Of a stretch of DNA of 61,323 nucleotides, positions 1 to 61,323 are shown one piece after another. Location: assembly GCA_018992685.1 (NCBI GenBank), contig JACVGT010000037.1, positions 1 to 61,323 on the forward strand, read 5' to 3'. Under the pieces are notes generated by a model that was not told where the DNA came from, did no database searches, and saw nothing but the letters and a program-made list of their open reading frames with translations. The position numbers and the translations under genes were made by a program. Every line of letters begins with the position of its first letter. The stretch's first letter is position 1. This stretch comes from Theionarchaea archaeon. GTDB taxonomy: Archaea; Methanobacteriota_B; Thermococci; Methanofastidiosales; SZ-28-30.

Positions 1-294
1 TAGAAAAGCTTTCAACTTGCACTTTCTGCCGTGCATTGTACTCTTCCCATATCGTTCCTGCCAGTCCCTCAACAACGGTATAAGATCATCATACGTGATC
101 TCTGAGAAAGGCTTCTTTATCTTCAGAACAACCTGGTTCAAAAGATCAAGGTAGGAACGGAGCGTGTTCTCTGGCTTCCTAGTGCTGGCGTACCTCTCAT
201 CAACAAACCTGTCAAACACTGCTCTCTGCTCTTCTGTCCACCCATATTTCTCATAACTACTATCAACCCGTCTTTGAAATTCATCCTGTCTCAT
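1..294 (-). CDS. Tyrosine recombinase/integrase, N-terminal part (runs off the window)
   Basis: This frame starts at an ATG (base 294) and stays open to the window edge, giving 98 residues of an incomplete protein. The segment reads as the SAM-like core-binding domain of Xer/phage-type tyrosine recombinases: a helix containing ERYASTRKPENTLRSYLDLL, then a region with FSEITYDDLIPLL. In this family that layout precedes the catalytic domain with its R-H-R-Y residues, which would lie outside the window. The start codon sits about 55 bases from a tRNA 3'-end-like repeat, the usual place of an integrase next to its attachment site. Identification rests on the N-terminal domain only, so the class (chromosomal Xer or element integrase) is inferred from context. 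Confidence 0.6.
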   Translation of the reverse strand, partial: MRQDEFQRRVDSSYEKYGWTEEQRAVFDRFVDERYASTRKPENTLRSYLDLLNQVVLKIKKPFSEITYDDLIPLLRDWQERYGKSTMHGRKCKLKAFL

Positions 295-593
295 ATCCCC
301 TCTACAACCCTCTCCTTCATAAGGGGTTAGGTTGGGAATTCGACAAAAGTGTCTGGCGCCGGCATAAGGAATCGGATGAAATATTCAAGTACTATTTCTT
401 TTTGAAAAAGGAGATCTTTTTCAATACACTGTATGCAAGAGTAGCACAAATGTTTCGCTCTGGGGAAAGTTTCTTGATTTGGCATTTGATTTGCATATCT
501 CCTTGCTATGATTGACAAGAATATGCGTCCAGTAAGACTCTAGAAATTTGGCAGCATAGTGATTTTTAGGAAGCAGATTATCATCTTAAGGCT
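295..593. other. Gap with the integrase leader and an att-like relic
   Basis: No convincing gene is present. The left third holds the leader of the recombinase gene, with a purine-rich AGAGGGGAT stretch before its start codon, and the tRNA-3'-like repeat described separately. The rest is AT-rich and has no recognisable signal. Confidence 0.5.
301..380 (-). repeat. att-like relic of a tRNA-Ser 3' end plus flank (copy A)
   Basis: Bases 349-362 match bases 2218-2231 exactly (14 nt, gtgtctggcgccgg), which is the 3' end of the intact tRNA-Ser including its encoded CCA. On the minus strand copy A continues with a T-loop-like TCCGATTCC before CCGGCGCCA, so it resembles the T-arm and acceptor 3' strand of a tRNA. 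Similarity continues on the other side, with CTTAT..AGGAGAGGGT shared downstream of both copies and about 70 percent identity by eye over 60 bases. A tRNA 3' fragment beside a tyrosine recombinase is the classic signature of an attachment site. The copies have diverged, so recent mobility is unlikely. Confidence 0.5.
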
Positions 594-1811
594 CTAGTCC
601 TCTTTTCTTGATATCATTATGCTTAAGCAATCATCTAGACTCTCAAACACCTCAGAATACTGGGTAATCCAGGGACTCAGTCTTCTACACCCACCTCTGA
701 AAACTACATATACTTTTTTGCCATTCAGGTAAGCGTATAGCATTTCGGATTGACAGCCGGCTGAAACTCTTGGATCCCCTTCCTCATCTTCCTTGATATA
801 TATAATCACAAGATCAGACTGATCTATCAACAGATAGTCCCTTGAAATGATCTGCGAATCAGTAGTTTCCATAACACTCCTTAGGTCTCTACCGAGTAGT
901 TCAGTTCCTGAAATGTTAAACTTCACCAAGTCTAGCGGAGTCCATTCATCTCTGTATAAACACCATTTCCTATTGCTTTTCTCCTCTTTCAGTGATGCTA
1001 TTGAACTGTTCGCTTTTTCGACTATCTCTTTCTCATTATCATAATAGACTTTTATTAAGTTGCGATCAGTTATACTAAAGGGATCAAAAGCTGTAAAATG
1101 TTCTTTAACTTTATTCTTGAAAGCTTCTATTTCTTTGTTTTCTTGACTCGACATACCAGTAATAGGAAAACTGAGATAGACTTTCTCCGAAGAAGGCCCG
1201 CAAAAGAGATCTACAAATAATTCGGCACCTTGAGATTTTGGCAAAATAAATGACTTTATTCCCAGAGAATCAGCGATAAACTTGGAAATTAATATCTCAT
1301 TTTCTCTCCATGAATACAATTCCCAGAATTCATAGAAATAAGTTCCTCTCTCTTCAAGCGCCTTCTTTATTTTAATTATATCATCTATTAAAGTGATGAC
1401 TATATCAGGTCCGAATTTTCCAACTATATTTCTATCAATGGCAGGGACTAGACCATGATGCCAGCGAAAAACGCAGTGGGTGTTTATTGCGTAAATTTCT
1501 TTCTCGCTTTCCTCCTCTAGATCTTCTTGCTCTTTCTTGCCCTGTTCCTTTTCTTTTACTTTTGCTATGAGTTCATCCCAAGATATCCTATGAAGAAGAT
1601 CAAGTAGTGGCTTTGGCAAGTTCAATATCGATCTCTCATTAATTTCGCGATTCGCATCATTGATCATGATATTATAGTTACCTATCATCTTCTTCCCAAT
1701 CGTATCAAAACTGAAACTCATATTCTCTTTTTCAAACAAGGGTCTTGCCTTTTCAAGATACTCACTCTTATTGAGTCCGCTCTGGCCTGTCAGCAGTATC
1801 TTTTTCAGCAT
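594..1811 (-). CDS. P-loop-like / nucleoside 2-deoxyribosyltransferase-like fusion protein
   Basis: A 405-residue protein with two recognisable parts. The N-terminus (residues 4-14) has a beta strand followed by GQSGLNKS, a Walker-A-like loop in which the Gly before Lys is Asn. The C-terminal part starts near residue 209 with YLSFPITG, continues with DLVIIYI near 333, and has GCQSEMLYA near 352 followed by a KKVYVVF strand. That order matches the nucleoside 2-deoxyribosyltransferase-like fold, with the Glu in the expected catalytic place. The middle is unassigned. Base composition is clearly more AT-rich than the neighbours, and the gene lies alone between the two att-like repeats, so it was probably acquired. 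A nucleotide-processing or defence role is an inference. Confidence 0.5.
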   Translation of the reverse strand: MLKKILLTGQSGLNKSEYLEKARPLFEKENMSFSFDTIGKKMIGNYNIMINDANREINERSILNLPKPLLDLLHRISWDELIAKVKEKEQGKKEQEDLEEESEKEIYAINTHCVFRWHHGLVPAIDRNIVGKFGPDIVITLIDDIIKIKKALEERGTYFYEFWELYSWRENEILISKFIADSLGIKSFILPKSQGAELFVDLFCGPSSEKVYLSFPITGMSSQENKEIEAFKNKVKEHFTAFDPFSITDRNLIKVYYDNEKEIVEKANSSIASLKEEKSNRKWCLYRDEWTPLDLVKFNISGTELLGRDLRSVMETTDSQIISRDYLLIDQSDLVIIYIKEDEEGDPRVSAGCQSEMLYAYLNGKKVYVVFRGGCRRLSPWITQYSEVFESLDDCLSIMISRKED

Positions 1812-2222
1812 TTTATGACCTCATCGAATACGTGCTGTTTCTCCTATTCTTGTTCACACTTCAGGGCAGACTTGCAGAGTCATGAACTGACCCAGTCTTG
1901 CATCTGCCTTTTCTCACTTTAATTCTCTCCTAACGAGCTCATATAAGCTATAAGTAGATTCGCTTATAAGGCTTTCGTTTTAAAAGATTTCAGAAGGAGA
2001 ATAGAGATGAAATGATTATCAATTGTCACAACCGCCGTTATTATTATAATCACAATGTCTTTCCTTTACAGGAAGACTTATTTTTCAGTTCTCCCTTTCT
2101 ACTATCTTCTTTCCTTTTATGTCAATAACTATGTTCATTGTACCTCACTGATCATTCTCTCTCCGATCTTGCACCCACCCTCTCCTCTATAAGTGGTTTG
2201 AATCAGATTTGGACATGGTGTC
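1812..2222. other. AT-rich intergenic region
   Basis: No gene is seen. Bases 1940-1971 contain two ATATAAG/CTTATAAG boxes in either orientation that could be TATA elements for the gene at 594-1811, about 130 bases upstream of its start. The right end (2169-2222) is the flank shared with the other att-like copy. Confidence 0.4.
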
Positions 2223-2240
2223 TGGCGCCGGGGTAGGGAT
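2169..2240 (-). repeat. tRNA-Ser 3' end and flank duplicated at copy A (copy B)
   Basis: This is the intact partner of the relic at 301-380. It includes the 3' end of tRNA-Ser with CCA and about 50 bases downstream. The exact shared core is 2218-2231. The downstream flank shares the CTTAT..AGGAGAGGGT pattern with copy A, where it lies just before the recombinase start codon. Confidence 0.5.
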
Positions 2241-2312
2241 TTGAACCCTAGTTGTGCTGAGCACAACCAGATCTCGAGTCTGGCGCGTTTGCCCTAGCTC
2301 CGCCACCCCGGC
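2223..2312 (-). tRNA. tRNA-Ser(CGA)
   Basis: The minus strand folds as a class II tRNA. The acceptor GCCGGGG pairs with CCCCGGC, the discriminator is G, and CCA is encoded (2223-2225). The anticodon arm is CCAGA-CTCGAGA-TCTGG, which puts CGA in the anticodon. The long variable arm is TTGTG-CTCAG-CACAA, and the T-arm contains GGTTCAAATCCC. The long variable arm and anticodon identify a serine tRNA reading UCG. Its 3' end is duplicated at copy A, making it the probable integration target. Confidence 0.95.
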
Positions 2313-2318
2313 CTTGAT

Positions 2319-3626
2319 CTACTTCGTTGAAGTCGTAATATTGATGTCCTTTACCAGCACGTACGGGGAAAACACAGGGTAGTCACATTCCCACCAGTGG
2401 ATTTGCTCCTGATCTCTGGATAACCCATCAACGTTCTCCAGCAACCGCAGCATATTGTCGCTGATCCTTATATTTCTTACGGCACCCGTGATGGCCCCAT
2501 CCTCAATCTTCAATATCGCGTCTCTGGGTATCGTCGAGAAATCACCCGTCATAAAGTTCTGAAACCTCGTGTACCACGTGTTAGTCACCAGCAGTCCTTT
2601 CTTGACCTCACTTACCAGATCATCGGTAGATTTCCCGCCACCTGCAATCACGACATTCTGCGGCTCCGGCGCATCCAGTCCCGCGTTTGCCGTAGTCTCT
2701 GTGCCAAACTTCTTGGCAGTGGACGTATTATGCAGGAAATTCTCCAGAACACCCTCCTTAATGATGGGCGTCCTTTTTGTAGGGACACCTTCCTTATCAA
2801 ACTTGGTTGAAAAAATCCCATTCTCCATCATGCCATCGTTCACCATGGTGAACTTCTCTGATGCCACCTTCTTTCCGATCTTTCCATAGAAGAATGATAT
2901 GCCAGAATCCACGAAAAAGGCTGACACTGAATACAATCCACCAGACATCAATGTGGCGAAACACAATGGCGTAAACAAGAGATCATAGTGCCCTTCCTCA
3001 CCCTTTACCGGGTTATGCGATTTCTTTGCCAGATCTGATGCATCTTCAGCAGCTTTTACCCCATTGAAGTCTTTCAGTGTGGCTGAGCAGCTTACACCAT
3101 GACCCGAACTGTCCTTCTCAGATGCACGACATGAAATCTCAATATACGCCCTCTCATCACTCCCTTCCGTGAACGTTGATGCAAAGTCAACCTCCTGATA
3201 GCGCGTGTACAGTACGCCTGCAATCCTCTCTGCTTCACATGCCTCAATGGCCTCATGCGTCAGTCCCACAGCATCTGCCTGTGCAATACTCATGTCGCAT
3301 CTGCGTTTCCTGTACTCAAAAGGACCATGTGCAATCCCGTGGTAATCCTTGCTCTCCTGCATCTTATCCAAAAGCTTAACGGCCCTTTTCATGTCTTCTT
3401 CAATCTTTTCCAGGTTCTGCAGGGTGAACTTCGTATTTCTGTTCCCCTTGGCCACGAAAATATCTGCATTCACCGTGTTAAACTCCTTGGCTACAGTAAT
3501 CTCGTTCCGCGAAAACCGCACCTGCTGACTCTTCTCATTGATAATCTGGCAGACTGCCTCATCCACGCCCATGGATGACGCTTCCTTCACCAGCCGAGAA
3601 GCACTCAACTCAACCACGGACACCAC
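2319..3626 (-). CDS. TldE/PmbA-family subunit of a TldD/TldE protease
   Basis: A 435-residue PmbA/TldE-family protein. In known systems TldE is the partner that lacks the zinc-binding HExxxH and forms a barrel with TldD to degrade unfolded peptides or mature modified peptides. The sequence has the family's N-terminal alpha/beta region (ASSMGVDEAVCQII), the central segment with HNPVKGEEGHYDLLFTP, and the late GDFSTIPRDAILKIEDG region, with no HExxxH. It begins at a GTG inside the 3' end of the upstream tldD-like gene (17-base overlap), so the two are co-transcribed and probably translationally coupled. A nearby second GTG (3623) is an alternative start. The stop lies 7 bases from tRNA-Ser. Confidence 0.9.
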   Translation of the reverse strand: MVSVVELSASRLVKEASSMGVDEAVCQIINEKSQQVRFSRNEITVAKEFNTVNADIFVAKGNRNTKFTLQNLEKIEEDMKRAVKLLDKMQESKDYHGIAHGPFEYRKRRCDMSIAQADAVGLTHEAIEACEAERIAGVLYTRYQEVDFASTFTEGSDERAYIEISCRASEKDSSGHGVSCSATLKDFNGVKAAEDASDLAKKSHNPVKGEEGHYDLLFTPLCFATLMSGGLYSVSAFFVDSGISFFYGKIGKKVASEKFTMVNDGMMENGIFSTKFDKEGVPTKRTPIIKEGVLENFLHNTSTAKKFGTETTANAGLDAPEPQNVVIAGGGKSTDDLVSEVKKGLLVTNTWYTRFQNFMTGDFSTIPRDAILKIEDGAITGAVRNIRISDNMLRLLENVDGLSRDQEQIHWWECDYPVFSPYVLVKDINITTSTK

Positions 3627-5016
3627 CCAACCTGATGTCTTTCAGTCGCATATACGGCCCGCCCATACTGGTGGGAGCACCCTGGACAGGATCCCCTTTC
3701 CCGCAGGTACCTGCATACAGAACGATTTCATCTGCCACAGCATCCACTGATGAATAGAATCCCGTTGTCGTGACTTCCAGGATGGGTCGCACCACGGGAG
3801 GCCCAATTTCACCATTCTCAATCAAATACGCTTCTCTTCCAATGTAACGCTGGTTGAACCTGGTATCATCAATATTCCACTCAGTAAATGATTTCATCAA
3901 GACACCTTTCTTTGTTTCTTCAATCAATTCATCTTGTGTGTAATCCCCAGCGCAGAAATACGTGTTAGCCATCCTGACAATAGGTTCTCTATCAAAGGCC
4001 ATGGCACGGGCAGCACCATTACTTCCACCGTTGAGGGCATATCCTGTTTCCCTGTTGGAGAGAAATTCATTAATCTTTCCTTCCTTGATCAGCATACGTT
4101 TTCTCGCCTTGATCCCTTCGTCATCGTACAGGTAGTACCCATAACTGCCTTCAATGGTAGGATCTTCTGCAATGTTCACGAGTTCGCTGCCGATGGTAGT
4201 ACCAATCATCGTCGGATTGACAAAAGACTCCCCTGCCTGCGCTGCCTCCCGTCCCAGGATACGGTCTGCTTCCAGGGGATGGCCACATGACTCGTGAGCA
4301 GTGATCCCTGCAACTTCAGGGCCCACAATGATGCTTACTGGTTCAGACGGTGCCTTAACTCCTTCTTTGAGAATCCGGTACAGGACCCTGACCTCTTCCG
4401 GCAGTCTTTCAAAGAGGTTGAGCCCCTGAAATGTTTCCCAACCCCCTATGCCTCCGTACTGAAGCTGACATTGTTCACTGTTATTACTCTCAATCACGGT
4501 AAGGATGGCCAGCAACCCAATGCGGGGAATGCGGGACCTGATCTCTGCCCCTTCCGTGTTGATGTAGTACTTGGTACGGTCCTCATCTGTGTACTGGTAT
4601 AGCTGGAATACTAATCCTTTTTCCTGCTGCAGGTGGTTATTCAAGTCTAAAAGCTCCTGAGATCTGTCAATATCTTCCAGATTTTTCTTTTGAGGAATTT
4701 CGTAGGAAGCAGTATGCATTTTTTCATCTGATAGTCCAATTTTCTCCTTGTTTCGTGCTGCTGACGCTCGGGCCAGCTTCTGTGCCTTTTCTACCACATG
4801 GTTGATGCTCTCTTTGTCCAGAGTGTTTGTGGATGCAAATCCCAGCCCTCCGTCTATGATCACTCTCACTGAAAGTCCGTGTTGACTGGCTAACTGGTAA
4901 ATATCCAGGTTACCATTCTTGACCACTGCCTGCAGTCCGCGCAGTTCTTCCATTCTGGCTTCCGCATAGTCTGCTTTTGACTGCTGCAGTGCATAGTGAG
5001 CTAAATTTTCGTCCAT
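3610..5016 (-). CDS. TldD-family metalloprotease subunit
   Basis: A 468-residue TldD homologue, the catalytic zinc metallopeptidase of the TldD/TldE heterodimer. The HExxxH signature is seen as HESCGH at residues 241-246, followed by PLEADRILGREAAQ, which is typical of the family. Length fits the usual 450-480. It is the first gene of a two-gene unit with the overlapping tldE-like gene. A TATA-like GGTTTATAAG (plus-strand 5040-5049) lies about 27 bases before the ATG, so the mRNA is probably leaderless. A second, distinct TldD/TldE pair occurs at 22.7-25.5 kb, so the two complexes may act on different substrates (inference). Confidence 0.93.
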   Translation of the reverse strand: MDENLAHYALQQSKADYAEARMEELRGLQAVVKNGNLDIYQLASQHGLSVRVIIDGGLGFASTNTLDKESINHVVEKAQKLARASAARNKEKIGLSDEKMHTASYEIPQKKNLEDIDRSQELLDLNNHLQQEKGLVFQLYQYTDEDRTKYYINTEGAEIRSRIPRIGLLAILTVIESNNSEQCQLQYGGIGGWETFQGLNLFERLPEEVRVLYRILKEGVKAPSEPVSIIVGPEVAGITAHESCGHPLEADRILGREAAQAGESFVNPTMIGTTIGSELVNIAEDPTIEGSYGYYLYDDEGIKARKRMLIKEGKINEFLSNRETGYALNGGSNGAARAMAFDREPIVRMANTYFCAGDYTQDELIEETKKGVLMKSFTEWNIDDTRFNQRYIGREAYLIENGEIGPPVVRPILEVTTTGFYSSVDAVADEIVLYAGTCGKGDPVQGAPTSMGGPYMRLKDIRLGGVRG

Positions 5017-5190
5017 CAGATATGGAGTCTACGTGAGACTTATAAACCTTGCCGTTACGGAAAGTCTGTAATATCACCAGCCACAGATAATATATTCTCA
5101 CCGCAAAGTGTCTCACCCTGTCGGTTGGGCGGAATAGGGGCTGGCTGTCGGAGGCTCCGGATCATCTGCAACCTGAGAGGAACAGGAAAA

Positions 5191-6183
5191 ATGAGGGAAA
5201 ACCTCTATAAAGACTGCGGCAATTACCACGCGATGTTCGACAAAAATGTGTTGTCCACCCTGCTGGTGTTCTCAGGCATTCTGCTGGTAGGTTATGTACT
5301 GCGCCCGCTAATTCCAGGGCTCTGTCTGGCTCTGGTTCTCATCTATGTGACAACTCCCATGACCAATTTCCTCCAGAAATATGTGAAGAAAAGAGTCATT
5401 GCCACCAGTCTGGCGTTTGTAGTCATTGTCATATGCTTTGGATTCTTGTCTTTTCTGCTGGTCGGTGAAATAGTACGAGAAGCTTCCCAGCTTCCAGCAT
5501 ACCTGCAAGATCAGGAGCTGCTTCAGGATTTGGACATATTTGGAAAAATCAGTGGAAGTGACATTGTCAAGAATCTTCTGACTGAGAATGGACTGAAACT
5601 GGTGGTGGGAATTGCTTCCCAGGTGGGAAACCTGCTGATTCAGGTGTTTTTCGGCGTGTTGATCTCCTTCGCTGTGGTATGGCAGCAGGTGAAGATACCG
5701 GTTCATGATGAGAAGGTGAAGGAAGTACTGGCCATTATTGACAGGGGACTTCACAGTGTGATTTCCAGTCTCTTCTCCACAGCCATTGTTACAGGGTTAA
5801 TCAGTGTCCCCATCTACATTGGGTTTGGGCTTCCGTACCCATTGATGCTGGCACTTCTCACGGGATTTCTGACATTGTTGCCCGTGATCGGAGCGTGGTT
5901 ACTGTATCTGCCTGTCACAGGGTACCTGTTCTTTGAGGATGGAATTACCCGGAGTGTGTTGTTCCTGGCAGTGTGCGCAGTGTTCATCAGTACAGTACCT
6001 GATATCCTCGTGAGACCCATAACGGGGAAGACCAAAGAAGTGGGAGCCATTCCCTTGCTGGTGGGATTTATCTGTGGGATGCTGGTATTCGGGGTTTCTG
6101 GCATCGTCCTGGGACCGGTGATCATCATTTCAGCTATCGCCTTCTGGAAAGTGTACTATGTTCAGGATTCTCACGCGGAGTAG
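5191..6183 (+). CDS. AI-2E/UPF0118-family membrane permease
   Basis: About 330 residues with seven or eight hydrophobic segments in the AI-2E (PF01594) pattern: two N-terminal helices (LVFSGILLVGYVLRPLIPG, then a second), a soluble stretch with SQLPAYLQDQELLQDL, and a C-terminal hydrophobic half with GLPYPLMLALLTGFLTLLPVIGAWL and a GIVLGPVIII end. Family members export small molecules or act as ion antiporters; the substrate here is unknown. The start is uncertain. ATG 5191 follows a purine-rich GAGAGGAACAGG, but ATG 5233 gives the more usual family N-terminus. It is transcribed divergently from tldD and in the same direction as ku, about 100 bases upstream of it. Confidence 0.85.
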   Translation: MRENLYKDCGNYHAMFDKNVLSTLLVFSGILLVGYVLRPLIPGLCLALVLIYVTTPMTNFLQKYVKKRVIATSLAFVVIVICFGFLSFLLVGEIVREASQLPAYLQDQELLQDLDIFGKISGSDIVKNLLTENGLKLVVGIASQVGNLLIQVFFGVLISFAVVWQQVKIPVHDEKVKEVLAIIDRGLHSVISSLFSTAIVTGLISVPIYIGFGLPYPLMLALLTGFLTLLPVIGAWLLYLPVTGYLFFEDGITRSVLFLAVCAVFISTVPDILVRPITGKTKEVGAIPLLVGFICGMLVFGVSGIVLGPVIIISAIAFWKVYYVQDSHAE

Positions 6184-6289
6184 TCTCTGCAGATCAGGAT
6201 TTGCCCAATTCATCCCCTGAGTGGAGTGCGCCACTTTGTTACCAGGGAATTTCGCAATCCTTAAGAGTGTGGAACTCCACGTACCACTC

Positions 6290-7048
6290 ATGCGTTCAAT
6301 CTGGAAAGGAACTATCGCATTTGGGTTGGTGAATATCCCGGTGAACCTCCACACAGCCACTAGGGATGATTCAGTGAGGTTCCACAATGTGTGTCCCACA
6401 CACCATGTGCCTCTCCAATACAAGAAATGGTGTCCAGAAGGACACGAAGAAATAGACTACAAAGATATGGAAAAAGGATATGAAGTCGGCAAGAACTATG
6501 TGATCATTGACCAGAAAGAATTAGATGCATTAGAACTTGAGAGTACGCATACGATTGACATTGAGAAGTTCGTGGACTCCTCTGACATCCCTATACTGGC
6601 ATACGACTCGTTCTACTTTCTGAGTCCTGGCAGGGGTGGAGAAAAAGCATATGCACTCCTCCACGAGGTCTTGACCCTGACAGGAAGAGTGGGTATAGGA
6701 AAAGTCGTCTTGCGCAGCAAAGAATATTTAGTGGCTCTCAAGAACTATCAAAAAGGTATTATTCTTGTTACTTTGCGGTATTCTGATGAAATTGTCAACA
6801 TTGATGAAGCTCTGCCTGATAATATGCCTGGAATTTCTGAGAAGGAGTTGGATCTGGCCAGAACTCTCATTGAAAAGATGGAGGGTGACTTGAACCTCTC
6901 GCAGTACCAGGATCGCTATCGAGAGAAAGTTGAAGAATTAGTACAGAAGAAGCTCAGAGGAGAAGCAATCATAGCAGAAGAAGTCAAAGAAACTGAAAAA
7001 ACCAAGGACATCCTGGCTGCTCTCGAGAAAAGTATTGAAGCCAGGTGA
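6290..7048 (+). CDS. ku: Ku DNA end-binding protein (prokaryotic NHEJ)
   Basis: A 252-residue Ku homologue with the core beta-barrel only, as in prokaryotic Ku homodimers. The characteristic start MRSIWKGTIAFGLVNIPV is present, followed by HNVCPTHHVPLQYKKWCPE (the two-cysteine segment of the family) and the central KNYVIIDQKELDAL. The C-terminus is a charged helical tail after YREKVEELVQKKLRGE. Ku binds broken DNA ends and recruits the ligase. The stop overlaps the ligase start in a GTGA (7045-7048), so the two are coupled. An in-frame upstream extension exists, but the family start is at 6290. Ku is common in bacteria and patchy in archaea. Confidence 0.96.
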   Translation: MRSIWKGTIAFGLVNIPVNLHTATRDDSVRFHNVCPTHHVPLQYKKWCPEGHEEIDYKDMEKGYEVGKNYVIIDQKELDALELESTHTIDIEKFVDSSDIPILAYDSFYFLSPGRGGEKAYALLHEVLTLTGRVGIGKVVLRSKEYLVALKNYQKGIILVTLRYSDEIVNIDEALPDNMPGISEKELDLARTLIEKMEGDLNLSQYQDRYREKVEELVQKKLRGEAIIAEEVKETEKTKDILAALEKSIEAR

Positions 7049-7977
7049 CAGGATTGCAGACCAAGTACCAGCCAATGCTAGCCAGGTCCTCAGGTCCCTT
7101 CACAGACAAGGACTGGATATTCGAGGTCAAGTGGGACGGCACACGAGCAGTATCATACATCAACCAAAAATCCACCTTTATTAACAGAAGAGGAGTCAAT
7201 ATCACGGATCGATATCCCGAGCTGCAGATCGAAGAGAATGTCACCGCCCCATGTGTCCTGGATGGGGAAATCGTCGTTCTCGTGGAGGGAAAACCGTCGT
7301 TCCCTGATTTGCAGCGGAGAGAGCACATCGAGGACCCCTTCAAGATTCAGATACTCTCCACGCAGTTACCTGCCGTCTACATCGTGTTTGACATTCTACG
7401 CTGTGACAGTAGAGACCTCACACAGACACCGTTACTGACCCGCAAGAGAATATTACAGCAGACAGTTTCGGAGTCTGAAAGGGTGCTTATCTGCCCATAT
7501 GTACAGGAAAAGGGAGAAGACTATTTTAAAGCTGTCACAGACTCTGGGTTTGAGGGTATCATGGCCAAGAAGAAAGATTCATTCTACTACCCCGGGAAAA
7601 GATCTGGTTCCTGGCTGAAGATCAAGAAGACACTGACTGCAGACTGTGTGATTGGCGGATTTACTCAGGGAGAAGGTGTGAGAGAACCCACGTTTGGCGC
7701 CCTGGTACTGGGTGTGGGCTGCCCACTCGAGCTTGTTGGGAAGGTGGGTTCAGGGTTTACTGACGATGATTTGATCCACATCTCAGCCCTGCTGACCCAG
7801 ATAGAGACTGATGAAAACCCCTTTTCTACTCCCGTACCGTATGATACCATACACTTTGTCAGACCGGAATACGTCTGTGAGGTGAAATACCAGCAGATGA
7901 CTCATGACAAAAAGCTAAGAGCTCCCGTTTTTCTGAGAATGAGGTATGATAAGACCCCTGCAGAATGTATTCAATGA
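7045..7977 (+). CDS. LigD-type ATP-dependent DNA ligase (ligase module only)
   Basis: A 310-residue ATP-dependent DNA ligase of the LigD/NHEJ type. Motif I is EVKWDGTR with the adenylated lysine at residue 29. Later nucleotidyltransferase motifs are visible: VLDGEIVVL (motif III), FEGIMAKK (motif IV) and SWLKIKK (motif V). An OB-fold domain follows, with VIGGFTQGEGVREPTFGALVLG. The polymerase and phosphoesterase modules of multidomain LigD are absent, and no separate genes for them are seen in the window. The GTG start overlaps the ku stop. With Ku it forms a minimal two-component end-joining operon; separate Pol and PE genes may lie elsewhere, as in Methanocella. Confidence 0.95.
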   Translation: MTGLQTKYQPMLARSSGPFTDKDWIFEVKWDGTRAVSYINQKSTFINRRGVNITDRYPELQIEENVTAPCVLDGEIVVLVEGKPSFPDLQRREHIEDPFKIQILSTQLPAVYIVFDILRCDSRDLTQTPLLTRKRILQQTVSESERVLICPYVQEKGEDYFKAVTDSGFEGIMAKKKDSFYYPGKRSGSWLKIKKTLTADCVIGGFTQGEGVREPTFGALVLGVGCPLELVGKVGSGFTDDDLIHISALLTQIETDENPFSTPVPYDTIHFVRPEYVCEVKYQQMTHDKKLRAPVFLRMRYDKTPAECIQ

Positions 7978-8130
7978 CACCCCCTGTGTGTTCTACCGAA
8001 GATTTGCTGAAATAAAGTGTGCAAGAATATATATAGAATACGTCACCATCATCAACGAGGTGGAAGTCTGTCCATCCCGGTGAAGGAGACAGTGGACGGA
8101 CTGAATTGGTCGAAAAGGGAGATGGTACAA

Positions 8131-8598
8131 ATGAGAGAAATTCCTTATGATGAGGTGGGAGAGAACAGTGCGTACATGCTCACCATGGTATGCAGGAAAT
8201 GCGGGCAGGAAATCAGCAGAACAAGAGTTTTTCATGATCCTGAATCTGTGATAAATCTGTACGAAGAGGCACAGAACGATCGCATGGTAAACTGGTGTGG
8301 TCCATGTGGATCCATGGGAGATATCCACGTCTGGGAAATGAATGAAGGAGAGAATGAGACCTTCTATCTTCTGAATGTTCACACGCAGCAACCTGAGATT
8401 GATCACTGGTGTTTTAGAAAATGTGGAAAGATTTCTGTTACCTGTGTTACATTGGATAGTGAAGAGGGAAAACTGTCTTTTCTGCTCTGTAGAAGCTCTT
8501 CTTGCCCCAACTGTGAAAGGGAAGTGGACTTGGGTCCTGGCAAGACCAAGGAGGGCATTACAGGTCAGTATATTGTGAGGATTCTGAGCCCTGTTTGA
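8131..8598 (+). CDS. Cysteine-rich probable zinc-binding protein, function unknown
   Basis: About 155 residues, not recognised as a named family. Four cysteine pairs are seen in order: CRKCG, CGPCG, a C..KCGK segment and CPNCE, a spacing that suggests two zinc-ribbon-like knuckles. A TATA-like ATATATATAG (about 8029-8038) puts the transcript start near 8060, which excludes longer frames upstream. ATG 8131 follows GGGAGATGG, and ATG 8122 is an alternative. The gene sits between the NHEJ operon and the translation genes with no overlap. A nucleic-acid-binding role is possible but is only inferred from the zinc ligands. Confidence 0.6.
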
Positions 8599-8704
8599 TC
8601 TGGTGGAGGTCATGGTGACGGGACCTGAAGTGTTCTTATGCACATTTTGGGTTTTGCCGCTTGGGCAACCAAATGTTTATAAAAGGGAAAGAAATATGCA
8701 ACCC

Positions 8705-8857
8705 ATGAAGTGTACCTCATGTCAGAAAGAAATTTCACCCCATGAAAAAGTTGTCACCTTTCCTTGTCCTCAATGTGAAGAAACAGTCATAAGATGCGAA
8801 AAATGCCGTGTCCTGGCGAACCCGTACAGATGTAGTTGCGGGTTTGAGGGGCCGTGA
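8705..8857 (+). CDS. Small zinc-ribbon protein next to aEF-1beta
   Basis: A 50-residue protein with two CxxC pairs plus CxxC/CxC groups ([29 protein letters not shown]). This is the archaeal zinc-ribbon family, annotated as an RNA-binding protein involved in translation, that is habitually encoded just upstream of aEF-1beta. The TATA box TTTATAAAAG (8676-8685) is about 25 bases before ATG 8705, arguing for a leaderless start here and not at ATG 8696. The gap to the next gene is 9 bases and carries that gene's ribosome binding site, so the two are one operon. Confidence 0.85.
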
Positions 8858-8866
8858 GGTGGTCAT

Positions 8867-9142
8867 GTGTACAACTTAATTGCAACATTAAGAGTATTGC
8901 CTGAGGATACTGAAACAGATCTGAAAGAACTGGAAGAGATTATTCGAGGGTTGATACCTTCTCACATGGAACTGCACAAAGTGGAACAGGAGCCCATTGC
9001 ATATGGGCTGGTGGCCCTGAGAATCATGGTTTTGACCATTGATGACGCGTCAGGGAGTACCGACGTTCTGGAATCTTCCATTCAGGACCTGGACATGGTT
9101 TCTCAGGTAGAAGTAATCGATGTACGAAGAACATTGGGTTAG
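8867..9142 (+). CDS. ef1b: Translation elongation factor aEF-1beta
   Basis: A 91-residue archaeal EF-1beta, the nucleotide exchange factor that reloads aEF-1A with GTP. The N-terminus YNLIATLRVLPEDTETDL, the conserved PIAYGLVALRIMV strand and the end VSQVEVIDVRRTLG are the family pattern, and the length is normal (about 88-92). It starts at GTG 8867. A GAGGTGG ribosome binding site overlaps the stop of the zinc-ribbon gene, supporting coupled expression. Confidence 0.96.
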   Translation: MYNLIATLRVLPEDTETDLKELEEIIRGLIPSHMELHKVEQEPIAYGLVALRIMVLTIDDASGSTDVLESSIQDLDMVSQVEVIDVRRTLG

Positions 9143-9325
9143 ATTTAGAATTTCCTGGATTTAATGAGTTCACCTTTCATACTTTTTTCTTCTTGGGAAT
9201 TTACGCGGCTTTGTCCCATGCTCAGGTCTCGAACAGTGGATCTGATCGGGAAGGTAAGAACGTCCTGTGAGGGTTCAAGGGAAAGAAAGGGCAAAGATTT
9301 AATTGTCAACTACCATGACACTTCC

Positions 9326-9808
9326 ATGACACAGAGTACTCCTTCACAGGAATTCTGGCAAACGTTACCTGAGCTGCCGCAAGATGTCTTTCTGGTGTGG
9401 CAGAAGCTAAACAGAGCCTTTAATCCAACAGCCATCGTCGCCACCAGAGAACCCGATGGAACCCCCCATACAGCACCATTTGGAAGTCTCCGAGCTATCA
9501 GCCCCCGGATTTTGCGATTCGCCACGTGGCGTGGTCATGAGACATATACGAATACTTGTCGTGATGATCGAGTGGGGGTCTTTCTCCTGTCTCCACCAGG
9601 TATGGCAGTCAGCGTGAAAGGTCGAGCCAGAATAGCAAGAGAGATAATGGAGGCAGACCCTAATTATGCTGTCATAGAAATTGATATTGACATGGTGAAG
9701 AACGATATGGTCCGCCGCATCGTACTCCAGAGTGCAATCACCATTCATATTCCGGATCAATACATGGGCTGGTTTGAAGCATTGCTGGGCGAATTGGACA
9801 CCATGTAG
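9326..9808 (+). CDS. FMN-binding split-barrel (pyridoxamine phosphate oxidase-like) protein
   Basis: A 160-residue protein with the PNPOx-like split beta-barrel pattern: TAIVATREPDGTPHTAPFGSL for the first hairpin, then LRFATWRGHETYTNTCRDDRVGVFLL, where the basic residues and the T-N-T segment are in the place that binds FMN phosphate. Family members are small flavin reductases or flavin-binding proteins; the substrate cannot be read. ATG 9326 is about 27 bases after an ATTTAATT box, consistent with a leaderless transcript. An open extension upstream lacks protein-like character. It stands alone, downstream of aEF-1beta. Confidence 0.75.
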   Translation: MTQSTPSQEFWQTLPELPQDVFLVWQKLNRAFNPTAIVATREPDGTPHTAPFGSLRAISPRILRFATWRGHETYTNTCRDDRVGVFLLSPPGMAVSVKGRARIAREIMEADPNYAVIEIDIDMVKNDMVRRIVLQSAITIHIPDQYMGWFEALLGELDTM

Positions 9809-10339
9809 AGGTAGATATAACTATTGATGATCCATCAAAGAGCCAGCAGCCAATGGTACCTGTTTGAAAACGTCACTGCGAAAGGACCTCTTAGGTCTCC
9901 TTCAGTCTGAAGATACAGTTGCAGGATCTAGGATGCATATTGTCATACAATTTTCCACATTGATGACACTCCTGATGACATTCTTACTCTCAGAAAAAGG
10001 CAGGAGCCATTCTGAGACGCACAACAAAGGTTAAGATCACATAACTGCCCGGACAGAATGCGGAGTTTTGAGAATAGGCTATAACAAAAAGTATATAAAT
10101 GTCCCTGAATAAGAAAATGTAAATGTCTCTGGGAAAAACATAGATGACACACGGGTGATCAAGCTTTTGCCGGAGTGGTATTTCATGGGAAACGCTAGCA
10201 GCCTGGAGTGGGCAATCAATTCTCCTACTATGAGAACAAGCTCTGGAACCACGAGATGGGTCAGTCCTCATTCAAATAGGGATAGGGATGCTGTATCAGT
10301 ATGGATTCTCAATAAAGATTCAGGGAAAATGGTGATTTC
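9809..10339. other. Long intergenic region with a strong TATA box and a possible 62-codon leader ORF
   Basis: A TATA-like GTATATAAAT (about 10090-10099) would start a transcript near 10120, some 220 bases before the ATG of the large gene at 10340. In that leader an open frame of 62 codons starts at GTG 10155. Its TGA overlaps the ATG of the large gene in an ATGA (10340-10343). The peptide looks only weakly protein-like, so it may be a leader peptide or a coincidence. Nothing is recognised in 9809-10080. Confidence 0.3.
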
Positions 10340-13300
10340 ATGACACGGTGGCACTACGTGGTCATCATTCTAATATTCGTAGTATCACCCGTAGTGCCAG
10401 GGAAGGCAAATAGTCAGAGCAAATGTGCAGCAGCTGATGAGGCATACAATGAGGGAAACTATGAGGAAGCCCTGCTGGCCTACACCGTTCTGTGGGACGT
10501 GTATGGGGAACCATGTGCAAAAGCGGGAATAACCAAGGCAGAGAAAGCACTCCAGGATAAGGCAAAGCGACTTTACGAGATAGGTAAAGCATTGGACGAT
10601 TCCGGACACGAGGAGCTTGCTGTTGAAGCATACATCAGTGCGTTGAGTAAGGACACGAAGAACATAGATTCCGTAGAAGCACTGGAACAGAAAGCCAATT
10701 CGTGGCTCAACAGACTGTCAAATATCTCATTTCAAAATATTCTTGAATTCGTGGTTCTTCTAGTGGCTCTTCTCATATTCGTGTTGAAGTGTGCCCCCTG
10801 GATTGCGAGTTCCCTCCGCTGTAAACCTCGTCTCTTTATCGATCGTTTCGACACAGGGTCGACGAAGTTGCAGCTTAACAAAGGATTAGAAATGAGAATA
10901 GAAGATGAGTTCAAAAAAAGCATGAATGTTAGCGATAAAGCACTTATGAAACTGGTGGAGGGGCCTATTACTCTGAGAGCTCCAGCAGGTTTGGGATCTA
11001 CAGCACACATTAAGATACTTTCTGATTTGATTGAGTGGGCTTTTCCTCCGAATGCGACCATACTGAGTGGATGTTTGCACGAATCAAAGAAGAACGGCGC
11101 GGGCCTGACTCTGAAATTGAAGAGCAACAAGACAGGAGAGATTATAGCTGCAGACACACTATGGCAGAATGAGTTCGACGAGGACTGGAAAGACAGAGAG
11201 AAGGACAAAGAAAAGAGAAGACAAGGAGATGTCAAAGCTGGAGATCCGTCTGACTACTATTGTCTAGCAAAACCTGCAGCAATATGGATCCTTTTCAAGC
11301 TCATAGAGTATGAAGAAGACAGAAAACTCCTAAGGTGTGGAAGAGACAATCAAGAACGAAAAGAAAAGGTAAGACAGTCAGTTCTAAGGTTGGGTACTGA
11401 AGACTGGAAGAGTTATGTTTTCTTTCAGCATGGGCGAGACCATGATTTGATCAATGATGTAGCAGAAGCCAGGAAGTGCTACGTGAAAGCGCTAGAGAGT
11501 GATCCCATGAACCGATATGCCCTGTGCAACCTTGGACTATTGACAATAGAACAGGGCGTACGGGAGGCAAACGACTACAAGTATGAAGAGGCAATAGGAT
11601 TGCTGAAAAGAGCAAAGAGACTCTCAATAGAATACGAAAAGGACTTAGATTGGTTAGAATGGATGAAAGAAGTCATGGAAAACAACAATTGTAAATGTGT
11701 CCATGTCGACAATATGTGGTTCAGAGCAGTGTTGAACCTGGCCAGTGCCTATCATTACGGGAAGAACTATAACCAAGCAACGAGAGTAGTGTCGTGCATA
11801 CTGCATTCCCTTGAGAAAACCCTCGAGGTTTCGGAAACGGTTTATGAATGGGAAGGAGGACTTTTGAACAGACTCCGGAATTGTCTTACACTGGCTCTAT
11901 TCATCATAGCAGTGAAAGTGAAGCTACCATATGTGGGCAGAGCCTACAGTGTAGGATTATTTGGTGATTGTTTGAGACCGAAGAATGATTATTTGGAGGA
12001 CATACGTAGACTCACGGACTACTTGAAGGAATTGAGGCATTATACGATGGTACTGCATGCAATATCACGAGTCAGAGCAGACGAAATCAAAGATACTGAT
12101 GAACATATAAATAAAATCATAAGTGTAATAGCTGAATCAGATGATAAGAAATCAGATGATAAGAAAGAGAAAAGAGAACCTCCCAGCCAGAAAAAAGGCG
12201 AATCTGATGAAAAAAAGCACAAAAAGAAGAAACGTGTGAGAGCAAAGAATGTAAAGGCAGAAATTAAGTATGATCTTGCGTGTTATTACTCCGTTGCCCG
12301 CGAGGAGAAAAAGGATGTGAGAAAAGATGAGTTTGAGGACGAATATGATACAGCAATAAAGTACTTGAAAGATGCCCTCCTTGAAGGAGGCATTACGCTG
12401 GAGTGGGCAAAAGTAGATCCAGACCTTAGAGGACTCCGTGAAAACAGGGAAGGGGAATTCAATAAATTAATCCATGCATATACCGTTGAAATTACTGAAA
12501 ACCAGACATCACTTTCCGAGGTCGAGAAAGAAAAAATCAGTGCACAAATAAGAAGAATCAGGACCGAAATGTTACACAAGCAGCACTCCAGCGATGAAGT
12601 GCATATCATTGTTCTCCTGTGCAATGAGAATGGAGTGGCAGTATTCAGAAAAGAAACAGGCAAATGGGAGCTCCCAGAAGGACCAGCGAAAGGGAATGAG
12701 AATCTGGACTTAGCAGTAGATCGTATTCTCTCTGAGTATGTCCTCGACAGTCACCAGGTGAAGGTTGATTCTTCCGTCCTCTTATACTGTACAGACTGCG
12801 ACAAGGGTGTCAATAGGTTCTACTGCGTTGCTATTGCACGAATGAATGAGGTGGAGGGTAAGAATTTCGGCAAGAAAGAAGAAATTCAAGTTTCATTCAT
12901 TTCCAGACATGATGTGACAGAGAGAAAAGTGGAAGACACGTGTCAAAGATGCTTACTGGAGAAATACCTCGATAGCCCCAATACCCTGAAGACGGAGGCG
13001 AAATCCCTTGGTCCTTCGGATACGAAGCGGGATCGATCGGAAAATGCTGGAGAACCCCACGAAGAAGATGTTCGGGTTCCAGCCCCCCTGATTAAGGTGA
13101 AAGGTGTTCTTCTGGCATTCTGTGAAAGAAATATGGGTGAAAGGAAATTCAGGGGAATAGTACTGGTGAGAAAGAGAAACTCTACAAGTAGTGGAGGTGG
13201 AGAGTGGATTCTTCCTGCAGCCTTTGTGAAACGAGGTGAGACGGCGTCGAAGGCACTGAGTCGTCACATTTTGGATACGTATCATATCACTCTCCAGCAG

Positions 13301-13594
13301 GATAATATCCTCTCTGCACTCAAGATCAGAACTGATCCTGGAAGAGATTCAGACTTCTACGTGTGGACACAGCCTTTTGCGTGTTTTTTCATGGAGGACC
13401 ATTGGAACACATGGTGTGAAACCGAAGAGATGCGAATTTTTTCCCTCAATAGATTGCCATGGGATGATATGTCACTTGACTGCCAGCACATCCTGAGAGA
13501 GTGCATGCCCCGTGTTCTTGCTTTTGTTGAAGACTCCGGAGTATACTCTGAAAACAAGACAAGAAAACCACAAAGAGAGACTCAAGACAAGTGA
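10340..13594 (+). CDS. Membrane-anchored TPR protein with two degenerate Nudix-like domains
   Basis: 1084 residues. An N-terminal signal/anchor (about 5-20) and a short TPR region (30-115) precede a transmembrane helix (about 135-152). Next comes a beta-rich domain from RPRLFIDRFD, with LTLKLKSNKTGEIIAADTLW, then TPR units (EARKCYVKALESDPMNRYAL; CYYSVAREEK..AIKYLKDAL) split by a lysine-rich linker near 598-635. The C-terminus has two Nudix-like domains. Near 754 it has GKWELPEGPAKGNENLDLA, and near 918 onward GEWILPAAFVKRGETASKA then RHILDT. The catalytic REUxEE is not preserved in either, so they are probably binding modules. Topology suggests both ends face opposite or controlled sides of the membrane. 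Function unknown; a ligand-sensing or defence role is speculative. Confidence 0.65.
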   Translation: MTRWHYVVIILIFVVSPVVPGKANSQSKCAAADEAYNEGNYEEALLAYTVLWDVYGEPCAKAGITKAEKALQDKAKRLYEIGKALDDSGHEELAVEAYISALSKDTKNIDSVEALEQKANSWLNRLSNISFQNILEFVVLLVALLIFVLKCAPWIASSLRCKPRLFIDRFDTGSTKLQLNKGLEMRIEDEFKKSMNVSDKALMKLVEGPITLRAPAGLGSTAHIKILSDLIEWAFPPNATILSGCLHESKKNGAGLTLKLKSNKTGEIIAADTLWQNEFDEDWKDREKDKEKRRQGDVKAGDPSDYYCLAKPAAIWILFKLIEYEEDRKLLRCGRDNQERKEKVRQSVLRLGTEDWKSYVFFQHGRDHDLINDVAEARKCYVKALESDPMNRYALCNLGLLTIEQGVREANDYKYEEAIGLLKRAKRLSIEYEKDLDWLEWMKEVMENNNCKCVHVDNMWFRAVLNLASAYHYGKNYNQATRVVSCILHSLEKTLEVSETVYEWEGGLLNRLRNCLTLALFIIAVKVKLPYVGRAYSVGLFGDCLRPKNDYLEDIRRLTDYLKELRHYTMVLHAISRVRADEIKDTDEHINKIISVIAESDDKKSDDKKEKREPPSQKKGESDEKKHKKKKRVRAKNVKAEIKYDLACYYSVAREEKKDVRKDEFEDEYDTAIKYLKDALLEGGITLEWAKVDPDLRGLRENREGEFNKLIHAYTVEITENQTSLSEVEKEKISAQIRRIRTEMLHKQHSSDEVHIIVLLCNENGVAVFRKETGKWELPEGPAKGNENLDLAVDRILSEYVLDSHQVKVDSSVLLYCTDCDKGVNRFYCVAIARMNEVEGKNFGKKEEIQVSFISRHDVTERKVEDTCQRCLLEKYLDSPNTLKTEAKSLGPSDTKRDRSENAGEPHEEDVRVPAPLIKVKGVLLAFCERNMGERKFRGIVLVRKRNSTSSGGGEWILPAAFVKRGETASKALSRHILDTYHITLQQDNILSALKIRTDPGRDSDFYVWTQPFACFFMEDHWNTWCETEEMRIFSLNRLPWDDMSLDCQHILRECMPRVLAFVEDSGVYSENKTRKPQRETQDK

Positions 13595-13667
13595 ACGTGC
13601 AATCCCGGTCTACCCTGAACGAACATATTTGGCATAATTCTTTTATCCCTATAGTGAAAACCTAATC

Positions 13668-14975
13668 ATGATTCATCCCATAGAATACCGATATGGTTCA
13701 CCCGAAATGAAGCAGATTTTTGAAGAAGGGCAAAAACTCCAGTACTACCTGGATGCGGAAGCCGCTCTTGCCGAAGCGCATGCCCGACTGGGTCATATTC
13801 CTGAAAAAGAGGCCCAGAAGATCAGGAATGCTGCCACCATTGAGAAGGTGTCCCTTGAAAGGGTTAAAGAAATCGAGGTCAGAACCAAACATGACATGAT
13901 GGCAGTGGCTGAAGCTCTGTCAGAAGCCTCTGAATCCGGGTATGTGCATATGGGAGCTACATCAAATGATATTGTAGATTGTTCAAATGCTATTCAATTG
14001 AGGAAAGCTACCCAGCTTGTTCTCAGGAACGTAAAGGAGTTGAAGAGAATCTTGGCTGACCTGGCAGGAACTTACAAGACCCTGGTATGCGTGGGGAGAA
14101 CTCACGGGCAACACTCCGTACCCACTACCTATGGAATGAAGTTCGCCCTGTATCTGGACGAAATGAGACGTAACAACCGGAGAATCACGTCAGCCTATAA
14201 CCATGTGTACGGCAAGATGTCAGGAGCAGTAGGTACCATGGCGTCCTTCACTGATGGACCAAAGATTCAGGATATCGTGGGTGAAATTCTGGGAATACCG
14301 ATGGCTCCCATCTCCAGCCAAATTGTCCAGAGAGATACCTATGCTGAACTGCTGTGCTCTCTGGCTATTCTAGCCTCTACCCTGGACAAAATTGCCACAG
14401 AAGTGAGAAACTTGCAGAGAACGGAAATTAATGAAGTGTCAGAAGGGTTCTCCAAGGGGCAGGTGGGTTCATCAACTATGCCCCATAAGAAAAATCCCGT
14501 AACCTGTGAGAAGACGTCAGGACTGGCCAGGGTTATCTATTCCAATGTCCTTCCCGCTCTCCAGAATAATGTTCTGTGGCATGAACGGGATATCACCAAC
14601 TCATCATGTGAGCGGGTGATTCTTCCTGAAACTTTTGTCCTGATTGATGAGATGCTGATCGGAATGAAGAATGTTTTGGAGAATCTGGTATTTCATCCTG
14701 AAAATATTGAGAGAAACCTGTATTTGCAGCGTCAGAGCCTGGCAGAATCAGTGATGATTGCTCTGACGGAGAGGGGAATGCCCAGGCAGGAAGCACACGC
14801 TGTCCTCAGAGGAATATCCATGCAGGAGAACTTCGTGGAGGCAGTAAAGCGAGATTCCCAGATCCGTGAGATCCTTTCAGAAGAGGAGATTGAGGATTTG
14901 CTAACCCCTGAAACCTACATAGGAGATTCAGTGGCCATTGTAACCCGGGTTCTTCAGCAAAAAGATGAGTTCTAA
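13668..14975 (+). CDS. purB: Adenylosuccinate lyase
   Basis: A 435-residue adenylosuccinate lyase of the fumarase/aspartase superfamily. It cleaves SAICAR to AICAR and adenylosuccinate to AMP plus fumarate in purine synthesis. The superfamily signature is seen as GSSTMPHKKNP near residues 267-277. The conserved MGATSNDIVD and GRTHGQHSVPTT segments, carrying the catalytic His, are also present. Length is normal. A TTCTTTTATCC box about 28 bases before ATG 13668 suggests a leaderless mRNA. It is a single gene with 73 bases between it and the TPR-Nudix gene, and no functional link to that gene is evident. Confidence 0.97.
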   Translation: MIHPIEYRYGSPEMKQIFEEGQKLQYYLDAEAALAEAHARLGHIPEKEAQKIRNAATIEKVSLERVKEIEVRTKHDMMAVAEALSEASESGYVHMGATSNDIVDCSNAIQLRKATQLVLRNVKELKRILADLAGTYKTLVCVGRTHGQHSVPTTYGMKFALYLDEMRRNNRRITSAYNHVYGKMSGAVGTMASFTDGPKIQDIVGEILGIPMAPISSQIVQRDTYAELLCSLAILASTLDKIATEVRNLQRTEINEVSEGFSKGQVGSSTMPHKKNPVTCEKTSGLARVIYSNVLPALQNNVLWHERDITNSSCERVILPETFVLIDEMLIGMKNVLENLVFHPENIERNLYLQRQSLAESVMIALTERGMPRQEAHAVLRGISMQENFVEAVKRDSQIREILSEEEIEDLLTPETYIGDSVAIVTRVLQQKDEF

Positions 14976-15098
14976 CCCAAAGTAATCTGAGAAGGGCTGC
15001 CTATAAGAAGAAGCCGTCACTTTTTTATAACTGCGCTCTATTGCAACTCCATCTATGATCAAAAGTTTGGACCTGTAGATATGAAAAGAGGTGATTAA

Positions 15099-15239
15099 AT
15101 GGCAATTGACCCTGTATGTGACATGAAGGTTGACGAAAAGACGGCAAAATGGAAAACAGATTACAAAGGGAAAACCTATTACTTCTGCGCACCTGGATGC
15201 AAGAAAGCTTTCGAAGCTGAGCCAGAGAAGTACCTTTGA
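15099..15239 (+). CDS. YHS-domain metal-binding mini-protein
   Basis: A 46-residue protein consisting of a single YHS domain. It has DPVCDMKVDEK, then YKGKTYYFCAPGCKKAFEAEPEKYL, with the three cysteines (residues 7, 30, 34) and the YYFC..GCKKAF core of the family. YHS domains occur in copper ATPases and metal-sensing or trafficking proteins, and a soluble stand-alone YHS protein probably binds a transition metal. The start is fixed by a near-perfect AGAGGTGAT ribosome binding site 4 bases upstream, with a TTTTTTATAA TATA box at 15021-15030. No metal transporter is adjacent. Confidence 0.88.
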   Translation: MAIDPVCDMKVDEKTAKWKTDYKGKTYYFCAPGCKKAFEAEPEKYL

Positions 15240-15639
15240 GACGATTTGACGCAGCCATTTTTGACTTTGAGTTCTTGACAGTGGGGACTCTACAGAGAGA
15301 ATTCAATTGTGGGATCACAGGTATTCCTACAAGAAGCAATGAAGAGTCGCAGCTATCCACCGAACTTCGAATTCTAATGGCACGATTTACGGTGGATAAT
15401 TCCGGATCACTGCGAGTGTGGAGTTCTCGCTGTGAATTTCCTTGCACGGTATTGCAGTGCGTTTCTTTGAGTGTAACCCACGTATCGATGTGCCTTCTTT
15501 CTCGGTAACAAGTCACAGGGAGAACAGATGAGCAGACGAAAGCATGGTTGACATCCTTCTGATGCGCTGTAACCGTGATAGAGTGTTGCCGGGCCAAAAG
15601 AGCAATATCAACATCCGGTACATATGCCGATAGCTATTT
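15240..15639. other. Intergenic region without recognised features
   Basis: No gene, tRNA or repeat is recognised. A CTATTTATG box at 15632-15641 may be the promoter of the AbrB-ACT gene, but it overlaps that gene's proposed start codon. Either the real start is further downstream or the box is not the promoter. Confidence 0.4.
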
Positions 15640-16080
15640 ATGCGTGTGTGGTCTCTTTTTACTGGTGATCTCACGCGGGTCTATGATATCATAAAGATCG
15701 AGGAAAATGGCATCATAAAGCTCCCAGACGATATTGCGACAGAAATTGGCATCGTGAAAGGTGCATACCTCCTGGTAGAGGCTGATGAACGCTCAAAAGA
15801 GTTATCTTTCGAGAGGATAGCTGTTCCTGGCAAGAATCTGGCAGAAATCACCCTTGTCCTGCAGGACAAGCCAGGTGCCCTTGCTGACGTAGCTCTAGAG
15901 CTGGGAAATGCCGATATCAATATTCTATTTAATGAATCAGATGAGATTCGATTCAGCAACTTGTCAGCGTTGCTGGCAATTGTAGATATGTCCAAGTCCC
16001 GCATTTCGGCGGAAGAGCTCAAGACTCACTTCGAAAAGATGAAAGTAGTAAAACAGGTGGAAATCAGACAAATAGGGTGA
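15640..16080 (+). CDS. AbrB/SpoVT-like DNA-binding plus ACT-domain regulator
   Basis: A 146-residue protein. Residues about 15-50 (YDIIKIEENGIIKLPDDIATEIGIVKGAYLLVE) match the swapped-hairpin AbrB/SpoVT fold, in which a strand, an LP..I...IGI segment and a closing strand form the DNA-binding dimer. Residues about 67-145 form an ACT domain: LAEITLVLQDKPGALADVALELGNADINI, ending with MKVVKQVEIRQIG. ACT domains bind amino acids or other small ligands, so this looks like a one-component ligand-responsive transcription regulator; its target is unknown. The N-terminal 14 residues may not be translated, because the only TATA-like box overlaps ATG 15640. Confidence 0.65.
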   Translation: MRVWSLFTGDLTRVYDIIKIEENGIIKLPDDIATEIGIVKGAYLLVEADERSKELSFERIAVPGKNLAEITLVLQDKPGALADVALELGNADINILFNESDEIRFSNLSALLAIVDMSKSRISAEELKTHFEKMKVVKQVEIRQIG

Positions 16081-16090
16081 TCAATGGCAG

Positions 16091-17638
16091 CTATAGGGTA
16101 GTCCAGAATAAGAATGATAGAATCGTCACCACCATGAACGCCACATAATAGTTGATGTCCCTTGCACAAAGGACGTCGAGGGCGATTCCGATTTTTCGTA
16201 CTGATCTTCCTGCCTGACTGTAGAACTTGTCAACAGTCAATTCAATTTCGGGTATTCTGAAGAGTATTTTCATCTTCCAGGCGACTCCATAGATTGCCAG
16301 CCCTGTACCGATCATCAGCAAGCATTCTATCACGGCAGAACCCGTCCACACGTTGTATCCTCCCAGGCCCTGGAAGACTCCTAACCCCAGGCACAGCCCA
16401 GAAAGCACCACCAGTGGGATCTTCATGAACCCAGGAACGGGCTGTGAAGACCTCTTGACATCGCCCAGAAACGTGTGCCTGAACAACTTAGTGAAAGAGG
16501 CTACTGTTCCCGCACATGTCAGAAAGAGAACGCCTTTCATCCATCCAGAAGGGACTGCATGAAAGAGCAGTGTCTTGCTCACGAATCCATTGAATGGAAA
16601 TACCCCTGATATTGACAGGCATCCAACCAAGCAGGCAGTTCCCACCAGAGGCATCTGGGACAAAAGTCCTCCCAGCTCCTGCACGTTTCGCTCCCCCGTG
16701 GCAAAGATAACGCAGCCAACACTGAGAAACAGCAATCCCTTGAACACGCCATGGTTAATCATATGGAGTATTGCCCCAGTGTACCCAAGCTCACTTTCCA
16801 GTCCAATCCCCAGCAGAATGATTCCCACCTGACTGACTGTGTGATATGCAAGAATCTTCTTGATGTCCTTCTGGACCAGCGCCAGTATAACACCTCCCAT
16901 CATGGACAGCAGCGCAAAGGGCACGAGTGCAGAATTATCCAGAGAGAACACGGGGGCAAATCGAATTACCGCGTACACGCCCAATTTCACCATGGCACCG
17001 GAAAGAACTGCAGACACCGGTGTAGGGGCTTGAGGATGTGCATCTGCTACCCACACGTGGAAGGGAATTGAACCCATTTTCACCAGGCATCCTGTCACAA
17101 ATAATATGGGTGCATGAGGTGGTCCCTTCACGACAATGGCCAGTAATATGAGTACTGCACCCCCCACATTCATCAAAACGTACTTGAACCCTGCATTCAG
17201 AGAGGGAGGAGTTCCCCTGTGAATTATGAGAAAGTAGGTGATAATAGTTGACATTTCCAGAAATGCATAGAAGAATAAAACGCTCTCAGAGAATATCGCC
17301 AGTAAAACCACTGCCAGGTCCAGGAGGAGTAGACTGTAGAATCTTCCAATATCCATGTATCCTGAATACAGAAACGCCAGGGTGAAGAGCAGGGAAACCA
17401 CTAAGCTGAATGCAACACTGAGAGTATCCACACGGAGTGAAAGCTCCACTGGGTTCATCCACAAGGCAATCCGGTACACCTCGGGAACCGTTCCCGTGTC
17501 TGCATAGGTGAGAACGCCCGCCAGGGAGAGAACTGCACAGACCAGTGAAAGGTACCTTCTTTTCCGCCCTTTTACAATCCCCGCCATCACTGCTCCTGCC
17601 ACGAGAACTGCCACAATGCCTAGGATAACCATAACCAT
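16091..17638 (-). CDS. MrpD-like proton/Na+ antiporter subunit, second copy
   Basis: A 515-residue polytopic protein of the proton-conducting NADH:quinone oxidoreductase/Mrp family (Proton_antipo_M). The TM5 glutamate segment FYAFLEMSTIITYF, the PFHVWVADAHPQAPTPVSAVLSG stretch and the ALVQKDIKKILAYHTVSQVG lysine helix are all present. It is the last gene of the nine-gene operon and starts immediately after the stop of the first MrpD-like gene. It probably stands in for the N-terminal half of MrpA, which is missing here, making the complex's second ion channel. The C-terminus ends in a long amphipathic helix and a final TM segment (YYVAFMVVTILSFLFW). Confidence 0.9.
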   Translation of the reverse strand: MVMVILGIVAVLVAGAVMAGIVKGRKRRYLSLVCAVLSLAGVLTYADTGTVPEVYRIALWMNPVELSLRVDTLSVAFSLVVSLLFTLAFLYSGYMDIGRFYSLLLLDLAVVLLAIFSESVLFFYAFLEMSTIITYFLIIHRGTPPSLNAGFKYVLMNVGGAVLILLAIVVKGPPHAPILFVTGCLVKMGSIPFHVWVADAHPQAPTPVSAVLSGAMVKLGVYAVIRFAPVFSLDNSALVPFALLSMMGGVILALVQKDIKKILAYHTVSQVGIILLGIGLESELGYTGAILHMINHGVFKGLLFLSVGCVIFATGERNVQELGGLLSQMPLVGTACLVGCLSISGVFPFNGFVSKTLLFHAVPSGWMKGVLFLTCAGTVASFTKLFRHTFLGDVKRSSQPVPGFMKIPLVVLSGLCLGLGVFQGLGGYNVWTGSAVIECLLMIGTGLAIYGVAWKMKILFRIPEIELTVDKFYSQAGRSVRKIGIALDVLCARDINYYVAFMVVTILSFLFWTTL

Positions 17639-19102
17639 TCAGCCACCCCCAACTAAAATCGCCAGCTCAGCCACTGACAATCCCAGCAGAGGGAATACCC
17701 CCAGAAAGACACACACAGCAGTCAGGAAATATACGGGAAAGCTCATGGTCCACGGTACAGGTGGGTTGTACGTTCTCTTCCACTTCCGTGGAGTGAGGAC
17801 AGACTGGACAACCCTGAAGTAGTACCCGCAGGACAGGACACTGGCCAGAACGATAACGCCTGCAACACTGGTGTAGTGGGCCTCAACAGCCCCATACAAG
17901 ATCACCAGTTTACTGGAGAATCCGTTCAGAGGAGGAACCCCCACTATCCCCAACGACAAGATCACAAAACAGAGGGCCATCCCTGGCGACACTCCAGAGA
18001 TCCGCGATATCTCCCTGGACCTGCTCTGGTGAATGATCACACCTGCACACAGGAACAATCCACTCTTCATGAGAGCATGATTCACCACATGGAACAGGGC
18101 TCCCTGGACAGCCAGGTCTGTCCCAATTCCCAGTCCTGTCATAATCAGCCCTACCTGACTGATGGATGAGTATGCCAGCATCCGCTTCAAATCCTTCTGT
18201 ACCAGAGCCAGCACACTCCCCACTACCACTGTTACAACTCCTACTATCATGAGGACACTATCTGAGGCCAGAAATGAATCACCAAACAGGAAAGAAAGTC
18301 TCAGTAACCCATAGATACTGATCTTCAGCACAATACCCGATAGTAACGCGGAAACAGGAGAGGGAGCCATGGAATGTGCATCTGGCAGCCAGAAATGCAG
18401 TGGGACGAGCCCTGATTTCACTCCCATAGAACCTAGAATCAAGGAGAATATGATGTAAACGGGAAAGGGATCTTCTTCCATTATGGCAGGCATCACCTGT
18501 GCAATGTGGTCCATATTCAGGGACCCCGTTATCGCATAGGTAATGCCCACAGCAAACAAGAAGAAGGCAGAAGACACACTCCCCAGGATCAGGTACTTGA
18601 GACTTGCCCTGTAGTTCTCCTTTTTTTCACCAGTGGTAATGAGAATGTAGACAGAAATTGACAGAATCTCAAAGAACACATACATGTTGAATATATCTCT
18701 GGTCAGCAGCACTCCCATGATGCCTGCAACCATGAGAAAGTAGAATGCATCATACTTCCCCAACCCTCGAATGTGCTCCATGTATGAGAATGAATAGACC
18801 ATACCAAGAAAACTGACTACAACAGAGACTGCAGCCACCATAAAGGAGAGAGCATCCAATCGCAAGGCGATTCCCATGAAAGGAGTCCATCCCCCCAGTG
18901 TGTAGGTGACGACCTCTCCAGAAAGTACCCGGGGAGCCAAGAGGAGAAGTTGTATCACCAGCGCAGTCAGAGCTAAAACTGAGAAGGTGTTCCGAATTCG
19001 CATCATCACAGTATGGGGTACTCTGTGAGAGACCGCTGTCAGTGAAAGCAGAAAGGCGCTGATCAAGGGAGTAATCACCATTCCCACCAGAAGTTCACTC
19101 AT
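17639..19102 (-). CDS. mnhD: MrpD/MnhD-like antiporter subunit
   Basis: A 487-residue Mrp subunit D homologue. The TM5 Glu lies in MYVFFEILSISVYI, the conserved GLVPLHFWLPDAHSMAPSPVSALLSG follows, and the TM7-8 lysine region is ALVQKDLKRMLAYSSISQVG. These are the proton-path residues of the complex I antiporter-like subunits. It overlaps the mnhC-like gene by 4 bases. In Mbh hydrogenases of Thermococcales the equivalent is MbhH. No hydrogenase subunit follows, so the operon is more likely a free-standing Na+/H+ antiporter. Confidence 0.92.
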   Translation of the reverse strand: MSELLVGMVITPLISAFLLSLTAVSHRVPHTVMMRIRNTFSVLALTALVIQLLLLAPRVLSGEVVTYTLGGWTPFMGIALRLDALSFMVAAVSVVVSFLGMVYSFSYMEHIRGLGKYDAFYFLMVAGIMGVLLTRDIFNMYVFFEILSISVYILITTGEKKENYRASLKYLILGSVSSAFFLFAVGITYAITGSLNMDHIAQVMPAIMEEDPFPVYIIFSLILGSMGVKSGLVPLHFWLPDAHSMAPSPVSALLSGIVLKISIYGLLRLSFLFGDSFLASDSVLMIVGVVTVVVGSVLALVQKDLKRMLAYSSISQVGLIMTGLGIGTDLAVQGALFHVVNHALMKSGLFLCAGVIIHQSRSREISRISGVSPGMALCFVILSLGIVGVPPLNGFSSKLVILYGAVEAHYTSVAGVIVLASVLSCGYYFRVVQSVLTPRKWKRTYNPPVPWTMSFPVYFLTAVCVFLGVFPLLGLSVAELAILVGGG

Positions 19103-19434
19103 GTGCGGACCTCCTCTATATCAAGGGTTTTGTATTGCTCATACACTCTTATGGCCAGGGCCAGGGCAAGAGATGTCACACTCAATTCCACAACCACCGT
19201 GGTGAGCATGAGGGTTTGAGGAAGAGGATCAACATAGACGGAGTACCCTCCCAGAATAGGTGCTGTTCCCCCTTCTGTATATCCGAGGCCGACAAAAAAG
19301 AGGATCAACCCCAGGAACATGATATCAAGACACAGGACGATCTTTATCAAATTCCTTTGAGTCATACACCCAAAAACCCCGATCAGGAACAGGACGATGC
19401 CGATGGTAATGCCGTTGACAAGGTGGAGACTCAT
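19099..19434 (-). CDS. mnhC: MrpC/NuoK-like antiporter subunit
   Basis: 111 residues with three transmembrane helices in the MrpC/NuoK pattern: GITIGIVLFLIGVFGCMTQRNLIKIVLCLDIMFLGLILFFV, then DPLPQTLMLTTVVVELSVTSLALALAIR. The DPLPQ(A)L.LT.IV segment is diagnostic for MrpC. It overlaps the neighbouring mrpB-like and mrpD-like genes by 4 bases on each side, as expected in a tightly coupled operon. Confidence 0.93.
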   Translation of the reverse strand: MSLHLVNGITIGIVLFLIGVFGCMTQRNLIKIVLCLDIMFLGLILFFVGLGYTEGGTAPILGGYSVYVDPLPQTLMLTTVVVELSVTSLALALAIRVYEQYKTLDIEEVRT

Positions 19435-19844
19435 GGACCTCTCTCCAGGTACTTAAAGAAGGTGTAGAACAAGACGACAAAGGCTACACCCACTTTCAGC
19501 CCAACCAGGACATTTATCACAGGAATTGTCCCTGCAGCCAATCCCACTTTGTCCACCAGGAAATTGGAAAATAATGCATTCCCCACGACATATCCCAGGA
19601 TCCCCACTATGATGAGGAGCAGTCCGCTGATATCTTCCATGAAAGATGCCACATTCTCACTGAACCGCCCTTCCCTGGTGCCAAAAGCAATGAGGAGCAG
19701 GAGGACAACAGAGCCCAGAATCACGCCCCCCTGGAACCCGCCCCCGGGACTGAGGTGACCTGCCAATATAATGTAGATGCCAAATACCAGCATCATCGGG
19801 GCGAGAAATCCCGTGGTTGTTCTACAGATGATAGACATCTCCAT
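19431..19844 (-). CDS. mnhB: MrpB-like antiporter subunit
   Basis: About 137 residues with four transmembrane segments of the MnhB/MbhF type. TGFLAPMMLVFGIYIILAGHLSPGGGFQGGVILGSVVLLLLIAFG contains the hallmark GH..PGGGFQGG. ATG 19844 is preferred over ATG 19859 because a GGAGGGAG ribosome binding site lies about 7 bases before it. The gene overlaps the end of the upstream MbhE-like gene. In Mrp complexes this subunit interacts with the C-terminal MrpA part. Confidence 0.93.
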   Translation of the reverse strand: MEMSIICRTTTGFLAPMMLVFGIYIILAGHLSPGGGFQGGVILGSVVLLLLIAFGTREGRFSENVASFMEDISGLLLIIVGILGYVVGNALFSNFLVDKVGLAAGTIPVINVLVGLKVGVAFVVLFYTFFKYLERGP

Positions 19845-20151
19845 CCGGACTCCCTCCATAAAGCTTATCGAGTTGCTTCATCTTCTGCTCTGTACGGTGG
19901 TGGTTCCTCCCCAGAATCAGAGTTACCCCCAGAATGGCAGTGAACAGGACCGTGGCTTCCCCTACAGTGTCGTACAGGCGGTAATCTGCAAGGATGGCTG
20001 CCACCACATTGATGGCCCCTGTATCTTCTGTACAGTGGGTAATATAGTACGTCGCCACGTCTGACACAGGCTTCCCGTATTCCAGTGGTAGCCCGGCCAA
20101 GAAGACAGCCCATGTACCAACCAACAGCAATGCCGGTACCATTCTCTTCAT
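19822..20151 (-). CDS. MbhE-like (MrpA C-terminal) antiporter subunit
   Basis: 109 residues with an N-terminal TM helix (PALLLVGTWAVFLAGLP), then YYITHCTEDTGAINVVAAILADYRLYDTVGEATVLFTAILGV. The TGA.N.V.AIL.DYR..DT.GE motif is the signature of the extreme C-terminal MrpA segment, called MbhE where it is separate. Here it is an independent gene, so MrpA is split. It overlaps its upstream neighbour by 4 bases. Confidence 0.88.
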   Translation of the reverse strand: MKRMVPALLLVGTWAVFLAGLPLEYGKPVSDVATYYITHCTEDTGAINVVAAILADYRLYDTVGEATVLFTAILGVTLILGRNHHRTEQKMKQLDKLYGGSPDGDVYHL

Positions 20152-20384
20152 TCTTTCACCTCTGTCTTGTAGATGGCAAACAGAAAAACGGTGAGTGATA
20201 CAGCATTCACCAGAAGGAGAGAAAAAGCCACGTCCGGAGCCTGCAGCTGGAAGATAACCACTGCAGTCAGCAAACTCAAAACACCAAAGATAATGACAGC
20301 ACTGATCAGGTTCTTCACTATCACAGAACTGACTGCAGTTACTGGCAGTAAGATCAAGAGCAGCTGCATGATGATGTCACTCAT
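20148..20384 (-). CDS. DUF4040/MbhD-like antiporter subunit
   Basis: 78 residues with three hydrophobic segments, containing SAVIIFGVLSLLTAVVIFQLQAPDVAFSLLLVNAVSLTVFLFAIYK. The pattern AP DVA.. matches DUF4040, equivalent to a C-terminal portion of MrpA and to MbhD of membrane-bound hydrogenases. It overlaps mnhG-like by 8 bases and the MbhE-like gene by 4. Confidence 0.85.
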   Translation of the reverse strand: MSDIIMQLLLILLPVTAVSSVIVKNLISAVIIFGVLSLLTAVVIFQLQAPDVAFSLLLVNAVSLTVFLFAIYKTEVKE

Positions 20385-20691
20385 ACATATCCACCACCGT
20401 CATCTCACAGGGTTTTATCCCGAATTTGTGAGAGGCTCTGGCCAGAGCATGGGATGCCACAGGATTCAATGAAAAGATCAAGAAAAGCACCAGCAGCACC
20501 TTCAGAGACACCATACCCACTCCCAGAGCCACAACCACGCCCACCAGGATGGAGATGGAACCCCCTGTGTCACACTTGGTGGCAGCATGCAGGCGAGTGT
20601 ATACATCAGGGAACCGGATGACACCCACGGCTCCCAGAACCATCACAGTACATCCCGCAAGAAATAGAATATACTCAATCACGAAATCCAC
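20377..20691 (-). CDS. mnhG: MrpG-like antiporter subunit
   Basis: 104 residues, three TM helices. LAGCTVMVLGAVGVIRFPDVYTRLHAATKCDTGGSISILVGVVV holds the family motif G..GV.R.PD.Y.RLHA..K. The C-terminal FSLNPVASHALARASHKFG segment is also typical. It overlaps mrpF-like by 15 bases. Confidence 0.93.
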   Translation of the reverse strand: MDFVIEYILFLAGCTVMVLGAVGVIRFPDVYTRLHAATKCDTGGSISILVGVVVALGVGMVSLKVLLVLFLIFSLNPVASHALARASHKFGIKPCEMTVVDMYE

Positions 20692-20953
20692 CTTCCATGT
20701 ACTTTGCTACCACCAGAGACCCTGTGACGTTAAGCATGGCGAACCCAATGGCCACATCCAGATATAGTACCCTGCCATACAGGATAGAGAGTAGAACCAG
20801 CATTACAGTGATTTTTGTGGAAATGGTATTCAATCCCACCATTCTATCAGATATGGTAGGGCCCACCAGTACTCGCAAGAAGCAGATAACTGAGGTTGCT
20901 ACCAGGACCATGATGACGATCTGAAGTGCTACCAGAAGATACGGTGAAGCCAT
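20675..20953 (-). CDS. mnhF: MrpF-like antiporter subunit
   Basis: 92 residues with three TM helices. CFLRVLVGPTISDRMVGLNTISTKITVMLVLLS contains the MrpF motif R...GPT..DR..G.N, followed by YLDVAIGFAMLNVTGSLVVAKYME. It overlaps mrpE-like by 25 bases at its start and mrpG-like by 15 at its end. Confidence 0.93.
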   Translation of the reverse strand: MASPYLLVALQIVIMVLVATSVICFLRVLVGPTISDRMVGLNTISTKITVMLVLLSILYGRVLYLDVAIGFAMLNVTGSLVVAKYMEGGFRD

Positions 20954-21534
20954 TCATCCACACCTCCTTTTATGATCTCTCCAGCCTCTTCTGTGGACAG
21001 CGTTTCGACATCAATCCAGTGGACGTACAGGGCGTTTCCCTCAAGGGTTTCTTTCACATCCAGAGTGAGAGTGCCCGGCGTTAGGGTGATAATGTTAGCC
21101 AGGGCTGTCACTGCGGTGTGGGAGCGCAAGGTGGTATCAATCCTCACAATGCCAGGATTAATATCCATGAGAATGACATGTCTGGCCACATTGACGTTGG
21201 CCTCAATGATCCTGAATAAGAAGATGAAGGCCAATTCAGGAATGTAGATAAAGACAAACATGAGCAAGCGGGAAAAGAAGTTCTCACCAGCCCTGATATC
21301 TCTGGCAAAGAAATCATATGTCAGAATGGATAGCAGCGTACACACACCTGCACCCAAAACCAAGGGGGGTGTAGCAGTAGACCCAATGAGGACGATCCAG
21401 AACAAGTACAGCACCAGAAAGGTTACCAGGATCTTCTGCCAAGTCCTAATGCCTTTTCCGTATTGAAGCTGTGATTCTATGTGCTCTTTTACAGTATCGA
21501 GCCGTTCTCTCAGGTAGAACCTCATTTTGGACAT
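20929..21534 (-). CDS. mnhE: MrpE-like antiporter subunit
   Basis: 201 residues; the first gene of the nine-gene operon. Two or three N-terminal helices (WQKILVTFLVLYLFWIVLIG; RLLMFVFIYIPELAFIFLFRIIEANVNVARHVI) are followed by the soluble MrpE domain with NPGIVRIDTTL and ALANIITLTPGTLTLDV..GNALYVHWID, the family's best-conserved region. It is slightly longer than most MrpE proteins because of an N-terminal charged helix. A TATA-like ACTTTTAAAGG (plus-strand 21557-21565) is about 26 bases before the ATG, so the operon mRNA probably starts at or beside this codon. Confidence 0.93.
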   Translation of the reverse strand: MSKMRFYLRERLDTVKEHIESQLQYGKGIRTWQKILVTFLVLYLFWIVLIGSTATPPLVLGAGVCTLLSILTYDFFARDIRAGENFFSRLLMFVFIYIPELAFIFLFRIIEANVNVARHVILMDINPGIVRIDTTLRSHTAVTALANIITLTPGTLTLDVKETLEGNALYVHWIDVETLSTEEAGEIIKGGVDEWLHRIFW

Positions 21535-21669
21535 ACTTAAGAATGCACCCCCACCTTTAAAAGTATTGTGAAATCCCGAAACAAGGTAGTGCAGACGATC
21601 AACACACAGAATGGGTATGTCTGGGTAGCCTGTGTTTAAATCACATGTCAGATTGTGGTTTCTGAACGC

Positions 21670-22290
21670 TCAACCCTTCACTGGAGAGATGACGGAATCG
21701 TCAGGGTTCTCCCGTGTGGCAGCCATCACCCGATACCCTCCCTTGAGAGCAACATATACCACGTGGGGAAATTCCTCTTCCAGGTAGGAGAAGATGCTCT
21801 TTGCTCCCTGCTTTGTTCTGGCCACCACGTACATGGTGCCCCCAACATTGAGCAGCTGTTTCCCCTGGGCAATAAGGTTGAATACCGCTTGCTTCCCAGC
21901 TCGGATGGGAGGGTTCATGGCAATGACATCAAACCCGGGTCTTACACAGGTAGGGGTGCCACAGATTACGCCGGCATTCTCTCTCTCGTTCAGTAAAATA
22001 TTCTTTCTGGCCAGCCGGCATGCCCTTTCATTGACATCGAGAAGAACGGCGTATCGACACAGAAACGAAAGCGTGATACCGATTACTCCATATCCACATC
22101 CCACATCCAGGAACCAATCCTCAGATGAAACGCTGACACTTTCTGTCAGGAGTTTTGTACCGAAGTCTACCCTCTGTCTGGAGAAAACTCCCCTGCTGGT
22201 CTTGAACCGCAACTGGTGACCTCTTATACGTTCTGTGATTTCATTGACTTTTTCTTCAGATGTGGGCCTGTGAGTGAAGTAATGTTCCAT
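21670..22290 (-). CDS. RsmC-like class I SAM methyltransferase
   Basis: 206 residues. The N-terminus has the RsmC-like HYFTHRPTSEEK and GVFSRQRVDFGTKLLTE. Motif I is FLDVGCGYGVIGI, and motif IV is AMNPPIR, the NPP[F/I] motif of enzymes that methylate planar amino groups in nucleic acids or proteins. It is probably an rRNA guanine-N2 methyltransferase or a related enzyme; the exact target cannot be read. The gene is leaderless, sharing one palindromic TATA element with the S8e gene transcribed the other way. Confidence 0.85.
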   Translation of the reverse strand: MEHYFTHRPTSEEKVNEITERIRGHQLRFKTSRGVFSRQRVDFGTKLLTESVSVSSEDWFLDVGCGYGVIGITLSFLCRYAVLLDVNERACRLARKNILLNERENAGVICGTPTCVRPGFDVIAMNPPIRAGKQAVFNLIAQGKQLLNVGGTMYVVARTKQGAKSIFSYLEEEFPHVVYVALKGGYRVMAATRENPDDSVISPVKG

Positions 22291-22310
22291 ATACAGAGTT
22301 TTCAGAAATC

Positions 22311-22318
22311 TTTATAAA
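22311..22318. promoter_or_regulatory. Palindromic TATA box serving two divergent leaderless genes
   Basis: TTTATAAA is centred at 22314.5. The first base of the methyltransferase ATG (22290, minus) is 24.5 bases away and the first base of the S8e ATG (22340, plus) is 25.5 bases away. Both distances fit the archaeal TATA-to-start spacing, so one TBP site could drive both genes. Confidence 0.65.
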
Positions 22319-22339
22319 CCCTTGTTGGCCTTCCATACT

Positions 22340-22714
22340 ATGGCATTATGGCAGAGAAGATCAAAGCGAACTCGCACCGGAAAAATGCTTCGAAGGTCAA
22401 GGAAGAAAAGGAAGCGTGAAGTGGGAAGAGACTTCATTGAAACCAAGATTGGTCCTGAAAAGAAGAAACTCCAGAGAACCTACGGAGGAAACAGAAAGGT
22501 GAAGCTCCAGAAAGCAGAATATGCAAACGTAGTAACCAAGGAAGGAACCAAGAGGACCAGGATCTTGAGTGTCGCGCAGAATGAGGCTAACCGTCACTTT
22601 GTCAGGCGAAATATCATCACTCAGGGTGCTGTAATCGAGACTGAGCTGGGAAATGCCCGTGTGACCTCTAGACCTGGGCAGCATGGCATCATAAATGCCA
22701 TCCTCATGGAATAA
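22340..22714 (+). CDS. rps8e: Small-subunit ribosomal protein S8e
   Basis: 124 residues of ribosomal protein eS8, specific to archaea and eukaryotes. The start MALWQRRSKRTRTGKMLRRSRKKRK is strongly basic, followed by ETKIGPEKKKLQRTYGGNRKVKL and the conserved end RPGQHGIINAILM. Length agrees with archaeal S8e (about 125-130). The start at 22340 fits a leaderless transcript from the shared TATA box; an in-frame start 18 bases upstream is too close to the box. Confidence 0.97.
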   Translation: MALWQRRSKRTRTGKMLRRSRKKRKREVGRDFIETKIGPEKKKLQRTYGGNRKVKLQKAEYANVVTKEGTKRTRILSVAQNEANRHFVRRNIITQGAVIETELGNARVTSRPGQHGIINAILME

Positions 22715-22751
22715 CCCTTTTTCTCAGGCTGCATACCACGAGAGTACTCGG

Positions 22752-24080
22752 TTACTTTGCAATTACATTAGCATCTGAAAACCGAACATGCGGCAGGATG
22801 GAATACTCACAGATCTTTGAATCGCTCCCTACAGCATCAATCTTGGTAAGCAGCGAGAAGATGTTATCTGACAGCATGATCCCGGTGACACCACCTGTCA
22901 TCTCTCCCTTTCGTATCCTGAAAGCAGGTGCACACACCACAGAGAAATCTCCTGATTCTGGATTGGATCCATGAGCCCCCTGTATGTAATCGACGTAGTA
23001 GCCATCGCTGATATCCAGGATTTCTGTACTGTCATACGTTCCTGGGTTAATGGTCATTGTGCTCTGTTGAAGGAGCATCCTATCTTCCCGCCAGTCATAA
23101 TGTGCATTTCCTGTACTGGGACGGCCAGCCCTCTTTCCCCAGTAGTTGTCCCAGATGAATCCTTTCAGGATCCCCTCCTCAATAATAGGTGTGTCCTGAG
23201 ATGGAACACCTTCATCATCCATTTCTCTGGCACCAACCCCTCTCGGCTCCATCCCGTTGTCGTGTAGGGTTAGGCAGCTGCTGGCAATTTTCTCTCCTTC
23301 TTTTCCAGCCAGTTTGGATTTTCCTCGGACCACACTTTCTCCAGAGACTGCCCTGAACAGGGTGTAGAACAACAGGGCTTCCAGAGAAAGGGGTGAAAAA
23401 ACCACCTGTGACTTCCCTGACGCAGCCTTTTCAGGAGCACGGAATTTTTCAATGTTCTCCATGACAGGGGTCACGACACTGCTGGGATCAGGATTGTACT
23501 TTCTCGAAATTTGAAACTCTTGGAATTCAGCTGTCACTCCATCTGCAAGAATTCCTACAGCTGCCAGGAACATGCCCTCCAGGGCTCCCTTGTCCTCATG
23601 CTGAATCCCACTGCTACTGGCACATGCCCTGTGGGTAAGCTCGATTTCATGAGCAGCAAGATAGACAGCAACATCAGACGGAACCATGTCCAACATTTCT
23701 GTGACAGGTTCAGCCATTGTTTCTGCATTCACTTCCTCCAGGGCTGAATCCCACAACTCCATGTGTGGGTACCCTCCTGGTTGTGGAAGAGATTTCCAGT
23801 GAGGATCCTTCTTGCTTGCAGACGCTGCCTTCAGAACCCTCTTCACTGCCTGGCTGACACTTGGCTTATCCAGCCTGTAGGTAAAGATGCTGGCTGCTGC
23901 CTTTCCCACTATCACGCGTATTCTCATGCCCTCATTGATGATGGTGGAAGCCTCATTCACCTGCCCCAGCTGGGCCTTGACTGCAGTATTGACTTTCCTC
24001 ATCCAGATTGCTTCGATTTCATCTGCACCTGAATTCTCGCCTTCCTGGACTGCATACTGACATAGAGTTAGCCTGTTCAT
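22752..24080 (-). CDS. Second TldE/PmbA-like protease subunit
   Basis: About 442 residues. The region from MNRLTLCQYAVQEGENSGADEIEAIWMRK, the CASSSGIQHEDKGALEGMFLA segment and the late SNPESGDFSVVCAPAFRIRKG block match the TldE/PmbA pattern; no HExxxH is present. ATG 24080 starts 1 base after the stop of the upstream tldD-like gene. The longer open frame reaching into that gene is not protein-like and is not used. The pair is only distantly similar to the TldD/TldE pair at 2.3-5.0 kb, so it is an old paralogous system and not a recent copy. Confidence 0.88.
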   Translation of the reverse strand: MNRLTLCQYAVQEGENSGADEIEAIWMRKVNTAVKAQLGQVNEASTIINEGMRIRVIVGKAAASIFTYRLDKPSVSQAVKRVLKAASASKKDPHWKSLPQPGGYPHMELWDSALEEVNAETMAEPVTEMLDMVPSDVAVYLAAHEIELTHRACASSSGIQHEDKGALEGMFLAAVGILADGVTAEFQEFQISRKYNPDPSSVVTPVMENIEKFRAPEKAASGKSQVVFSPLSLEALLFYTLFRAVSGESVVRGKSKLAGKEGEKIASSCLTLHDNGMEPRGVGAREMDDEGVPSQDTPIIEEGILKGFIWDNYWGKRAGRPSTGNAHYDWREDRMLLQQSTMTINPGTYDSTEILDISDGYYVDYIQGAHGSNPESGDFSVVCAPAFRIRKGEMTGGVTGIMLSDNIFSLLTKIDAVGSDSKICEYSILPHVRFSDANVIAK

Positions 24081-24081
24081 G

Positions 24082-25458
24082 TTATCCTCTCCCTCCAAAC
24101 AAGATGGCTCCCTTCTTGATGCGCAAGTGAGGTCCTCCAGAGGATACTGCCGCTGTCTGACCCTTTCCGCAATGTCCTTCTTCGAATCCCAGTTCCTTTC
24201 CTGCACCCTCTATCAGGAACAGTGCCTCTGTAGCCAGGCCACTGATAGAAAGATCCTTTATGGGATTCCCTATTTCTCCATCCCTTATTTCGAATGCTTC
24301 CTGTATTCCCACCTGGAAACTCGAGTTGGGCTGCGCCGATCCACCTCGATAATCAACACAGTAATACCCGAAGTCAATACCTTCAAAGAGCTCTTCAGGC
24401 GTGTAATCTCCTTCCTCAAAAAAGGTGTTTCTCATCCGTATGAGTGTAGGGAACAGAAAACTCTCTGCCCTGGCAGAACCAGACGTCGGCATCCCTGTGC
24501 GGTGTGCATATTCTCTGTCAGTCAGCAATCCAGTAAATATGCCCTTCTTGATAATATCCACCCGCTGCATGGGAACACCTTCATCGTCATACTTTAAAGC
24601 TCCAAAAGTCCCCTTGATAGGTGCATCCACCATGCCAACACAGTCTGCTGCCACTTTCTTTCCCAGTTTGCCATTGAAGCTGGAATTCAACGTCAGATCT
24701 GCCTCTGCCAGGTGGCCCAGTGCCTCGTGCGCCAGAACGCCCACCACCCTGGGTCCCAGAACGCAGGGAAAACTACCGCTCTTGGGATTATTCCCTTCCA
24801 CCTGCATGATCACCCTGTTTCCCACACGGTCAGCAATCGTTTCTGCTGTTTCCTCCTCAAAGTATTCGTAGCCCTGTTCAGTGGAGCCCACACCATCGCG
24901 GGCTGCTGTGAGCGTCCCATTCTCCTTGCCTGTGACCCAGCAGTAGTTCCAGACGTGACCTGTTTCCTCACAGATACGGGTACCCTCATTGGTCAATAGG
25001 TACTTGAATCCGTGTGAGTCAGTATGCCGCAGAGAAATCGCGGCAATCCTCTTATCATAGCCTTTTATGAGATCATGCAATATTTCAAGACGAGAAATCT
25101 TCTCTTCAAAAGAAACTTCATGAGGGGGCCGTCTAAATCTCTTTTTAACGTCTTCTGAGGCAGGAGTAATCTCAGCCAATGTTATTTTATCTTTTCTGGT
25201 TTGTGAAGCCACAGCAGCCAGTGAACACGCCTTCTCAACCACAGATTCCACTTCATCAAGGCTACCACAGGCAAATCCCCACGCACCGTTGCGGAGAACC
25301 CTTGAGGCAACTCCGGTCTGCACCTTTGAGTTGAGGTTGTCCACCCGGCCATCAGAATATCCAATGAAGGTGAGGGTTGTATCTTCGGCTCGCAACTCCA
25401 CGTATTCCGCTCCGCTGCTTTCGCCTTTCACAATTCCTTTCTCCAGTGTGCTGAACAT
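24082..25458 (-). CDS. Second TldD-like metalloprotease subunit
   Basis: 458 residues. The zinc signature is HEALGH at residues 244-249, followed by LAEADLTLNSS; the C-terminal GHCGKGQTAAVSSGGPHLRIKKG is also TldD-like. ATG 25458 (MFSTLEKGIVKGESSGAEYVEL) gives the family N-terminus. A longer open frame upstream runs antisense to the coiled-coil gene and is rejected. It forms an operon with the TldE-like gene 1 base downstream. The two starts of this gene and the divergent coiled-coil gene are 46 bases apart, so their promoters overlap. Confidence 0.92.
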   Translation of the reverse strand: MFSTLEKGIVKGESSGAEYVELRAEDTTLTFIGYSDGRVDNLNSKVQTGVASRVLRNGAWGFACGSLDEVESVVEKACSLAAVASQTRKDKITLAEITPASEDVKKRFRRPPHEVSFEEKISRLEILHDLIKGYDKRIAAISLRHTDSHGFKYLLTNEGTRICEETGHVWNYCWVTGKENGTLTAARDGVGSTEQGYEYFEEETAETIADRVGNRVIMQVEGNNPKSGSFPCVLGPRVVGVLAHEALGHLAEADLTLNSSFNGKLGKKVAADCVGMVDAPIKGTFGALKYDDEGVPMQRVDIIKKGIFTGLLTDREYAHRTGMPTSGSARAESFLFPTLIRMRNTFFEEGDYTPEELFEGIDFGYYCVDYRGGSAQPNSSFQVGIQEAFEIRDGEIGNPIKDLSISGLATEALFLIEGAGKELGFEEGHCGKGQTAAVSSGGPHLRIKKGAILFGGRG

Positions 25459-25503
25459 AGAAAAATCTTTATGGGTATACTTCAAAAACCTATCGGTGAC
25501 AGA

Positions 25504-26775
25504 ATGGGATTCACTGATAGGATAGCAGGATTGCTGAAAAAGAAAGAATCGGGACAAGAAGAAGCAGTATCGCTCGAGAATTTGGACGCTTATATTGCCT
25601 CCAGAATACAGGAAAACCAGGAGAGAATCACAGGAGAGAGTGAGATCTTTCTGGATAAGATTCTGAAGGACATTGATGACTTGGCAGAAATATTGGAAAA
25701 CCTGCGAGAAAAGGAACGAGAAGAAATGTTCAAGAAGCTTGATTCCATCGTGAAGAGCAGTCAGAAACAGTTTGCAGATTCGTTGAAACACGTGCTGGAA
25801 CGGGTACGGCTGGAAAGAAAGGACTACCAAGGGCTGACAGAGTTCCATCAGCAGGTTTCAGATGCTCTCCAGCAGATGCAGAAGCTCAGCAGAATGCACG
25901 GCCGGTACTTGCACCTGGCCTTTGAAAGAGAGATGAAGACCTTCAACAGGACGGTGAAAGAACTGGCAACCTACCATCACCTGCTGGGCCGGTTTCTGAA
26001 CTCTCAGGCAAAAGATGTCGTCAGCCTGCAGCACATCAGAGAACAGCTTGTCAAGAGGAGGGAGACTGAAGCCCTAATCAAGACCTTGGAACGGGAGAAA
26101 GAGCAGACAGGAGCCGAGGTCAGAACTGTTGAAGCTGAAATTTTACAGCTGGAAACCCATATGAAAGAACGTGAGTCAAGCGAAGAGTACGGGAAACTCC
26201 TTGCATATGAGAGCCACCAGAATGCTGTGACAGAGGAGCTCGCATCTGTTGAAAAGGAGGTGTACAACATCCTGCACCCCCTTGATAGAGATTTCCGCAA
26301 GTTCAAGAGGCAGGTTGAGCTGGGGAATGTGTCATTCAGCCTTGACATTCTTGAGGAATATGAACCTCTCACTGAACAGTTCTTCACTGAAGAAGAAGGG
26401 TATCCTACGCTCAAGAAAATTGCTTCCACCATGAAAGAGGCTCTGGAGAAGCAGGTAATCAAGGAAAAGGGGCACAAGAAAGAGAAAGTACTGGATATTT
26501 TGGATACGATCTTGAAGGACGAACTGGTGAGGCATCAAAAGAGGTATAGCGAGTTGAAGAAGGAACTGGAAAAACAGCCGATTAAGAAAGACATTGTCAA
26601 GGATATCGAGGTATCCAGAAGGAGTATTGAAGAGAAGAGGTCCAAGATAGAAGATTTAAAGTCAAGGATAGAAGACCTCACATCAAAGGCGAAAAATGCC
26701 AGAAAAGAACTGGGGGAAATCGAATCAGAGATCGGAGAGCAATGCCGCGCCGTGGGGCTGACACTCGAGGAATAG
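25504..26775 (+). CDS. Long coiled-coil protein, function unknown
   Basis: 423 residues, almost entirely charged alpha-helix with Glu/Lys/Leu heptads (for example KELATYHHLLGRFLNSQ, LIKTLEREKEQTGAEV and the C-terminal KRSKIEDLKSRIEDLTSK). No catalytic motif, signal peptide or TM segment is visible. ATG 25504 follows GGTGA, and a TCTTTATGG box about 30 bases upstream is the likely promoter. Family members in archaea are unannotated. A scaffold or SMC-like structural role is a guess from composition. It is divergent from tldD2, which may mean shared regulation. Confidence 0.7.
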   Translation: MGFTDRIAGLLKKKESGQEEAVSLENLDAYIASRIQENQERITGESEIFLDKILKDIDDLAEILENLREKEREEMFKKLDSIVKSSQKQFADSLKHVLERVRLERKDYQGLTEFHQQVSDALQQMQKLSRMHGRYLHLAFEREMKTFNRTVKELATYHHLLGRFLNSQAKDVVSLQHIREQLVKRRETEALIKTLEREKEQTGAEVRTVEAEILQLETHMKERESSEEYGKLLAYESHQNAVTEELASVEKEVYNILHPLDRDFRKFKRQVELGNVSFSLDILEEYEPLTEQFFTEEEGYPTLKKIASTMKEALEKQVIKEKGHKKEKVLDILDTILKDELVRHQKRYSELKKELEKQPIKKDIVKDIEVSRRSIEEKRSKIEDLKSRIEDLTSKAKNARKELGEIESEIGEQCRAVGLTLEE

Positions 26776-26853
26776 TACGGTCTCGATGCACGGGGAGAGA
26801 GGAGAAGAGCAGAGAATCATGGAACAGGGGGAAACCCCCTGCTTCCAGGGACA

Positions 26854-28044
26854 CTACCTGCATTCCTGAGAAGCCCATTTCAATAGGTGTGTCCGATCCT
26901 GCGCTGAGAATTGGGGGGTTTCGAAAACAGGGACCTGTTCGAAATCTCTGTAGGGGACATCCAGGAAAGTGCCATGCTTTTCCACCCAGTGCCAGAATGC
27001 TGTCCCAGGATAGGGCGTTGCCAGGCTGAAATGTCCTTTGATATCTATATTCTTTATGAAATCCACTGTTTTCCTAATGGTGTCAGGTGTGTCACCTGGA
27101 TTTCCCACCATGAACAATCCTTCTACCTCAATTCCTGCTTCTTTAGACATGGATACGGCACTTTTTATCTGTTCAAGCGTAATCTCCTTCCTTATGCTGT
27201 CAAGGATGTGCTGGACTCCTGATTCAATGCCATATAATATTCTGATGCATCCTGCCTCCGCCATGACCGAAAGCATGTCAATATCCACTGAATCCACTCG
27301 AGTTCCATTGGGAAGATCCCACGCACAGTCAAGCTCCGTGAACCTGGTGCATATACTGAGGACACGCTCTTTGTGGTACGTGAAAAGGTCATCCATAATG
27401 TGCAGCATGGGAGCGCCCCCTTCCAGGAGATATGAGGCTTCCTGACCTACCTGGGAGGGTGTCCTGCCCCGCCAGATGTGGCCAAACGGAGAGACGCAGA
27501 ACACACAGTGGTAGGGGCATCCTCGACTGGTTACGAGAGTTCCCTGGTTGGGATGGTACTGAGACAATGACATAGTGGTATAGTCCGGCGGGAGTAGGGT
27601 GGCTAGATCTGCAGGGGGCCTCTGAGGGGCAAATCCGGTGCGGCTGAGAACTCCCGGAACCATTGAATATGGTTTCTTCTGTTCCAAACAGGTCAAGAGC
27701 TCACTGAAGGTAATCTCTCCTTCCCCTCGGACCACACAGTCAGAAAACTTCAACAACTCCTGAGGGAGAGCGTGATGCCCTCCAGTAACAATGACAGGAT
27801 CTCCACACTCTGCGCGAACCTGCTTTGCTACTCGTGCCGCTTCTTCTACTGAGACTGTGTGGCAGGATATGCCCACTACATCCCACGCCTTTCTGGGCAA
27901 GAGTCCAACACGGAGATCAATAACCTCACAGGTATGTCCCTGGGTGTTTCCTGCCAGCCATGCCAATCCGACTGGTGGAAATGTTCCGAGGATATCTTCA
28001 TCTGGTGAGTGGGGCACATTGGGCTGTATTAGGGCTACGTGCAT
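26854..28044 (-). CDS. B12-binding-domain radical SAM enzyme
   Basis: 396 residues. The N-terminal cobalamin-binding Rossmann part reads VALIQPNVP..., FPPVGLAWLAGNTQGHTCEVIDL, with VGISCHTVSVEEAARVA and VIVTGGHHA further on. The radical SAM domain follows, with CPYHCVFC near residues 174-181 as the CxxxCxxC cluster motif and GIESGVQHILDSIRK later. Such enzymes methylate or rearrange unactivated carbons, and many act in lipid or cofactor synthesis. No substrate can be read here. It is a single gene; the 48-residue gene at 28141 is transcribed away from it. Confidence 0.9.
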   Translation of the reverse strand: MHVALIQPNVPHSPDEDILGTFPPVGLAWLAGNTQGHTCEVIDLRVGLLPRKAWDVVGISCHTVSVEEAARVAKQVRAECGDPVIVTGGHHALPQELLKFSDCVVRGEGEITFSELLTCLEQKKPYSMVPGVLSRTGFAPQRPPADLATLLPPDYTTMSLSQYHPNQGTLVTSRGCPYHCVFCVSPFGHIWRGRTPSQVGQEASYLLEGGAPMLHIMDDLFTYHKERVLSICTRFTELDCAWDLPNGTRVDSVDIDMLSVMAEAGCIRILYGIESGVQHILDSIRKEITLEQIKSAVSMSKEAGIEVEGLFMVGNPGDTPDTIRKTVDFIKNIDIKGHFSLATPYPGTAFWHWVEKHGTFLDVPYRDFEQVPVFETPQFSAQDRTHLLKWASQECR

Positions 28045-28140
28045 GAATATCCCTCCTCAGATGCAACCGTACGTCTCACGGACGATTGGTTCCAATTCTG
28101 TAATGGAAAAGCCCTTTATATATTGAAGGGAATACATTCT

Positions 28141-28287
28141 ATGAAAAAAGTTGCAGTCAAAATTAACGGAAAAGAGCTGGAGCTCAACGCCTTTGCAGAG
28201 AGCGTTGTCATGTCGACAATAAGAGGACTTCTCTCTCCTCTCAGAGGGTATGAAGAAGGAGAAATATCTATCGTGATAAAAGAGTAG
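28141..28287 (+). CDS. Small conserved archaeal protein of 48 residues
   Basis: The peptide has a beta-rich start (KKVAVKINGKELELN), a helix (FAESVVMSTIRGLLSPLRGY) and a final strand (GEISIVIKE). This compact layout resembles an unnamed small protein seen in several euryarchaea, recognised from memory only. A TTTATATATTG box about 25 bases before ATG 28141 indicates a leaderless mRNA, arguing against longer starts. The stop is 3 bases from the 3' end of the tRNA-Trp gene on the other strand. Function unknown. Confidence 0.65.
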   Translation: MKKVAVKINGKELELNAFAESVVMSTIRGLLSPLRGYEEGEISIVIKE

Positions 28288-28290
28288 ACA

Positions 28291-28429
28291 TGGTGGGGAC
28301 ACGGAGATTTGAACTCCGATCCACAGGTTTCTTCACGCTCCAAAAACTCGTCATCAGCTTTCGCCTCAGCAAACCTGCGCTTTTGGATTTCTGGAGCCTG
28401 CGATGATAGCCTGGTTACACCATGTCCCC
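28291..28429 (-). tRNA. tRNA-Trp(CCA) with a 62-base intron
   Basis: On the minus strand the acceptor GGGGACA pairs with TGTCCCC; the discriminator is A and CCA is encoded (28291-28293). The anticodon stem GCAGG pairs with CCTGT across the loop CTCCAGA, giving anticodon CCA. The intron lies after position 37 (about 28329-28390). The T-arm is CGGAG-TTCAAAT-CTCCG. This is the canonical place for archaeal tRNA introns removed by the splicing endonuclease at a bulge-helix-bulge. Confidence 0.93.
28329..28390 (-). ncRNA. tRNA-Trp intron, probable box C/D methylation guide
   Basis: The intron contains a box D/D' CTGA followed by a box C/C' CTGATGA. The nine bases CGCAGGTTT before CTGA (with one G in between) pair with AAACCTGTG of the 3' exon, and the fifth base upstream of CTGA pairs with position 39. 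A second stretch, TTTTTGGAGC, pairs with GCTCCAGAAA around C34, followed by GTGA near the box D position. In Haloferax the tRNA-Trp intron guides 2'-O-methylation of positions 34 and 39, and this layout matches it. A clear 5' box C is not seen. Confidence 0.65.
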
Positions 28430-28626
28430 TACGTCGTGATGGACAATACCTTTTATAAATCTTTCTGTCGCTCGGTACCGCCTTCAGGGGAAACCCATTC
28501 CAACCTCCTACGGATTCTCCCTCTCCCAGTTTTATAGGAGGCTTGCCAAGTGATCCAGTCTTCTAGACCACCACAAGTAAAATAAAGACGAAACGTTTAT
28601 ATACTATCATAGTAGTAAGTTATCTG
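28430..28626 (+). promoter_or_regulatory. Promoters of tRNA-Trp and of the membrane peptidase gene
   Basis: A CCTTTTATAAA box (28450-28460) lies about 25 bases upstream of the tRNA-Trp 5' end on the minus strand. On the plus strand GTTTATATAC (about 28594-28603) lies about 28 bases before ATG 28627. No gene is seen between. Confidence 0.5.
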
Positions 28627-29907
28627 ATGAAACGACTGATTATCGCCACTCTCATCTTGCTGAGCTTCCTGCCAGTACAGGGGGGAAGTAATGTAACACA
28701 GAGGGCAGTGTACCTGCAGAATGGCGTTATTTTAGTCAAATTCATCAATATGGGCGTGGATGCTTACTGGGGCGAAGAAGTGCTCACCAATGCAGCTGAA
28801 GCGTTACCCATTCTCGAGGAATTGATTGGCGTCCCCCTTCCCCCTGCAATTAAGACAGTGGAGGTCTATGGCAAGAGGACCCTGGCAACCCATGAATGGG
28901 TAGTTGGTTATAACGATGGGAACCAGGTGTCCCTGAAGACAGACCATCCTGATCCCACCATTATCTTTCATGAATTGGTTCACTTCTGGACTATCCACTA
29001 CCACATTCCCTGGCCTCTGACAGAAGGATACTGCAACCTGTATGCGGATCTATGCGCCTGGAGAATGGGATATGACAAGGTTACTCTGCCATATGTGGAC
29101 TGGGAGACAGCATATGCCACTCTCAAGGAACTGGAGGAAAAAGCTCCTTTGAATTCTCTGAATTACATGGGAGAGATCCCGGAAATACAGGTCGAGTACT
29201 TCTACCTGGCCAGCACAGTGGTAATGTACCGGTTTTATGAAACAGTGGGAGAGGACAATCTCAAGACTATCAATCAGAGAGTGGCAGAACCGATCCTCAA
29301 TCCCAGTTCAGGAAGTACTCCTCTGGATGATTCCCGGGCTGGATCAGGCATACTTGAGTACATGAGAATTGACAAAGAGGTCACTGGTGTAAACCATGCT
29401 GAAATATTTATACCGGTGGTAGTGGCAGCGTGGAATGATGAGCAGGTAAAAGCATTTGAAAAGGGTATCAGCCGCTATATTGCAGTTTCTGAAGTTCTGA
29501 GAGATTCTGATTTTTCCGAGCAGTTTAAACCAGCAGTAGATGCTCTCCTGCAGGGACAATTTGGGGTTTTTCAGAGTTCAGCAATACAGCTGGTGGAAGA
29601 TTTCTATAAGGAGGAGATCAGAAAAGCTACAGAAACTCCTGAGTATACGATAATCCCTGCAAAAAAGGAAACTGGAATACTTCACAACAAATTGTTCTGG
29701 ATTGGCATAATTACCTTGGTTGTGGGCATTGTTTTACTGATGTATGTCATATCTGGACTTGTTAAAGAAGAGGAAGAATTCGAGTGGGAATCACTCTCAC
29801 ATGAAGAAAGAAAACCATGGATGCCTCCTCGTCCGTTCTCAAAAGAACCTGAAGAACCAGTTGAGGAACGTCCAGAGACTCCAGACCTCAGAGAACTAAC
29901 CAAATAG
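28627..29907 (+). CDS. Membrane-anchored MA-clan (gluzincin-like) metallopeptidase
   Basis: 426 residues. A signal peptide (about 1-20) is followed by an extracytoplasmic domain with HELVH at residues 115-119 and Glu 133 in [12 protein letters not shown]. HExxH followed after 13 residues by EG matches the Peptidase_MA-like family, which usually reads HELTH...W..EG.AEY. A single TM helix (about 356-378) is followed by a charged, proline-rich cytoplasmic tail. It is therefore a type I membrane protease acting outside the cell. The last 12 bases overlap the 3' end of rpl12 on the other strand. The substrate is unknown. Confidence 0.75.
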
Positions 29908-30192
29908 AGCTCCCAGTCCTTCCAGCGCTTCTTCTTCTTTGGCCTCTTCTTCCTTCTCTTCTTTCTTTGCTTCTTTCTTCTCCGGAGCCGCAGCAGCTGG
30001 AGCAGCTGCCACAGGAACAGCAGCTGTCTTCATCGCTTCCTTGATGTCTACGCCCTCCAGAGCAGCCATGAGCTGCTTTATCTGTATTTCATCTGGAGTT
30101 CCTCCAGCGGCCTCAATGATCCGTTTCAGATTTTCTTCTGTGACTTCCTTATCAAGGGCATCAAGCATTAACGTTGCATAGATGTACTCCAT
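29896..30192 (-). CDS. rpl12: Large-subunit ribosomal stalk protein L12 (P1-like)
   Basis: About 98 residues. The N-terminal dimerisation and L10-binding helices ([30 protein letters not shown]) are followed by an Ala-rich hinge and a Lys/Glu-rich region ending in the conserved [10 protein letters not shown]. This archaeal stalk protein recruits GTPase factors. A GGAGGTG ribosome binding site 8 bases upstream fixes ATG 30192. It is the last gene of the ftsZ-ribosomal operon. Confidence 0.96.
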
Positions 30193-30207
30193 TAAGAACA
30201 CCTCCAC

Positions 30208-31158
30208 TTAGCCAAATAGAGCTCCCAGTCCTCCAAGGGCATCTTCTTCGGCTTTTTCTTTTTCTTCTTCGTTTTTCGATTCTGCTTCTTCTCCTGGTGA
30301 GATGGGCGCCTCGATGGGTTCGCCCCTTGCGAGACTATCAAGGACCCGTGCATGAGCATATCCCTTGGCCAGGAGCTGAGGAACGATTTCTGGTGACATG
30401 ATACAGGCATTCAAAGCCAGTGACCGCGATTGCCTCACTGCCTTCTGGACCAGCAGGGAAACCGTCTGTCCCGTCACAATGCAGGCCTCCACTCCCAGAG
30501 ATACAGCCTGCTGGTATGCCAGACCCAGCTGGGCAGTGATACCTTCTATGTCCACATGCAGGACGGAGGATTCAAACAGACGTCCTTCCTCACAGACACC
30601 AAGAAGGTTCAGGCCCGCACTCATGGGCTCGATTCCCAGCTTCTTGAGGATTTCTGCCTTCTTCTCATCAATTTCCTCCCCTGCCTTGACAAAAACATGA
30701 TCATTCTGGACGATTATTGACCCTTTCTCAATCCGGGCAGGAATCCCTGCACGCTGCAGTTCCCCTACCAGAGGCCCTGGAGGAAACCCTGTGTCTCCTG
30801 CAGATATGACAATCTCCTCAGGGGCAATGTCCCCCGGCCTGGCAGGAGCGGGAGTTCTGCTCTTCTCCAGAAGCATGTTGAGCTTGAATGGGTCAATATC
30901 TGTGCAGATCAGTGATGCACCGCCTTTCAAACACGACGTCAGTGCTTCTACTTCCTGCTTTGATTTCTTCAGAGCAATGGCTATCAGAGTATTCTTGGAC
31001 CCTCGAATCACGACACGGCCCCTGAGATCTTCTCTGATCCGCTGCAGCTGCCGGGCTTTAATACCCTGGAGGTCCACCAATCCCACGATGGGGTGTGAAT
31101 CAATCGCCTTCTTCAGAACCTGAACTTCCTGTTTCTTTCCTGCAGCTACGTGAGCCAT
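30208..31158 (-). CDS. rpl10: Large-subunit ribosomal protein L10 (P0)
   Basis: 316 residues, the archaeal P0-type L10 with the rRNA-binding domain (SHPIVGLVDLQGIKARQLQRIREDLRG), an inserted domain and the C-terminal spine that binds L12 dimers. The extreme C-terminus, ALGGLGALFG, mirrors the L12 tail, as in other archaea. It anchors the stalk to the ribosome. It starts directly after rpl1 (stop at 31159) and ends 15 bases before rpl12. Confidence 0.96.
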   Translation of the reverse strand: MAHVAAGKKQEVQVLKKAIDSHPIVGLVDLQGIKARQLQRIREDLRGRVVIRGSKNTLIAIALKKSKQEVEALTSCLKGGASLICTDIDPFKLNMLLEKSRTPAPARPGDIAPEEIVISAGDTGFPPGPLVGELQRAGIPARIEKGSIIVQNDHVFVKAGEEIDEKKAEILKKLGIEPMSAGLNLLGVCEEGRLFESSVLHVDIEGITAQLGLAYQQAVSLGVEACIVTGQTVSLLVQKAVRQSRSLALNACIMSPEIVPQLLAKGYAHARVLDSLARGEPIEAPISPGEEAESKNEEEKEKAEEDALGGLGALFG

Positions 31159-31788
31159 CTACATCACCCTCACTGGTTTTCCCATAGTTGTCTTCATGTA
31201 GACGGCGCGAATGTTATTCTCCCCCCTGGGGAGAAGGCGTTCAATAGCACTCAAAACAGCGACAGCATTTTCTGTCAGGTCTCCCTCTGACATTTTTTCT
31301 GTTCCCACAAACGAGTGGACGACAGGTTGACCCTTGCTGTCAATAGCCACTGTCTTCTTCAACCGATCAATTATTGGTTCCAGAGGAGCCATGGGAGGGT
31401 GGGGTTTGGGCATCTTGTTCCTTCTTCCCAGCACAGGACCTAGGGTCCGGCCGATGAGTGGCATCAAGTCTGCCTGGGCTAAGAAGAACTCATGGGAATC
31501 AGCTATCTCCTTTGCCTTCTTCTTATTAGTCCCCATGTCCTCAACATCCCCTGTATTATAAACATCAACGTTCAATTTCTTGGCTCTCTGTGCCATGTCC
31601 CCTTCTGCAAAGACACCAATGCGCACTGGTTTCCCCCTCCCCCTGGGAAGGGTAACCTCGCTACGCACTCTGCTCTCTGGCTGTTTAAAATCCAGGTCTT
31701 TGAGAGCAATCGTCATCTCAACAGACTGTTCGAAATTGCGTTGAGTATTCTTTACTTCTTGAACAGCTTTCTTCACTTCTTCTTCCAT
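31159..31788 (-). CDS. rpl1: Large-subunit ribosomal protein L1
   Basis: 209 residues from ATG 31788 (MEEEVKKAVQEVKN). The basic segment VTLPRGRGKPVRIGVFAEGD and the GRRNKMPKPHPPMAP region, which contact the L1 stalk rRNA, are typical. Archaeal L1 also represses its own mRNA in Methanococcus. No clear copy of the binding site was identified here. An in-frame extension into rpl11 is not used. It is 4 bases downstream of rpl11. Confidence 0.95.
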   Translation of the reverse strand: MEEEVKKAVQEVKNTQRNFEQSVEMTIALKDLDFKQPESRVRSEVTLPRGRGKPVRIGVFAEGDMAQRAKKLNVDVYNTGDVEDMGTNKKKAKEIADSHEFFLAQADLMPLIGRTLGPVLGRRNKMPKPHPPMAPLEPIIDRLKKTVAIDSKGQPVVHSFVGTEKMSEGDLTENAVAVLSAIERLLPRGENNIRAVYMKTTMGKPVRVM

Positions 31789-31792
31789 AGCA

Positions 31793-32242
31793 TCACAGCT
31801 CCTTCTGGACTTCTCGAGGGTCTCTTCCCTCAACGGTGACACCCATGCTGACACAGGTGCCCATGACTTCTTTCATAGCATTCTCTTCAGTATACGACAA
31901 CATATCGTCCATCTTAATGTGGGCCACCTTTCTCACCTGATCCATGGTGATGTCACCTGCTGGTTCAGATCCAGGAGTCTGGGCTCCCTTTTCCAGTCCC
32001 AGTTCTTTCTTCACCAGAGCAGATACCGGCGGCGTGCCCACCTTTATTTCGAAATTCTTGGTTTCCGGATCAACGATGAGCTTGATGGGTACTTTCATGC
32101 CGTCAAAGGCCGCAGTCTTCTCATTGATAGCTGCAATGACCTGGTTCAAGTTAAGTCCCAGGGGACCCAGGGCAGGCCCCAGTGGAGGACCTGCTGTCGC
32201 TCTTCCTCCGTCCACCAATGCGTCCACAGTCTGCTTTTTCAT
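31793..32242 (-). CDS. rpl11: Large-subunit ribosomal protein L11
   Basis: 149 residues. The proline-rich N-terminus RATAGPPLGPALGPLGLNLNQV and the C-terminal rRNA-binding domain (ITMDQVRKVAHIKMDDMLSYTEENAMKEVMGTCVSMGVTVEG) are diagnostic. L11 forms the GTPase-associated centre with 23S rRNA and the L10-L12 stalk. It lies 2 bases after spt5 in the operon. Confidence 0.97.
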   Translation of the reverse strand: MKKQTVDALVDGGRATAGPPLGPALGPLGLNLNQVIAAINEKTAAFDGMKVPIKLIVDPETKNFEIKVGTPPVSALVKKELGLEKGAQTPGSEPAGDITMDQVRKVAHIKMDDMLSYTEENAMKEVMGTCVSMGVTVEGRDPREVQKEL

Positions 32243-32244
32243 GT

Positions 32245-32691
32245 CTATCCCTTCTTTTGTACAATTCTCACGTAGTCGCCTCTGACCGTTATGGGAATGG
32301 GAACGATGGCCTCAATCAATTCAATAGTCAATTCTTCCTTATCCACATCAATGCGAATAACTTTGGCCCGTTCACCCTTAAAGGGACCTGCTATGAGTTC
32401 CACGATATCTCCTTTCTCAATACCAGTAACTGTAGGCTTAGCTTCTAGAAAGTGCTCAATCTCTGAGAAATTTATTTCACCTTCCAGGATACTTCTCACG
32501 TGCCTGAGACCTTCTATAGCTTCCTCTACAGGTCCCTTGTCTTCCGCCTCTATGAAGAGATACCCTTTTAAAACTTCCGGTGCCAGAATGCTCTGCACTT
32601 CAATGCCGCGACTACGGATCTTGCTCTCCAGCATGCGGGCAACATTTCGTTCCTGGTTCAGTGTTACTTTCAACGCATAGATCATTTCCAT
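32245..32691 (-). CDS. spt5: Transcription elongation factor Spt5 (NusG-like)
   Basis: 148 residues with an N-terminal NGN domain (MIYALKVTLNQERNVARMLESKIRSRGIEVQSILAPEVLKGYLFIEAE) and a C-terminal KOW domain (VTGIEKGDIVELIAGPFKGERAKVIRIDVDKEELTIEL). Spt5 binds the RNA polymerase clamp and increases processivity. ATG 32691 overlaps the secE stop by one base in TGATG. A second ATG is 6 bases further in. Confidence 0.97.
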   Translation of the reverse strand: MEMIYALKVTLNQERNVARMLESKIRSRGIEVQSILAPEVLKGYLFIEAEDKGPVEEAIEGLRHVRSILEGEINFSEIEHFLEAKPTVTGIEKGDIVELIAGPFKGERAKVIRIDVDKEELTIELIEAIVPIPITVRGDYVRIVQKKG

Positions 32692-32867
32692 CAACCGTAT
32701 AACTTGGAAATTAGCTGTGCAGCAAGCTTTATCAGAAACCCAGCAGCACCAATGACAGCAATGCCCAGTCCGGTGACCTTGGCCACCTGCTGGTACTCCT
32801 TACTGTCGGGTTTTCGGGCCAGCCGCAGTACTCGTGTATAAGTTCCCAGTTTCTCTTTCACATCCAT
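32691..32867 (-). CDS. secE: Preprotein translocase subunit SecE
   Basis: 58 residues with an amphipathic helix (TYTRVLRLARKPDSKEYQQVAKVTGLG) and a single TM segment (IAVIGAAGFLIKLAAQLI), the minimal archaeal SecE/Sec61-gamma. It clamps SecY in the translocon. ATG 32867 is preferred because GGTGGAT lies a few bases upstream, overlapping the ftsZ stop; GTG 32876 is an alternative. The secE-spt5-ribosomal arrangement is conserved in archaea. Confidence 0.93.
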   Translation of the reverse strand: MDVKEKLGTYTRVLRLARKPDSKEYQQVAKVTGLGIAVIGAAGFLIKLAAQLISKLYG

Positions 32868-32876
32868 TGAATCCAC

Positions 32877-33986
32877 CTATAAGAATTCTATTCCTAGATC
32901 AAGCTTCTTGTATTCTCCCTCTTTCTCCACCATAATGCCTTTCTGAGGTCCCAGAATGTACGGGGAGTTCACTCCTGCCAGAACAACCATCACCCGCATG
33001 GTCCCGTGCAGTTCTTCTTCGATTTGAGCACCCCAGATAATGGTGGCTTCGGGGTTCAGTTCGTTTGAGACCGTCTCCACCACGTGCTCTGCTTCTTCCA
33101 GTTTCAGGTCTGAGGAGCCTGTTATGTTGATCAATGCACCATTGGCTCCTGTAATGTCCACATCGATCAATGGAGAATGCAGAGCATCAGATACCGCTTC
33201 CTCACCTCTGCGTTCAGTGTCTGATTCACCCATGCCGATCATGGCAACTCCACCATCCTTCATGACAGAGCGAACATCAGCAAAGTCCAGGTTGACCAGT
33301 CCAGGCTGCGTTATCAGATCGGTGATGCCTTTTACTGCCCGGATGAGAATATCATCTGCCACTCTGAAGGCTGCTGTAATGGGAAGGCCGGGAGCCATCT
33401 CCAGCAACTTGTCATTCGGTATGACAATGACGGTATCTGAGGCTTTCCTCAAATTCTCCAGGCCACGCTCTGCATTACGCTGTCTTCTCATTCCTTCCAC
33501 CGTGAAGGGTAGGGTAACTATGGAGACCGTGAGGGCACCTATCTTGCGTGCCACCTCTGCAACCACGGGAGATGCCCCGCTGCCTGTGCCTCCGCCCAGC
33601 CCGCAGGTTACGAACACCATGTCTGCTCCTTCAATTGCATCTCTAATCAACCGTTCATCTTCTCTGGCACACTCTTCTGCTATGATCGGGTCATTTCCTG
33701 CCCCCAATCCACCAGTGATAGTCCTGCCAATGAGAAGTTTGGTCTGAGCCGCCTTTTTCAGGAGATCCTGGGCATCTGTATTAACAGATATCTTTTCAGC
33801 TGCCTCTACTCCAACTTCGAAAAGTCGCTGCACTGCATTGCACCCCGCTCCTCCAACGCCAACTACCTTGATCTTGGCCTGGCTTGAACGGAGGATTTCT
33901 TCCAGCTCCTCATCCATGGGGGATGAATAGTGGGCAGCCTCCTCGCGGGAAACACTTTTGACAGCGTGTTCAGCAATTGAGCGCAT
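32877..33986 (-). CDS. ftsZ: Cell division GTPase FtsZ
   Basis: 369 residues. [15 protein letters not shown] begins the Rossmann part, and the tubulin signature [16 protein letters not shown] lies near residues 129-144. FtsZ polymerises with GTP at the division site. The N-terminal 38 residues before the GTPase domain form a flexible tail. A GATATAAACC TATA box (plus-strand about 34028-34038) and GGAGTGA just before the ATG indicate a short leader. It is the first gene of the seven-gene operon, an order seen in other euryarchaea. Confidence 0.97.
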
Positions 33987-34180
33987 TTTCTCACTCCTGT
34001 AAGGATTACTTATTATGGGGATTGTTAGGTTTATATCTGTGAGCCTTTATAAAGCTTTTTATAAGAGAAAGCTCAGCAAGGGGGAATTGTCAGGGTTGTT
34101 TACCTCATGAAGGTACTATATTTCGGATATAGGTTCAATATGGACAATCATGAGGGAGGTTGTGTTGCAGAGTCTTTCAG

Positions 34181-34254
34181 TGGACTCGGCGGGATTCGAA
34201 CCCACGGCCTCTGCCTTGCGAAGGCAGCGCTCATACCACCTGAGCTACGAGCCC
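34181..34254 (-). tRNA. tRNA-Ala(CGC)
   Basis: On the minus strand GGGCTCG pairs with CGAGTCC, giving the G3-U70 wobble that identifies alanine tRNA. The anticodon arm is CTGCC-TTCGCAA-GGCAG with anticodon CGC; the T-arm is GTGGG-TTCGAAT-CCCGC. The discriminator is A and CCA is not encoded. No intron. Confidence 0.96.
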
Positions 34255-34530
34255 TGCGTCTCTTGCGTGGTCAGTATATAAAGAGGTTTGGGTTCACTCT
34301 TCAACGCGCAGGATGTTCTTGCGGTACCGCCAGGTAATCGCTGTCTCACTGCCCAACTGCAGAAGGGCTGCTGCAGGATCAGCCGCATTGTAACCGTTAT
34401 CCCGGTCAATTCAGCGATTTCAGCATCACATACATCCTCCCTCCCCCTCCTGTTTGTGCAGTACGTTCACAGAAAAAACCATCACTTGTGCCACACGAAT
34501 CTTTTTATGGTTCAGATTGGGAAAAGATCC

Positions 34531-35451
34531 ATGGCTGCTATTGAAACCCAGAACCTCACCCGGACTTTCGGTAATCTCACAGCAGTGGAGAACCTTACCA
34601 TGCAGGTGGAACAAGGCGAAGTCCTGGGATTTCTGGGACCAAATGGTGCCGGCAAGACCACAACTGTTCGAATGCTTTCAGGCATCATTAGCCCGACAGC
34701 AGGACGTGCCACAGTGGCTGGACTTGAAATCACTGAATCGGTAGAAGAGATCCATGAACGTATTGGGCTTCTCACAGAAACTCCTGGATTCTATGACCGA
34801 CTGAGCGCACGGGAGAATCTGCTCTATTTTGGACGATTTTATGCAATCGACGCAGAAGAACAGGTTGATACGTACCTGAAACGGTTCGGACTGTGGGAGA
34901 GGCAAACTGACAAGGTGGGAACATTTTCCAAAGGTATGAAACAGCGTCTTGCGTTGGCTCGGACCCTGCTGCACGAACCTGACATACTCTTCCTGGATGA
35001 ACCCACTGCAGGCCTTGATCCCAAGTCTGCCAAAGAAGTGCGTGATCTCATTATGGATCTGAAGAGAATGGGAAGGACTGTTTTCCTCTGCACGCACAAC
35101 CTGGAGGAGGCAGAACTCCTGTGTGATAGAATTGCAGTATTCCAGGCCAGGCTCATAGCTCTGGATACTCCTGAGAATCTGAGGAGCAGCCTGTTCCGCA
35201 GAGAAGTGGTAGTGGAACTTGAATCACTGGATGACACCATCGTCATGGCAGTCCGGAACCTGGACTTTGTGGGAACGGTGAGGAAAGATGAGACATCCTT
35301 GACCCTGGAGCTCCGTGACTTTGATAAGAATCGTCCGGCACTGGTGAGAGCCATTGTGGAGAAGAGCGGGAACATCAAGAGCGTATATGAAAAGAAACAT
35401 TCACTGGAGGACGTTTATCTGGCCCTGACAAGGGAGGAGGAACAACCATGA
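34531..35451 (+). CDS. ABC transporter ATP-binding protein
   Basis: 306 residues. Walker A is GPNGAGKT at 36-43, the signature is FSKGMKQRLALAR, Walker B is ILFLDEPTAGLDP and the H-loop is CTHNLEEAE. The C-terminal tail (from RREVVVEL) is the extra domain typical of ABC-2 exporter ATPases (CcmA/NatA type). A CTTTTTATG box about 26 bases upstream makes ATG 34531 (MAAIETQNLTRTFG) a leaderless start; longer in-frame starts overlap the box. The stop overlaps the permease start in ATGA. Confidence 0.95.
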   Translation: MAAIETQNLTRTFGNLTAVENLTMQVEQGEVLGFLGPNGAGKTTTVRMLSGIISPTAGRATVAGLEITESVEEIHERIGLLTETPGFYDRLSARENLLYFGRFYAIDAEEQVDTYLKRFGLWERQTDKVGTFSKGMKQRLALARTLLHEPDILFLDEPTAGLDPKSAKEVRDLIMDLKRMGRTVFLCTHNLEEAELLCDRIAVFQARLIALDTPENLRSSLFRREVVVELESLDDTIVMAVRNLDFVGTVRKDETSLTLELRDFDKNRPALVRAIVEKSGNIKSVYEKKHSLEDVYLALTREEEQP

Positions 35452-36275
35452 GTAGGGGAAATTCGACGCAGAAAAGGATAGCAAATGTCATGAGAAAGGA
35501 GTGGAAAGTCATCTTCAGTGATCTGAATTCCAGTCTGTTTGTTTCGGTTTTGCCTTTTGTCATCATGATCCAGGCCGTCGTGATTCTCTATCTGGTTTCC
35601 CGGTTTGCAGGTCCTGCTGCCCTGCAGAATACAATTCTGAGAGAAGGAATGGAAGCATGGTTACAGACATTCCCCGAAATTGCACAGCTCTCCGCAGCAG
35701 AACAATTTCAGGTATTTTTCGTGGGGCAGATTCCCTATTATTTCCTGTTGATTCCGGCAATGACAGCCGTGAGTTTTGCCACCTTCAGTATTGTTGAGGA
35801 AAAGCAGACCAAGACATTGGAACCACTCCTTGCCACCCCCGTGAGAACGTGGGAATTGCTGCTGGGAAAATCACTGGCAGGACTCCTTCCGTCACTGATA
35901 CTCACCTGGATCGTGACAGGATGCTTTTTGGTTGTGATCACCGCTTTAGGGTGGGGTAATCTGATCCAGTACGTGGTCAATAGGCAGTGGATTATTTCCC
36001 TAGTCATCCTGGTTCCGTTAGTCTCCCTCCTGGCGTTCATGCTGGGCGTAATCGGGTCTTCGCGCTCAAGTGATCCCAAGGGTGCTCAAAATCTGGCGGT
36101 CATCATCGTTCTCCCTGTTGTCGCCATTATCATCATGCAGTTGGTGGGAGCTGCAGTGCTTGTTACGAGCACGCTGCTCTTCTTATGCGGGGGAGCGGCA
36201 ATTCTGGATATTGTGTTGTTGAAGGCAGCTGTAGGCCTTTTCCAGCGAGAATCGATCGTGATCAGGTGGCGCTGA
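35448..36275 (+). CDS. ABC-2-type permease
   Basis: 275 residues with six hydrophobic segments, including an N-terminal one (LFVSVLPFVIMIQAVVILYLV) and IPYYFLLIPAMTAVSFATFSIVEEKQTKTLEPLLATPVRTWELLLGKSL. The last part is the classic ABC-2 element EEK..+TLE.LL.TPV. Together with the ATPase it forms an exporter, perhaps for a small molecule, peptide or Na+. It is translationally coupled to the ATPase by a 4-base overlap. Confidence 0.92.
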   Translation: MSRGNSTQKRIANVMRKEWKVIFSDLNSSLFVSVLPFVIMIQAVVILYLVSRFAGPAALQNTILREGMEAWLQTFPEIAQLSAAEQFQVFFVGQIPYYFLLIPAMTAVSFATFSIVEEKQTKTLEPLLATPVRTWELLLGKSLAGLLPSLILTWIVTGCFLVVITALGWGNLIQYVVNRQWIISLVILVPLVSLLAFMLGVIGSSRSSDPKGAQNLAVIIVLPVVAIIIMQLVGAAVLVTSTLLFLCGGAAILDIVLLKAAVGLFQRESIVIRWR

Positions 36276-36598
36276 TTGATTTCTGGATTTTTCAGAATGA
36301 TCTCAGGGTTCAATTAATTTGCATGTACCTGGAGATCCTTTGAGGAGGAGCCCTCTTCAAATGGCTATTATCTGTTACTTTTATGGCTTTGCATGAATTG
36401 TATCTGAGTGACTTCGTTTAAAATATAAAGGATATGTTTTTATGAAAAAGAGGATGGAAAAGATTCTTATAGATATAATCAAGAAATGCAACATGATACG
36501 AGGAGATATGAATGAGTCAGTGTTCTCCTTGGAATTGTCAGGGTTCTAGGAAGATAAATGATCTAAATTACTGGGTACAAGAACGAGAGATTATCGCA
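36276..36598. other. AT-rich intergenic region with a possible 35-codon ORF
   Basis: An ATG at 36442 opens a 35-codon frame ending at 36549 (MKKRMEKILIDIIKKCNM at its start) behind a TTTAAAATATAAA box. The start is helix-like but the tail is not, so it could be the stub of a lost winged-helix gene. It is not claimed as a gene. Composition is more AT-rich than in the ABC operon. Confidence 0.25.
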
Positions 36599-36973
36599 TC
36601 ATTCAAACATGCGGAGGGCTTCCTCTCTGGTTATGTGCTGTCTGTGCTCCTGGTCTTTCCAGAGCTTCCTGAAAAAGTATAGATACTCATAAAAATCGAG
36701 GATATCACGCGTATGGATTATTTCATGATGTTGTATGACTCGTGCTTTTAGGTACAAAGGCATTAATTCGAATATTTTGATATCGTAGTCAAGATGGAGC
36801 GTTTCTCTGTAAATTCTTGATGCATCTGCACCAGGTGCTACGATACATATGTCTGTGTCACTTCTTTCAGTCTCTTCTCCCTTGGCTCTGGAACCGTATA
36901 CCACAACAGCAAGAACTTCGTTTTCTAGGAATTCAAAATCTCTCTTTAGCTTTTCAAGGTCTCTTTTATCCAT
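36599..36973 (-). CDS. mntA: MntA-type minimal nucleotidyltransferase antitoxin
   Basis: 124 residues of the minimal nucleotidyltransferase fold. The motif GSx10DxD is exact: G27-S28 then D39 and D41 in SDTDICIV. In HepT/MntA (type VII) toxin-antitoxin systems the MntA enzyme AMPylates the HEPN toxin on a tyrosine of its RX4HXY motif and so inactivates it. The gene overlaps the upstream HEPN gene by 28 bases, the usual order. Length and motifs are intact, so the module should be functional. Confidence 0.85.
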   Translation of the reverse strand: MDKRDLEKLKRDFEFLENEVLAVVVYGSRAKGEETERSDTDICIVAPGADASRIYRETLHLDYDIKIFELMPLYLKARVIQHHEIIHTRDILDFYEYLYFFRKLWKDQEHRQHITREEALRMFE

Positions 36974-37374
36974 TTCTTGACACCTTCAATGAACATTGTG
37001 ATACCAGGCATGATTTCTCCTATACTCTCAAATGCTAGGAGGTCATCTGTGGTATTGTATCTGTGAACAAGCCTATTTCTGAGTCCATTGGCTTCAACCA
37101 ATGACTCAGGACTGCTAAGAGACGTCTGGCCTTTGAGCATCTCAATATTGGCATAGTCGTCTCTTGGGGGAATCCCCAGATCTTTCAACATCATGGCCAC
37201 AATGTCCGTACATGCTTCTGCCACTTCCTGAAATGCCTTGTATGTTGCTAGTTTTGTCTTTTCATCTGTCTCAAATTTCTCAGGAGATATAGCGGTCCAT
37301 TCTCTTATCTCAGTACTCCTCTTTGAGATAAGGTTGATCTTGTCCCGGTATCTTCTTACTCTGTTTTCATCCAT
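36946..37374 (-). CDS. hepT: HepT-type HEPN RNase toxin
   Basis: 142 residues, DUF86/HepT-like all-helical HEPN protein. The catalytic motif RX4HXY is present as R99, H104 and Y106 (RNRLVHRY). HepT toxins cleave RNA or tRNA when not modified. The helical N-terminus (YRDKINLISKRSTEIREW) and the YKAFQEVAEACTDIVAMML helix are typical. It is the first gene of the pair with the MntA-like antitoxin. Such pairs are common on mobile and accessory archaeal DNA. Confidence 0.85.
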   Translation of the reverse strand: MDENRVRRYRDKINLISKRSTEIREWTAISPEKFETDEKTKLATYKAFQEVAEACTDIVAMMLKDLGIPPRDDYANIEMLKGQTSLSSPESLVEANGLRNRLVHRYNTTDDLLAFESIGEIMPGITMFIEGVKKWIKETLKS

Positions 37375-37699
37375 TTTTCATCATCCGTATTACTAAAGAT
37401 TACTCGCTTTAGAGTCTCTCTTTACAGACCTTTTCCAACTTTATAAGTATTATCTTTGGCTCATAGACGAAAACTCAGACACTTCCATGACTTTCAAAGC
37501 TTGAATCGTCATGAAATCCTGACTTCCGAGCTCTTGAATGGTACATTTATGAGGTGGATTGACTCTCTTGTGTCTCTTCTAGGGCTCTGGGTCTCATAAG
37601 AATACACAATGCAGCACCAAGAGAGAAAAGGTTATATAAGGCCACGTTCGCTGTTCTTTGAGGTTGTAACCTACCACATAATCTAGGGAGGAATGCGAC
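37375..37699. promoter_or_regulatory. Intergenic region with the promoter of the 94-residue gene
   Basis: A GGTTATATAAGG TATA box (about 37630-37641) and GGGAGG ten bases before ATG 37700 drive the plus-strand gene, leaving a leader of about 40 bases. Bases 37427-37450 include CAACTTTATAAGTATT, whose minus-strand reading could be the hepT promoter, about 70 bases upstream of it. Confidence 0.45.
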
Positions 37700-37984
37700 A
37701 TGGATACAATAAAAACTGTTAAAGACATCGGGTATAGGGTACTCACAGCAAATGAGGATGGATCTCCAAAACAGATTCTCAGATGTTTCGTCAAAGAGGG
37801 TAAATATGGGAAATTCATCTCTCTGGAAAAACACTGGGTTCAGAACATGGATGGAGATAACCTTGACACGAAGTGGGCTCGATGGTCATTTAACGTTCCA
37901 TATGATAAGGAAGAGGCTTTGAAATTGTCTGGATTTATAAGGGAATTGATGGAAGAAGCTGTAAGTACTGAATTCAGTGTGTAA
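37700..37984 (+). CDS. Hypothetical protein, 94 residues
   Basis: Not recognised. The sequence alternates strand-like stretches (YRVLTANEDG, QILRCFVKEGKYGKFISL, ARWSFNVPYDK) with a C-terminal helix (EEALKLSGFIRELMEEA), suggesting a small alpha/beta protein, without cysteines beyond one, signal or membrane segment. The ribosome binding site GGGAGG and TATA box support expression. Neighbours are the HepT/MntA pair and tRNA-Leu, an accessory setting. Confidence 0.6.
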   Translation: MDTIKTVKDIGYRVLTANEDGSPKQILRCFVKEGKYGKFISLEKHWVQNMDGDNLDTKWARWSFNVPYDKEEALKLSGFIRELMEEAVSTEFSV

Positions 37985-38274
37985 TAGCTCCTTATACATT
38001 ATGGCTATTCATTCCATTAATGCCCAGAACAGGAATTCCTTCATAAAAAACAAGAGTGGGTACGGTTGGTAATTCGTAGGGTTATATGAGAATGCTTTCA
38101 TATGAGTGAAATGAAAGATAAAAGGGTGAGGACGACAAATTGCTTTGACAGTTCAGATTTCAGAAAGATAGGCGGAAAAATACGAAGAATGGTGCGAAGA
38201 GAGTGACAAGGAGTAGGTGGAGTTTATTGATGTGGAGCACATTGATGAAGAAAGCATTAAACCCAGGGTACCAG
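37985..38274. other. Intergenic region, possible decayed coding remnants
   Basis: No intact gene. One frame near 38170-38262 reads like protein (AEKYEEWCEESDKE, stop, VEFIDVEHIDEESIKP) but carries a stop codon and no start, so it may be a gene remnant. Nothing else is recognised. Confidence 0.25.
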
Positions 38275-38359
38275 TGCGGGGGAAGGGATTTGAACCCTCG
38301 AACTCCTACAAGACTAGGCCCTGAACCTAGCGCCTTTGACCAATCTCGGCAACCCCCGC
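38275..38359 (-). tRNA. tRNA-Leu(CAG)
   Basis: On the minus strand GCGGGGG pairs with CCCCCGC, and a long variable arm (TCTTGTAGGAGTTCGA region) marks a class II tRNA. The anticodon arm CTAGG-TTCAGGG-CCTAG gives anticodon CAG. The T-arm is AGGG-TTCAAAT-CCCT. The discriminator is A and CCA is not encoded. Confidence 0.94.
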
Positions 38360-38433
38360 ATGGTCACACTCTCTAACTTGACACGCCTTAAAAAAGGTTT
38401 CTATCATCACACAATCCATAACCATTACACCCA

Positions 38434-38643
38434 TTAATCCTCCCGAATCACCCACAGCACATTACTGATACTCACCAGAAGTTCTTTCCCCTTATTGCCT
38501 CTGCTATCCACAATGTCGTGCAACACCAGAACATCACCATCAAACGTCAGCAGCTGACCTGTGAAGACTTCCCCGCCATCCACCATAACAGAAATGTGAT
38601 GTCCTGTGTACTCCTGCAATTTGTCCATCATCAGCTTACTCAT
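38434..38643 (-). CDS. Sm-like (LSm) RNA-binding protein
   Basis: 69 residues. The Sm1 motif is seen in HISVMVDGGEVFTGQLLTFDGDVLVLHDIV (strand - G..F.G.L..fD - VL), followed by a closing pair of strands (KELLVSISNVLWVIRED). Archaeal Sm-like proteins form rings that bind U-rich RNA. It differs enough from SmAP1 to be a separate subfamily. A TTTATAAACC TATA box lies about 26 bases before the ATG, giving a leaderless mRNA. It is divergent from the membrane-protein gene at 38728. Confidence 0.7.
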   Translation of the reverse strand: MSKLMMDKLQEYTGHHISVMVDGGEVFTGQLLTFDGDVLVLHDIVDSRGNKGKELLVSISNVLWVIRED

Positions 38644-38727
38644 AGTCCAAGTTCTGGAAAAGCATTTATAAACCTTTTTTCACCATGCGAGCAAAACCCA
38701 TTTAAACCTGTGTCAGAAATTCATGAC

Positions 38728-39168
38728 ATGAAGAAATTCGTGAGTGGACTCCTCTTGGGAATTGGTATTGGCCTTCTGGTGTCAGGGCTGCTGGCTGGTA
38801 CTATCGTGACAGACGCCCAGAGTACGTTGACCAAATACGAAACCCATATTGACGATTTCTACTCATTTACCCATTCTTACAGTTTTCAGACCCTTCAGAA
38901 TGTCATGAACCAGACTGTCACCTTCTACACCAACAGTACTGTTGTCAGGGAAACACTTGAGACCCTGGGTATGGGTCAGCTGGGACAGATGCTTCTGGAT
39001 ATTGATGACAGCTTTCAAGAGGTGACAGGATTCTCAGAAGACCTGTACAACGCGAGGTCCACTGTTGAGAAGGGGTCCACCTGGGTGAGCTACATGAGAG
39101 TTATAGGCATACTTCTGATTGCAGCAGGTGCACTCCTGGGGCTTCTGGTCTATTACCGGAATCGTTGA
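38728..39168 (+). CDS. Small membrane protein with two terminal TM helices
   Basis: 146 residues. An N-terminal glycine-rich TM helix (FVSGLLLGIGIGLLVSGLLAGTIV) and a C-terminal one (VIGILLIAAGALLGLLVYYRNR) enclose an extracytoplasmic helical region of about 90 residues with two N-x-T/S sequons (NQT, NST). No catalytic motif is seen. CATTTAAACC about 25 bases before ATG 38728 makes it leaderless; longer starts run antisense to the LSm gene. Function unknown. Confidence 0.65.
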   Translation: MKKFVSGLLLGIGIGLLVSGLLAGTIVTDAQSTLTKYETHIDDFYSFTHSYSFQTLQNVMNQTVTFYTNSTVVRETLETLGMGQLGQMLLDIDDSFQEVTGFSEDLYNARSTVEKGSTWVSYMRVIGILLIAAGALLGLLVYYRNR

Positions 39169-39236
39169 ACACGAATCCGGAGGACCGTTGATACCCACGA
39201 ATTAGACAGAAACCAGAAAATCGAATCCAGAGCCCC

Positions 39237-40244
39237 TCAAATGAACCGGTAGATATCGCCAGTAAACTGTCCTCTATCTAGCTCCCCCTCTATCTTCTTC
39301 AGCAAGAGCAGTCTCTTGAACGTGGAAGGGTGAGTAGAAAATAGATCATTGGCGCTGCCAAAAGGAGACCGGTCTGCCTCTTTCTGCATAGCCAGTTCCA
39401 ATTCATGCTCATCTAGAACTCCATCTCGATCAAGGTCATACTCCATTTTTCTCCTGATAATGTTCTTGATTTCGTCTTTCGATTCCTGGGGGTCACCAAT
39501 ATAGAAGGCACGCAGTCCTGTGGACTCTTTCTGAGAGAGAGACAGCCCGTATGCGATCTTCGTTAAGGCTGACCGCAAATTATGGGGTTCCTTCGTTAGA
39601 TAGGCAGAATAGGTATCAGCAAAGTACTCTCTGGACCTGGAAAGATACAGAACCAGGAGTTCAGAAACAAAATACACCACGTATGAGAGTGCTGCCACTG
39701 CCAAAATTGATGCTGCATCTTTTCTTCTTGCTCCCTTTGTCCAGAAGAAGCCCCTTGCTAAAACGTATGCAACCAGGGGGACAGCAGACGCTGCGGTCAT
39801 GATCGCCATGTCTCGATGCCTGATATGCCCCAGTTCATGGGCAATAACACCCTCAATTTCCTCAGGGCGGAAATTCCTCAATAACCCCTGGTGGACAGCC
39901 AGGGTGGCAGACGAGGTCGAGGTTCCAAAAACAAACGCATTGGGAGTTTCATCAGGGACAACAGCAATTTTGGGAATGGGAAGACCCGCTTTTTTGGACA
40001 GAGTGGCAACAGCGGATTCCAGGAAGGTGTTTTCCCCTTTCTTGAGGTAGTGAAGCCTGGTGGAAGCCCTGATTATGTAAGGAGATAACAGCCATTGGGC
40101 TAGGACAAACAGCAGAACAAGAAAGACAGTGATAAGCACCCCAAAATCGAAAAAATAGGCCAGTACTGATACGACCACGAACATCATCCCAAAGATTAAC
40201 ATCATGGTGATAACCATGTTTCTCCGGAGCACTGCAAGTGACAT
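39237..40244 (-). CDS. HtpX-like M48 membrane metalloprotease with an EF-hand loop
   Basis: 335 residues. Two N-terminal TM helices (10-31, 34-55) precede the M48 zinc site H136-E137-x-x-H140 (HELGHIRHRD), two more TM helices (150-163, 180-201) and the third ligand E207 in REYFAD. Residues 270-281 (DLDRDGVLDEHE) are a canonical calcium-binding EF-hand loop with Asp at 1, 3, 5 and 9, Gly at 6 and Glu at 12, flanked by helices, placed before the conserved FSTHPS. This insertion is not usual in HtpX. ATG 40244 fits a CTTTTAAAT TATA box 26 bases upstream. HtpX proteases clear damaged membrane proteins; calcium control is inferred. Confidence 0.88.
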   Translation of the reverse strand: MSLAVLRRNMVITMMLIFGMMFVVVSVLAYFFDFGVLITVFLVLLFVLAQWLLSPYIIRASTRLHYLKKGENTFLESAVATLSKKAGLPIPKIAVVPDETPNAFVFGTSTSSATLAVHQGLLRNFRPEEIEGVIAHELGHIRHRDMAIMTAASAVPLVAYVLARGFFWTKGARRKDAASILAVAALSYVVYFVSELLVLYLSRSREYFADTYSAYLTKEPHNLRSALTKIAYGLSLSQKESTGLRAFYIGDPQESKDEIKNIIRRKMEYDLDRDGVLDEHELELAMQKEADRSPFGSANDLFSTHPSTFKRLLLLKKIEGELDRGQFTGDIYRFI

Positions 40245-40374
40245 GTGATTGAATTGGAATTGAGGATTTAAAAGGTTTCCATTTTCCATCCGCCTGCCAC
40301 ATGACATATTGACTGCCCTTCCAGGCAGACGCTGATGACAAAAGGGTTATTAGGAGATACAGCAATAGGTGCCC

Positions 40375-41184
40375 ATGGTAGAAATTGTCGAGAAAGTGGA
40401 CTGTCCAAACTGTGGAGCTCCCCTCAAGATAAAAGCGGGGGAGATTGTGGTTACCTGCGAATACTGCGGAACTGCTGTCAGTCTACGGGCTGACAAGCCC
40501 TTTGTCCTCACGCATTCTATCATTCCAAATAAATTCTCTCAGGAAGAGATTGTAAAGACTGTGAGATCCTGGATGCGTTCAGGGTATGCCATGCCTGGAA
40601 ACTTGGCCACAAAAGCACAGGTACAAAAGGCGAACCTGGTCTTCCTTCCTTTTTACGTGGTGACAGCGCATGCAACTACCACATTCCAGGGAATTCTGAC
40701 CCGCACAGGTGGCAAAACACCTGTTGCAGATACCTTAGCCGGGGAGTACGAGTGGACTGTTCTGGGGAGGAGATCTTCAGAATTCCCCGAACGGGAGTAC
40801 AGAGTACCTCTATCCGGGAAGAGTAGCTTTGATCTCTCTTTGGTGCAGGGAGAATTTCTCAATGCCGAACTGGATGAGAACGAAGCGAGAACACTGGCTG
40901 AGAAGGGAATTGAGGCCAACCAGATATATCTGGTGGGAGAAAAAGCGGACACTATTGAGGAGAGTGAGACGGATATAGAGGTAAAAGAGAGTGAATTCCT
41001 GCACGCTCCTGTCTGGTTCATCGACTACGAGTACCGGGGGAGTACGTACCACGTGCTGGTGGATGGATGTACAGGCCAGATTATCAAAGGAGATATCCCT
41101 CTGGAAGAAAGCGCTTTCCCCTGGGTGTGGGTGGCTGCGGGAGTAGTTATTGTGATGGGAATACTTCTGATTCTTCTGATATGA
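40375..41184 (+). CDS. Zinc-ribbon protein with C-terminal membrane anchor
   Basis: About 269 residues. An N-terminal zinc ribbon (CPNCGAPL...CEYCG) is followed by a mostly beta soluble region and a single C-terminal TM helix (WVWVAAGVVIVMGILLILL), so it is tail-anchored with the ribbon in the cytoplasm. The segment HAPVWFIDYEYRGSTYHVLVDGCTGQIIKGDIP looks like the beta-sheet that follows a YxxxV..G.TG turn in PepSY-like or membrane-stress domains. It is divergent from the EF-hand M48 protease, 130 bases apart, so a shared role in membrane quality control is possible. ATG 40375 is preferred over GTG 40369. Confidence 0.65.
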   Translation: MVEIVEKVDCPNCGAPLKIKAGEIVVTCEYCGTAVSLRADKPFVLTHSIIPNKFSQEEIVKTVRSWMRSGYAMPGNLATKAQVQKANLVFLPFYVVTAHATTTFQGILTRTGGKTPVADTLAGEYEWTVLGRRSSEFPEREYRVPLSGKSSFDLSLVQGEFLNAELDENEARTLAEKGIEANQIYLVGEKADTIEESETDIEVKESEFLHAPVWFIDYEYRGSTYHVLVDGCTGQIIKGDIPLEESAFPWVWVAAGVVIVMGILLILLI

Positions 41185-41305
41185 GAGGGATAAAATCGCA
41201 TATCTCTGGAAGGAAACGCAACACATTTAAGCAGTATGGAAGAAAAGGATATGCTCAGCCATTCACCCTGGAGCTGAGTAGCTATTGAATTGCGAGGTTG
41301 ATCCT

Positions 41306-42499
41306 GTGGACGTGATTGTGGTCGGAGCTGGTCCTGCTGGCACGATGGCAGCCGAGGCTGTTGCTAAGGAAGGATATGCTGTCACAGTCTTTGAGAAAGG
41401 ACCTTTGAGGAGAGAGAAGCCCTGCGGCGGTGCAGTCTCTTACCGCGTGATGAAGGAATTTGACCTGGACGAAACCCAGAAGTTTTATGAAAGGAGATGC
41501 CTTGGTATTTTCCTGTGTTCTCCCAGGAATGACACGATACTTCTCACTGACAAAGAGGAAGAAGCGGGATATCTTGTTATGCGAGAGAAATTCGACTATC
41601 AGCTGGTTGAGCGGGCCAAGAAAGCTGGAGTCCAGTTCAGAGAGCATACATATGTCAGTCCTCACATAGAAAACGGGAAAATACGGGGTATAAAAACTGA
41701 AGAAACTGCCGAACCATGTGACATTGTCATAGCCTGTGACGGAACGCCTTCTCATTTTGCGCGAACTCTGAATATTTACCGGGGCAATGATTACAATCAG
41801 GCCACAACCTACCAGTACCAGATGCGTCTGGACGATACTGAAATTGACGAGATAATCGGGAACAATATGGAAATCTACTTTGGCCATGAATGGGCACCGT
41901 ACGGGTATTCCTGGATCTTCCCCAAGAGGGGCATACTCACGGTGGGAAACGGAACCTGGCTGTATGCCATTAAGAAGAGAAAGACTAACCTGAAACGTTG
42001 TCTGGATCGGTTTATAAGGGAACACCCCGTGGCCTCAAAGAAGCTGGAGCATGCTGAAATCCTGTATGCTCAATCAGCCATGATGGGATTCACCGGTATT
42101 GCTTCTCCCATATATCTGGACAATTTCATGCTTGCAGGAGATGCGGCTGGATTCGTCTCCGTTCCCACAGGCGAGGGGATATACTTTTCCATGGCATCAG
42201 GACGAATAGCGGGTGAAGTGGCTGTTGAAGCTCTTAGGGCACATGATACCTCTCAACGATTTTTGAAGAGATATAAGAAAAAGACCGACGAGAAGATGGG
42301 AGCTGACATGAGATGGGGATACTGGCTGAGGCGGCTCGTCATGGATAAGGAAAGAAATCAGAACAATCTGGTAAGAGCCTCTTTGAAGGATAGATGGATC
42401 TATGACATGACAGGGCGGCTTATTGGTGGGGAAATCGGGTATAAGACCTTTCTGATGAATTATATATTGAGGCCTGACAAGCTGATCAAGCTGATGTAG
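41306..42499 (+). CDS. Geranylgeranyl reductase-family flavoprotein
   Basis: 397 residues. The FAD-binding Rossmann start VDVIVVGAGPAGTMAAEAVAKEG is followed by the family motif EKPCGGAVSY and the second FAD motif MLAGDAAGFVSVPTGEGIYFSMASG. In archaea such enzymes saturate the geranylgeranyl chains of membrane lipids (digeranylgeranylglycerophospholipid reductase), though relatives act on other isoprenoids. GTG 41306 is chosen because GAGGTTGAT lies 6 bases before it; a TTG 21 bases upstream is less likely. It stands alone. Confidence 0.88.
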   Translation: MDVIVVGAGPAGTMAAEAVAKEGYAVTVFEKGPLRREKPCGGAVSYRVMKEFDLDETQKFYERRCLGIFLCSPRNDTILLTDKEEEAGYLVMREKFDYQLVERAKKAGVQFREHTYVSPHIENGKIRGIKTEETAEPCDIVIACDGTPSHFARTLNIYRGNDYNQATTYQYQMRLDDTEIDEIIGNNMEIYFGHEWAPYGYSWIFPKRGILTVGNGTWLYAIKKRKTNLKRCLDRFIREHPVASKKLEHAEILYAQSAMMGFTGIASPIYLDNFMLAGDAAGFVSVPTGEGIYFSMASGRIAGEVAVEALRAHDTSQRFLKRYKKKTDEKMGADMRWGYWLRRLVMDKERNQNNLVRASLKDRWIYDMTGRLIGGEIGYKTFLMNYILRPDKLIKLM

Positions 42500-42761
42500 T
42501 TGATCTTCCCATGCAGTGTGCCTTCCGGAATTCGTAACAGGGTTCTTCATACGAAAGACCAATCTTCAGTCTCGATAGGTATGTCTTTGGCTCTGCCTTT
42601 CATATTCAATGTTTCCTTCGTTTCTATAGGTAGTTGCCAGGGTTCATCCTATTGCCTCAGCCAATGCAAGTATTGTCTTTTTGCTCCAGAGGTAACTGGT
42701 TCAAAGGATATACGTTTTCACATCCAGATAGGGAAGGAACAAATCCAATGCTCAAAAGGAA
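42500..42761. other. Intergenic region without recognised features
   Basis: No gene, RNA or repeat is recognised between the reductase and the VapC gene on the opposite strand. Confidence 0.4.
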
Positions 42762-43226
42762 TCATGAAACCTGGTCACCATTGTCGCCAGGCAGTTTTCC
42801 TGATTCTCCTTCGATTATCCTGAGTGCTTCTTTCATATTTATGGCATCTTCGATTTTTTTCAGCAGTTCCCTGTCCTCAGTCACCAGAAAAGACTTGCAG
42901 TGCTCGGCTAGTGCAACGTGAACAGCATCGTAGTACGTGATATTGTACAGTTTTGCAGTCTTCAGAGCTCCAGTGAAAAGAATCTCATGTGGCAAGGTGT
43001 ACTCTACATTGAGATAGAAGAGTCTCATCATGTGTTCATCCACATCTATATCAGTATTCCGGCAGTGTTTCAAGAGGGTGTTTCCCACTTCATAGAGGAC
43101 GAGCTCGGATGCAGTCAGTGTAATGTCTGCCAGACTGCCCTTCTGAAATAGTTCCACAGCCTCATGAGAGTCGCCCTCTTCTATGAATAGTTTGGCTATC
43201 ACAGAGGAATCGAGTACCAGATTCAT
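42762..43226 (-). CDS. vapC: VapC-type PIN-domain RNase toxin
   Basis: 154 residues, PIN domain. The first acidic residue is in MNLVLDSSVIAKLFI (D6), the Glu in ASELVLYEVGNTLL, and the later acids in YYDAVHVALAEH and TEDREL complete the magnesium site. VapC toxins are endoribonucleases, often acting on tRNA. Its ATG overlaps the antitoxin stop by 4 bases. All key residues are present, so the toxin is likely active. Confidence 0.92.
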   Translation of the reverse strand: MNLVLDSSVIAKLFIEEGDSHEAVELFQKGSLADITLTASELVLYEVGNTLLKHCRNTDIDVDEHMMRLFYLNVEYTLPHEILFTGALKTAKLYNITYYDAVHVALAEHCKSFLVTEDRELLKKIEDAINMKEALRIIEGESGKLPGDNGDQVS

Positions 43227-43438
43227 CTAGAATCCCTGTCCTCTCTAATCTCTTCCTCTACAGACTTCTCTCCTGGAGGTAATCTGTGAGCTTCTAACCA
43301 TGTCAATGTTCTCCGTGATCTTTCCTTTTTTAGTTCCCTGATCAGGATATCTCTGATGTATTCACTGGGATTATATCCCAACTCTTCTATCTCTTTCTTG
43401 ATTTTATCATCTACTCTAACAGATATTGTGACACTCAT
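43223..43438 (-). CDS. vapB: VapB-type ribbon-helix-helix antitoxin
   Basis: 71 residues. MSVTISVRVDDKIKKEIEELGYNPSEYIRDILIREL is a ribbon-helix-helix DNA-binding domain, followed by a charged tail (HRLPPGEKSVEEEIREDRDSR) that would wrap VapC. GTTTAAATTCC on the minus strand, about 35 bases upstream, is a plausible TATA box. The antitoxin precedes the toxin and probably autoregulates the pair. Confidence 0.88.
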   Translation of the reverse strand: MSVTISVRVDDKIKKEIEELGYNPSEYIRDILIRELKKERSRRTLTWLEAHRLPPGEKSVEEEIREDRDSR

Positions 43439-43497
43439 GGTTACACCCTTGTATACATGAATGCACACAGGAATTTAAACCTATCTGAGAAAGTCTC

Positions 43498-43590
43498 TCT
43501 TTGATATTGACTCTTGAATCCTCCGGTAACAGCATTTACTTCATATGCTCTAGGATAGTAAATACTCAACGGTTGCACGGCTTATCATTC
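43498..43590 (-). pseudogene. Relic of a metallo-beta-lactamase-fold gene
   Basis: Bases 43516-43590 align with 44239-44315 of the intact MBL-fold gene (for example shared GAATGATA at one end and GGATTC at the other, about 70 percent identical by eye). The relic is 2 bases shorter and carries stop codons where the intact gene encodes its HPGACEVEAV region. Weaker similarity continues to about 43498. It is a decayed fragment of a paralogue, without the HxHxDH metal motif. Confidence 0.6.
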
Positions 43591-43611
43591 CCTTCCTAAT
43601 CATTTTCGAAT

Positions 43612-43857
43612 ATGAATATTGGATCAAGTTCTGTACCAGTGAGCGGCCTTGGTTACTTTGATCCACCTGGGATTCTCACTGATGATAAAAGCTGTTATGT
43701 TGTCTGGTCCGCCGAACGGCACAGTGGAGAGAGTAGAAACTCTGATGTATACTGGGCAAAGGTGGACTTAACCGCGGATAATGTTCTGGTAGTGAAGATA
43801 TCGTCTGACCATGAGCAAGAGACGAATGGCTATGTATGTATAATAGTGTATTCATGA
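43612..43857 (+). pseudogene. Fragment of an exported beta-propeller (BNR-like) protein
   Basis: An open frame of 81 codons. The middle reads PPGILTDDKSCYVVWSAERH and SDVYWAKVDLTADN, which resembles one blade of the repeat-type beta-propellers of archaeal surface proteins (I.TD...YVVW...R.....D.YWAK.D). There is no signal peptide and no second repeat, and the 3' end overlaps the MBL gene on the other strand by 28 bases. It is best read as a surviving fragment of a larger gene; expression is doubtful. Confidence 0.35.
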
Positions 43858-44510
43858 GCCAGTCTGCCCAAGTAGTGTGCCTGCTCTTCTGATAGGTGAA
43901 CTTTGAGAATTTCCTCTTCTATATCTCCATATTTTGTGGTGAGCATCTCTTTTCTTTTCTTGGTCCAGGTGGCTTCTATAAAGGCGTGGTCTGCTCCTTT
44001 GACTAGTTCTTCCAGAGAACTGCAGTATGCTGAATCTCCAGTTACGGCCACTATTTTGCTTTTGAAGGTGATTCTATATCCCACTGCTGGCATGGGTGAG
44101 AGAACTCCCTGAGCTGTTGAGCCCGCATGGACAACGAAAAAGGGTTGCACAACAGCGTTTGAGACGGTGTAGAGGTTCCTATCTTCAACTACGGTTATTG
44201 TCATGGGATAGGTAATGGTATCCTGATAACAGGTTTTGAATCCTTTAATGACAGCTTCTACTTCACACGCTCCTGGATGAAAAATATTCAGAGGGGTCGT
44301 GCGACCTATCATTCGCAGATATCCCAGGAGAGAATGCAATCCACCCATATGGTCATAGTGGCCGTGGGTGATCAAGACTGTGTCTAATGTTTGGAAATTG
44401 TAGGATGCTGCAAGAAGGTCGCGGAGGGTTCCGTCCCCTACATCGACGAGTATGTTGTTCAAGAGCATTTGGGTGGCTATGCCGGCTCGTGAGAATAATA
44501 CGGGATTCAT
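43830..44510 (-). CDS. Metallo-beta-lactamase-fold hydrolase
   Basis: 226 residues. The metal-binding motif HGHYDH (H49, H51, D53, H54) is followed by VVHAGSTAQGVLSP and GDSAYCSSLEEL (metal-bridging Asp), the order of the RNase Z/ElaC-like branch. The last His may lie near HLSEEQAHYLG. It may act on a phosphodiester or thioester; the substrate is unknown. A diverged relic of a paralogue lies 240 bases downstream, so the locus once held two copies. Confidence 0.8.
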   Translation of the reverse strand: MNPVLFSRAGIATQMLLNNILVDVGDGTLRDLLAASYNFQTLDTVLITHGHYDHMGGLHSLLGYLRMIGRTTPLNIFHPGACEVEAVIKGFKTCYQDTITYPMTITVVEDRNLYTVSNAVVQPFFVVHAGSTAQGVLSPMPAVGYRITFKSKIVAVTGDSAYCSSLEELVKGADHAFIEATWTKKRKEMLTTKYGDIEEEILKVHLSEEQAHYLGRLAHEYTIIHT

Positions 44511-44820
44511 AGTACGATTCTCGATTGTGGTTTTTTAAGGTTGAGGGTAGGTTAGATCATTGGATTAGTTTCATGATTCCTGTCTTATACAGAGGTTGCA
44601 TATGCGCGATCTTGTCATTTAAAGAAACAATATACGGGCGAGTTTTATTCTCACTTTTTCAGGCTAATGCTTCAGTCTTCTCTAGGCGGCTAGCATGCAA
44701 AGTGAGGTGGAAGGAACACCCGCCATTACTACCTACCCTTAATGGAGAAACCTGAAAACCGGTAGACTTTTATAGCAAGATTCTAGAAGTTCGCTCATGC
44801 AAGAATACTGAGGTGAATTC
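44511..44820 (+). promoter_or_regulatory. Intergenic region with the promoter of the first membrane paralogue
   Basis: Bases 44750-44820 contain CCTGAAAACCGGTAGAC, the TATA box CTTTTATAG and the ribosome binding site GAGGTGAATTC directly before ATG 44821. Almost the same sequence precedes the second paralogue at 45713-45781. The rest, 44511-44749, shows nothing recognisable. Confidence 0.7.
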
Positions 44821-45582
44821 ATGAGAATTACATTCCAAGATGTCAAGTCAGCATTGCATTTTTCTTTCTGGGTTGTCGTGGTAATTGGGATTTCTTTTTT
44901 ATGGTTCATTACATTCAACTATTACGTATATGAGAGTGCACTTCCTTTTATTTGTGGCTGTGTCGTTGGATTACTCTCCGGACTATCTCCCCCTAGATCA
45001 TTTCTGGCTTGCTTTCTAGCATTTTTCATTATGGGCATATTCGGCACTTTCGATCCCAGGGATTTCTTCACATTCCTTGCTATCTTTTCCTTCCTGGGCA
45101 TTTTCTGTGGGTTAATTGCCTTTGCGTGCGCAGTGCTGAAGAGAGTCATTCTCAGATCAAGAACTGAACTACTTCACTTGGCTACCTGGCAGTGGGCAGT
45201 TCTCATAGGCGGAGCAGGGGCCTTTGGGGACTTTTTCCTTATTCCCTTTCGACACAATGCTGTTGTTCAAATGCACTATTTTGGCTTATTTCTAAAGTCT
45301 CTTCTGGTGTTCGCAGTAGGATTGTTTGCCATTGGTCTCTACGCAGGAGCCTACTATGACCATGAATACAAGACTTTGATAAGAGACATAACGAAGTTCT
45401 CAGTGGGCGGTCATCTTGTATTTCTTCTCTGCTTTATCATTCTCTTCCTTGTGAGACTCGTTTTCCAAGGAGACATACTATTCCTGCCTGTAATGGGTTT
45501 GCTGTTTCTCTTTCTGTTTGTGGGAACGAGACTGGGCTTTCAGATTTGGAAGAAACCTCATGAGTCGGATGTCGAGACTTGA
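44821..45582 (+). CDS. Polytopic membrane protein, tandem paralogue 1
   Basis: 253 residues with about seven hydrophobic helices and no recognised family. Features shared with the second copy include the start M.+TFQ+.KSALHF, ICGCVVGLLSGLSPPRSFLACFL, a short RVILRSRTELLHLATWQWAVLIGGAGAFGDFFLIP and a C-terminal GTRLGFQ. Conserved CGC and short charged loops occur between TM helices. Each copy has its own nearly identical promoter. A transport or sensor function cannot be read from sequence. Confidence 0.75.
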   Translation: MRITFQDVKSALHFSFWVVVVIGISFLWFITFNYYVYESALPFICGCVVGLLSGLSPPRSFLACFLAFFIMGIFGTFDPRDFFTFLAIFSFLGIFCGLIAFACAVLKRVILRSRTELLHLATWQWAVLIGGAGAFGDFFLIPFRHNAVVQMHYFGLFLKSLLVFAVGLFAIGLYAGAYYDHEYKTLIRDITKFSVGGHLVFLLCFIILFLVRLVFQGDILFLPVMGLLFLFLFVGTRLGFQIWKKPHESDVET

Positions 45583-45589
45583 ATGCGAG

Positions 45590-45690
45590 GCATGTGATTC
45601 TGGAAAGACTCATTCTCTTCCCTCACGAAAGTGACATCTCTCGCTCTTCCCGTCATTGGAACAGGGACAAGACTCCTTGGCTTGTTTCTT
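45590..45690 (+). pseudogene. 3'-end relic of a third membrane-protein copy
   Basis: Bases 45590-45670 align with 46409-46488, the end of paralogue 2 (both begin CAT.TG..TTCTGGAAAGA.TCATTCT, about 75 percent identical by eye). Translated in register it gives FWKDSF and then VIGTGTRLLG, mixing features of both paralogues. It has no start or promoter and runs into a stop near 45700. It is the tail of a deleted third copy lying between the two intact genes. Confidence 0.6.
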
Positions 45691-45712
45691 CTGCTCCATG
45701 AACGCCTGAAAG

Positions 45713-45781
45713 CCTGAAAACCGGTAAACTTTTATAGTGGGGTATTGAAGTCTGTTCACGCAAGAGCATTGAGGTGAATTC
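45713..45781 (+). repeat. Duplicated promoter of paralogue 2
   Basis: The stretch repeats 44750-44820: CCTGAAAACCGGTAAAC, TATA box CTTTTATAG, then GCAAGA.CATTGAGGTGAATTC ending at ATG 45782. The spacing between boxes is the same, so both genes should share regulation. The CCGGT beside the TATA box may be part of a TFB-recognition or operator element. Confidence 0.75.
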
Positions 45782-46513
45782 ATGCATGTCACATTTCAGG
45801 AAACAAAATCCGCACTGTATTTCGGCTTCTGGATTCTCTTTGTGATTGGAGTAATGATTTGGTGGTTTCGCACATTCTTTGATTTCATGTACGAGATTGC
45901 TCTCCCACTGATATGTGGCTGTACTGTCGGTGTGCTCTCGGGATTGTCTCCAGCCAGATTGTTTCTGGCTTGTTTCCTTGGATTTTCTATTGTGGCCATT
46001 TTGATTACTTTAACTTCTGAGGATGTTTTTTGGTTCTTTCTACTTCTAGGCATATCTTGCGGTCTTATTGCACTGGCATGTGCTATGTTGCGAAGAATCA
46101 TCCTTCGATCAAAGACCGAACTCCCCTCTCTAGCAACATGGCAGTGGGCGGTCCTCATTGGCGGGGCCAGTGCACTTGGCGACTTTCTTCTCATTCCAGA
46201 TTCGTATACTGCAGTTGTCCAATTTCACCTTAGCCGGTTGTTTGCTGAGGTCTTGACAGCAATTATGATAGGATTGGCTGGACTAGGTTTATCCTTAGGA
46301 GCTTTCTGCAACTTCGAGCGCCAGAGTCTTGTCAAGAACGTGCTGAAATTCTCATTGGGGGGACACACACTTTTCCTCTTATATTGTGGCTTTCGTCTGG
46401 CCACGGGACATATGTTCTGGAAAGATTCATTCTTTTTTCCTGTGATATTGATATCTCTTACTGTTCTCGTCATAGGAGCAAAGACAGGATATCGATTCAA
46501 AATAAATATGTAA
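45782..46513 (+). CDS. Polytopic membrane protein, tandem paralogue 2
   Basis: 243 residues, clearly homologous to the gene at 44821 over its whole length: FGFWILFVIGVMIWWFRTFF, ICGCTVGVLSGLSPARLFLACFLGF, RIILRSKTELPSLATWQWAVLIGGASALGDFLLIP. It has about seven TM helices. Identity by eye is roughly 45-50 percent, so the duplication is not recent, although the promoters remain almost identical. Function unknown. Confidence 0.75.
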   Translation: MHVTFQETKSALYFGFWILFVIGVMIWWFRTFFDFMYEIALPLICGCTVGVLSGLSPARLFLACFLGFSIVAILITLTSEDVFWFFLLLGISCGLIALACAMLRRIILRSKTELPSLATWQWAVLIGGASALGDFLLIPDSYTAVVQFHLSRLFAEVLTAIMIGLAGLGLSLGAFCNFERQSLVKNVLKFSLGGHTLFLLYCGFRLATGHMFWKDSFFFPVILISLTVLVIGAKTGYRFKINM

Positions 46514-46585
46514 GAAGTGCTAATTGATATCAGTACATTCATCTGCAGTTTCTCTTGTCCCTCTAGTTGATTTCAAGAGATTGAT

Positions 46586-49500
46586 TCAATCCATGCATAT
46601 TTCCTCGAAAGCGTATTGGAAGATTCCTTTCCTTGTTTGAAGGATAACAATGAGGACTCCTTGTTTATTGTCTTCGGTTCCTTTCGCAGTAAGCTGGGTA
46701 TAGCCCTTGGCTCTGTGGTAGATCAAATGTATCCTAGTATCTCCAATTAGTAAGAACTGATTGAGTCTCTTGATGCTGCTTCCTTCGATAAGGTACTCGA
46801 TTTTCAATTGATTCTCCGGAAGAGATACTGGCTGGCTATTGTATTTCAAATTTACGATTTCTGCCTTGATTTCCCTGCCTACACTTTGGATTTCTACTGC
46901 AAGTTCTGTTGTGTTTCCTGCGTCATCAGTGAGGGTATAGGTGCGAATCTTTCTATTCTTCGAACTTTCCTCATCAATGAAGATTTTTGTAGAAGATAGA
47001 TTGTCCACCCCTCGAACTTTCACATCCTCACTGGAGATATCAAAGAAGAGTTCAGCTTCAGGTGGGGTGCGGTCCAGGAGATACTGAATGGATAGTTCGT
47101 TGTTTGATTCCGATGTCTCATCAATTGAATTATCGGGGTCCACACTGACAAGAAAAGTATAGAAGCCATCAGGGAGTGAACAGTGAATGGAAGCAGGAGT
47201 GGTCTCCCCAGGAGATATAGACACAATTTGCTCTCCCAGAAAGATTCTCTCAGAGGAAGAACCTGCAAAGAACTGAATTTTCGCACTGTCTGCAGAGAGA
47301 AGTCCCTTATTTGAAACCGATGCGGTGACAGCAATTTCCTCCTGGCGTACTGGGGATACTGTTATCTCCTCAGGTGTCAATTCTGCCCGTGAAGAAGCAG
47401 TGAGTGATATATCAGCTGTCATGTCGTCATCTTCAAAGGATGTAGCTTCAACGCGGACGGTATAATCCTGAACTGGTATGTTTGAGGGACTAGTGACTCT
47501 CAATAGAATGGTGGCAGATTCCCCCGAATTTAGCGATATCACTTCAGATGAGAGTGCATGTGACCAGGTGAAAGGCGTATCCACCTCCAGGATAAAGGTA
47601 GACGGCTCTCCTTCGTTGACGAGAGTGAGTTCATAGATCATCTCTTCGCCCACTCGAAGAGGGTTGATGGGGGACTGGCTGGATAGCTCTACGGATACAG
47701 GCAAAACAGTAAAATCAGTAGTCCCATCACTATCTGTATCAACACTTAGTGATAGATCTGATCTTAAGTCAAGCACTCCCCTAGTAGAAACAGTCACTGG
47801 AACATCTCTATATTTCACTGTCTTTGTGGTATTCCAGAGGCTTGTGACACAGACCAGGTCAAGAGTTCCCTCACCTGTACCAGCTACTTCTACCTGGTAC
47901 TGATCAATTCCTTGGATGATGTAGAACTCTTCTTCATCACAATCTTGAACACAGGCATTTGGGATCTCCTGCACGAATTCCCCATTTACAATCCCCAGCC
48001 TCTGTCCACGGCTATTGACAATAAGCATGTCAACAGGACAGGAGAGGGAAAAAAGGGTGTAAGGACTTTCGATAGTCTGTGGACTGTTGTGATAATGAGT
48101 GAAAGCCCATTCTAGAGGATTGTTCCAAATATCTTCGTGACACATAGGACCGTAGGGACCCGATTCCCACATCCAACATCCAAAATTGTAAGTATTAAAA
48201 CGTGACTCGGCCGGTTCTCCAACAAGGACTCCCCAATTTCCTCTAAACCATAACCAGGATTGGTTTGTTAGGGTAGATATTCCTGACATTACTCCTTTCC
48301 AGCCGTCATCAGATGTCTCATCCACATCCAAAAAGCCAAAAGAGCCTTCACTGAAATATTCTCTGTGAGACCCCCTTGCCACATAGATTGCAGGATGAGT
48401 ACCTTTCTTTTCTATCTCTTCCCAAAGACGATATTCAGCATCATCATCCCTAGAAATACACAGTCCAATGGGGTTCTTGGTCTGTTTATCCAGAAGTACT
48501 TGAGCTACCTCCCAGTCTCCTTCATGATCAATGTAGCGATCATCGAATATATAGAAGAACCAGTACTGAATTATAATATACTCCACCCTCTCATATCCAA
48601 AACAATCGACTCTGCAGTATACGTGTCGATCACTGGTCTGTTCATTTATGAGGGAAGCGTCTATCCCGCAGTGCTCGTGATTCAAATCCAGAAAGTGGTC
48701 GGGGGTAGGGTGTATGGAAAGGACCTCCAGTTTTTCTGAAGTGTCAGCTGCTTGAGCGAATTCAAGGATTTCTACTCTACTGGTTTCACTGTCTCCAGCA
48801 AGTTCATATCGCCACAACGTTGAATTCTCCAACATGGTTTCCACAGGGGTTGGGAAGAACTTTTCTTCTTCGCCAATTCCCCCGTAAAAGTACATATATG
48901 GACTGTACATCTGGATGAGATCATCGATTTCCTCTTCCGGGATTTCACAGGAAAATCTACCCCTATGCTTCACTTCGAACTCAAAAGTCTGGGGTACATA
49001 GCATACATCGTACTCATCAAAAGGATGGATTTCCACGTGGTAAATCCCTGCAACTGTGGGAGTGTAAGAAGCTTCATAGACACCGGGAGATACCTCCTCC
49101 CACTCCAGATCATCTGAATGATCTTCGCGGGTCACCTTACCTGAAATACCAGAAACGGGATTTCCACCATCATCTGTGGCCGTAGCTGTCATGTGGACAG
49201 TCTCATTCTCTTCATAGACTGGGGGATTTCTGTCAAACTGTAAGGTAATACACCCTCCATAACAGACCTCAAACGTCGTGGAAGCATCAGCATCATTATA
49301 TAAAGCTTTCTCAGCAGTCACGGAAATGTGGTACCTCCCCTCCATGGGAATAGTATGCCAGCTGCATTCATACTGTTCTTCCTCCTGGTTCCAGGTCCAC
49401 ATCCCTGGAGGCATTTCCTCTTCTGTTTCATCTGGCAAGACGACTGTCCCTGTTATGGTATCGACCTGGATTCTCTTCCCTGTGAATTGGTCAGTGACAT

Positions 49501-50083
49501 ACAGGATGACCTGTGTGGAAGTGGGTGGTTCATAGAATTCATCCACTGTCTCCAGGTGGGCATCCATTACCGGACCCGTCCCATCATCGTAGAAGTACCA
49601 GATCCAGACATCATTACCAATGTGGAAAGAAGGAGAGGTCACCAAATAGGTCCCCGGGGGTACATATGTCAGGGGAAGCGCTTGTGGCACATAGTACGGA
49701 TCATCATAATAACGAACATAAATCACGTCAGCTTCATACAAGATAGGTGTACAACCTGTGCAGTGCTCAACACACTGAGTATCAGGGTATTCACGAAAGT
49801 GGAGAATTCCTCCTTTCTCTTCGTGGGTAGAAACACCAAAAACCCAGACACCTCGATCTTCCATTAAAGATCCCCCTATGGTAAGGCGGGGGACCCATCC
49901 CTCCTCGCGACACATAGTTCCGCACAGACATTCTGGAGCTTCCATAACCCACCAGTTGTCAGGGATGTAGGGCCTCTTGTAATATGCCCTGTTCCCAAAA
50001 GGCACTGGGCTCACCTGAGAGGACAGCACGCAGCAAAGTGTTATCGTCAAAATAGCTACCATGAACAGCAAGACCTTCCTCAT
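46586..50083 (-). CDS. Very large exported multidomain protein with a Vps62-like domain
   Basis: 1165 residues with a signal peptide (about 1-22). In order: a cysteine-containing N-terminal region (ECLCGTMC), two Ig/macroglobulin-like stretches (about 180-380, for example TQVILYVTDQFTGKRIQVDTI), a Vps62/DUF946-like domain about 490-585 (YWFFYIFDD, then HEGDWEVAQVLLD and HPAIYVARGSHREYF), a NEW3-like stretch about 815-900 (EMIYELTLVNEGE, SGESATILLRVTSP) and a CARDB domain about 912-1000 (NKGLLSADSAKIQFF, DETSESNNELSIQY). No C-terminal anchor or sorting motif is seen. It is a secreted or surface protein; CARDB and NEW3 imply binding or adhesion. The biochemical role is unknown. Confidence 0.75.
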   Translation of the reverse strand: MRKVLLFMVAILTITLCCVLSSQVSPVPFGNRAYYKRPYIPDNWWVMEAPECLCGTMCREEGWVPRLTIGGSLMEDRGVWVFGVSTHEEKGGILHFREYPDTQCVEHCTGCTPILYEADVIYVRYYDDPYYVPQALPLTYVPPGTYLVTSPSFHIGNDVWIWYFYDDGTGPVMDAHLETVDEFYEPPTSTQVILYVTDQFTGKRIQVDTITGTVVLPDETEEEMPPGMWTWNQEEEQYECSWHTIPMEGRYHISVTAEKALYNDADASTTFEVCYGGCITLQFDRNPPVYEENETVHMTATATDDGGNPVSGISGKVTREDHSDDLEWEEVSPGVYEASYTPTVAGIYHVEIHPFDEYDVCYVPQTFEFEVKHRGRFSCEIPEEEIDDLIQMYSPYMYFYGGIGEEEKFFPTPVETMLENSTLWRYELAGDSETSRVEILEFAQAADTSEKLEVLSIHPTPDHFLDLNHEHCGIDASLINEQTSDRHVYCRVDCFGYERVEYIIIQYWFFYIFDDRYIDHEGDWEVAQVLLDKQTKNPIGLCISRDDDAEYRLWEEIEKKGTHPAIYVARGSHREYFSEGSFGFLDVDETSDDGWKGVMSGISTLTNQSWLWFRGNWGVLVGEPAESRFNTYNFGCWMWESGPYGPMCHEDIWNNPLEWAFTHYHNSPQTIESPYTLFSLSCPVDMLIVNSRGQRLGIVNGEFVQEIPNACVQDCDEEEFYIIQGIDQYQVEVAGTGEGTLDLVCVTSLWNTTKTVKYRDVPVTVSTRGVLDLRSDLSLSVDTDSDGTTDFTVLPVSVELSSQSPINPLRVGEEMIYELTLVNEGEPSTFILEVDTPFTWSHALSSEVISLNSGESATILLRVTSPSNIPVQDYTVRVEATSFEDDDMTADISLTASSRAELTPEEITVSPVRQEEIAVTASVSNKGLLSADSAKIQFFAGSSSERIFLGEQIVSISPGETTPASIHCSLPDGFYTFLVSVDPDNSIDETSESNNELSIQYLLDRTPPEAELFFDISSEDVKVRGVDNLSSTKIFIDEESSKNRKIRTYTLTDDAGNTTELAVEIQSVGREIKAEIVNLKYNSQPVSLPENQLKIEYLIEGSSIKRLNQFLLIGDTRIHLIYHRAKGYTQLTAKGTEDNKQGVLIVILQTRKGIFQYAFEEICMD

Positions 50084-50427
50084 GGTCTCACTCTCCCATT
50101 TCTCACATCAATACACTCAAGAAGGATGTCACAACCACACCCACTTATTCCATTCCATGGACCTGCAACCATTTCATCACCATAACAGAACAATTGCCAT
50201 CTCTATATAAATCTTTGTAACACTGGTCTTCAGCGATAGTTTTAGCGTCTCAAATCATCTGATTTCCTCATTCCTTTCACCTGGTTAGTATCCCATCTAT
50301 CACAAAGGTTGAACCCTGTAAATCTGAAAAAACCGGTGGACTCCCTTGAACCCTGTGCGCGCGCCGGAGTCAGTCCCCGAGTGATTGGGTGAGGCAGAAG
50401 TCCGAAGGAAAAAGTGAGAGAACTTCT
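50084..50427. other. Intergenic region with a promoter and a GC-rich segment
   Basis: On the minus strand ATTTATATAGAG (about 50203-50211) is a likely promoter of the exported-protein gene, with a leader near 95 bases. Bases 50336-50400 are unusually GC-rich (GTGCGCGCGCCGG) and contain GACTCC/GGAGTC inverted repeats about 28 bases apart, so they could form a small structured RNA or hairpin. No known RNA family is recognised. Confidence 0.4.
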
Positions 50428-51252
50428 TCAGGGGAATGACCCTGTGTCCCTGTCCAGTTCATCAACAGTGAGTCCCCTTCTCCTCAATTCTCTCAAATAT
50501 GGGTTGATGCCAACCATATCTGATGCAATATGTCCTGAAATAATGAGGTTTCCCTTCCCATAGTCTTGAAGTTTCTTCAAATCCCCTGGACTAATATGGA
50601 TATACACCACTGTCCCAATGCCATGGTCAAAATACGCTCTGGCCACACTGTAGCCTCCATTGGTTCCTGCTCCGTGGGCCACTACGACCTTACCTGCCTT
50701 ATCATCCAGATTGCCCACAGGAACCATGATCTCAGTAGTTGCCCTCTGAAACTCCTCCAGCCCCAGTAACGCATCCACCACGTCCTGCACCGTTCCCGAT
50801 TTATCCACCGAGTCTCGGATGGCCTGGTCCATGATTCGTCGTCCCAATTCATCCAACGGGTTGTGAATATTGAGGTAGGGGATCCCTAGCAATTCTGCCA
50901 CTGAGGGGGCATGATAGAGATTCCGGGAGTGGTTTGCCACTCTCGCTGTCTCTACCAGCGGGCTGACAGCCTCTTCTGCAAGTTCTTCCGGTACTCCTGC
51001 ATTCATCAAGAGAGTCTTATGCTTCCACAAAACCTCATGGTACTGTGCAAAGGCCCTCCCTCCCTGGGGATGATGAGCCAGGCAGCAGTCATATCCCAAT
51101 CCGTGGGCCATAATCAATTCAGGGACGCCCAGATCCACTCCGAACAGAATCCTCCTGATGTGGTCCCCTTTAACGTATACTGCAGAATCTCCGGGTATCT
51201 CTGAGAATCCCACCATATCCAGAGCAATCTGCATCAGTTCTTCAGTATTCAT
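50428..51252 (-). CDS. NIF3/DUF34-like metal-dependent protein
   Basis: 274 residues. LFGVDLGVPELIMAHGLGYDCCLAHHPQGG recalls the Nif3 pattern where two metals are bound by HH and later acidic residues, and the C-terminal LIISGHIASDMVGINPYLRELRRRGL matches the family's GH...D..G...L...L. Nif3-like proteins are implicated in GTP cyclohydrolase-like or metal-insertion chemistry but lack a settled function. AGGAGGAACG before ATG 51252 decides the start over an in-frame extension of 18 codons. Confidence 0.6.
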   Translation of the reverse strand: MNTEELMQIALDMVGFSEIPGDSAVYVKGDHIRRILFGVDLGVPELIMAHGLGYDCCLAHHPQGGRAFAQYHEVLWKHKTLLMNAGVPEELAEEAVSPLVETARVANHSRNLYHAPSVAELLGIPYLNIHNPLDELGRRIMDQAIRDSVDKSGTVQDVVDALLGLEEFQRATTEIMVPVGNLDDKAGKVVVAHGAGTNGGYSVARAYFDHGIGTVVYIHISPGDLKKLQDYGKGNLIISGHIASDMVGINPYLRELRRRGLTVDELDRDTGSFP

Positions 51253-51403
51253 AATCGTTCCTCCTGGAAAGATGACGCAGAACCATGTCTTCACTGCACG
51301 GATCATGTTTATAAAAGTTGTGTCCCCCTTCCTCCGGGAGGCAAGAAGGAATTCTGCCCTTCCATTCGTAACCCTCTATCCCTGTTGTCGTGTCAATCCA
51401 CGG

Positions 51404-52726
51404 TCACACCTTGACGTCCTTCCACTTACCCTGCCTGTATCTATAGACGTATAGAATTCCTCTGACAAACGTTTCGACAGTCATGCCCACCCAGGCTCCC
51501 ACGGCTCCCCACTGCAATACAACGCCCAGGAAATAGGCCAACGGAATGCGGAACAGCCACAGCGAAAACACAGAAATATACAAAGGTGACCGGGTTTCAC
51601 CCGCTCCCCGCAGTCCCCCAGACAGCGTGAATACCAGAGCCAAAAAGGGTTCTGACACTGCCACAATCCTCAGGTAGAAGACAGCGAGCTCCACGACATC
51701 CTGTTCTGAAACAAAAAGCCGTGCCATCGGTCGGGGGAACACAAACATGAAAGCGCCCACAACGCTCATCAAGATTACGCATAACTTAGCTGCTTCCCAC
51801 CCACTCTTTGCTGCTCTTTCTGGATCTCCCGCTCCCAGGTTCTGACCCACAAGAGCTGTAGCAGCCACTGCGAATCCAAACCCTGGCATATAAGAGAGAG
51901 ACTCAATGCGAAGACCAATCTGGTGTGCAGCCAGAGCTGCAGTGCCAAACCCTGTAATGATTGACACATAGAAGATCATGGATCCAGACATGATAATTCG
52001 CTCAACGCCACTGGGAATACCGATTCTCAGTATTCGCTTTACTGTTTCTCCCTTCAACGAGAGCTTTTCACGCCGAGAAATCCTCAGAACAAACCGTCCA
52101 CTGAAGAAGATAACCAGGTACGTAAGCGAGGCCCACAGGAAGGAGATTGCTGTGGCAATGCCGGCTCCTTTCACTCCCATAGCTGGAAACCCTAATTTCC
52201 CGAAAATGAGGATATAATTCAGGACAACGTTAATCAAGTTCATGACAGCTCCTACCATCATGGGAGTCTTGGTGTCACCAGCTCCTCGTAATGCTCCTTC
52301 TGAGTTGAATATGACAAAAATACAGGGCGTACTGAGGAAGACGATGCGGATGTAGGTTGACCCAAGCTCAGCAACCTGTTCACTGGCTCCAATGAGGAGA
52401 AGAGCTTCCTTTGCAAAAACATACCAGAAAACAGTCAATCCAATTGAAATGAGCAGAACGAGTATCAAGGACTGGACCAGAACATGTTCTGCTTTCTCTT
52501 CTTCCTTGGCACCCACAAACCTGGCAATTAGTGCAGTGGTGCCCACCGTAACAGAAAACATGAGGGCGTTTAGAAACCACAAGAGCTGCCCGCCCAGTCC
52601 CACTGAAGCCACAGCAGCAGCTCCCAGCCTGCCCACCATGACCAGATCCACCATGTTGACAACAGTCTGAAGCAGATTTCCCACAATCGCGGGCCACGCC
52701 AGCCTGAAGATAGTGCCACGCATCAT
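51404..52726 (-). CDS. MATE-family efflux transporter
   Basis: 440 residues, twelve TM helices in two homologous halves. The start MRGTIFRLAWPAIVGNLLQTVVNMVDLVMVGRLGAAAVASVGLG and the internal NSEGALRGAGDTKTPMMVGAVMNLINVVLNYILIFG are the MATE signature (G-AGDT). The second half repeats SGGLRGAGETRSPLYIS. Such transporters export drugs or metabolites with Na+ or H+. Two ATG codons (52726, 52723) are possible starts. It stands alone. Confidence 0.95.
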   Translation of the reverse strand: MMRGTIFRLAWPAIVGNLLQTVVNMVDLVMVGRLGAAAVASVGLGGQLLWFLNALMFSVTVGTTALIARFVGAKEEEKAEHVLVQSLILVLLISIGLTVFWYVFAKEALLLIGASEQVAELGSTYIRIVFLSTPCIFVIFNSEGALRGAGDTKTPMMVGAVMNLINVVLNYILIFGKLGFPAMGVKGAGIATAISFLWASLTYLVIFFSGRFVLRISRREKLSLKGETVKRILRIGIPSGVERIIMSGSMIFYVSIITGFGTAALAAHQIGLRIESLSYMPGFGFAVAATALVGQNLGAGDPERAAKSGWEAAKLCVILMSVVGAFMFVFPRPMARLFVSEQDVVELAVFYLRIVAVSEPFLALVFTLSGGLRGAGETRSPLYISVFSLWLFRIPLAYFLGVVLQWGAVGAWVGMTVETFVRGILYVYRYRQGKWKDVKV

Positions 52727-52837
52727 CAATCTCTCTGAATGGGTCTTTTAATGGTTTGCCTCTCATCTCTCATTTCTTCTGGGGGAGGTTTGAAAGTATT
52801 CCCAGATCGTGCGAGGATCTGATCCACAGTGAAGCGG

Positions 52838-54010
52838 TCAATAGTCTGAACCGTGGGCACTCACGAATTCTTCGAGCCTGCCATAGGCTTCCTCAAGAAC
52901 ATCGACAGTGGGAAGAACAACTGATCTCAAGTGCCCCTTCCCAAATTCTGGGCAGAACCCGGATCCATGTACGAACAAAACGTGTTTCTCTCTCAAGAGG
53001 TCCAGGACGAATTTCTTATCGTCATTGGCAGGTATCTTGGGGAAAATATAAAAAGCCCCTTCTGGCTTCGACGCAGAGACTCCTTCAATTTCATTGAGCC
53101 TTTTCCACGCGAAATCTCTTCTTTCCTTCAGCTTCTTCACCAGCACCGGTATGTGGTCCTGGCTACCTTCCAATGCCTCAGCTGCGGCCACCTGACACAG
53201 CGTGTTGGTGCACAGTCTGATTCTGGCCTGCCGTAAGACTGCTTCTTTCAGTTCATCACAGTTGCTGAAGATGGCATATCCCATCCGCCATCCTGTAGCC
53301 AGGTAAACCTTGGAGAACCCATTGACAACAACCATGGGGGCGTCGGTCAAGGGGACTGTTTCGTGAGGCTTGTCAAATACCATTTCATCATAGATTTCAT
53401 CTGTTATGAGGAGGACATTGTGATCTGCTGCCACTTCTTGAAGTTTCAAGAGCACCTTTTTTGGGTACACTGCCCCTGTAGGATTATTGGGGTTGATCAC
53501 CACGATGGCTTTGGTTCTTTCAGAAATCTTGGCTTCCAAATCGTTTGTGTCAGGGATCCATCCTTCTTCTTCTATAGTCCTGTATGATACTGATTTTCCG
53601 CCGTAAAATCTGGCATATGCCATATACGGGGGATAAGAAGGTCCAGGTACTAAGATTTCATCATTGGGCTCAAGTAGAGCCCCAAATAACATGGAGATTC
53701 CTTCAGATATTCCATTTGTAACAATGATTTGTTCAGGACTGCACGTTCTCGTGTTGAGTGATTGTTCTCGATTGCAGATTGCCTGTCTGAGTCTGGGCAG
53801 CCCCTCAGACGGGCCGTAGAAGTTCATATTGTCCTCGGCAGCCTGACATAGTGCCTCTATCATGTGATGAGGAGTCTCGAAATCAAACTTGAGAGGATCT
53901 CCGATGTTCAGCTTCATGACTGTGATGCCCTTCTTTTCCAGTTCTGTGGCGGGGACGACCACATCTCGAATGGCATATTCAATCCGGGAAACCCTATCAG
54001 CGAGGTTCAT
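52838..54010 (-). CDS. PLP-dependent class I/II aminotransferase
   Basis: 390 residues of fold-type I aminotransferase (AspC/AlaT-like). The PLP lysine is K234 in NGFSKVYLATGWRMGY; NPNNPTGAVYPK and the LITDEIYDEMVF Asp that binds the pyridine nitrogen are clear. Substrate (alanine, aspartate or aromatic) cannot be fixed by eye. It is divergent from the glycosylase gene at 54123. Confidence 0.93.
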   Translation of the reverse strand: MNLADRVSRIEYAIRDVVVPATELEKKGITVMKLNIGDPLKFDFETPHHMIEALCQAAEDNMNFYGPSEGLPRLRQAICNREQSLNTRTCSPEQIIVTNGISEGISMLFGALLEPNDEILVPGPSYPPYMAYARFYGGKSVSYRTIEEEGWIPDTNDLEAKISERTKAIVVINPNNPTGAVYPKKVLLKLQEVAADHNVLLITDEIYDEMVFDKPHETVPLTDAPMVVVNGFSKVYLATGWRMGYAIFSNCDELKEAVLRQARIRLCTNTLCQVAAAEALEGSQDHIPVLVKKLKERRDFAWKRLNEIEGVSASKPEGAFYIFPKIPANDDKKFVLDLLREKHVLFVHGSGFCPEFGKGHLRSVVLPTVDVLEEAYGRLEEFVSAHGSDY

Positions 54011-54122
54011 GCGTAGGTGTTCACGAAGGCGTTCTTAAAGGTTGGTGTAGGCATCCTCAAGGAGGAGAGGATGAATAACAGAAGAATTCCAGGCATCTAA
54101 GTGGAGGGTTCTTATACTAAGT

Positions 54123-54707
54123 ATGGAGAGATACAGCGTGAAACTTGATTCATCCTTCTACGAAAGAGACACGCCTGAAGTGGCCAGAGCTCTCCTGGGC
54201 TGTCTTTTGGTCTCCCGGATTGGCAGGAAGAACAGCCTGGTCAGCGGCATTATTGTGGAGACCGAGGCATACCTGGGAGAAACGGATCCGGGAAGCCACG
54301 CCTTCAGGGGAAGAACTCCTCGCACTGACCCCATGTACGGAGAACCTGGCAGAGCGTATGTGTACCTTATCTACGGGAAATACTGCCTCCTCAATGTCGT
54401 CACTCGGCCAGTGGGAACTGCAGGCGCCGTTCTGATCAGAGCCCTGGAACCAGTTGAGGGGATAGAAATCATGAAAGAGAGAAGGGCATGCCAGGACCTT
54501 CGAGACCTCACCACGGGGCCAGGAAAACTCACCCTCGCCCTGGGCATCACACTCGACCATAATACAGTGGACCTCACACAGGACCTCCTGTGGGTCGAAC
54601 CGCGTACTGCAGGAGAGATTCAAGTCTCTTCCAGAATTGGAGTTTCAGATCATCAGGCACTCAGATACTTTCTAAAAGAAAACAGGTTTGTTTCAAGGCG
54701 CCACTGA
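54123..54707 (+). CDS. Alkyladenine (3-methyladenine) DNA glycosylase, AAG/MPG family
   Basis: 194 residues. ARALLGCLLVSRIGRKNSLVSGIIVETEAYLGETDPGSHAFRGRTPRTDPMYGEPGRAYVYLIYGKYCLLNVV covers nearly all AAG motifs, including the catalytic E in VETEAY and the intercalating YV/YL region. LTTGPGKLTLALGI closes the domain. It removes alkylated and deaminated purines in base excision repair. Length is normal (about 190-200). The gene converges with the MFS gene, 2 bases apart. Confidence 0.95.
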   Translation: MERYSVKLDSSFYERDTPEVARALLGCLLVSRIGRKNSLVSGIIVETEAYLGETDPGSHAFRGRTPRTDPMYGEPGRAYVYLIYGKYCLLNVVTRPVGTAGAVLIRALEPVEGIEIMKERRACQDLRDLTTGPGKLTLALGITLDHNTVDLTQDLLWVEPRTAGEIQVSSRIGVSDHQALRYFLKENRFVSRRH

Positions 54708-54709
54708 CA

Positions 54710-55891
54710 TTAGTTGTCTGATTCATTGATTGTCTCATGATTAGACTTCAACCAGCCGATAAACCCACACGCTACCAAGGCACAGACAGCAAACGAGCTG
54801 TAGAATAAATTCTTGAGGTCAAATCGATCTGCAATGGGTCCTCCCACAGAGGATCCTCCCTGAGATATGGTGAAAATCATGCTGTGAATCCCCATGTAGG
54901 TACCTCTCATCTCTTTGGGAGTCAGAGATGACAATACTGCAAAAGAGGATACATAGTAGCCACTCCACCCAATCCCCTCCACCGCAACTGCCAGAAACAG
55001 GTACCACCAGACAGGGGAAACAGCGAAAATAAGGACAGCCACAGTTCTCACTACAACAGAAATCTGGAGCATACGCACCCTCCCAATCCTGTCTGAAAGC
55101 TTTCCCATAGGGATCATAGATAATGTTATTATTCCATCAGCTAGTATAAACACAAAACTCACTTCCTGGATGCTGCCGCCCAGTTCCCGTACATAAATAG
55201 AGATGAACCGTTCAATCATGGCAGAAGCAAAGGTGGTCAGGAAGATGAAAAACGTGAACATTGAGAAATGCCGGCGCACCGTATAGAGGGCTCTGACCTG
55301 TTCCACACTCAGTAATTTGCTCCTGACAGGCTGGAGTCCTTCAGGTTCGTCAACGTAGAGGGCTATTAAAGAGGCACCCAGCATGCACAGTGAACAGAAG
55401 TAGAAGAGGTACGCGTACCCATACTGTGAGATGAGGTCTCCCACAATGTAGTAACCGATTATCGTTCCAATGCCTCCAAAGGTGGTGATCTTTCCTATGA
55501 GGGTTCCCCGTTCTGTGGGCATCGAATGCTCCGCAATAAGTGCCTTCCACACGGGGGCTGCCATAGACCAGCAAACCTGTAGCACAATCAAGACCAAAGA
55601 CAACGTATAAATATCAGTAATCCTGGGAATAAACAGGAAGACAATCCCTGGGATTCCCTCTCCTACAATGAGAAAAAGCTTTCTCTGTCCGGCTCGGTCT
55701 GAAGTCCAGCCCCAGAATGTCTGGAAAATCGCACTGACCACAAATATCAGCGTCCAGATGATACCCACCTGTGTGAACGACGCAGCAATCTCCTCTTTCA
55801 GGTACAGGCTAAAGAACACGCCAAACACGCCTTTCCGCATCTCCACCACGAAGGAAATGGCCGAGAATACACCAAGCATTCTCCGCTCCAT
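54710..55891 (-). CDS. MFS-family transporter
   Basis: 393 residues with about twelve TM helices. FWGWTSDRAGQRKLFLIVGE is the MFS motif A between TM2 and TM3, and GKLSDRIGRVRMLQISV repeats it in the second half. The substrate cannot be read. A TTTATAAAG box (plus-strand about 55913-55920) about 25 bases before ATG 55891 indicates a leaderless mRNA. Confidence 0.92.
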   Translation of the reverse strand: MERRMLGVFSAISFVVEMRKGVFGVFFSLYLKEEIAASFTQVGIIWTLIFVVSAIFQTFWGWTSDRAGQRKLFLIVGEGIPGIVFLFIPRITDIYTLSLVLIVLQVCWSMAAPVWKALIAEHSMPTERGTLIGKITTFGGIGTIIGYYIVGDLISQYGYAYLFYFCSLCMLGASLIALYVDEPEGLQPVRSKLLSVEQVRALYTVRRHFSMFTFFIFLTTFASAMIERFISIYVRELGGSIQEVSFVFILADGIITLSMIPMGKLSDRIGRVRMLQISVVVRTVAVLIFAVSPVWWYLFLAVAVEGIGWSGYYVSSFAVLSSLTPKEMRGTYMGIHSMIFTISQGGSSVGGPIADRFDLKNLFYSSFAVCALVACGFIGWLKSNHETINESDN

Positions 55892-55987
55892 ACCATAGAC
55901 TTTGTTTGCCCTTTATAAATATAGGGGTTGTCATGTCTTTGAGAAGCACCTGATGGATAGGGTAGTCTGATAGCCCGAGGTGGTTTA

Positions 55988-57271
55988 ATGAGAACAGAAG
56001 TAGTAGAAATCCTCCAAGACCTTATTCGGATTGATACGGTCAATCCCCCGGGTAATGAGGGAAGAGGAGCCCGATACCTGGGCGAACTGTTCGAAAAGGA
56101 AGGAATTGAATACCAGCTCGTCGGAGAAGAAGGAAGAGAGAACCTTGTCGCCTCTCTTGGCGAGGGGAAGAAAAGACTTCTCCTTCTTTCTCACACGGAT
56201 GTCGTTCCTGCTTCAGAGGAAAAATGGGATCTTCCTCCTTTTTCAGGTGAAATGGATGATGGATTCATCTGGGGCAGAGGAGCTCTGGATTGTAAGGATC
56301 TGGTTGCAGCAGAAGCCTACACTCTTATCCGGCTGAAAAGAGAAAAAGCTCCCTTGAATGGAACTCTGATTTTTGCAGCCTGTGCAGATGAAGAGAAAGG
56401 AGGGACTGTGGGAGCGAAGCTTCTGACGGAAACGTACACAGACATGATACGCGCTGATTTTGCCATTAACGAGGGGGGAGGAGAATACATTGACGTCGGG
56501 GGTGAGAAGCTGTACCTGCTGCAGACCGGAGAAAAAGGCCCTGCCTGGTCTCGATTGAGAGCATCTGGGGTGGCAGGACACGGATCACTTCCTACCCTGG
56601 CAGATAATGCAGTGGTAAAGGTAGCTAAAGCAGTGAAGGCACTGAGTGAGTACAATCCGGAGATTGTCATTATTCCTGAAATTAAAGAGCTTATAGAAAC
56701 CTATTTGAGCCTGCGTGGAGATCCCAGAAATGTCACACCCCAGAACGTGGATGAAATCATAGACAGCATTCCAGACCAAGTATTTGGAGAAACCCTGCGC
56801 TCCGTGACTCGCATGACCGTATCCCCCAATATGATACAGGGAGGGACGAAGGTCAACATTGTACCTGATGAGTGTGAGGCAGAAGTTGATGTCAGAACCC
56901 TTCCGGGACAGGACGAATCCTACTTGAGAAGAGAGCTTGAGCCCTTGATAAAGGAGTGCAGCCTTGAAATTGTTCACAGTCACCCTGCTAATTTCTCGTC
57001 AGCAGATAGCGTGTACTACCGGCTCATTGAAGAAACAGCAAAAGACGTCCTTGGACCGGTGCACTGTGCTCCACACATGCTGGCAGGAGCCACTGATTCC
57101 TTCTATTTGAGACAGGTAGGTATTGCATCATACGGTGTGTCCCTTTTGTCCACCCATTTTCCTTCTGAACTGATAAAGACAGTACACGGCGCCAATGAAC
57201 GTATAGATATAGAGAGCATGGAAGTTAAGACAGAATTCCTGTACAGGTTGGCCAGGAAGTACCTGTCCTAG
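55988..57271 (+). CDS. M20-family metallopeptidase (ArgE/DapE-like)
   Basis: 427 residues. LLLSHTDVVPASEEKW (H69, D71) and GRGALDCKD (D101) give the first metal site; CADEEKGGTVGAKL (the general-base Glu pair) and a final His in GASYGVSLLSTHFPSE region complete it. An inserted lid domain dimerises in the family. It probably deacylates or cleaves a small peptide or amino acid derivative. GAGGTGG precedes ATG 55988. Confidence 0.93.
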   Translation: MRTEVVEILQDLIRIDTVNPPGNEGRGARYLGELFEKEGIEYQLVGEEGRENLVASLGEGKKRLLLLSHTDVVPASEEKWDLPPFSGEMDDGFIWGRGALDCKDLVAAEAYTLIRLKREKAPLNGTLIFAACADEEKGGTVGAKLLTETYTDMIRADFAINEGGGEYIDVGGEKLYLLQTGEKGPAWSRLRASGVAGHGSLPTLADNAVVKVAKAVKALSEYNPEIVIIPEIKELIETYLSLRGDPRNVTPQNVDEIIDSIPDQVFGETLRSVTRMTVSPNMIQGGTKVNIVPDECEAEVDVRTLPGQDESYLRRELEPLIKECSLEIVHSHPANFSSADSVYYRLIEETAKDVLGPVHCAPHMLAGATDSFYLRQVGIASYGVSLLSTHFPSELIKTVHGANERIDIESMEVKTEFLYRLARKYLS

Positions 57272-57368
57272 CTTCCTCACTTTTCTTTGTCTGTATTTCG
57301 AGAGAAAGAGATTTCTGAACTGAAAACAAAATTAAAAGAAGAAAAGAAAGGCGAACAAGTATTGGGCA

Positions 57369-57572
57369 CTACATCTTCCACGCTAGGTTGATATCCTCTG
57401 CCTTTATGGTCTTCCTCTTGGCATGTTCAGCAAAGCGGATGGCTTCTCGCGCAACTTCTGTGGCCAGCATCTCCAGATGTTCGCCCAGGAGCCTGGAAGC
57501 ATCTTCAGATACCCGCTCTGCACCTCCTTTTCTGATCATTTTGTCAACTGAAGCGAGAGGTATAATTGCCAT
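57369..57572 (-). CDS. Archaeal histone
   Basis: 67 residues, HMf-type histone fold of three helices: IPLASVDKMIRKGGAERVSEDA, LLGEHLEMLATEVAREAIRFAEHAKRKTIKAEDINLAW. It is a single-domain histone that would dimerise and wrap DNA. The start ATG 57572 follows GAGGTGAT; an in-frame extension is not needed. A CTTAAAAAG box (57605-57613, minus strand) is the likely promoter. Confidence 0.96.
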   Translation of the reverse strand: MAIIPLASVDKMIRKGGAERVSEDASRLLGEHLEMLATEVAREAIRFAEHAKRKTIKAEDINLAWKM

Positions 57573-57958
57573 TCCAAATCACCTCGAAGCTTCTGATCAT
57601 TGACCCTTTTTAAGCGTTGCGTTTCTTGGAAAGGATTCAGGCCAATTTGGCATATGATATATTCTATCTTAGCAGATACACACCTCAGAGAACCCTGTTC
57701 TCGCTGGCTGTTGCAGATATCCTGAGAGCTGTGACACGTGAACATCAGGTGGCTCCACACGCCTCGCTCAGAATTTGATACAGCCAGATGTCCACCTGAT
57801 GGATAACCTGGTGGTAACACTCATCAAATCACACGTACCAGTCTCCTACTACCAGGATTTACATACCCGGCCCTGGCTGTACCAGTACGTTTTTCATGAT
57901 GTGAAGACGCTTCGCCATGATTCGAAAAGCTTAAAGGCACATGAGCGAAGTGGGGGCT
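57573..57958. promoter_or_regulatory. Intergenic region between the divergent histone and FAU-1-like genes
   Basis: The left end holds the histone promoter. At the right end AGCTTAAAGG (about 57928-57937) lies about 26 bases before ATG 57959. Nothing is recognised in 57625-57915. Confidence 0.5.
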
Positions 57959-59323
57959 ATGAAGAATGTGACAGTACGAATACGAGGCGTATACACGACA
58001 TCGCTCACAAAAGTACTGGCAGAACGGGGGTATGGAATATGTCAAGTTTCGCGGGCAATCAGAAATAGACTGCAGATCGAGAGTCTTGATCTTCCTCCTG
58101 ACATTGACGTCAGGCACACCTACAACAGACAGGGAATATCTATTGTAGCTACAAATGACGTACTAGACACATTTTTAGAGGATATGAAAGATGCTTTTGT
58201 GGATATTTTTGTCATTCCTTCTGGGATTGACTTGTACGGTGTGTACAAAGGAAGAAATTTGGGGAAGGGGGAAATTGATATGGGAGGGTTCACCGGATAC
58301 CTGGATGAGAGAACGTCAGAGCGGGATGTCCTGATACAGGTGGCAGAAATCAGGAACCGCCCCATGTTGACAACACGAATCTCTTTCAGTGGTAATTACG
58401 CGATTCTCATTCCTCAGGAAGGCGTGAAGATATCCAGGAAAGTGGACAATCCTGATGATAGGCGCAGGTTGTATCAGCTCGGAAATGAGCTTCAGATATC
58501 CCCCGGATACGGGGTCTTATGGAGAACTGCCGCGGTGAGCGGTGAGGATGAAGAACTGAGACGGGAAGTTGAGATGCTGGTAGAGGAGATGCATCGTATT
58601 AACATGGAATTTCCATCATCGTCAATTGGACTTCTCAGAGAGGGAAAAAAACACGTAGAAATACTATTTGGAGGGGAAAGTAAAAGGCGATTAGACTTTA
58701 TTCGGAATAATGTAGTCCCCACTGCACAGAACCATCACAAGCTCAAGTCTTCGGGGAAAGAATATTCACTGGTGGTAGATGTTTTTGAGGAGCTGCTCTC
58801 CAAGTACTCCATCGAGGAGAACCTGGACCAGATTCTCTGGGGAATTAACCCATGGAGAGAAGGAGACACCATCCTTCTCGAACATGTCAGACCTACAGGA
58901 GAGAAACTCCACCTTGGAAGGGCTGTGGTCCAGAGGTTCACCTATCCATTTGTAGCCATGGAACGCAGGATGCACACCTTTGGAGTATATGATGGGATGG
59001 GCATCAAGAAAGAGAGAGGAGACGTGGTCGTGACCGAGATGAAAGAAGGAGAATGGATATTCGCTCACACATACTACGACCAGAATGACAATTTGAAAGG
59101 GCGCTACTACAATATCTGCACTCCTGTGGAATTCTATCCTTTTAAAGTGAGATACATGGATCTGGAGGTTGATGTGGTGGAGACGGATGGTAGAAGGATT
59201 GTTGATAGTGATAAATTGGAGAAAAGAGCTGAAGATGGCCATATATCAGAATTTCTCAAGGAGAAAGCTCTTTCTGTGGCCCAGGACGCAGTCGAGGGAA
59301 AAACATGGATCCAATCCAGTTGA
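57959..59323 (+). CDS. Probable RNase FAU-1 (RNase E/G-like AU-binding protein)
   Basis: 454 residues. The N-terminal KNVTVRIRGVYTTSLTKVLAERGYGICQVS and the S1-like SGIDLYGVYKGRNLGKGEIDMGGFTGYLDE followed by NYAILIPQEGVKISRKVDNPDDRRRL fit the archaeal FAU-1 family, which is related to the S1/RNase E-G fold and binds AU-rich RNA. The C-terminal part has AVVQRFTYPFVAMERRMHTFGVYDGMGI. ATG 57959 is in leaderless distance of the TATA box; ATG 57941 is too close. The last 19 bases overlap the next gene. Confidence 0.85.
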   Translation: MKNVTVRIRGVYTTSLTKVLAERGYGICQVSRAIRNRLQIESLDLPPDIDVRHTYNRQGISIVATNDVLDTFLEDMKDAFVDIFVIPSGIDLYGVYKGRNLGKGEIDMGGFTGYLDERTSERDVLIQVAEIRNRPMLTTRISFSGNYAILIPQEGVKISRKVDNPDDRRRLYQLGNELQISPGYGVLWRTAAVSGEDEELRREVEMLVEEMHRINMEFPSSSIGLLREGKKHVEILFGGESKRRLDFIRNNVVPTAQNHHKLKSSGKEYSLVVDVFEELLSKYSIEENLDQILWGINPWREGDTILLEHVRPTGEKLHLGRAVVQRFTYPFVAMERRMHTFGVYDGMGIKKERGDVVVTEMKEGEWIFAHTYYDQNDNLKGRYYNICTPVEFYPFKVRYMDLEVDVVETDGRRIVDSDKLEKRAEDGHISEFLKEKALSVAQDAVEGKTWIQSS

Positions 59324-59673
59324 AACTCTTTGTGGAAGCTCTCAAGGCAGGGGATACCCGGAAGGCAGGCGAGATTGTTGAGAAAATCAGTACAGAGGGT
59401 GAGTACCACAAGGGATACCGGAAAGCACTGGAAGGCATGGTGACCTCAGTGGAGAACAAGGAGGCAAATTCCCTGGCCACAAAGATGCTATCAGGATCGC
59501 TGACCAAGAAGAGAATGGATGAAGAGCGGAAGCTCTCGAAGAGAATTGCTCAGGAAACATTCAGGCCCGCCTTTGAGAGAGGATATGAAAAGGCATGGTA
59601 TGATATTCTATCTATCTTTCTGGGGAAGACAAAGGTTGGTCTGGAAGCTCACATAGAAAGCGAACTCTACTAA
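59305..59673 (+). CDS. Small helical protein coupled to the FAU-1-like gene
   Basis: 122 residues, all-helical and highly charged (KAGDTRKAGEIVEKISTEGEYHKGY, MDEERKLSKRIAQETFRPAF). No known motif is recognised. The start lies inside the last codons of the FAU-1-like gene, so the two are co-translated. A partner or regulator of the RNase is a reasonable inference. There is no membrane segment. Confidence 0.6.
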   Translation: MDPIQLKLFVEALKAGDTRKAGEIVEKISTEGEYHKGYRKALEGMVTSVENKEANSLATKMLSGSLTKKRMDEERKLSKRIAQETFRPAFERGYEKAWYDILSIFLGKTKVGLEAHIESELY

Positions 59674-59813
59674 TTTTATTTCCTTTTCTTTAAATGATAC
59701 TTCCCCTTTTACTCTTTTTGGTGAAAATAATTCCTTCTCTCACCTGTTGACCCATGCTCATAGCAGAACAACCATAAGCTTTATATAGGTACGGTCTCAA
59801 TAGTAGCTTGGTG

Positions 59814-60134
59814 ATGCTCATGCTGGGACCCTTGGAGAGGGAGGTCCTATCTTGTATGAATGAGATCAAGAAAGGAACAGTCCGTGACGTGTACAAACAT
59901 ATGAAAAGAGAGAAAAACATTGCGTATACAACGGTGTCCACGACGTTAGAGCGACTCTATGAGAAGGACTTCCTCAATCGTGGTGAAGACACGGGTAGAG
60001 GAGGGACTCGCTACGTCTATTCCGTAAGAGACATCAAACCAAAGATTGCAAAGATGTTCGTTGATGAATTCATGTCTATGTTTGGAAAATCAGGAATGTC
60101 TGCCCTGCATGAAGAAATCAACAAGCACGAGTGA
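59814..60134 (+). CDS. BlaI/MecI-like winged-helix repressor
   Basis: About 106 residues. MLGPLEREVLSCMNEIKKGTVRDVYKHMKREKNIAYTTVSTTLERLYEKDFLNR is the BlaI/CopY winged helix (LG.LE..VL..., AYTTV.TTL.RL..K). The C-terminal helix (AKMFVDEFMSMFG) would dimerise. GTTTTATATAGG-like box CTTTATATAGG (59777-59789) is about 28 bases upstream. It overlaps the peptidase gene in GTGA, the order seen for bacterial blaI and blaR1. The operator was not identified. Confidence 0.85.
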   Translation: MLMLGPLEREVLSCMNEIKKGTVRDVYKHMKREKNIAYTTVSTTLERLYEKDFLNRGEDTGRGGTRYVYSVRDIKPKIAKMFVDEFMSMFGKSGMSALHEEINKHE

Positions 60135-61066
60135 TTTTTTTGTTTTTCCTCCCCCTTATTTTACTGTTTTCATTCACAGGATTGTCATTTCTCATGTATG
60201 CAGTCTACCGGAGTCATCCGGGAGATTCCAGAACTCGCAGTCTTGCTCTTTCTGTGATGGTCATGGTGATCCTAGGAGTCTATTCTGGGCTGGGGTGGGC
60301 CCTCACTGCAGGAGGAGGGGGTTGGAAGTACCCTGGGCTGGTACTCTTTGCCCTGGTCGCTCTCATTCTGGCCAAATCTCTCGTTGAATACATGTATACG
60401 GCGCCCCACTTGAGGACTATGCACGCTGTTCCCCTGCAGGATCCACAATTGGTGCGGTTGACCCAGGAAGTGGCCACTCGATTCAAGATTGCACCACCAG
60501 AAATCTATATCACTCACTACGAAGTGCCGAATGCGTTCACGCTGGGAAGGAAGTCACAGCCCAGGTTGATCATCACTGACGGGTTGCTGGATCTGACATA
60601 CGACGAAGTACGGGCCGTGTTTGCCCACGAACTGGCTCACATCAAATCCAATGATTCTCTCATCAAGACGGTGGCTTCAGTCATGCGGAGTATGCTTTTC
60701 TTTGATCCCATGATCAGGCATGTGTACTCCCGCATCTATGTCGAAAAGGAGTTTGTGGCAGACGAACGTTCGGCAAGAGTGACTGGGAAGCCACAGGATT
60801 TGGTGTCTGCCCTGAGAAAAATATACAAAGAGGTTCTGGAATTCGGAGAGGGACTGCCCTCTCAGTCTGTCCTTAACTACTCTCAGAAGATTTACAAGGC
60901 AGAATCAATACGATTGCAGCAGGGAATTCCTCCTGATCCCACACTAAAGAACAGGTTCATTGTGGAACGAAAGATGATGCCTGGTTCAGTGGTCATGGAA
61001 CGGGTGAAGAGACTCAACGAAATGGAAAAAGAGATGCGAAAAGTGAAGCGGACCAGACGGAAATGA
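60131..61066 (+). CDS. BlaR1/M48-like membrane metalloprotease
   Basis: 311 residues. Three or four TM helices (1-25, 40-60, 66-85) precede a cytoplasmic zinc site HELAH at 166-170 with IKSNDSLIKT, and the third-ligand segment KEFVADERSARVTGKP. This is the M48/M56 pattern of BlaR1-type sensors, without a penicillin-binding domain. A PNAFTLGRKSQPRLIITDGLLD segment shared with HtpX is present. In bacteria such proteases cut the repressor encoded next door; here it starts at GTG overlapping the repressor stop. What activates it is unknown. Confidence 0.88.
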   Translation: MIFLFFLPLILLFSFTGLSFLMYAVYRSHPGDSRTRSLALSVMVMVILGVYSGLGWALTAGGGGWKYPGLVLFALVALILAKSLVEYMYTAPHLRTMHAVPLQDPQLVRLTQEVATRFKIAPPEIYITHYEVPNAFTLGRKSQPRLIITDGLLDLTYDEVRAVFAHELAHIKSNDSLIKTVASVMRSMLFFDPMIRHVYSRIYVEKEFVADERSARVTGKPQDLVSALRKIYKEVLEFGEGLPSQSVLNYSQKIYKAESIRLQQGIPPDPTLKNRFIVERKMMPGSVVMERVKRLNEMEKEMRKVKRTRRK

Positions 61067-61125
61067 GCGTGTGCCAGTGACTGGTGGGCGTAACCTTTTT
61101 ATCTCTCGATATCCTTTGACCTGTA

Positions 61126-61227
61126 GGGCCTGTAGCCTAGTCAGGATAGGGCGCGAGGCTTCGGAAGTTCATATGCAGCACTGAAGACACCTCGCGGTCT
61201 GGGGTTCGAATCCCCACAGGCCCGCCA
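61126..61227 (+). tRNA. tRNA-Arg(TCG) with a 24-base intron
   Basis: GGGCCTG pairs with CAGGCCC; the discriminator is G and CCA is encoded (61225-61227). The anticodon stem CGAGG pairs with CCTCG, and the loop CTTCGG|A holds anticodon TCG. The intron is 61165-61188, after position 37, the canonical archaeal position. The T-arm is CTGGGG-TTCGAAT-CCCCA. A CTTTTTATCTC box near 61095-61105 is a likely promoter. The remaining 96 bases of the window show nothing. Confidence 0.93.
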
Positions 61228-61323
61228 CAATCTTCCTGTAGACCTGTTGGAATTGATATCGTCACGGAACGCTCACGGCTTCTTGAATCATTTCCACATA
61301 GAAACCAAATCAAATCGGACTAA

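Follow-up and report, generated by a model that had tools for sequence, protein, structure and literature searches.

The analyzed DNA, hereafter the window, is a stretch of 61,323 nucleotides on contig JACVGT010000037.1 of a Theionarchaea archaeon, and positions 10340-13594 of its + strand, on which all the parts of the protein described below are coded, are occupied by a gene for a membrane protein of 1084 aa. The open reading frame begins with ATG, contains no internal stops and is present in a single copy in the genome, its coordinates and length being exactly those of the original prediction. Its flanking genes code for EF-1 beta, adenylosuccinate lyase and an ATP-dependent DNA ligase, and fit an archaeon. 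From the N-terminus on, the protein consists of a probable signal peptide, a first TPR region, a transmembrane helix, an alpha/beta core domain, a second TPR region with a lysine-rich linker, a TPR-end motif and two Nudix-like domains which have lost their catalytic residues. Elsewhere in the window we observed, at 57941-59323, an RNase E/G-family plus DUF402 protein (FAU-1-like), here in an archaeon, and at 46586-50083 a protein of 1165 aa with CARDB and filamin-like repeats which is probably a surface protein.

The gene lies in an accessory stretch (9812-13620) absent from the sister genome G001. Window positions 2222-9811 and 13621-15240 are collinear with that genome at about 82% identity, and between them 196 bp are present there (L129, 7613-7808) versus 3.8 kb here. 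GC content of the insert (0.438) is slightly below that of its flanks (0.477 and 0.485). The stretch has the appearance of a clean accessory insertion between collinear genes, with no obvious mobile-element gene. Since the gene is missing from the sister genome and the scaffold described below is absent from the 114 other genomes of the phylum, the gene is accessory, that is, either gained here or lost in the sister.

Residues 1-25 (10340-10414), previously taken for an N-terminal anchor, do contain a hydrophobic segment (residues 7-25), but they resemble a signal peptide, and an extracellular position is predicted for the first TPRs. In relatives of the protein the same region carries A-x-A-type ends upstream of a conserved Cys. 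The extracytoplasmic TPR region (10415-10720) has a TPR_8 match at residues 76-103 and contains Cys29 and Cys59. Five of the six family members have conserved this pair, and it is missing from the most diverged one, that of Pelolinea. This TPR region is followed by a transmembrane helix (residues 134-156, 10739-10807), which is strongly hydrophobic at residues 134-152 (KD 2.78), so that the TPR-like repeats at residues 76-103 and 367-406 flank the membrane helix as had been predicted. The C-terminal side of the helix is K/R-rich: in the five members tested 3-5 K/R residues per 15 are found there versus 1-3 on the other side. This bias and the outer Cys pair indicate that the first TPRs are outside and everything after the helix is inside, i.e. 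a probable topology, deduced from sequence, with extracellular N-terminal TPRs and a cytosolic C-terminus.

The core alpha/beta domain (residues 162-345, 10823-11374), which defines the family, appears to have a CadC-periplasmic/TolB-N/CsgG-like topology, and in Pfam it matches no family outside its TPR part. Its AlphaFold model, made from three sequences, is poor (pLDDT 54) and has alternating helices and strands, a three-stranded run and then TPR; Foldseek with this pLDDT 54 model placed the CadC periplasmic domain first (prob 0.99, E 7e-3), while VIA-align ranked other beta-alpha-beta-beta-beta-alpha folds (e.g. HPF) ahead. When the core profile was compared with TolB-like domains of plasmid TPR proteins, LSG...WQNEFD aligned with LEG...WAERYD, a result equalled by 1 of 300 column shuffles and given a probability of 2% by hhalign. 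The CadC/TolB-N likeness of the core domain is consequently to be read as a lead and not as membership. The cytoplasmic TPR region (residues 352-600, 11393-12139) opens with the GTEDWKSY motif and has its TPR at residues 367-406. The lysine-rich linker (residues 601-638, 12140-12253) is present, but it is situated within the cytoplasmic TPR part, 5' of the TPR-end motif, and does not directly precede the Nudix pair as was originally supposed. The TPR-end motif itself (KYDLACYY...WAKVDPDLRGLRE; residues 643-701, 12266-12442; NF047558 match at residues 668-704) contains an LAC which is invariant across all six family members.

These six members, the 1084-aa protein included, were found in a search of 1,621 genomes of archaea and Chloroflexota. 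As the selection of genomes centred on the same lineages, the count says nothing on other phyla; within the searched lineages the distribution of the family looks rare and patchy. The members share a common order of signal peptide, TPR, transmembrane helix, core domain, TPR and TPR-end motif, and the protein from the window carries the core domain as well as the GTxxW and LACYY motifs by which the scaffold is recognized. The first relatives, from a Methanophagales archaeon (38% identity) and Pelolinea submarina (27%), came from a scan of genome contigs, and three further members (G800, G1059 and G1249) from profile searches. The scan used alignment A2, of which rows 2-4 were composed probe sequences that only chose the scan patterns, and its matches were verified by running tblastn with the 1084-aa protein; rows 2-5 of alignment A1 and one further query were likewise composed sequences, used as probes only. 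A hit in G722 (L106) was not counted as a member, because the match is partial and confined to the TPR end of the model. Relatives were found neither by direct search of genome contigs with the full protein, nor in plasmids with its middle part, nor in viral contigs with the probe alignment or with either Nudix domain as query. In PADLOC the sole match was that of the Nudix region to candidate PDC-S07 (E 4e-5).

The C-termini of these proteins differ. Four of the six end in DUF4332, that of G1059 ends shortly past the TPR-end motif, and the Nudix pair is present in the 1084-aa protein alone, so that fusion of Nudix to the scaffold is known from one genome; DUF4332 was not found in that genome. 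The best reading of this pattern is that the C-terminal module is exchangeable across the family and that here DUF4332 was replaced by two Nudix-like domains. The searches for proteins of the same architecture thus returned five scaffold relatives but none with a Nudix tail. They found no homologue in which the Nudix box is intact, a result which would have made the protein an ordinary hydrolase. The genomic neighbourhood of the homologues yielded no operon partner: the flanking genes in L021, L022, L108, L109 and L132 are unlike one another and unlike those in the window. After the tail-less Chloroflexota member (L109, 9975-12817) come a putative metallopeptidase-like protein (HEIAH, HExxH-type) and a membrane protein, which are possible partners.

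The second Nudix domain (residues ~914-1067, 13079-13540) firmly belongs to the Nudix superfamily fold, well beyond chance. It scores 22.7 bits with Pfam NUDIX (cut-off 21.1). With an HMM built from 86 ADPRase-like Nudix domains the score is 36.1 bits over the whole domain, and the highest score among 2,000 shuffles was 5.1. Its model is a Nudix fold with pLDDT mostly 77-96 and matches 2yyh (Z 17.1), AraR (5dd4, Z 16.8; 139 residues, 2.3 A) and NrtR (3gz6, Z 15.5); since this model was built on an alignment of Nudix proteins, independent evidence comes from the sequence test. Profile search places the domain in the ADPRase group which includes NrtR (3gz5, E 1.6e-17) and AraR (5bs6, E 6e-15), the dead-Nudix receptors that are its nearest solved sensors. 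The box reads AFVKRGETASKALSRHILDTYHI versus GFVEYGETVENAVMREIREETGL in intact relatives: in RHILDTYH the Glu of RE is changed to His, the EE pair to Asp-Thr and the Gly to His. When aligned at the ligand-contact positions of AraR and NrtR, R1002, the first Arg of RDPR, is kept, K944 replaces the beta2-beta3 Arg and C1048 replaces the His of FDH. As contact residues are only partly kept, a pocket identical to that of AraR/NrtR is unlikely and the ligand may differ.

The Nudix-like domain 1 (residues ~752-880, 12593-12979) is likely, although not proven, to be a Nudix domain. With the same HMM of 86 domains it scored 5.2 bits, and 4 of 2,000 shuffles were higher, while Nudix was the leading or only match in Pfam (NUDIX, E 0.077, profile positions 5-120 of 134), NCBIfam (Nud_hyd_Dein, E 1.4e-3), PHROGs (MutT/NUDIX, E 0.072) and the PDB, where the only match at E<=10 was the Nudix protein DR1025 (E 1.4). 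The model of this domain is of low confidence (pLDDT 31-64) and a weak test of it, since the alignment behind the model covers only Nudix 2. Its box, WELPEGPAKGNENLDLAVDRILSEYVL (also given as EGPAKGNENLDLAVDRILSEYVL), is broken as well, RILSEYVL having RI for RE and EY for EE. The predicted succession of two Nudix-like domains with degenerate boxes was borne out, and the active-hydrolase box GX5EX7REUXEEXGU with its catalytic Glu is found in neither. The pair cannot be traced to a tandem duplication, there being no usable similarity between the two domains (E 0.13). Nudix 1 also contains two CxxC pairs, C817/C820 and C868/C871 (window 12785-12952), which possibly form a structural zinc site.

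With their catalytic residues lost, the Nudix domains probably sense an intracellular small molecule and do not cleave it. We consider the chances slightly better than even that the protein is a membrane receptor or scaffold in which the DUF4332 tail was swapped for dead Nudix domains, at least the second of which is a ligand-binding switch relaying to TPR partners. Such a type-I protein would have its N-terminal TPRs outside, held by a probable disulphide, and would span the membrane with a single helix; inside, the CadC/TolB-N-like alpha/beta domain would lead into a partner-binding TPR array. At least Nudix 2 would act as the switch, as in NrtR, AraR and TRPM2: a cytosolic metabolite of nucleotide or sugar type would bind and change the shape of the Nudix domain, which would pass the change on to the assembly of TPR partners at the membrane. 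Ligand binding and relay are inferred, and ADP-ribose/NAD is the most likely ligand class, though not a certain one, while a ppGpp-type ligand has no specific support. More tentatively, the six proteins may represent an unrecognised archaeal/Chloroflexota family of transmembrane receptors with a constant TPR scaffold and interchangeable C-terminal modules, in which this member would use a tandem dead Nudix to couple a signal from the cytosol, nucleotide-like or derived from NAD, to TPR partners bound at the membrane. Of the original interpretation, the two broken-box Nudix-like domains in a membrane TPR protein stand; the exchangeable-tail family, the possibly CadC/TolB-N-like domain between the membrane helix and the TPRs, and the assignment of Nudix 2 to the ADP-ribose pyrophosphatase/NrtR/AraR group are additions to it.

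Because relatives have DUF4332 (helix-hairpin-helix-like) or nothing at the same position, the Nudix tail may also be an interaction module. The main rival reading, in our estimate less likely than the sensor, is that the dead Nudix domains are a protein- or RNA-binding docking tail of a membrane-bound assembly which replaced DUF4332, and not metabolite sensors. Some Nudix domains, CFIm25 for example, bind RNA or protein and do not hydrolyse, and the partial retention of the NrtR/AraR ligand residues in Nudix 2 agrees with docking, but the domains nearest to Nudix 2 are small-molecule ADPRases and sensors, and the region of its RD motif has been retained. If the gene were an accessory one in decay or of recent acquisition, with a Nudix part drifting without function, this would explain why it is absent from the collinear site of the sister genome and elsewhere in the phylum; we regard this as improbable, as the frame of 1084 codons is free of stops, the scaffold motifs are intact, with 35% identity to the Methanophagales member, Nudix 2 keeps core fold residues and gives a confident model, and both boxes lost the catalytic residues while the remainder was kept. 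That one of the domains still hydrolyses a substrate by means of an atypical active site is hardly credible, for although Nudix 1 keeps one Glu of REUxEE (RILSEY) and Nudix 2 the upstream GE, the metal-binding Glu positions are lost in both.

The receptor with a ligand-binding Nudix tail, which we prefer, can be compared with several known systems. The DUF4332-tailed relatives from Methanophagales, Pelolinea and other archaea are alike in the entire scaffold, which starts with the signal peptide and runs up to the TPR-end motif, and differ in the tail. CadC/ToxR-like sensors and TolB-like/TPR proteins of the COG5616 type combine, as this protein may, an alpha/beta TolB-N-like domain with subsequent TPR-like helices in a single-pass protein, and CadC has a disulphide in its outer part, comparable with the probable one here. 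However, the alpha/beta domain of CadC is periplasmic and its DNA-binding domain cytosolic, while here the alpha/beta domain is predicted to be cytosolic and the sequence link is weak. The Nudix domains of NrtR and AraR, whose boxes are impaired, bind ADP-ribose, NAD or L-arabinose and thereby change conformation (PMC4666351). Their effector-binding domain is a dead, ADPRase-like Nudix of the same group, and the box is impaired here too, but they are soluble and have a C-terminal DNA-binding winged helix. The Pfam scan found no winged helix in the 1084-aa protein, which ends about 17 residues past Nudix 2 and, unlike them, has a membrane helix, TPRs and a second Nudix-like domain, with the ligand residues partly kept. 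Human TRPM2 (PMC6461439, PMC5671594) is a membrane protein which senses ADP-ribose by a dead Nudix. Its NUDT9-H resembles our case in being a dead Nudix at the cytosolic C-terminus (predicted here) of a membrane protein, whereas TRPM2 is an animal ion channel, its membrane part has no known relation to ours, and here two Nudix-like domains are combined with TPRs. In any case the protein gives access to a scaffold family with a core domain that has no match in Pfam, and if its tail binds a metabolite, it would be the prokaryotic parallel to TRPM2, with a dead Nudix serving as the cytosolic sensor of a membrane protein, within a family of exchangeable tails.
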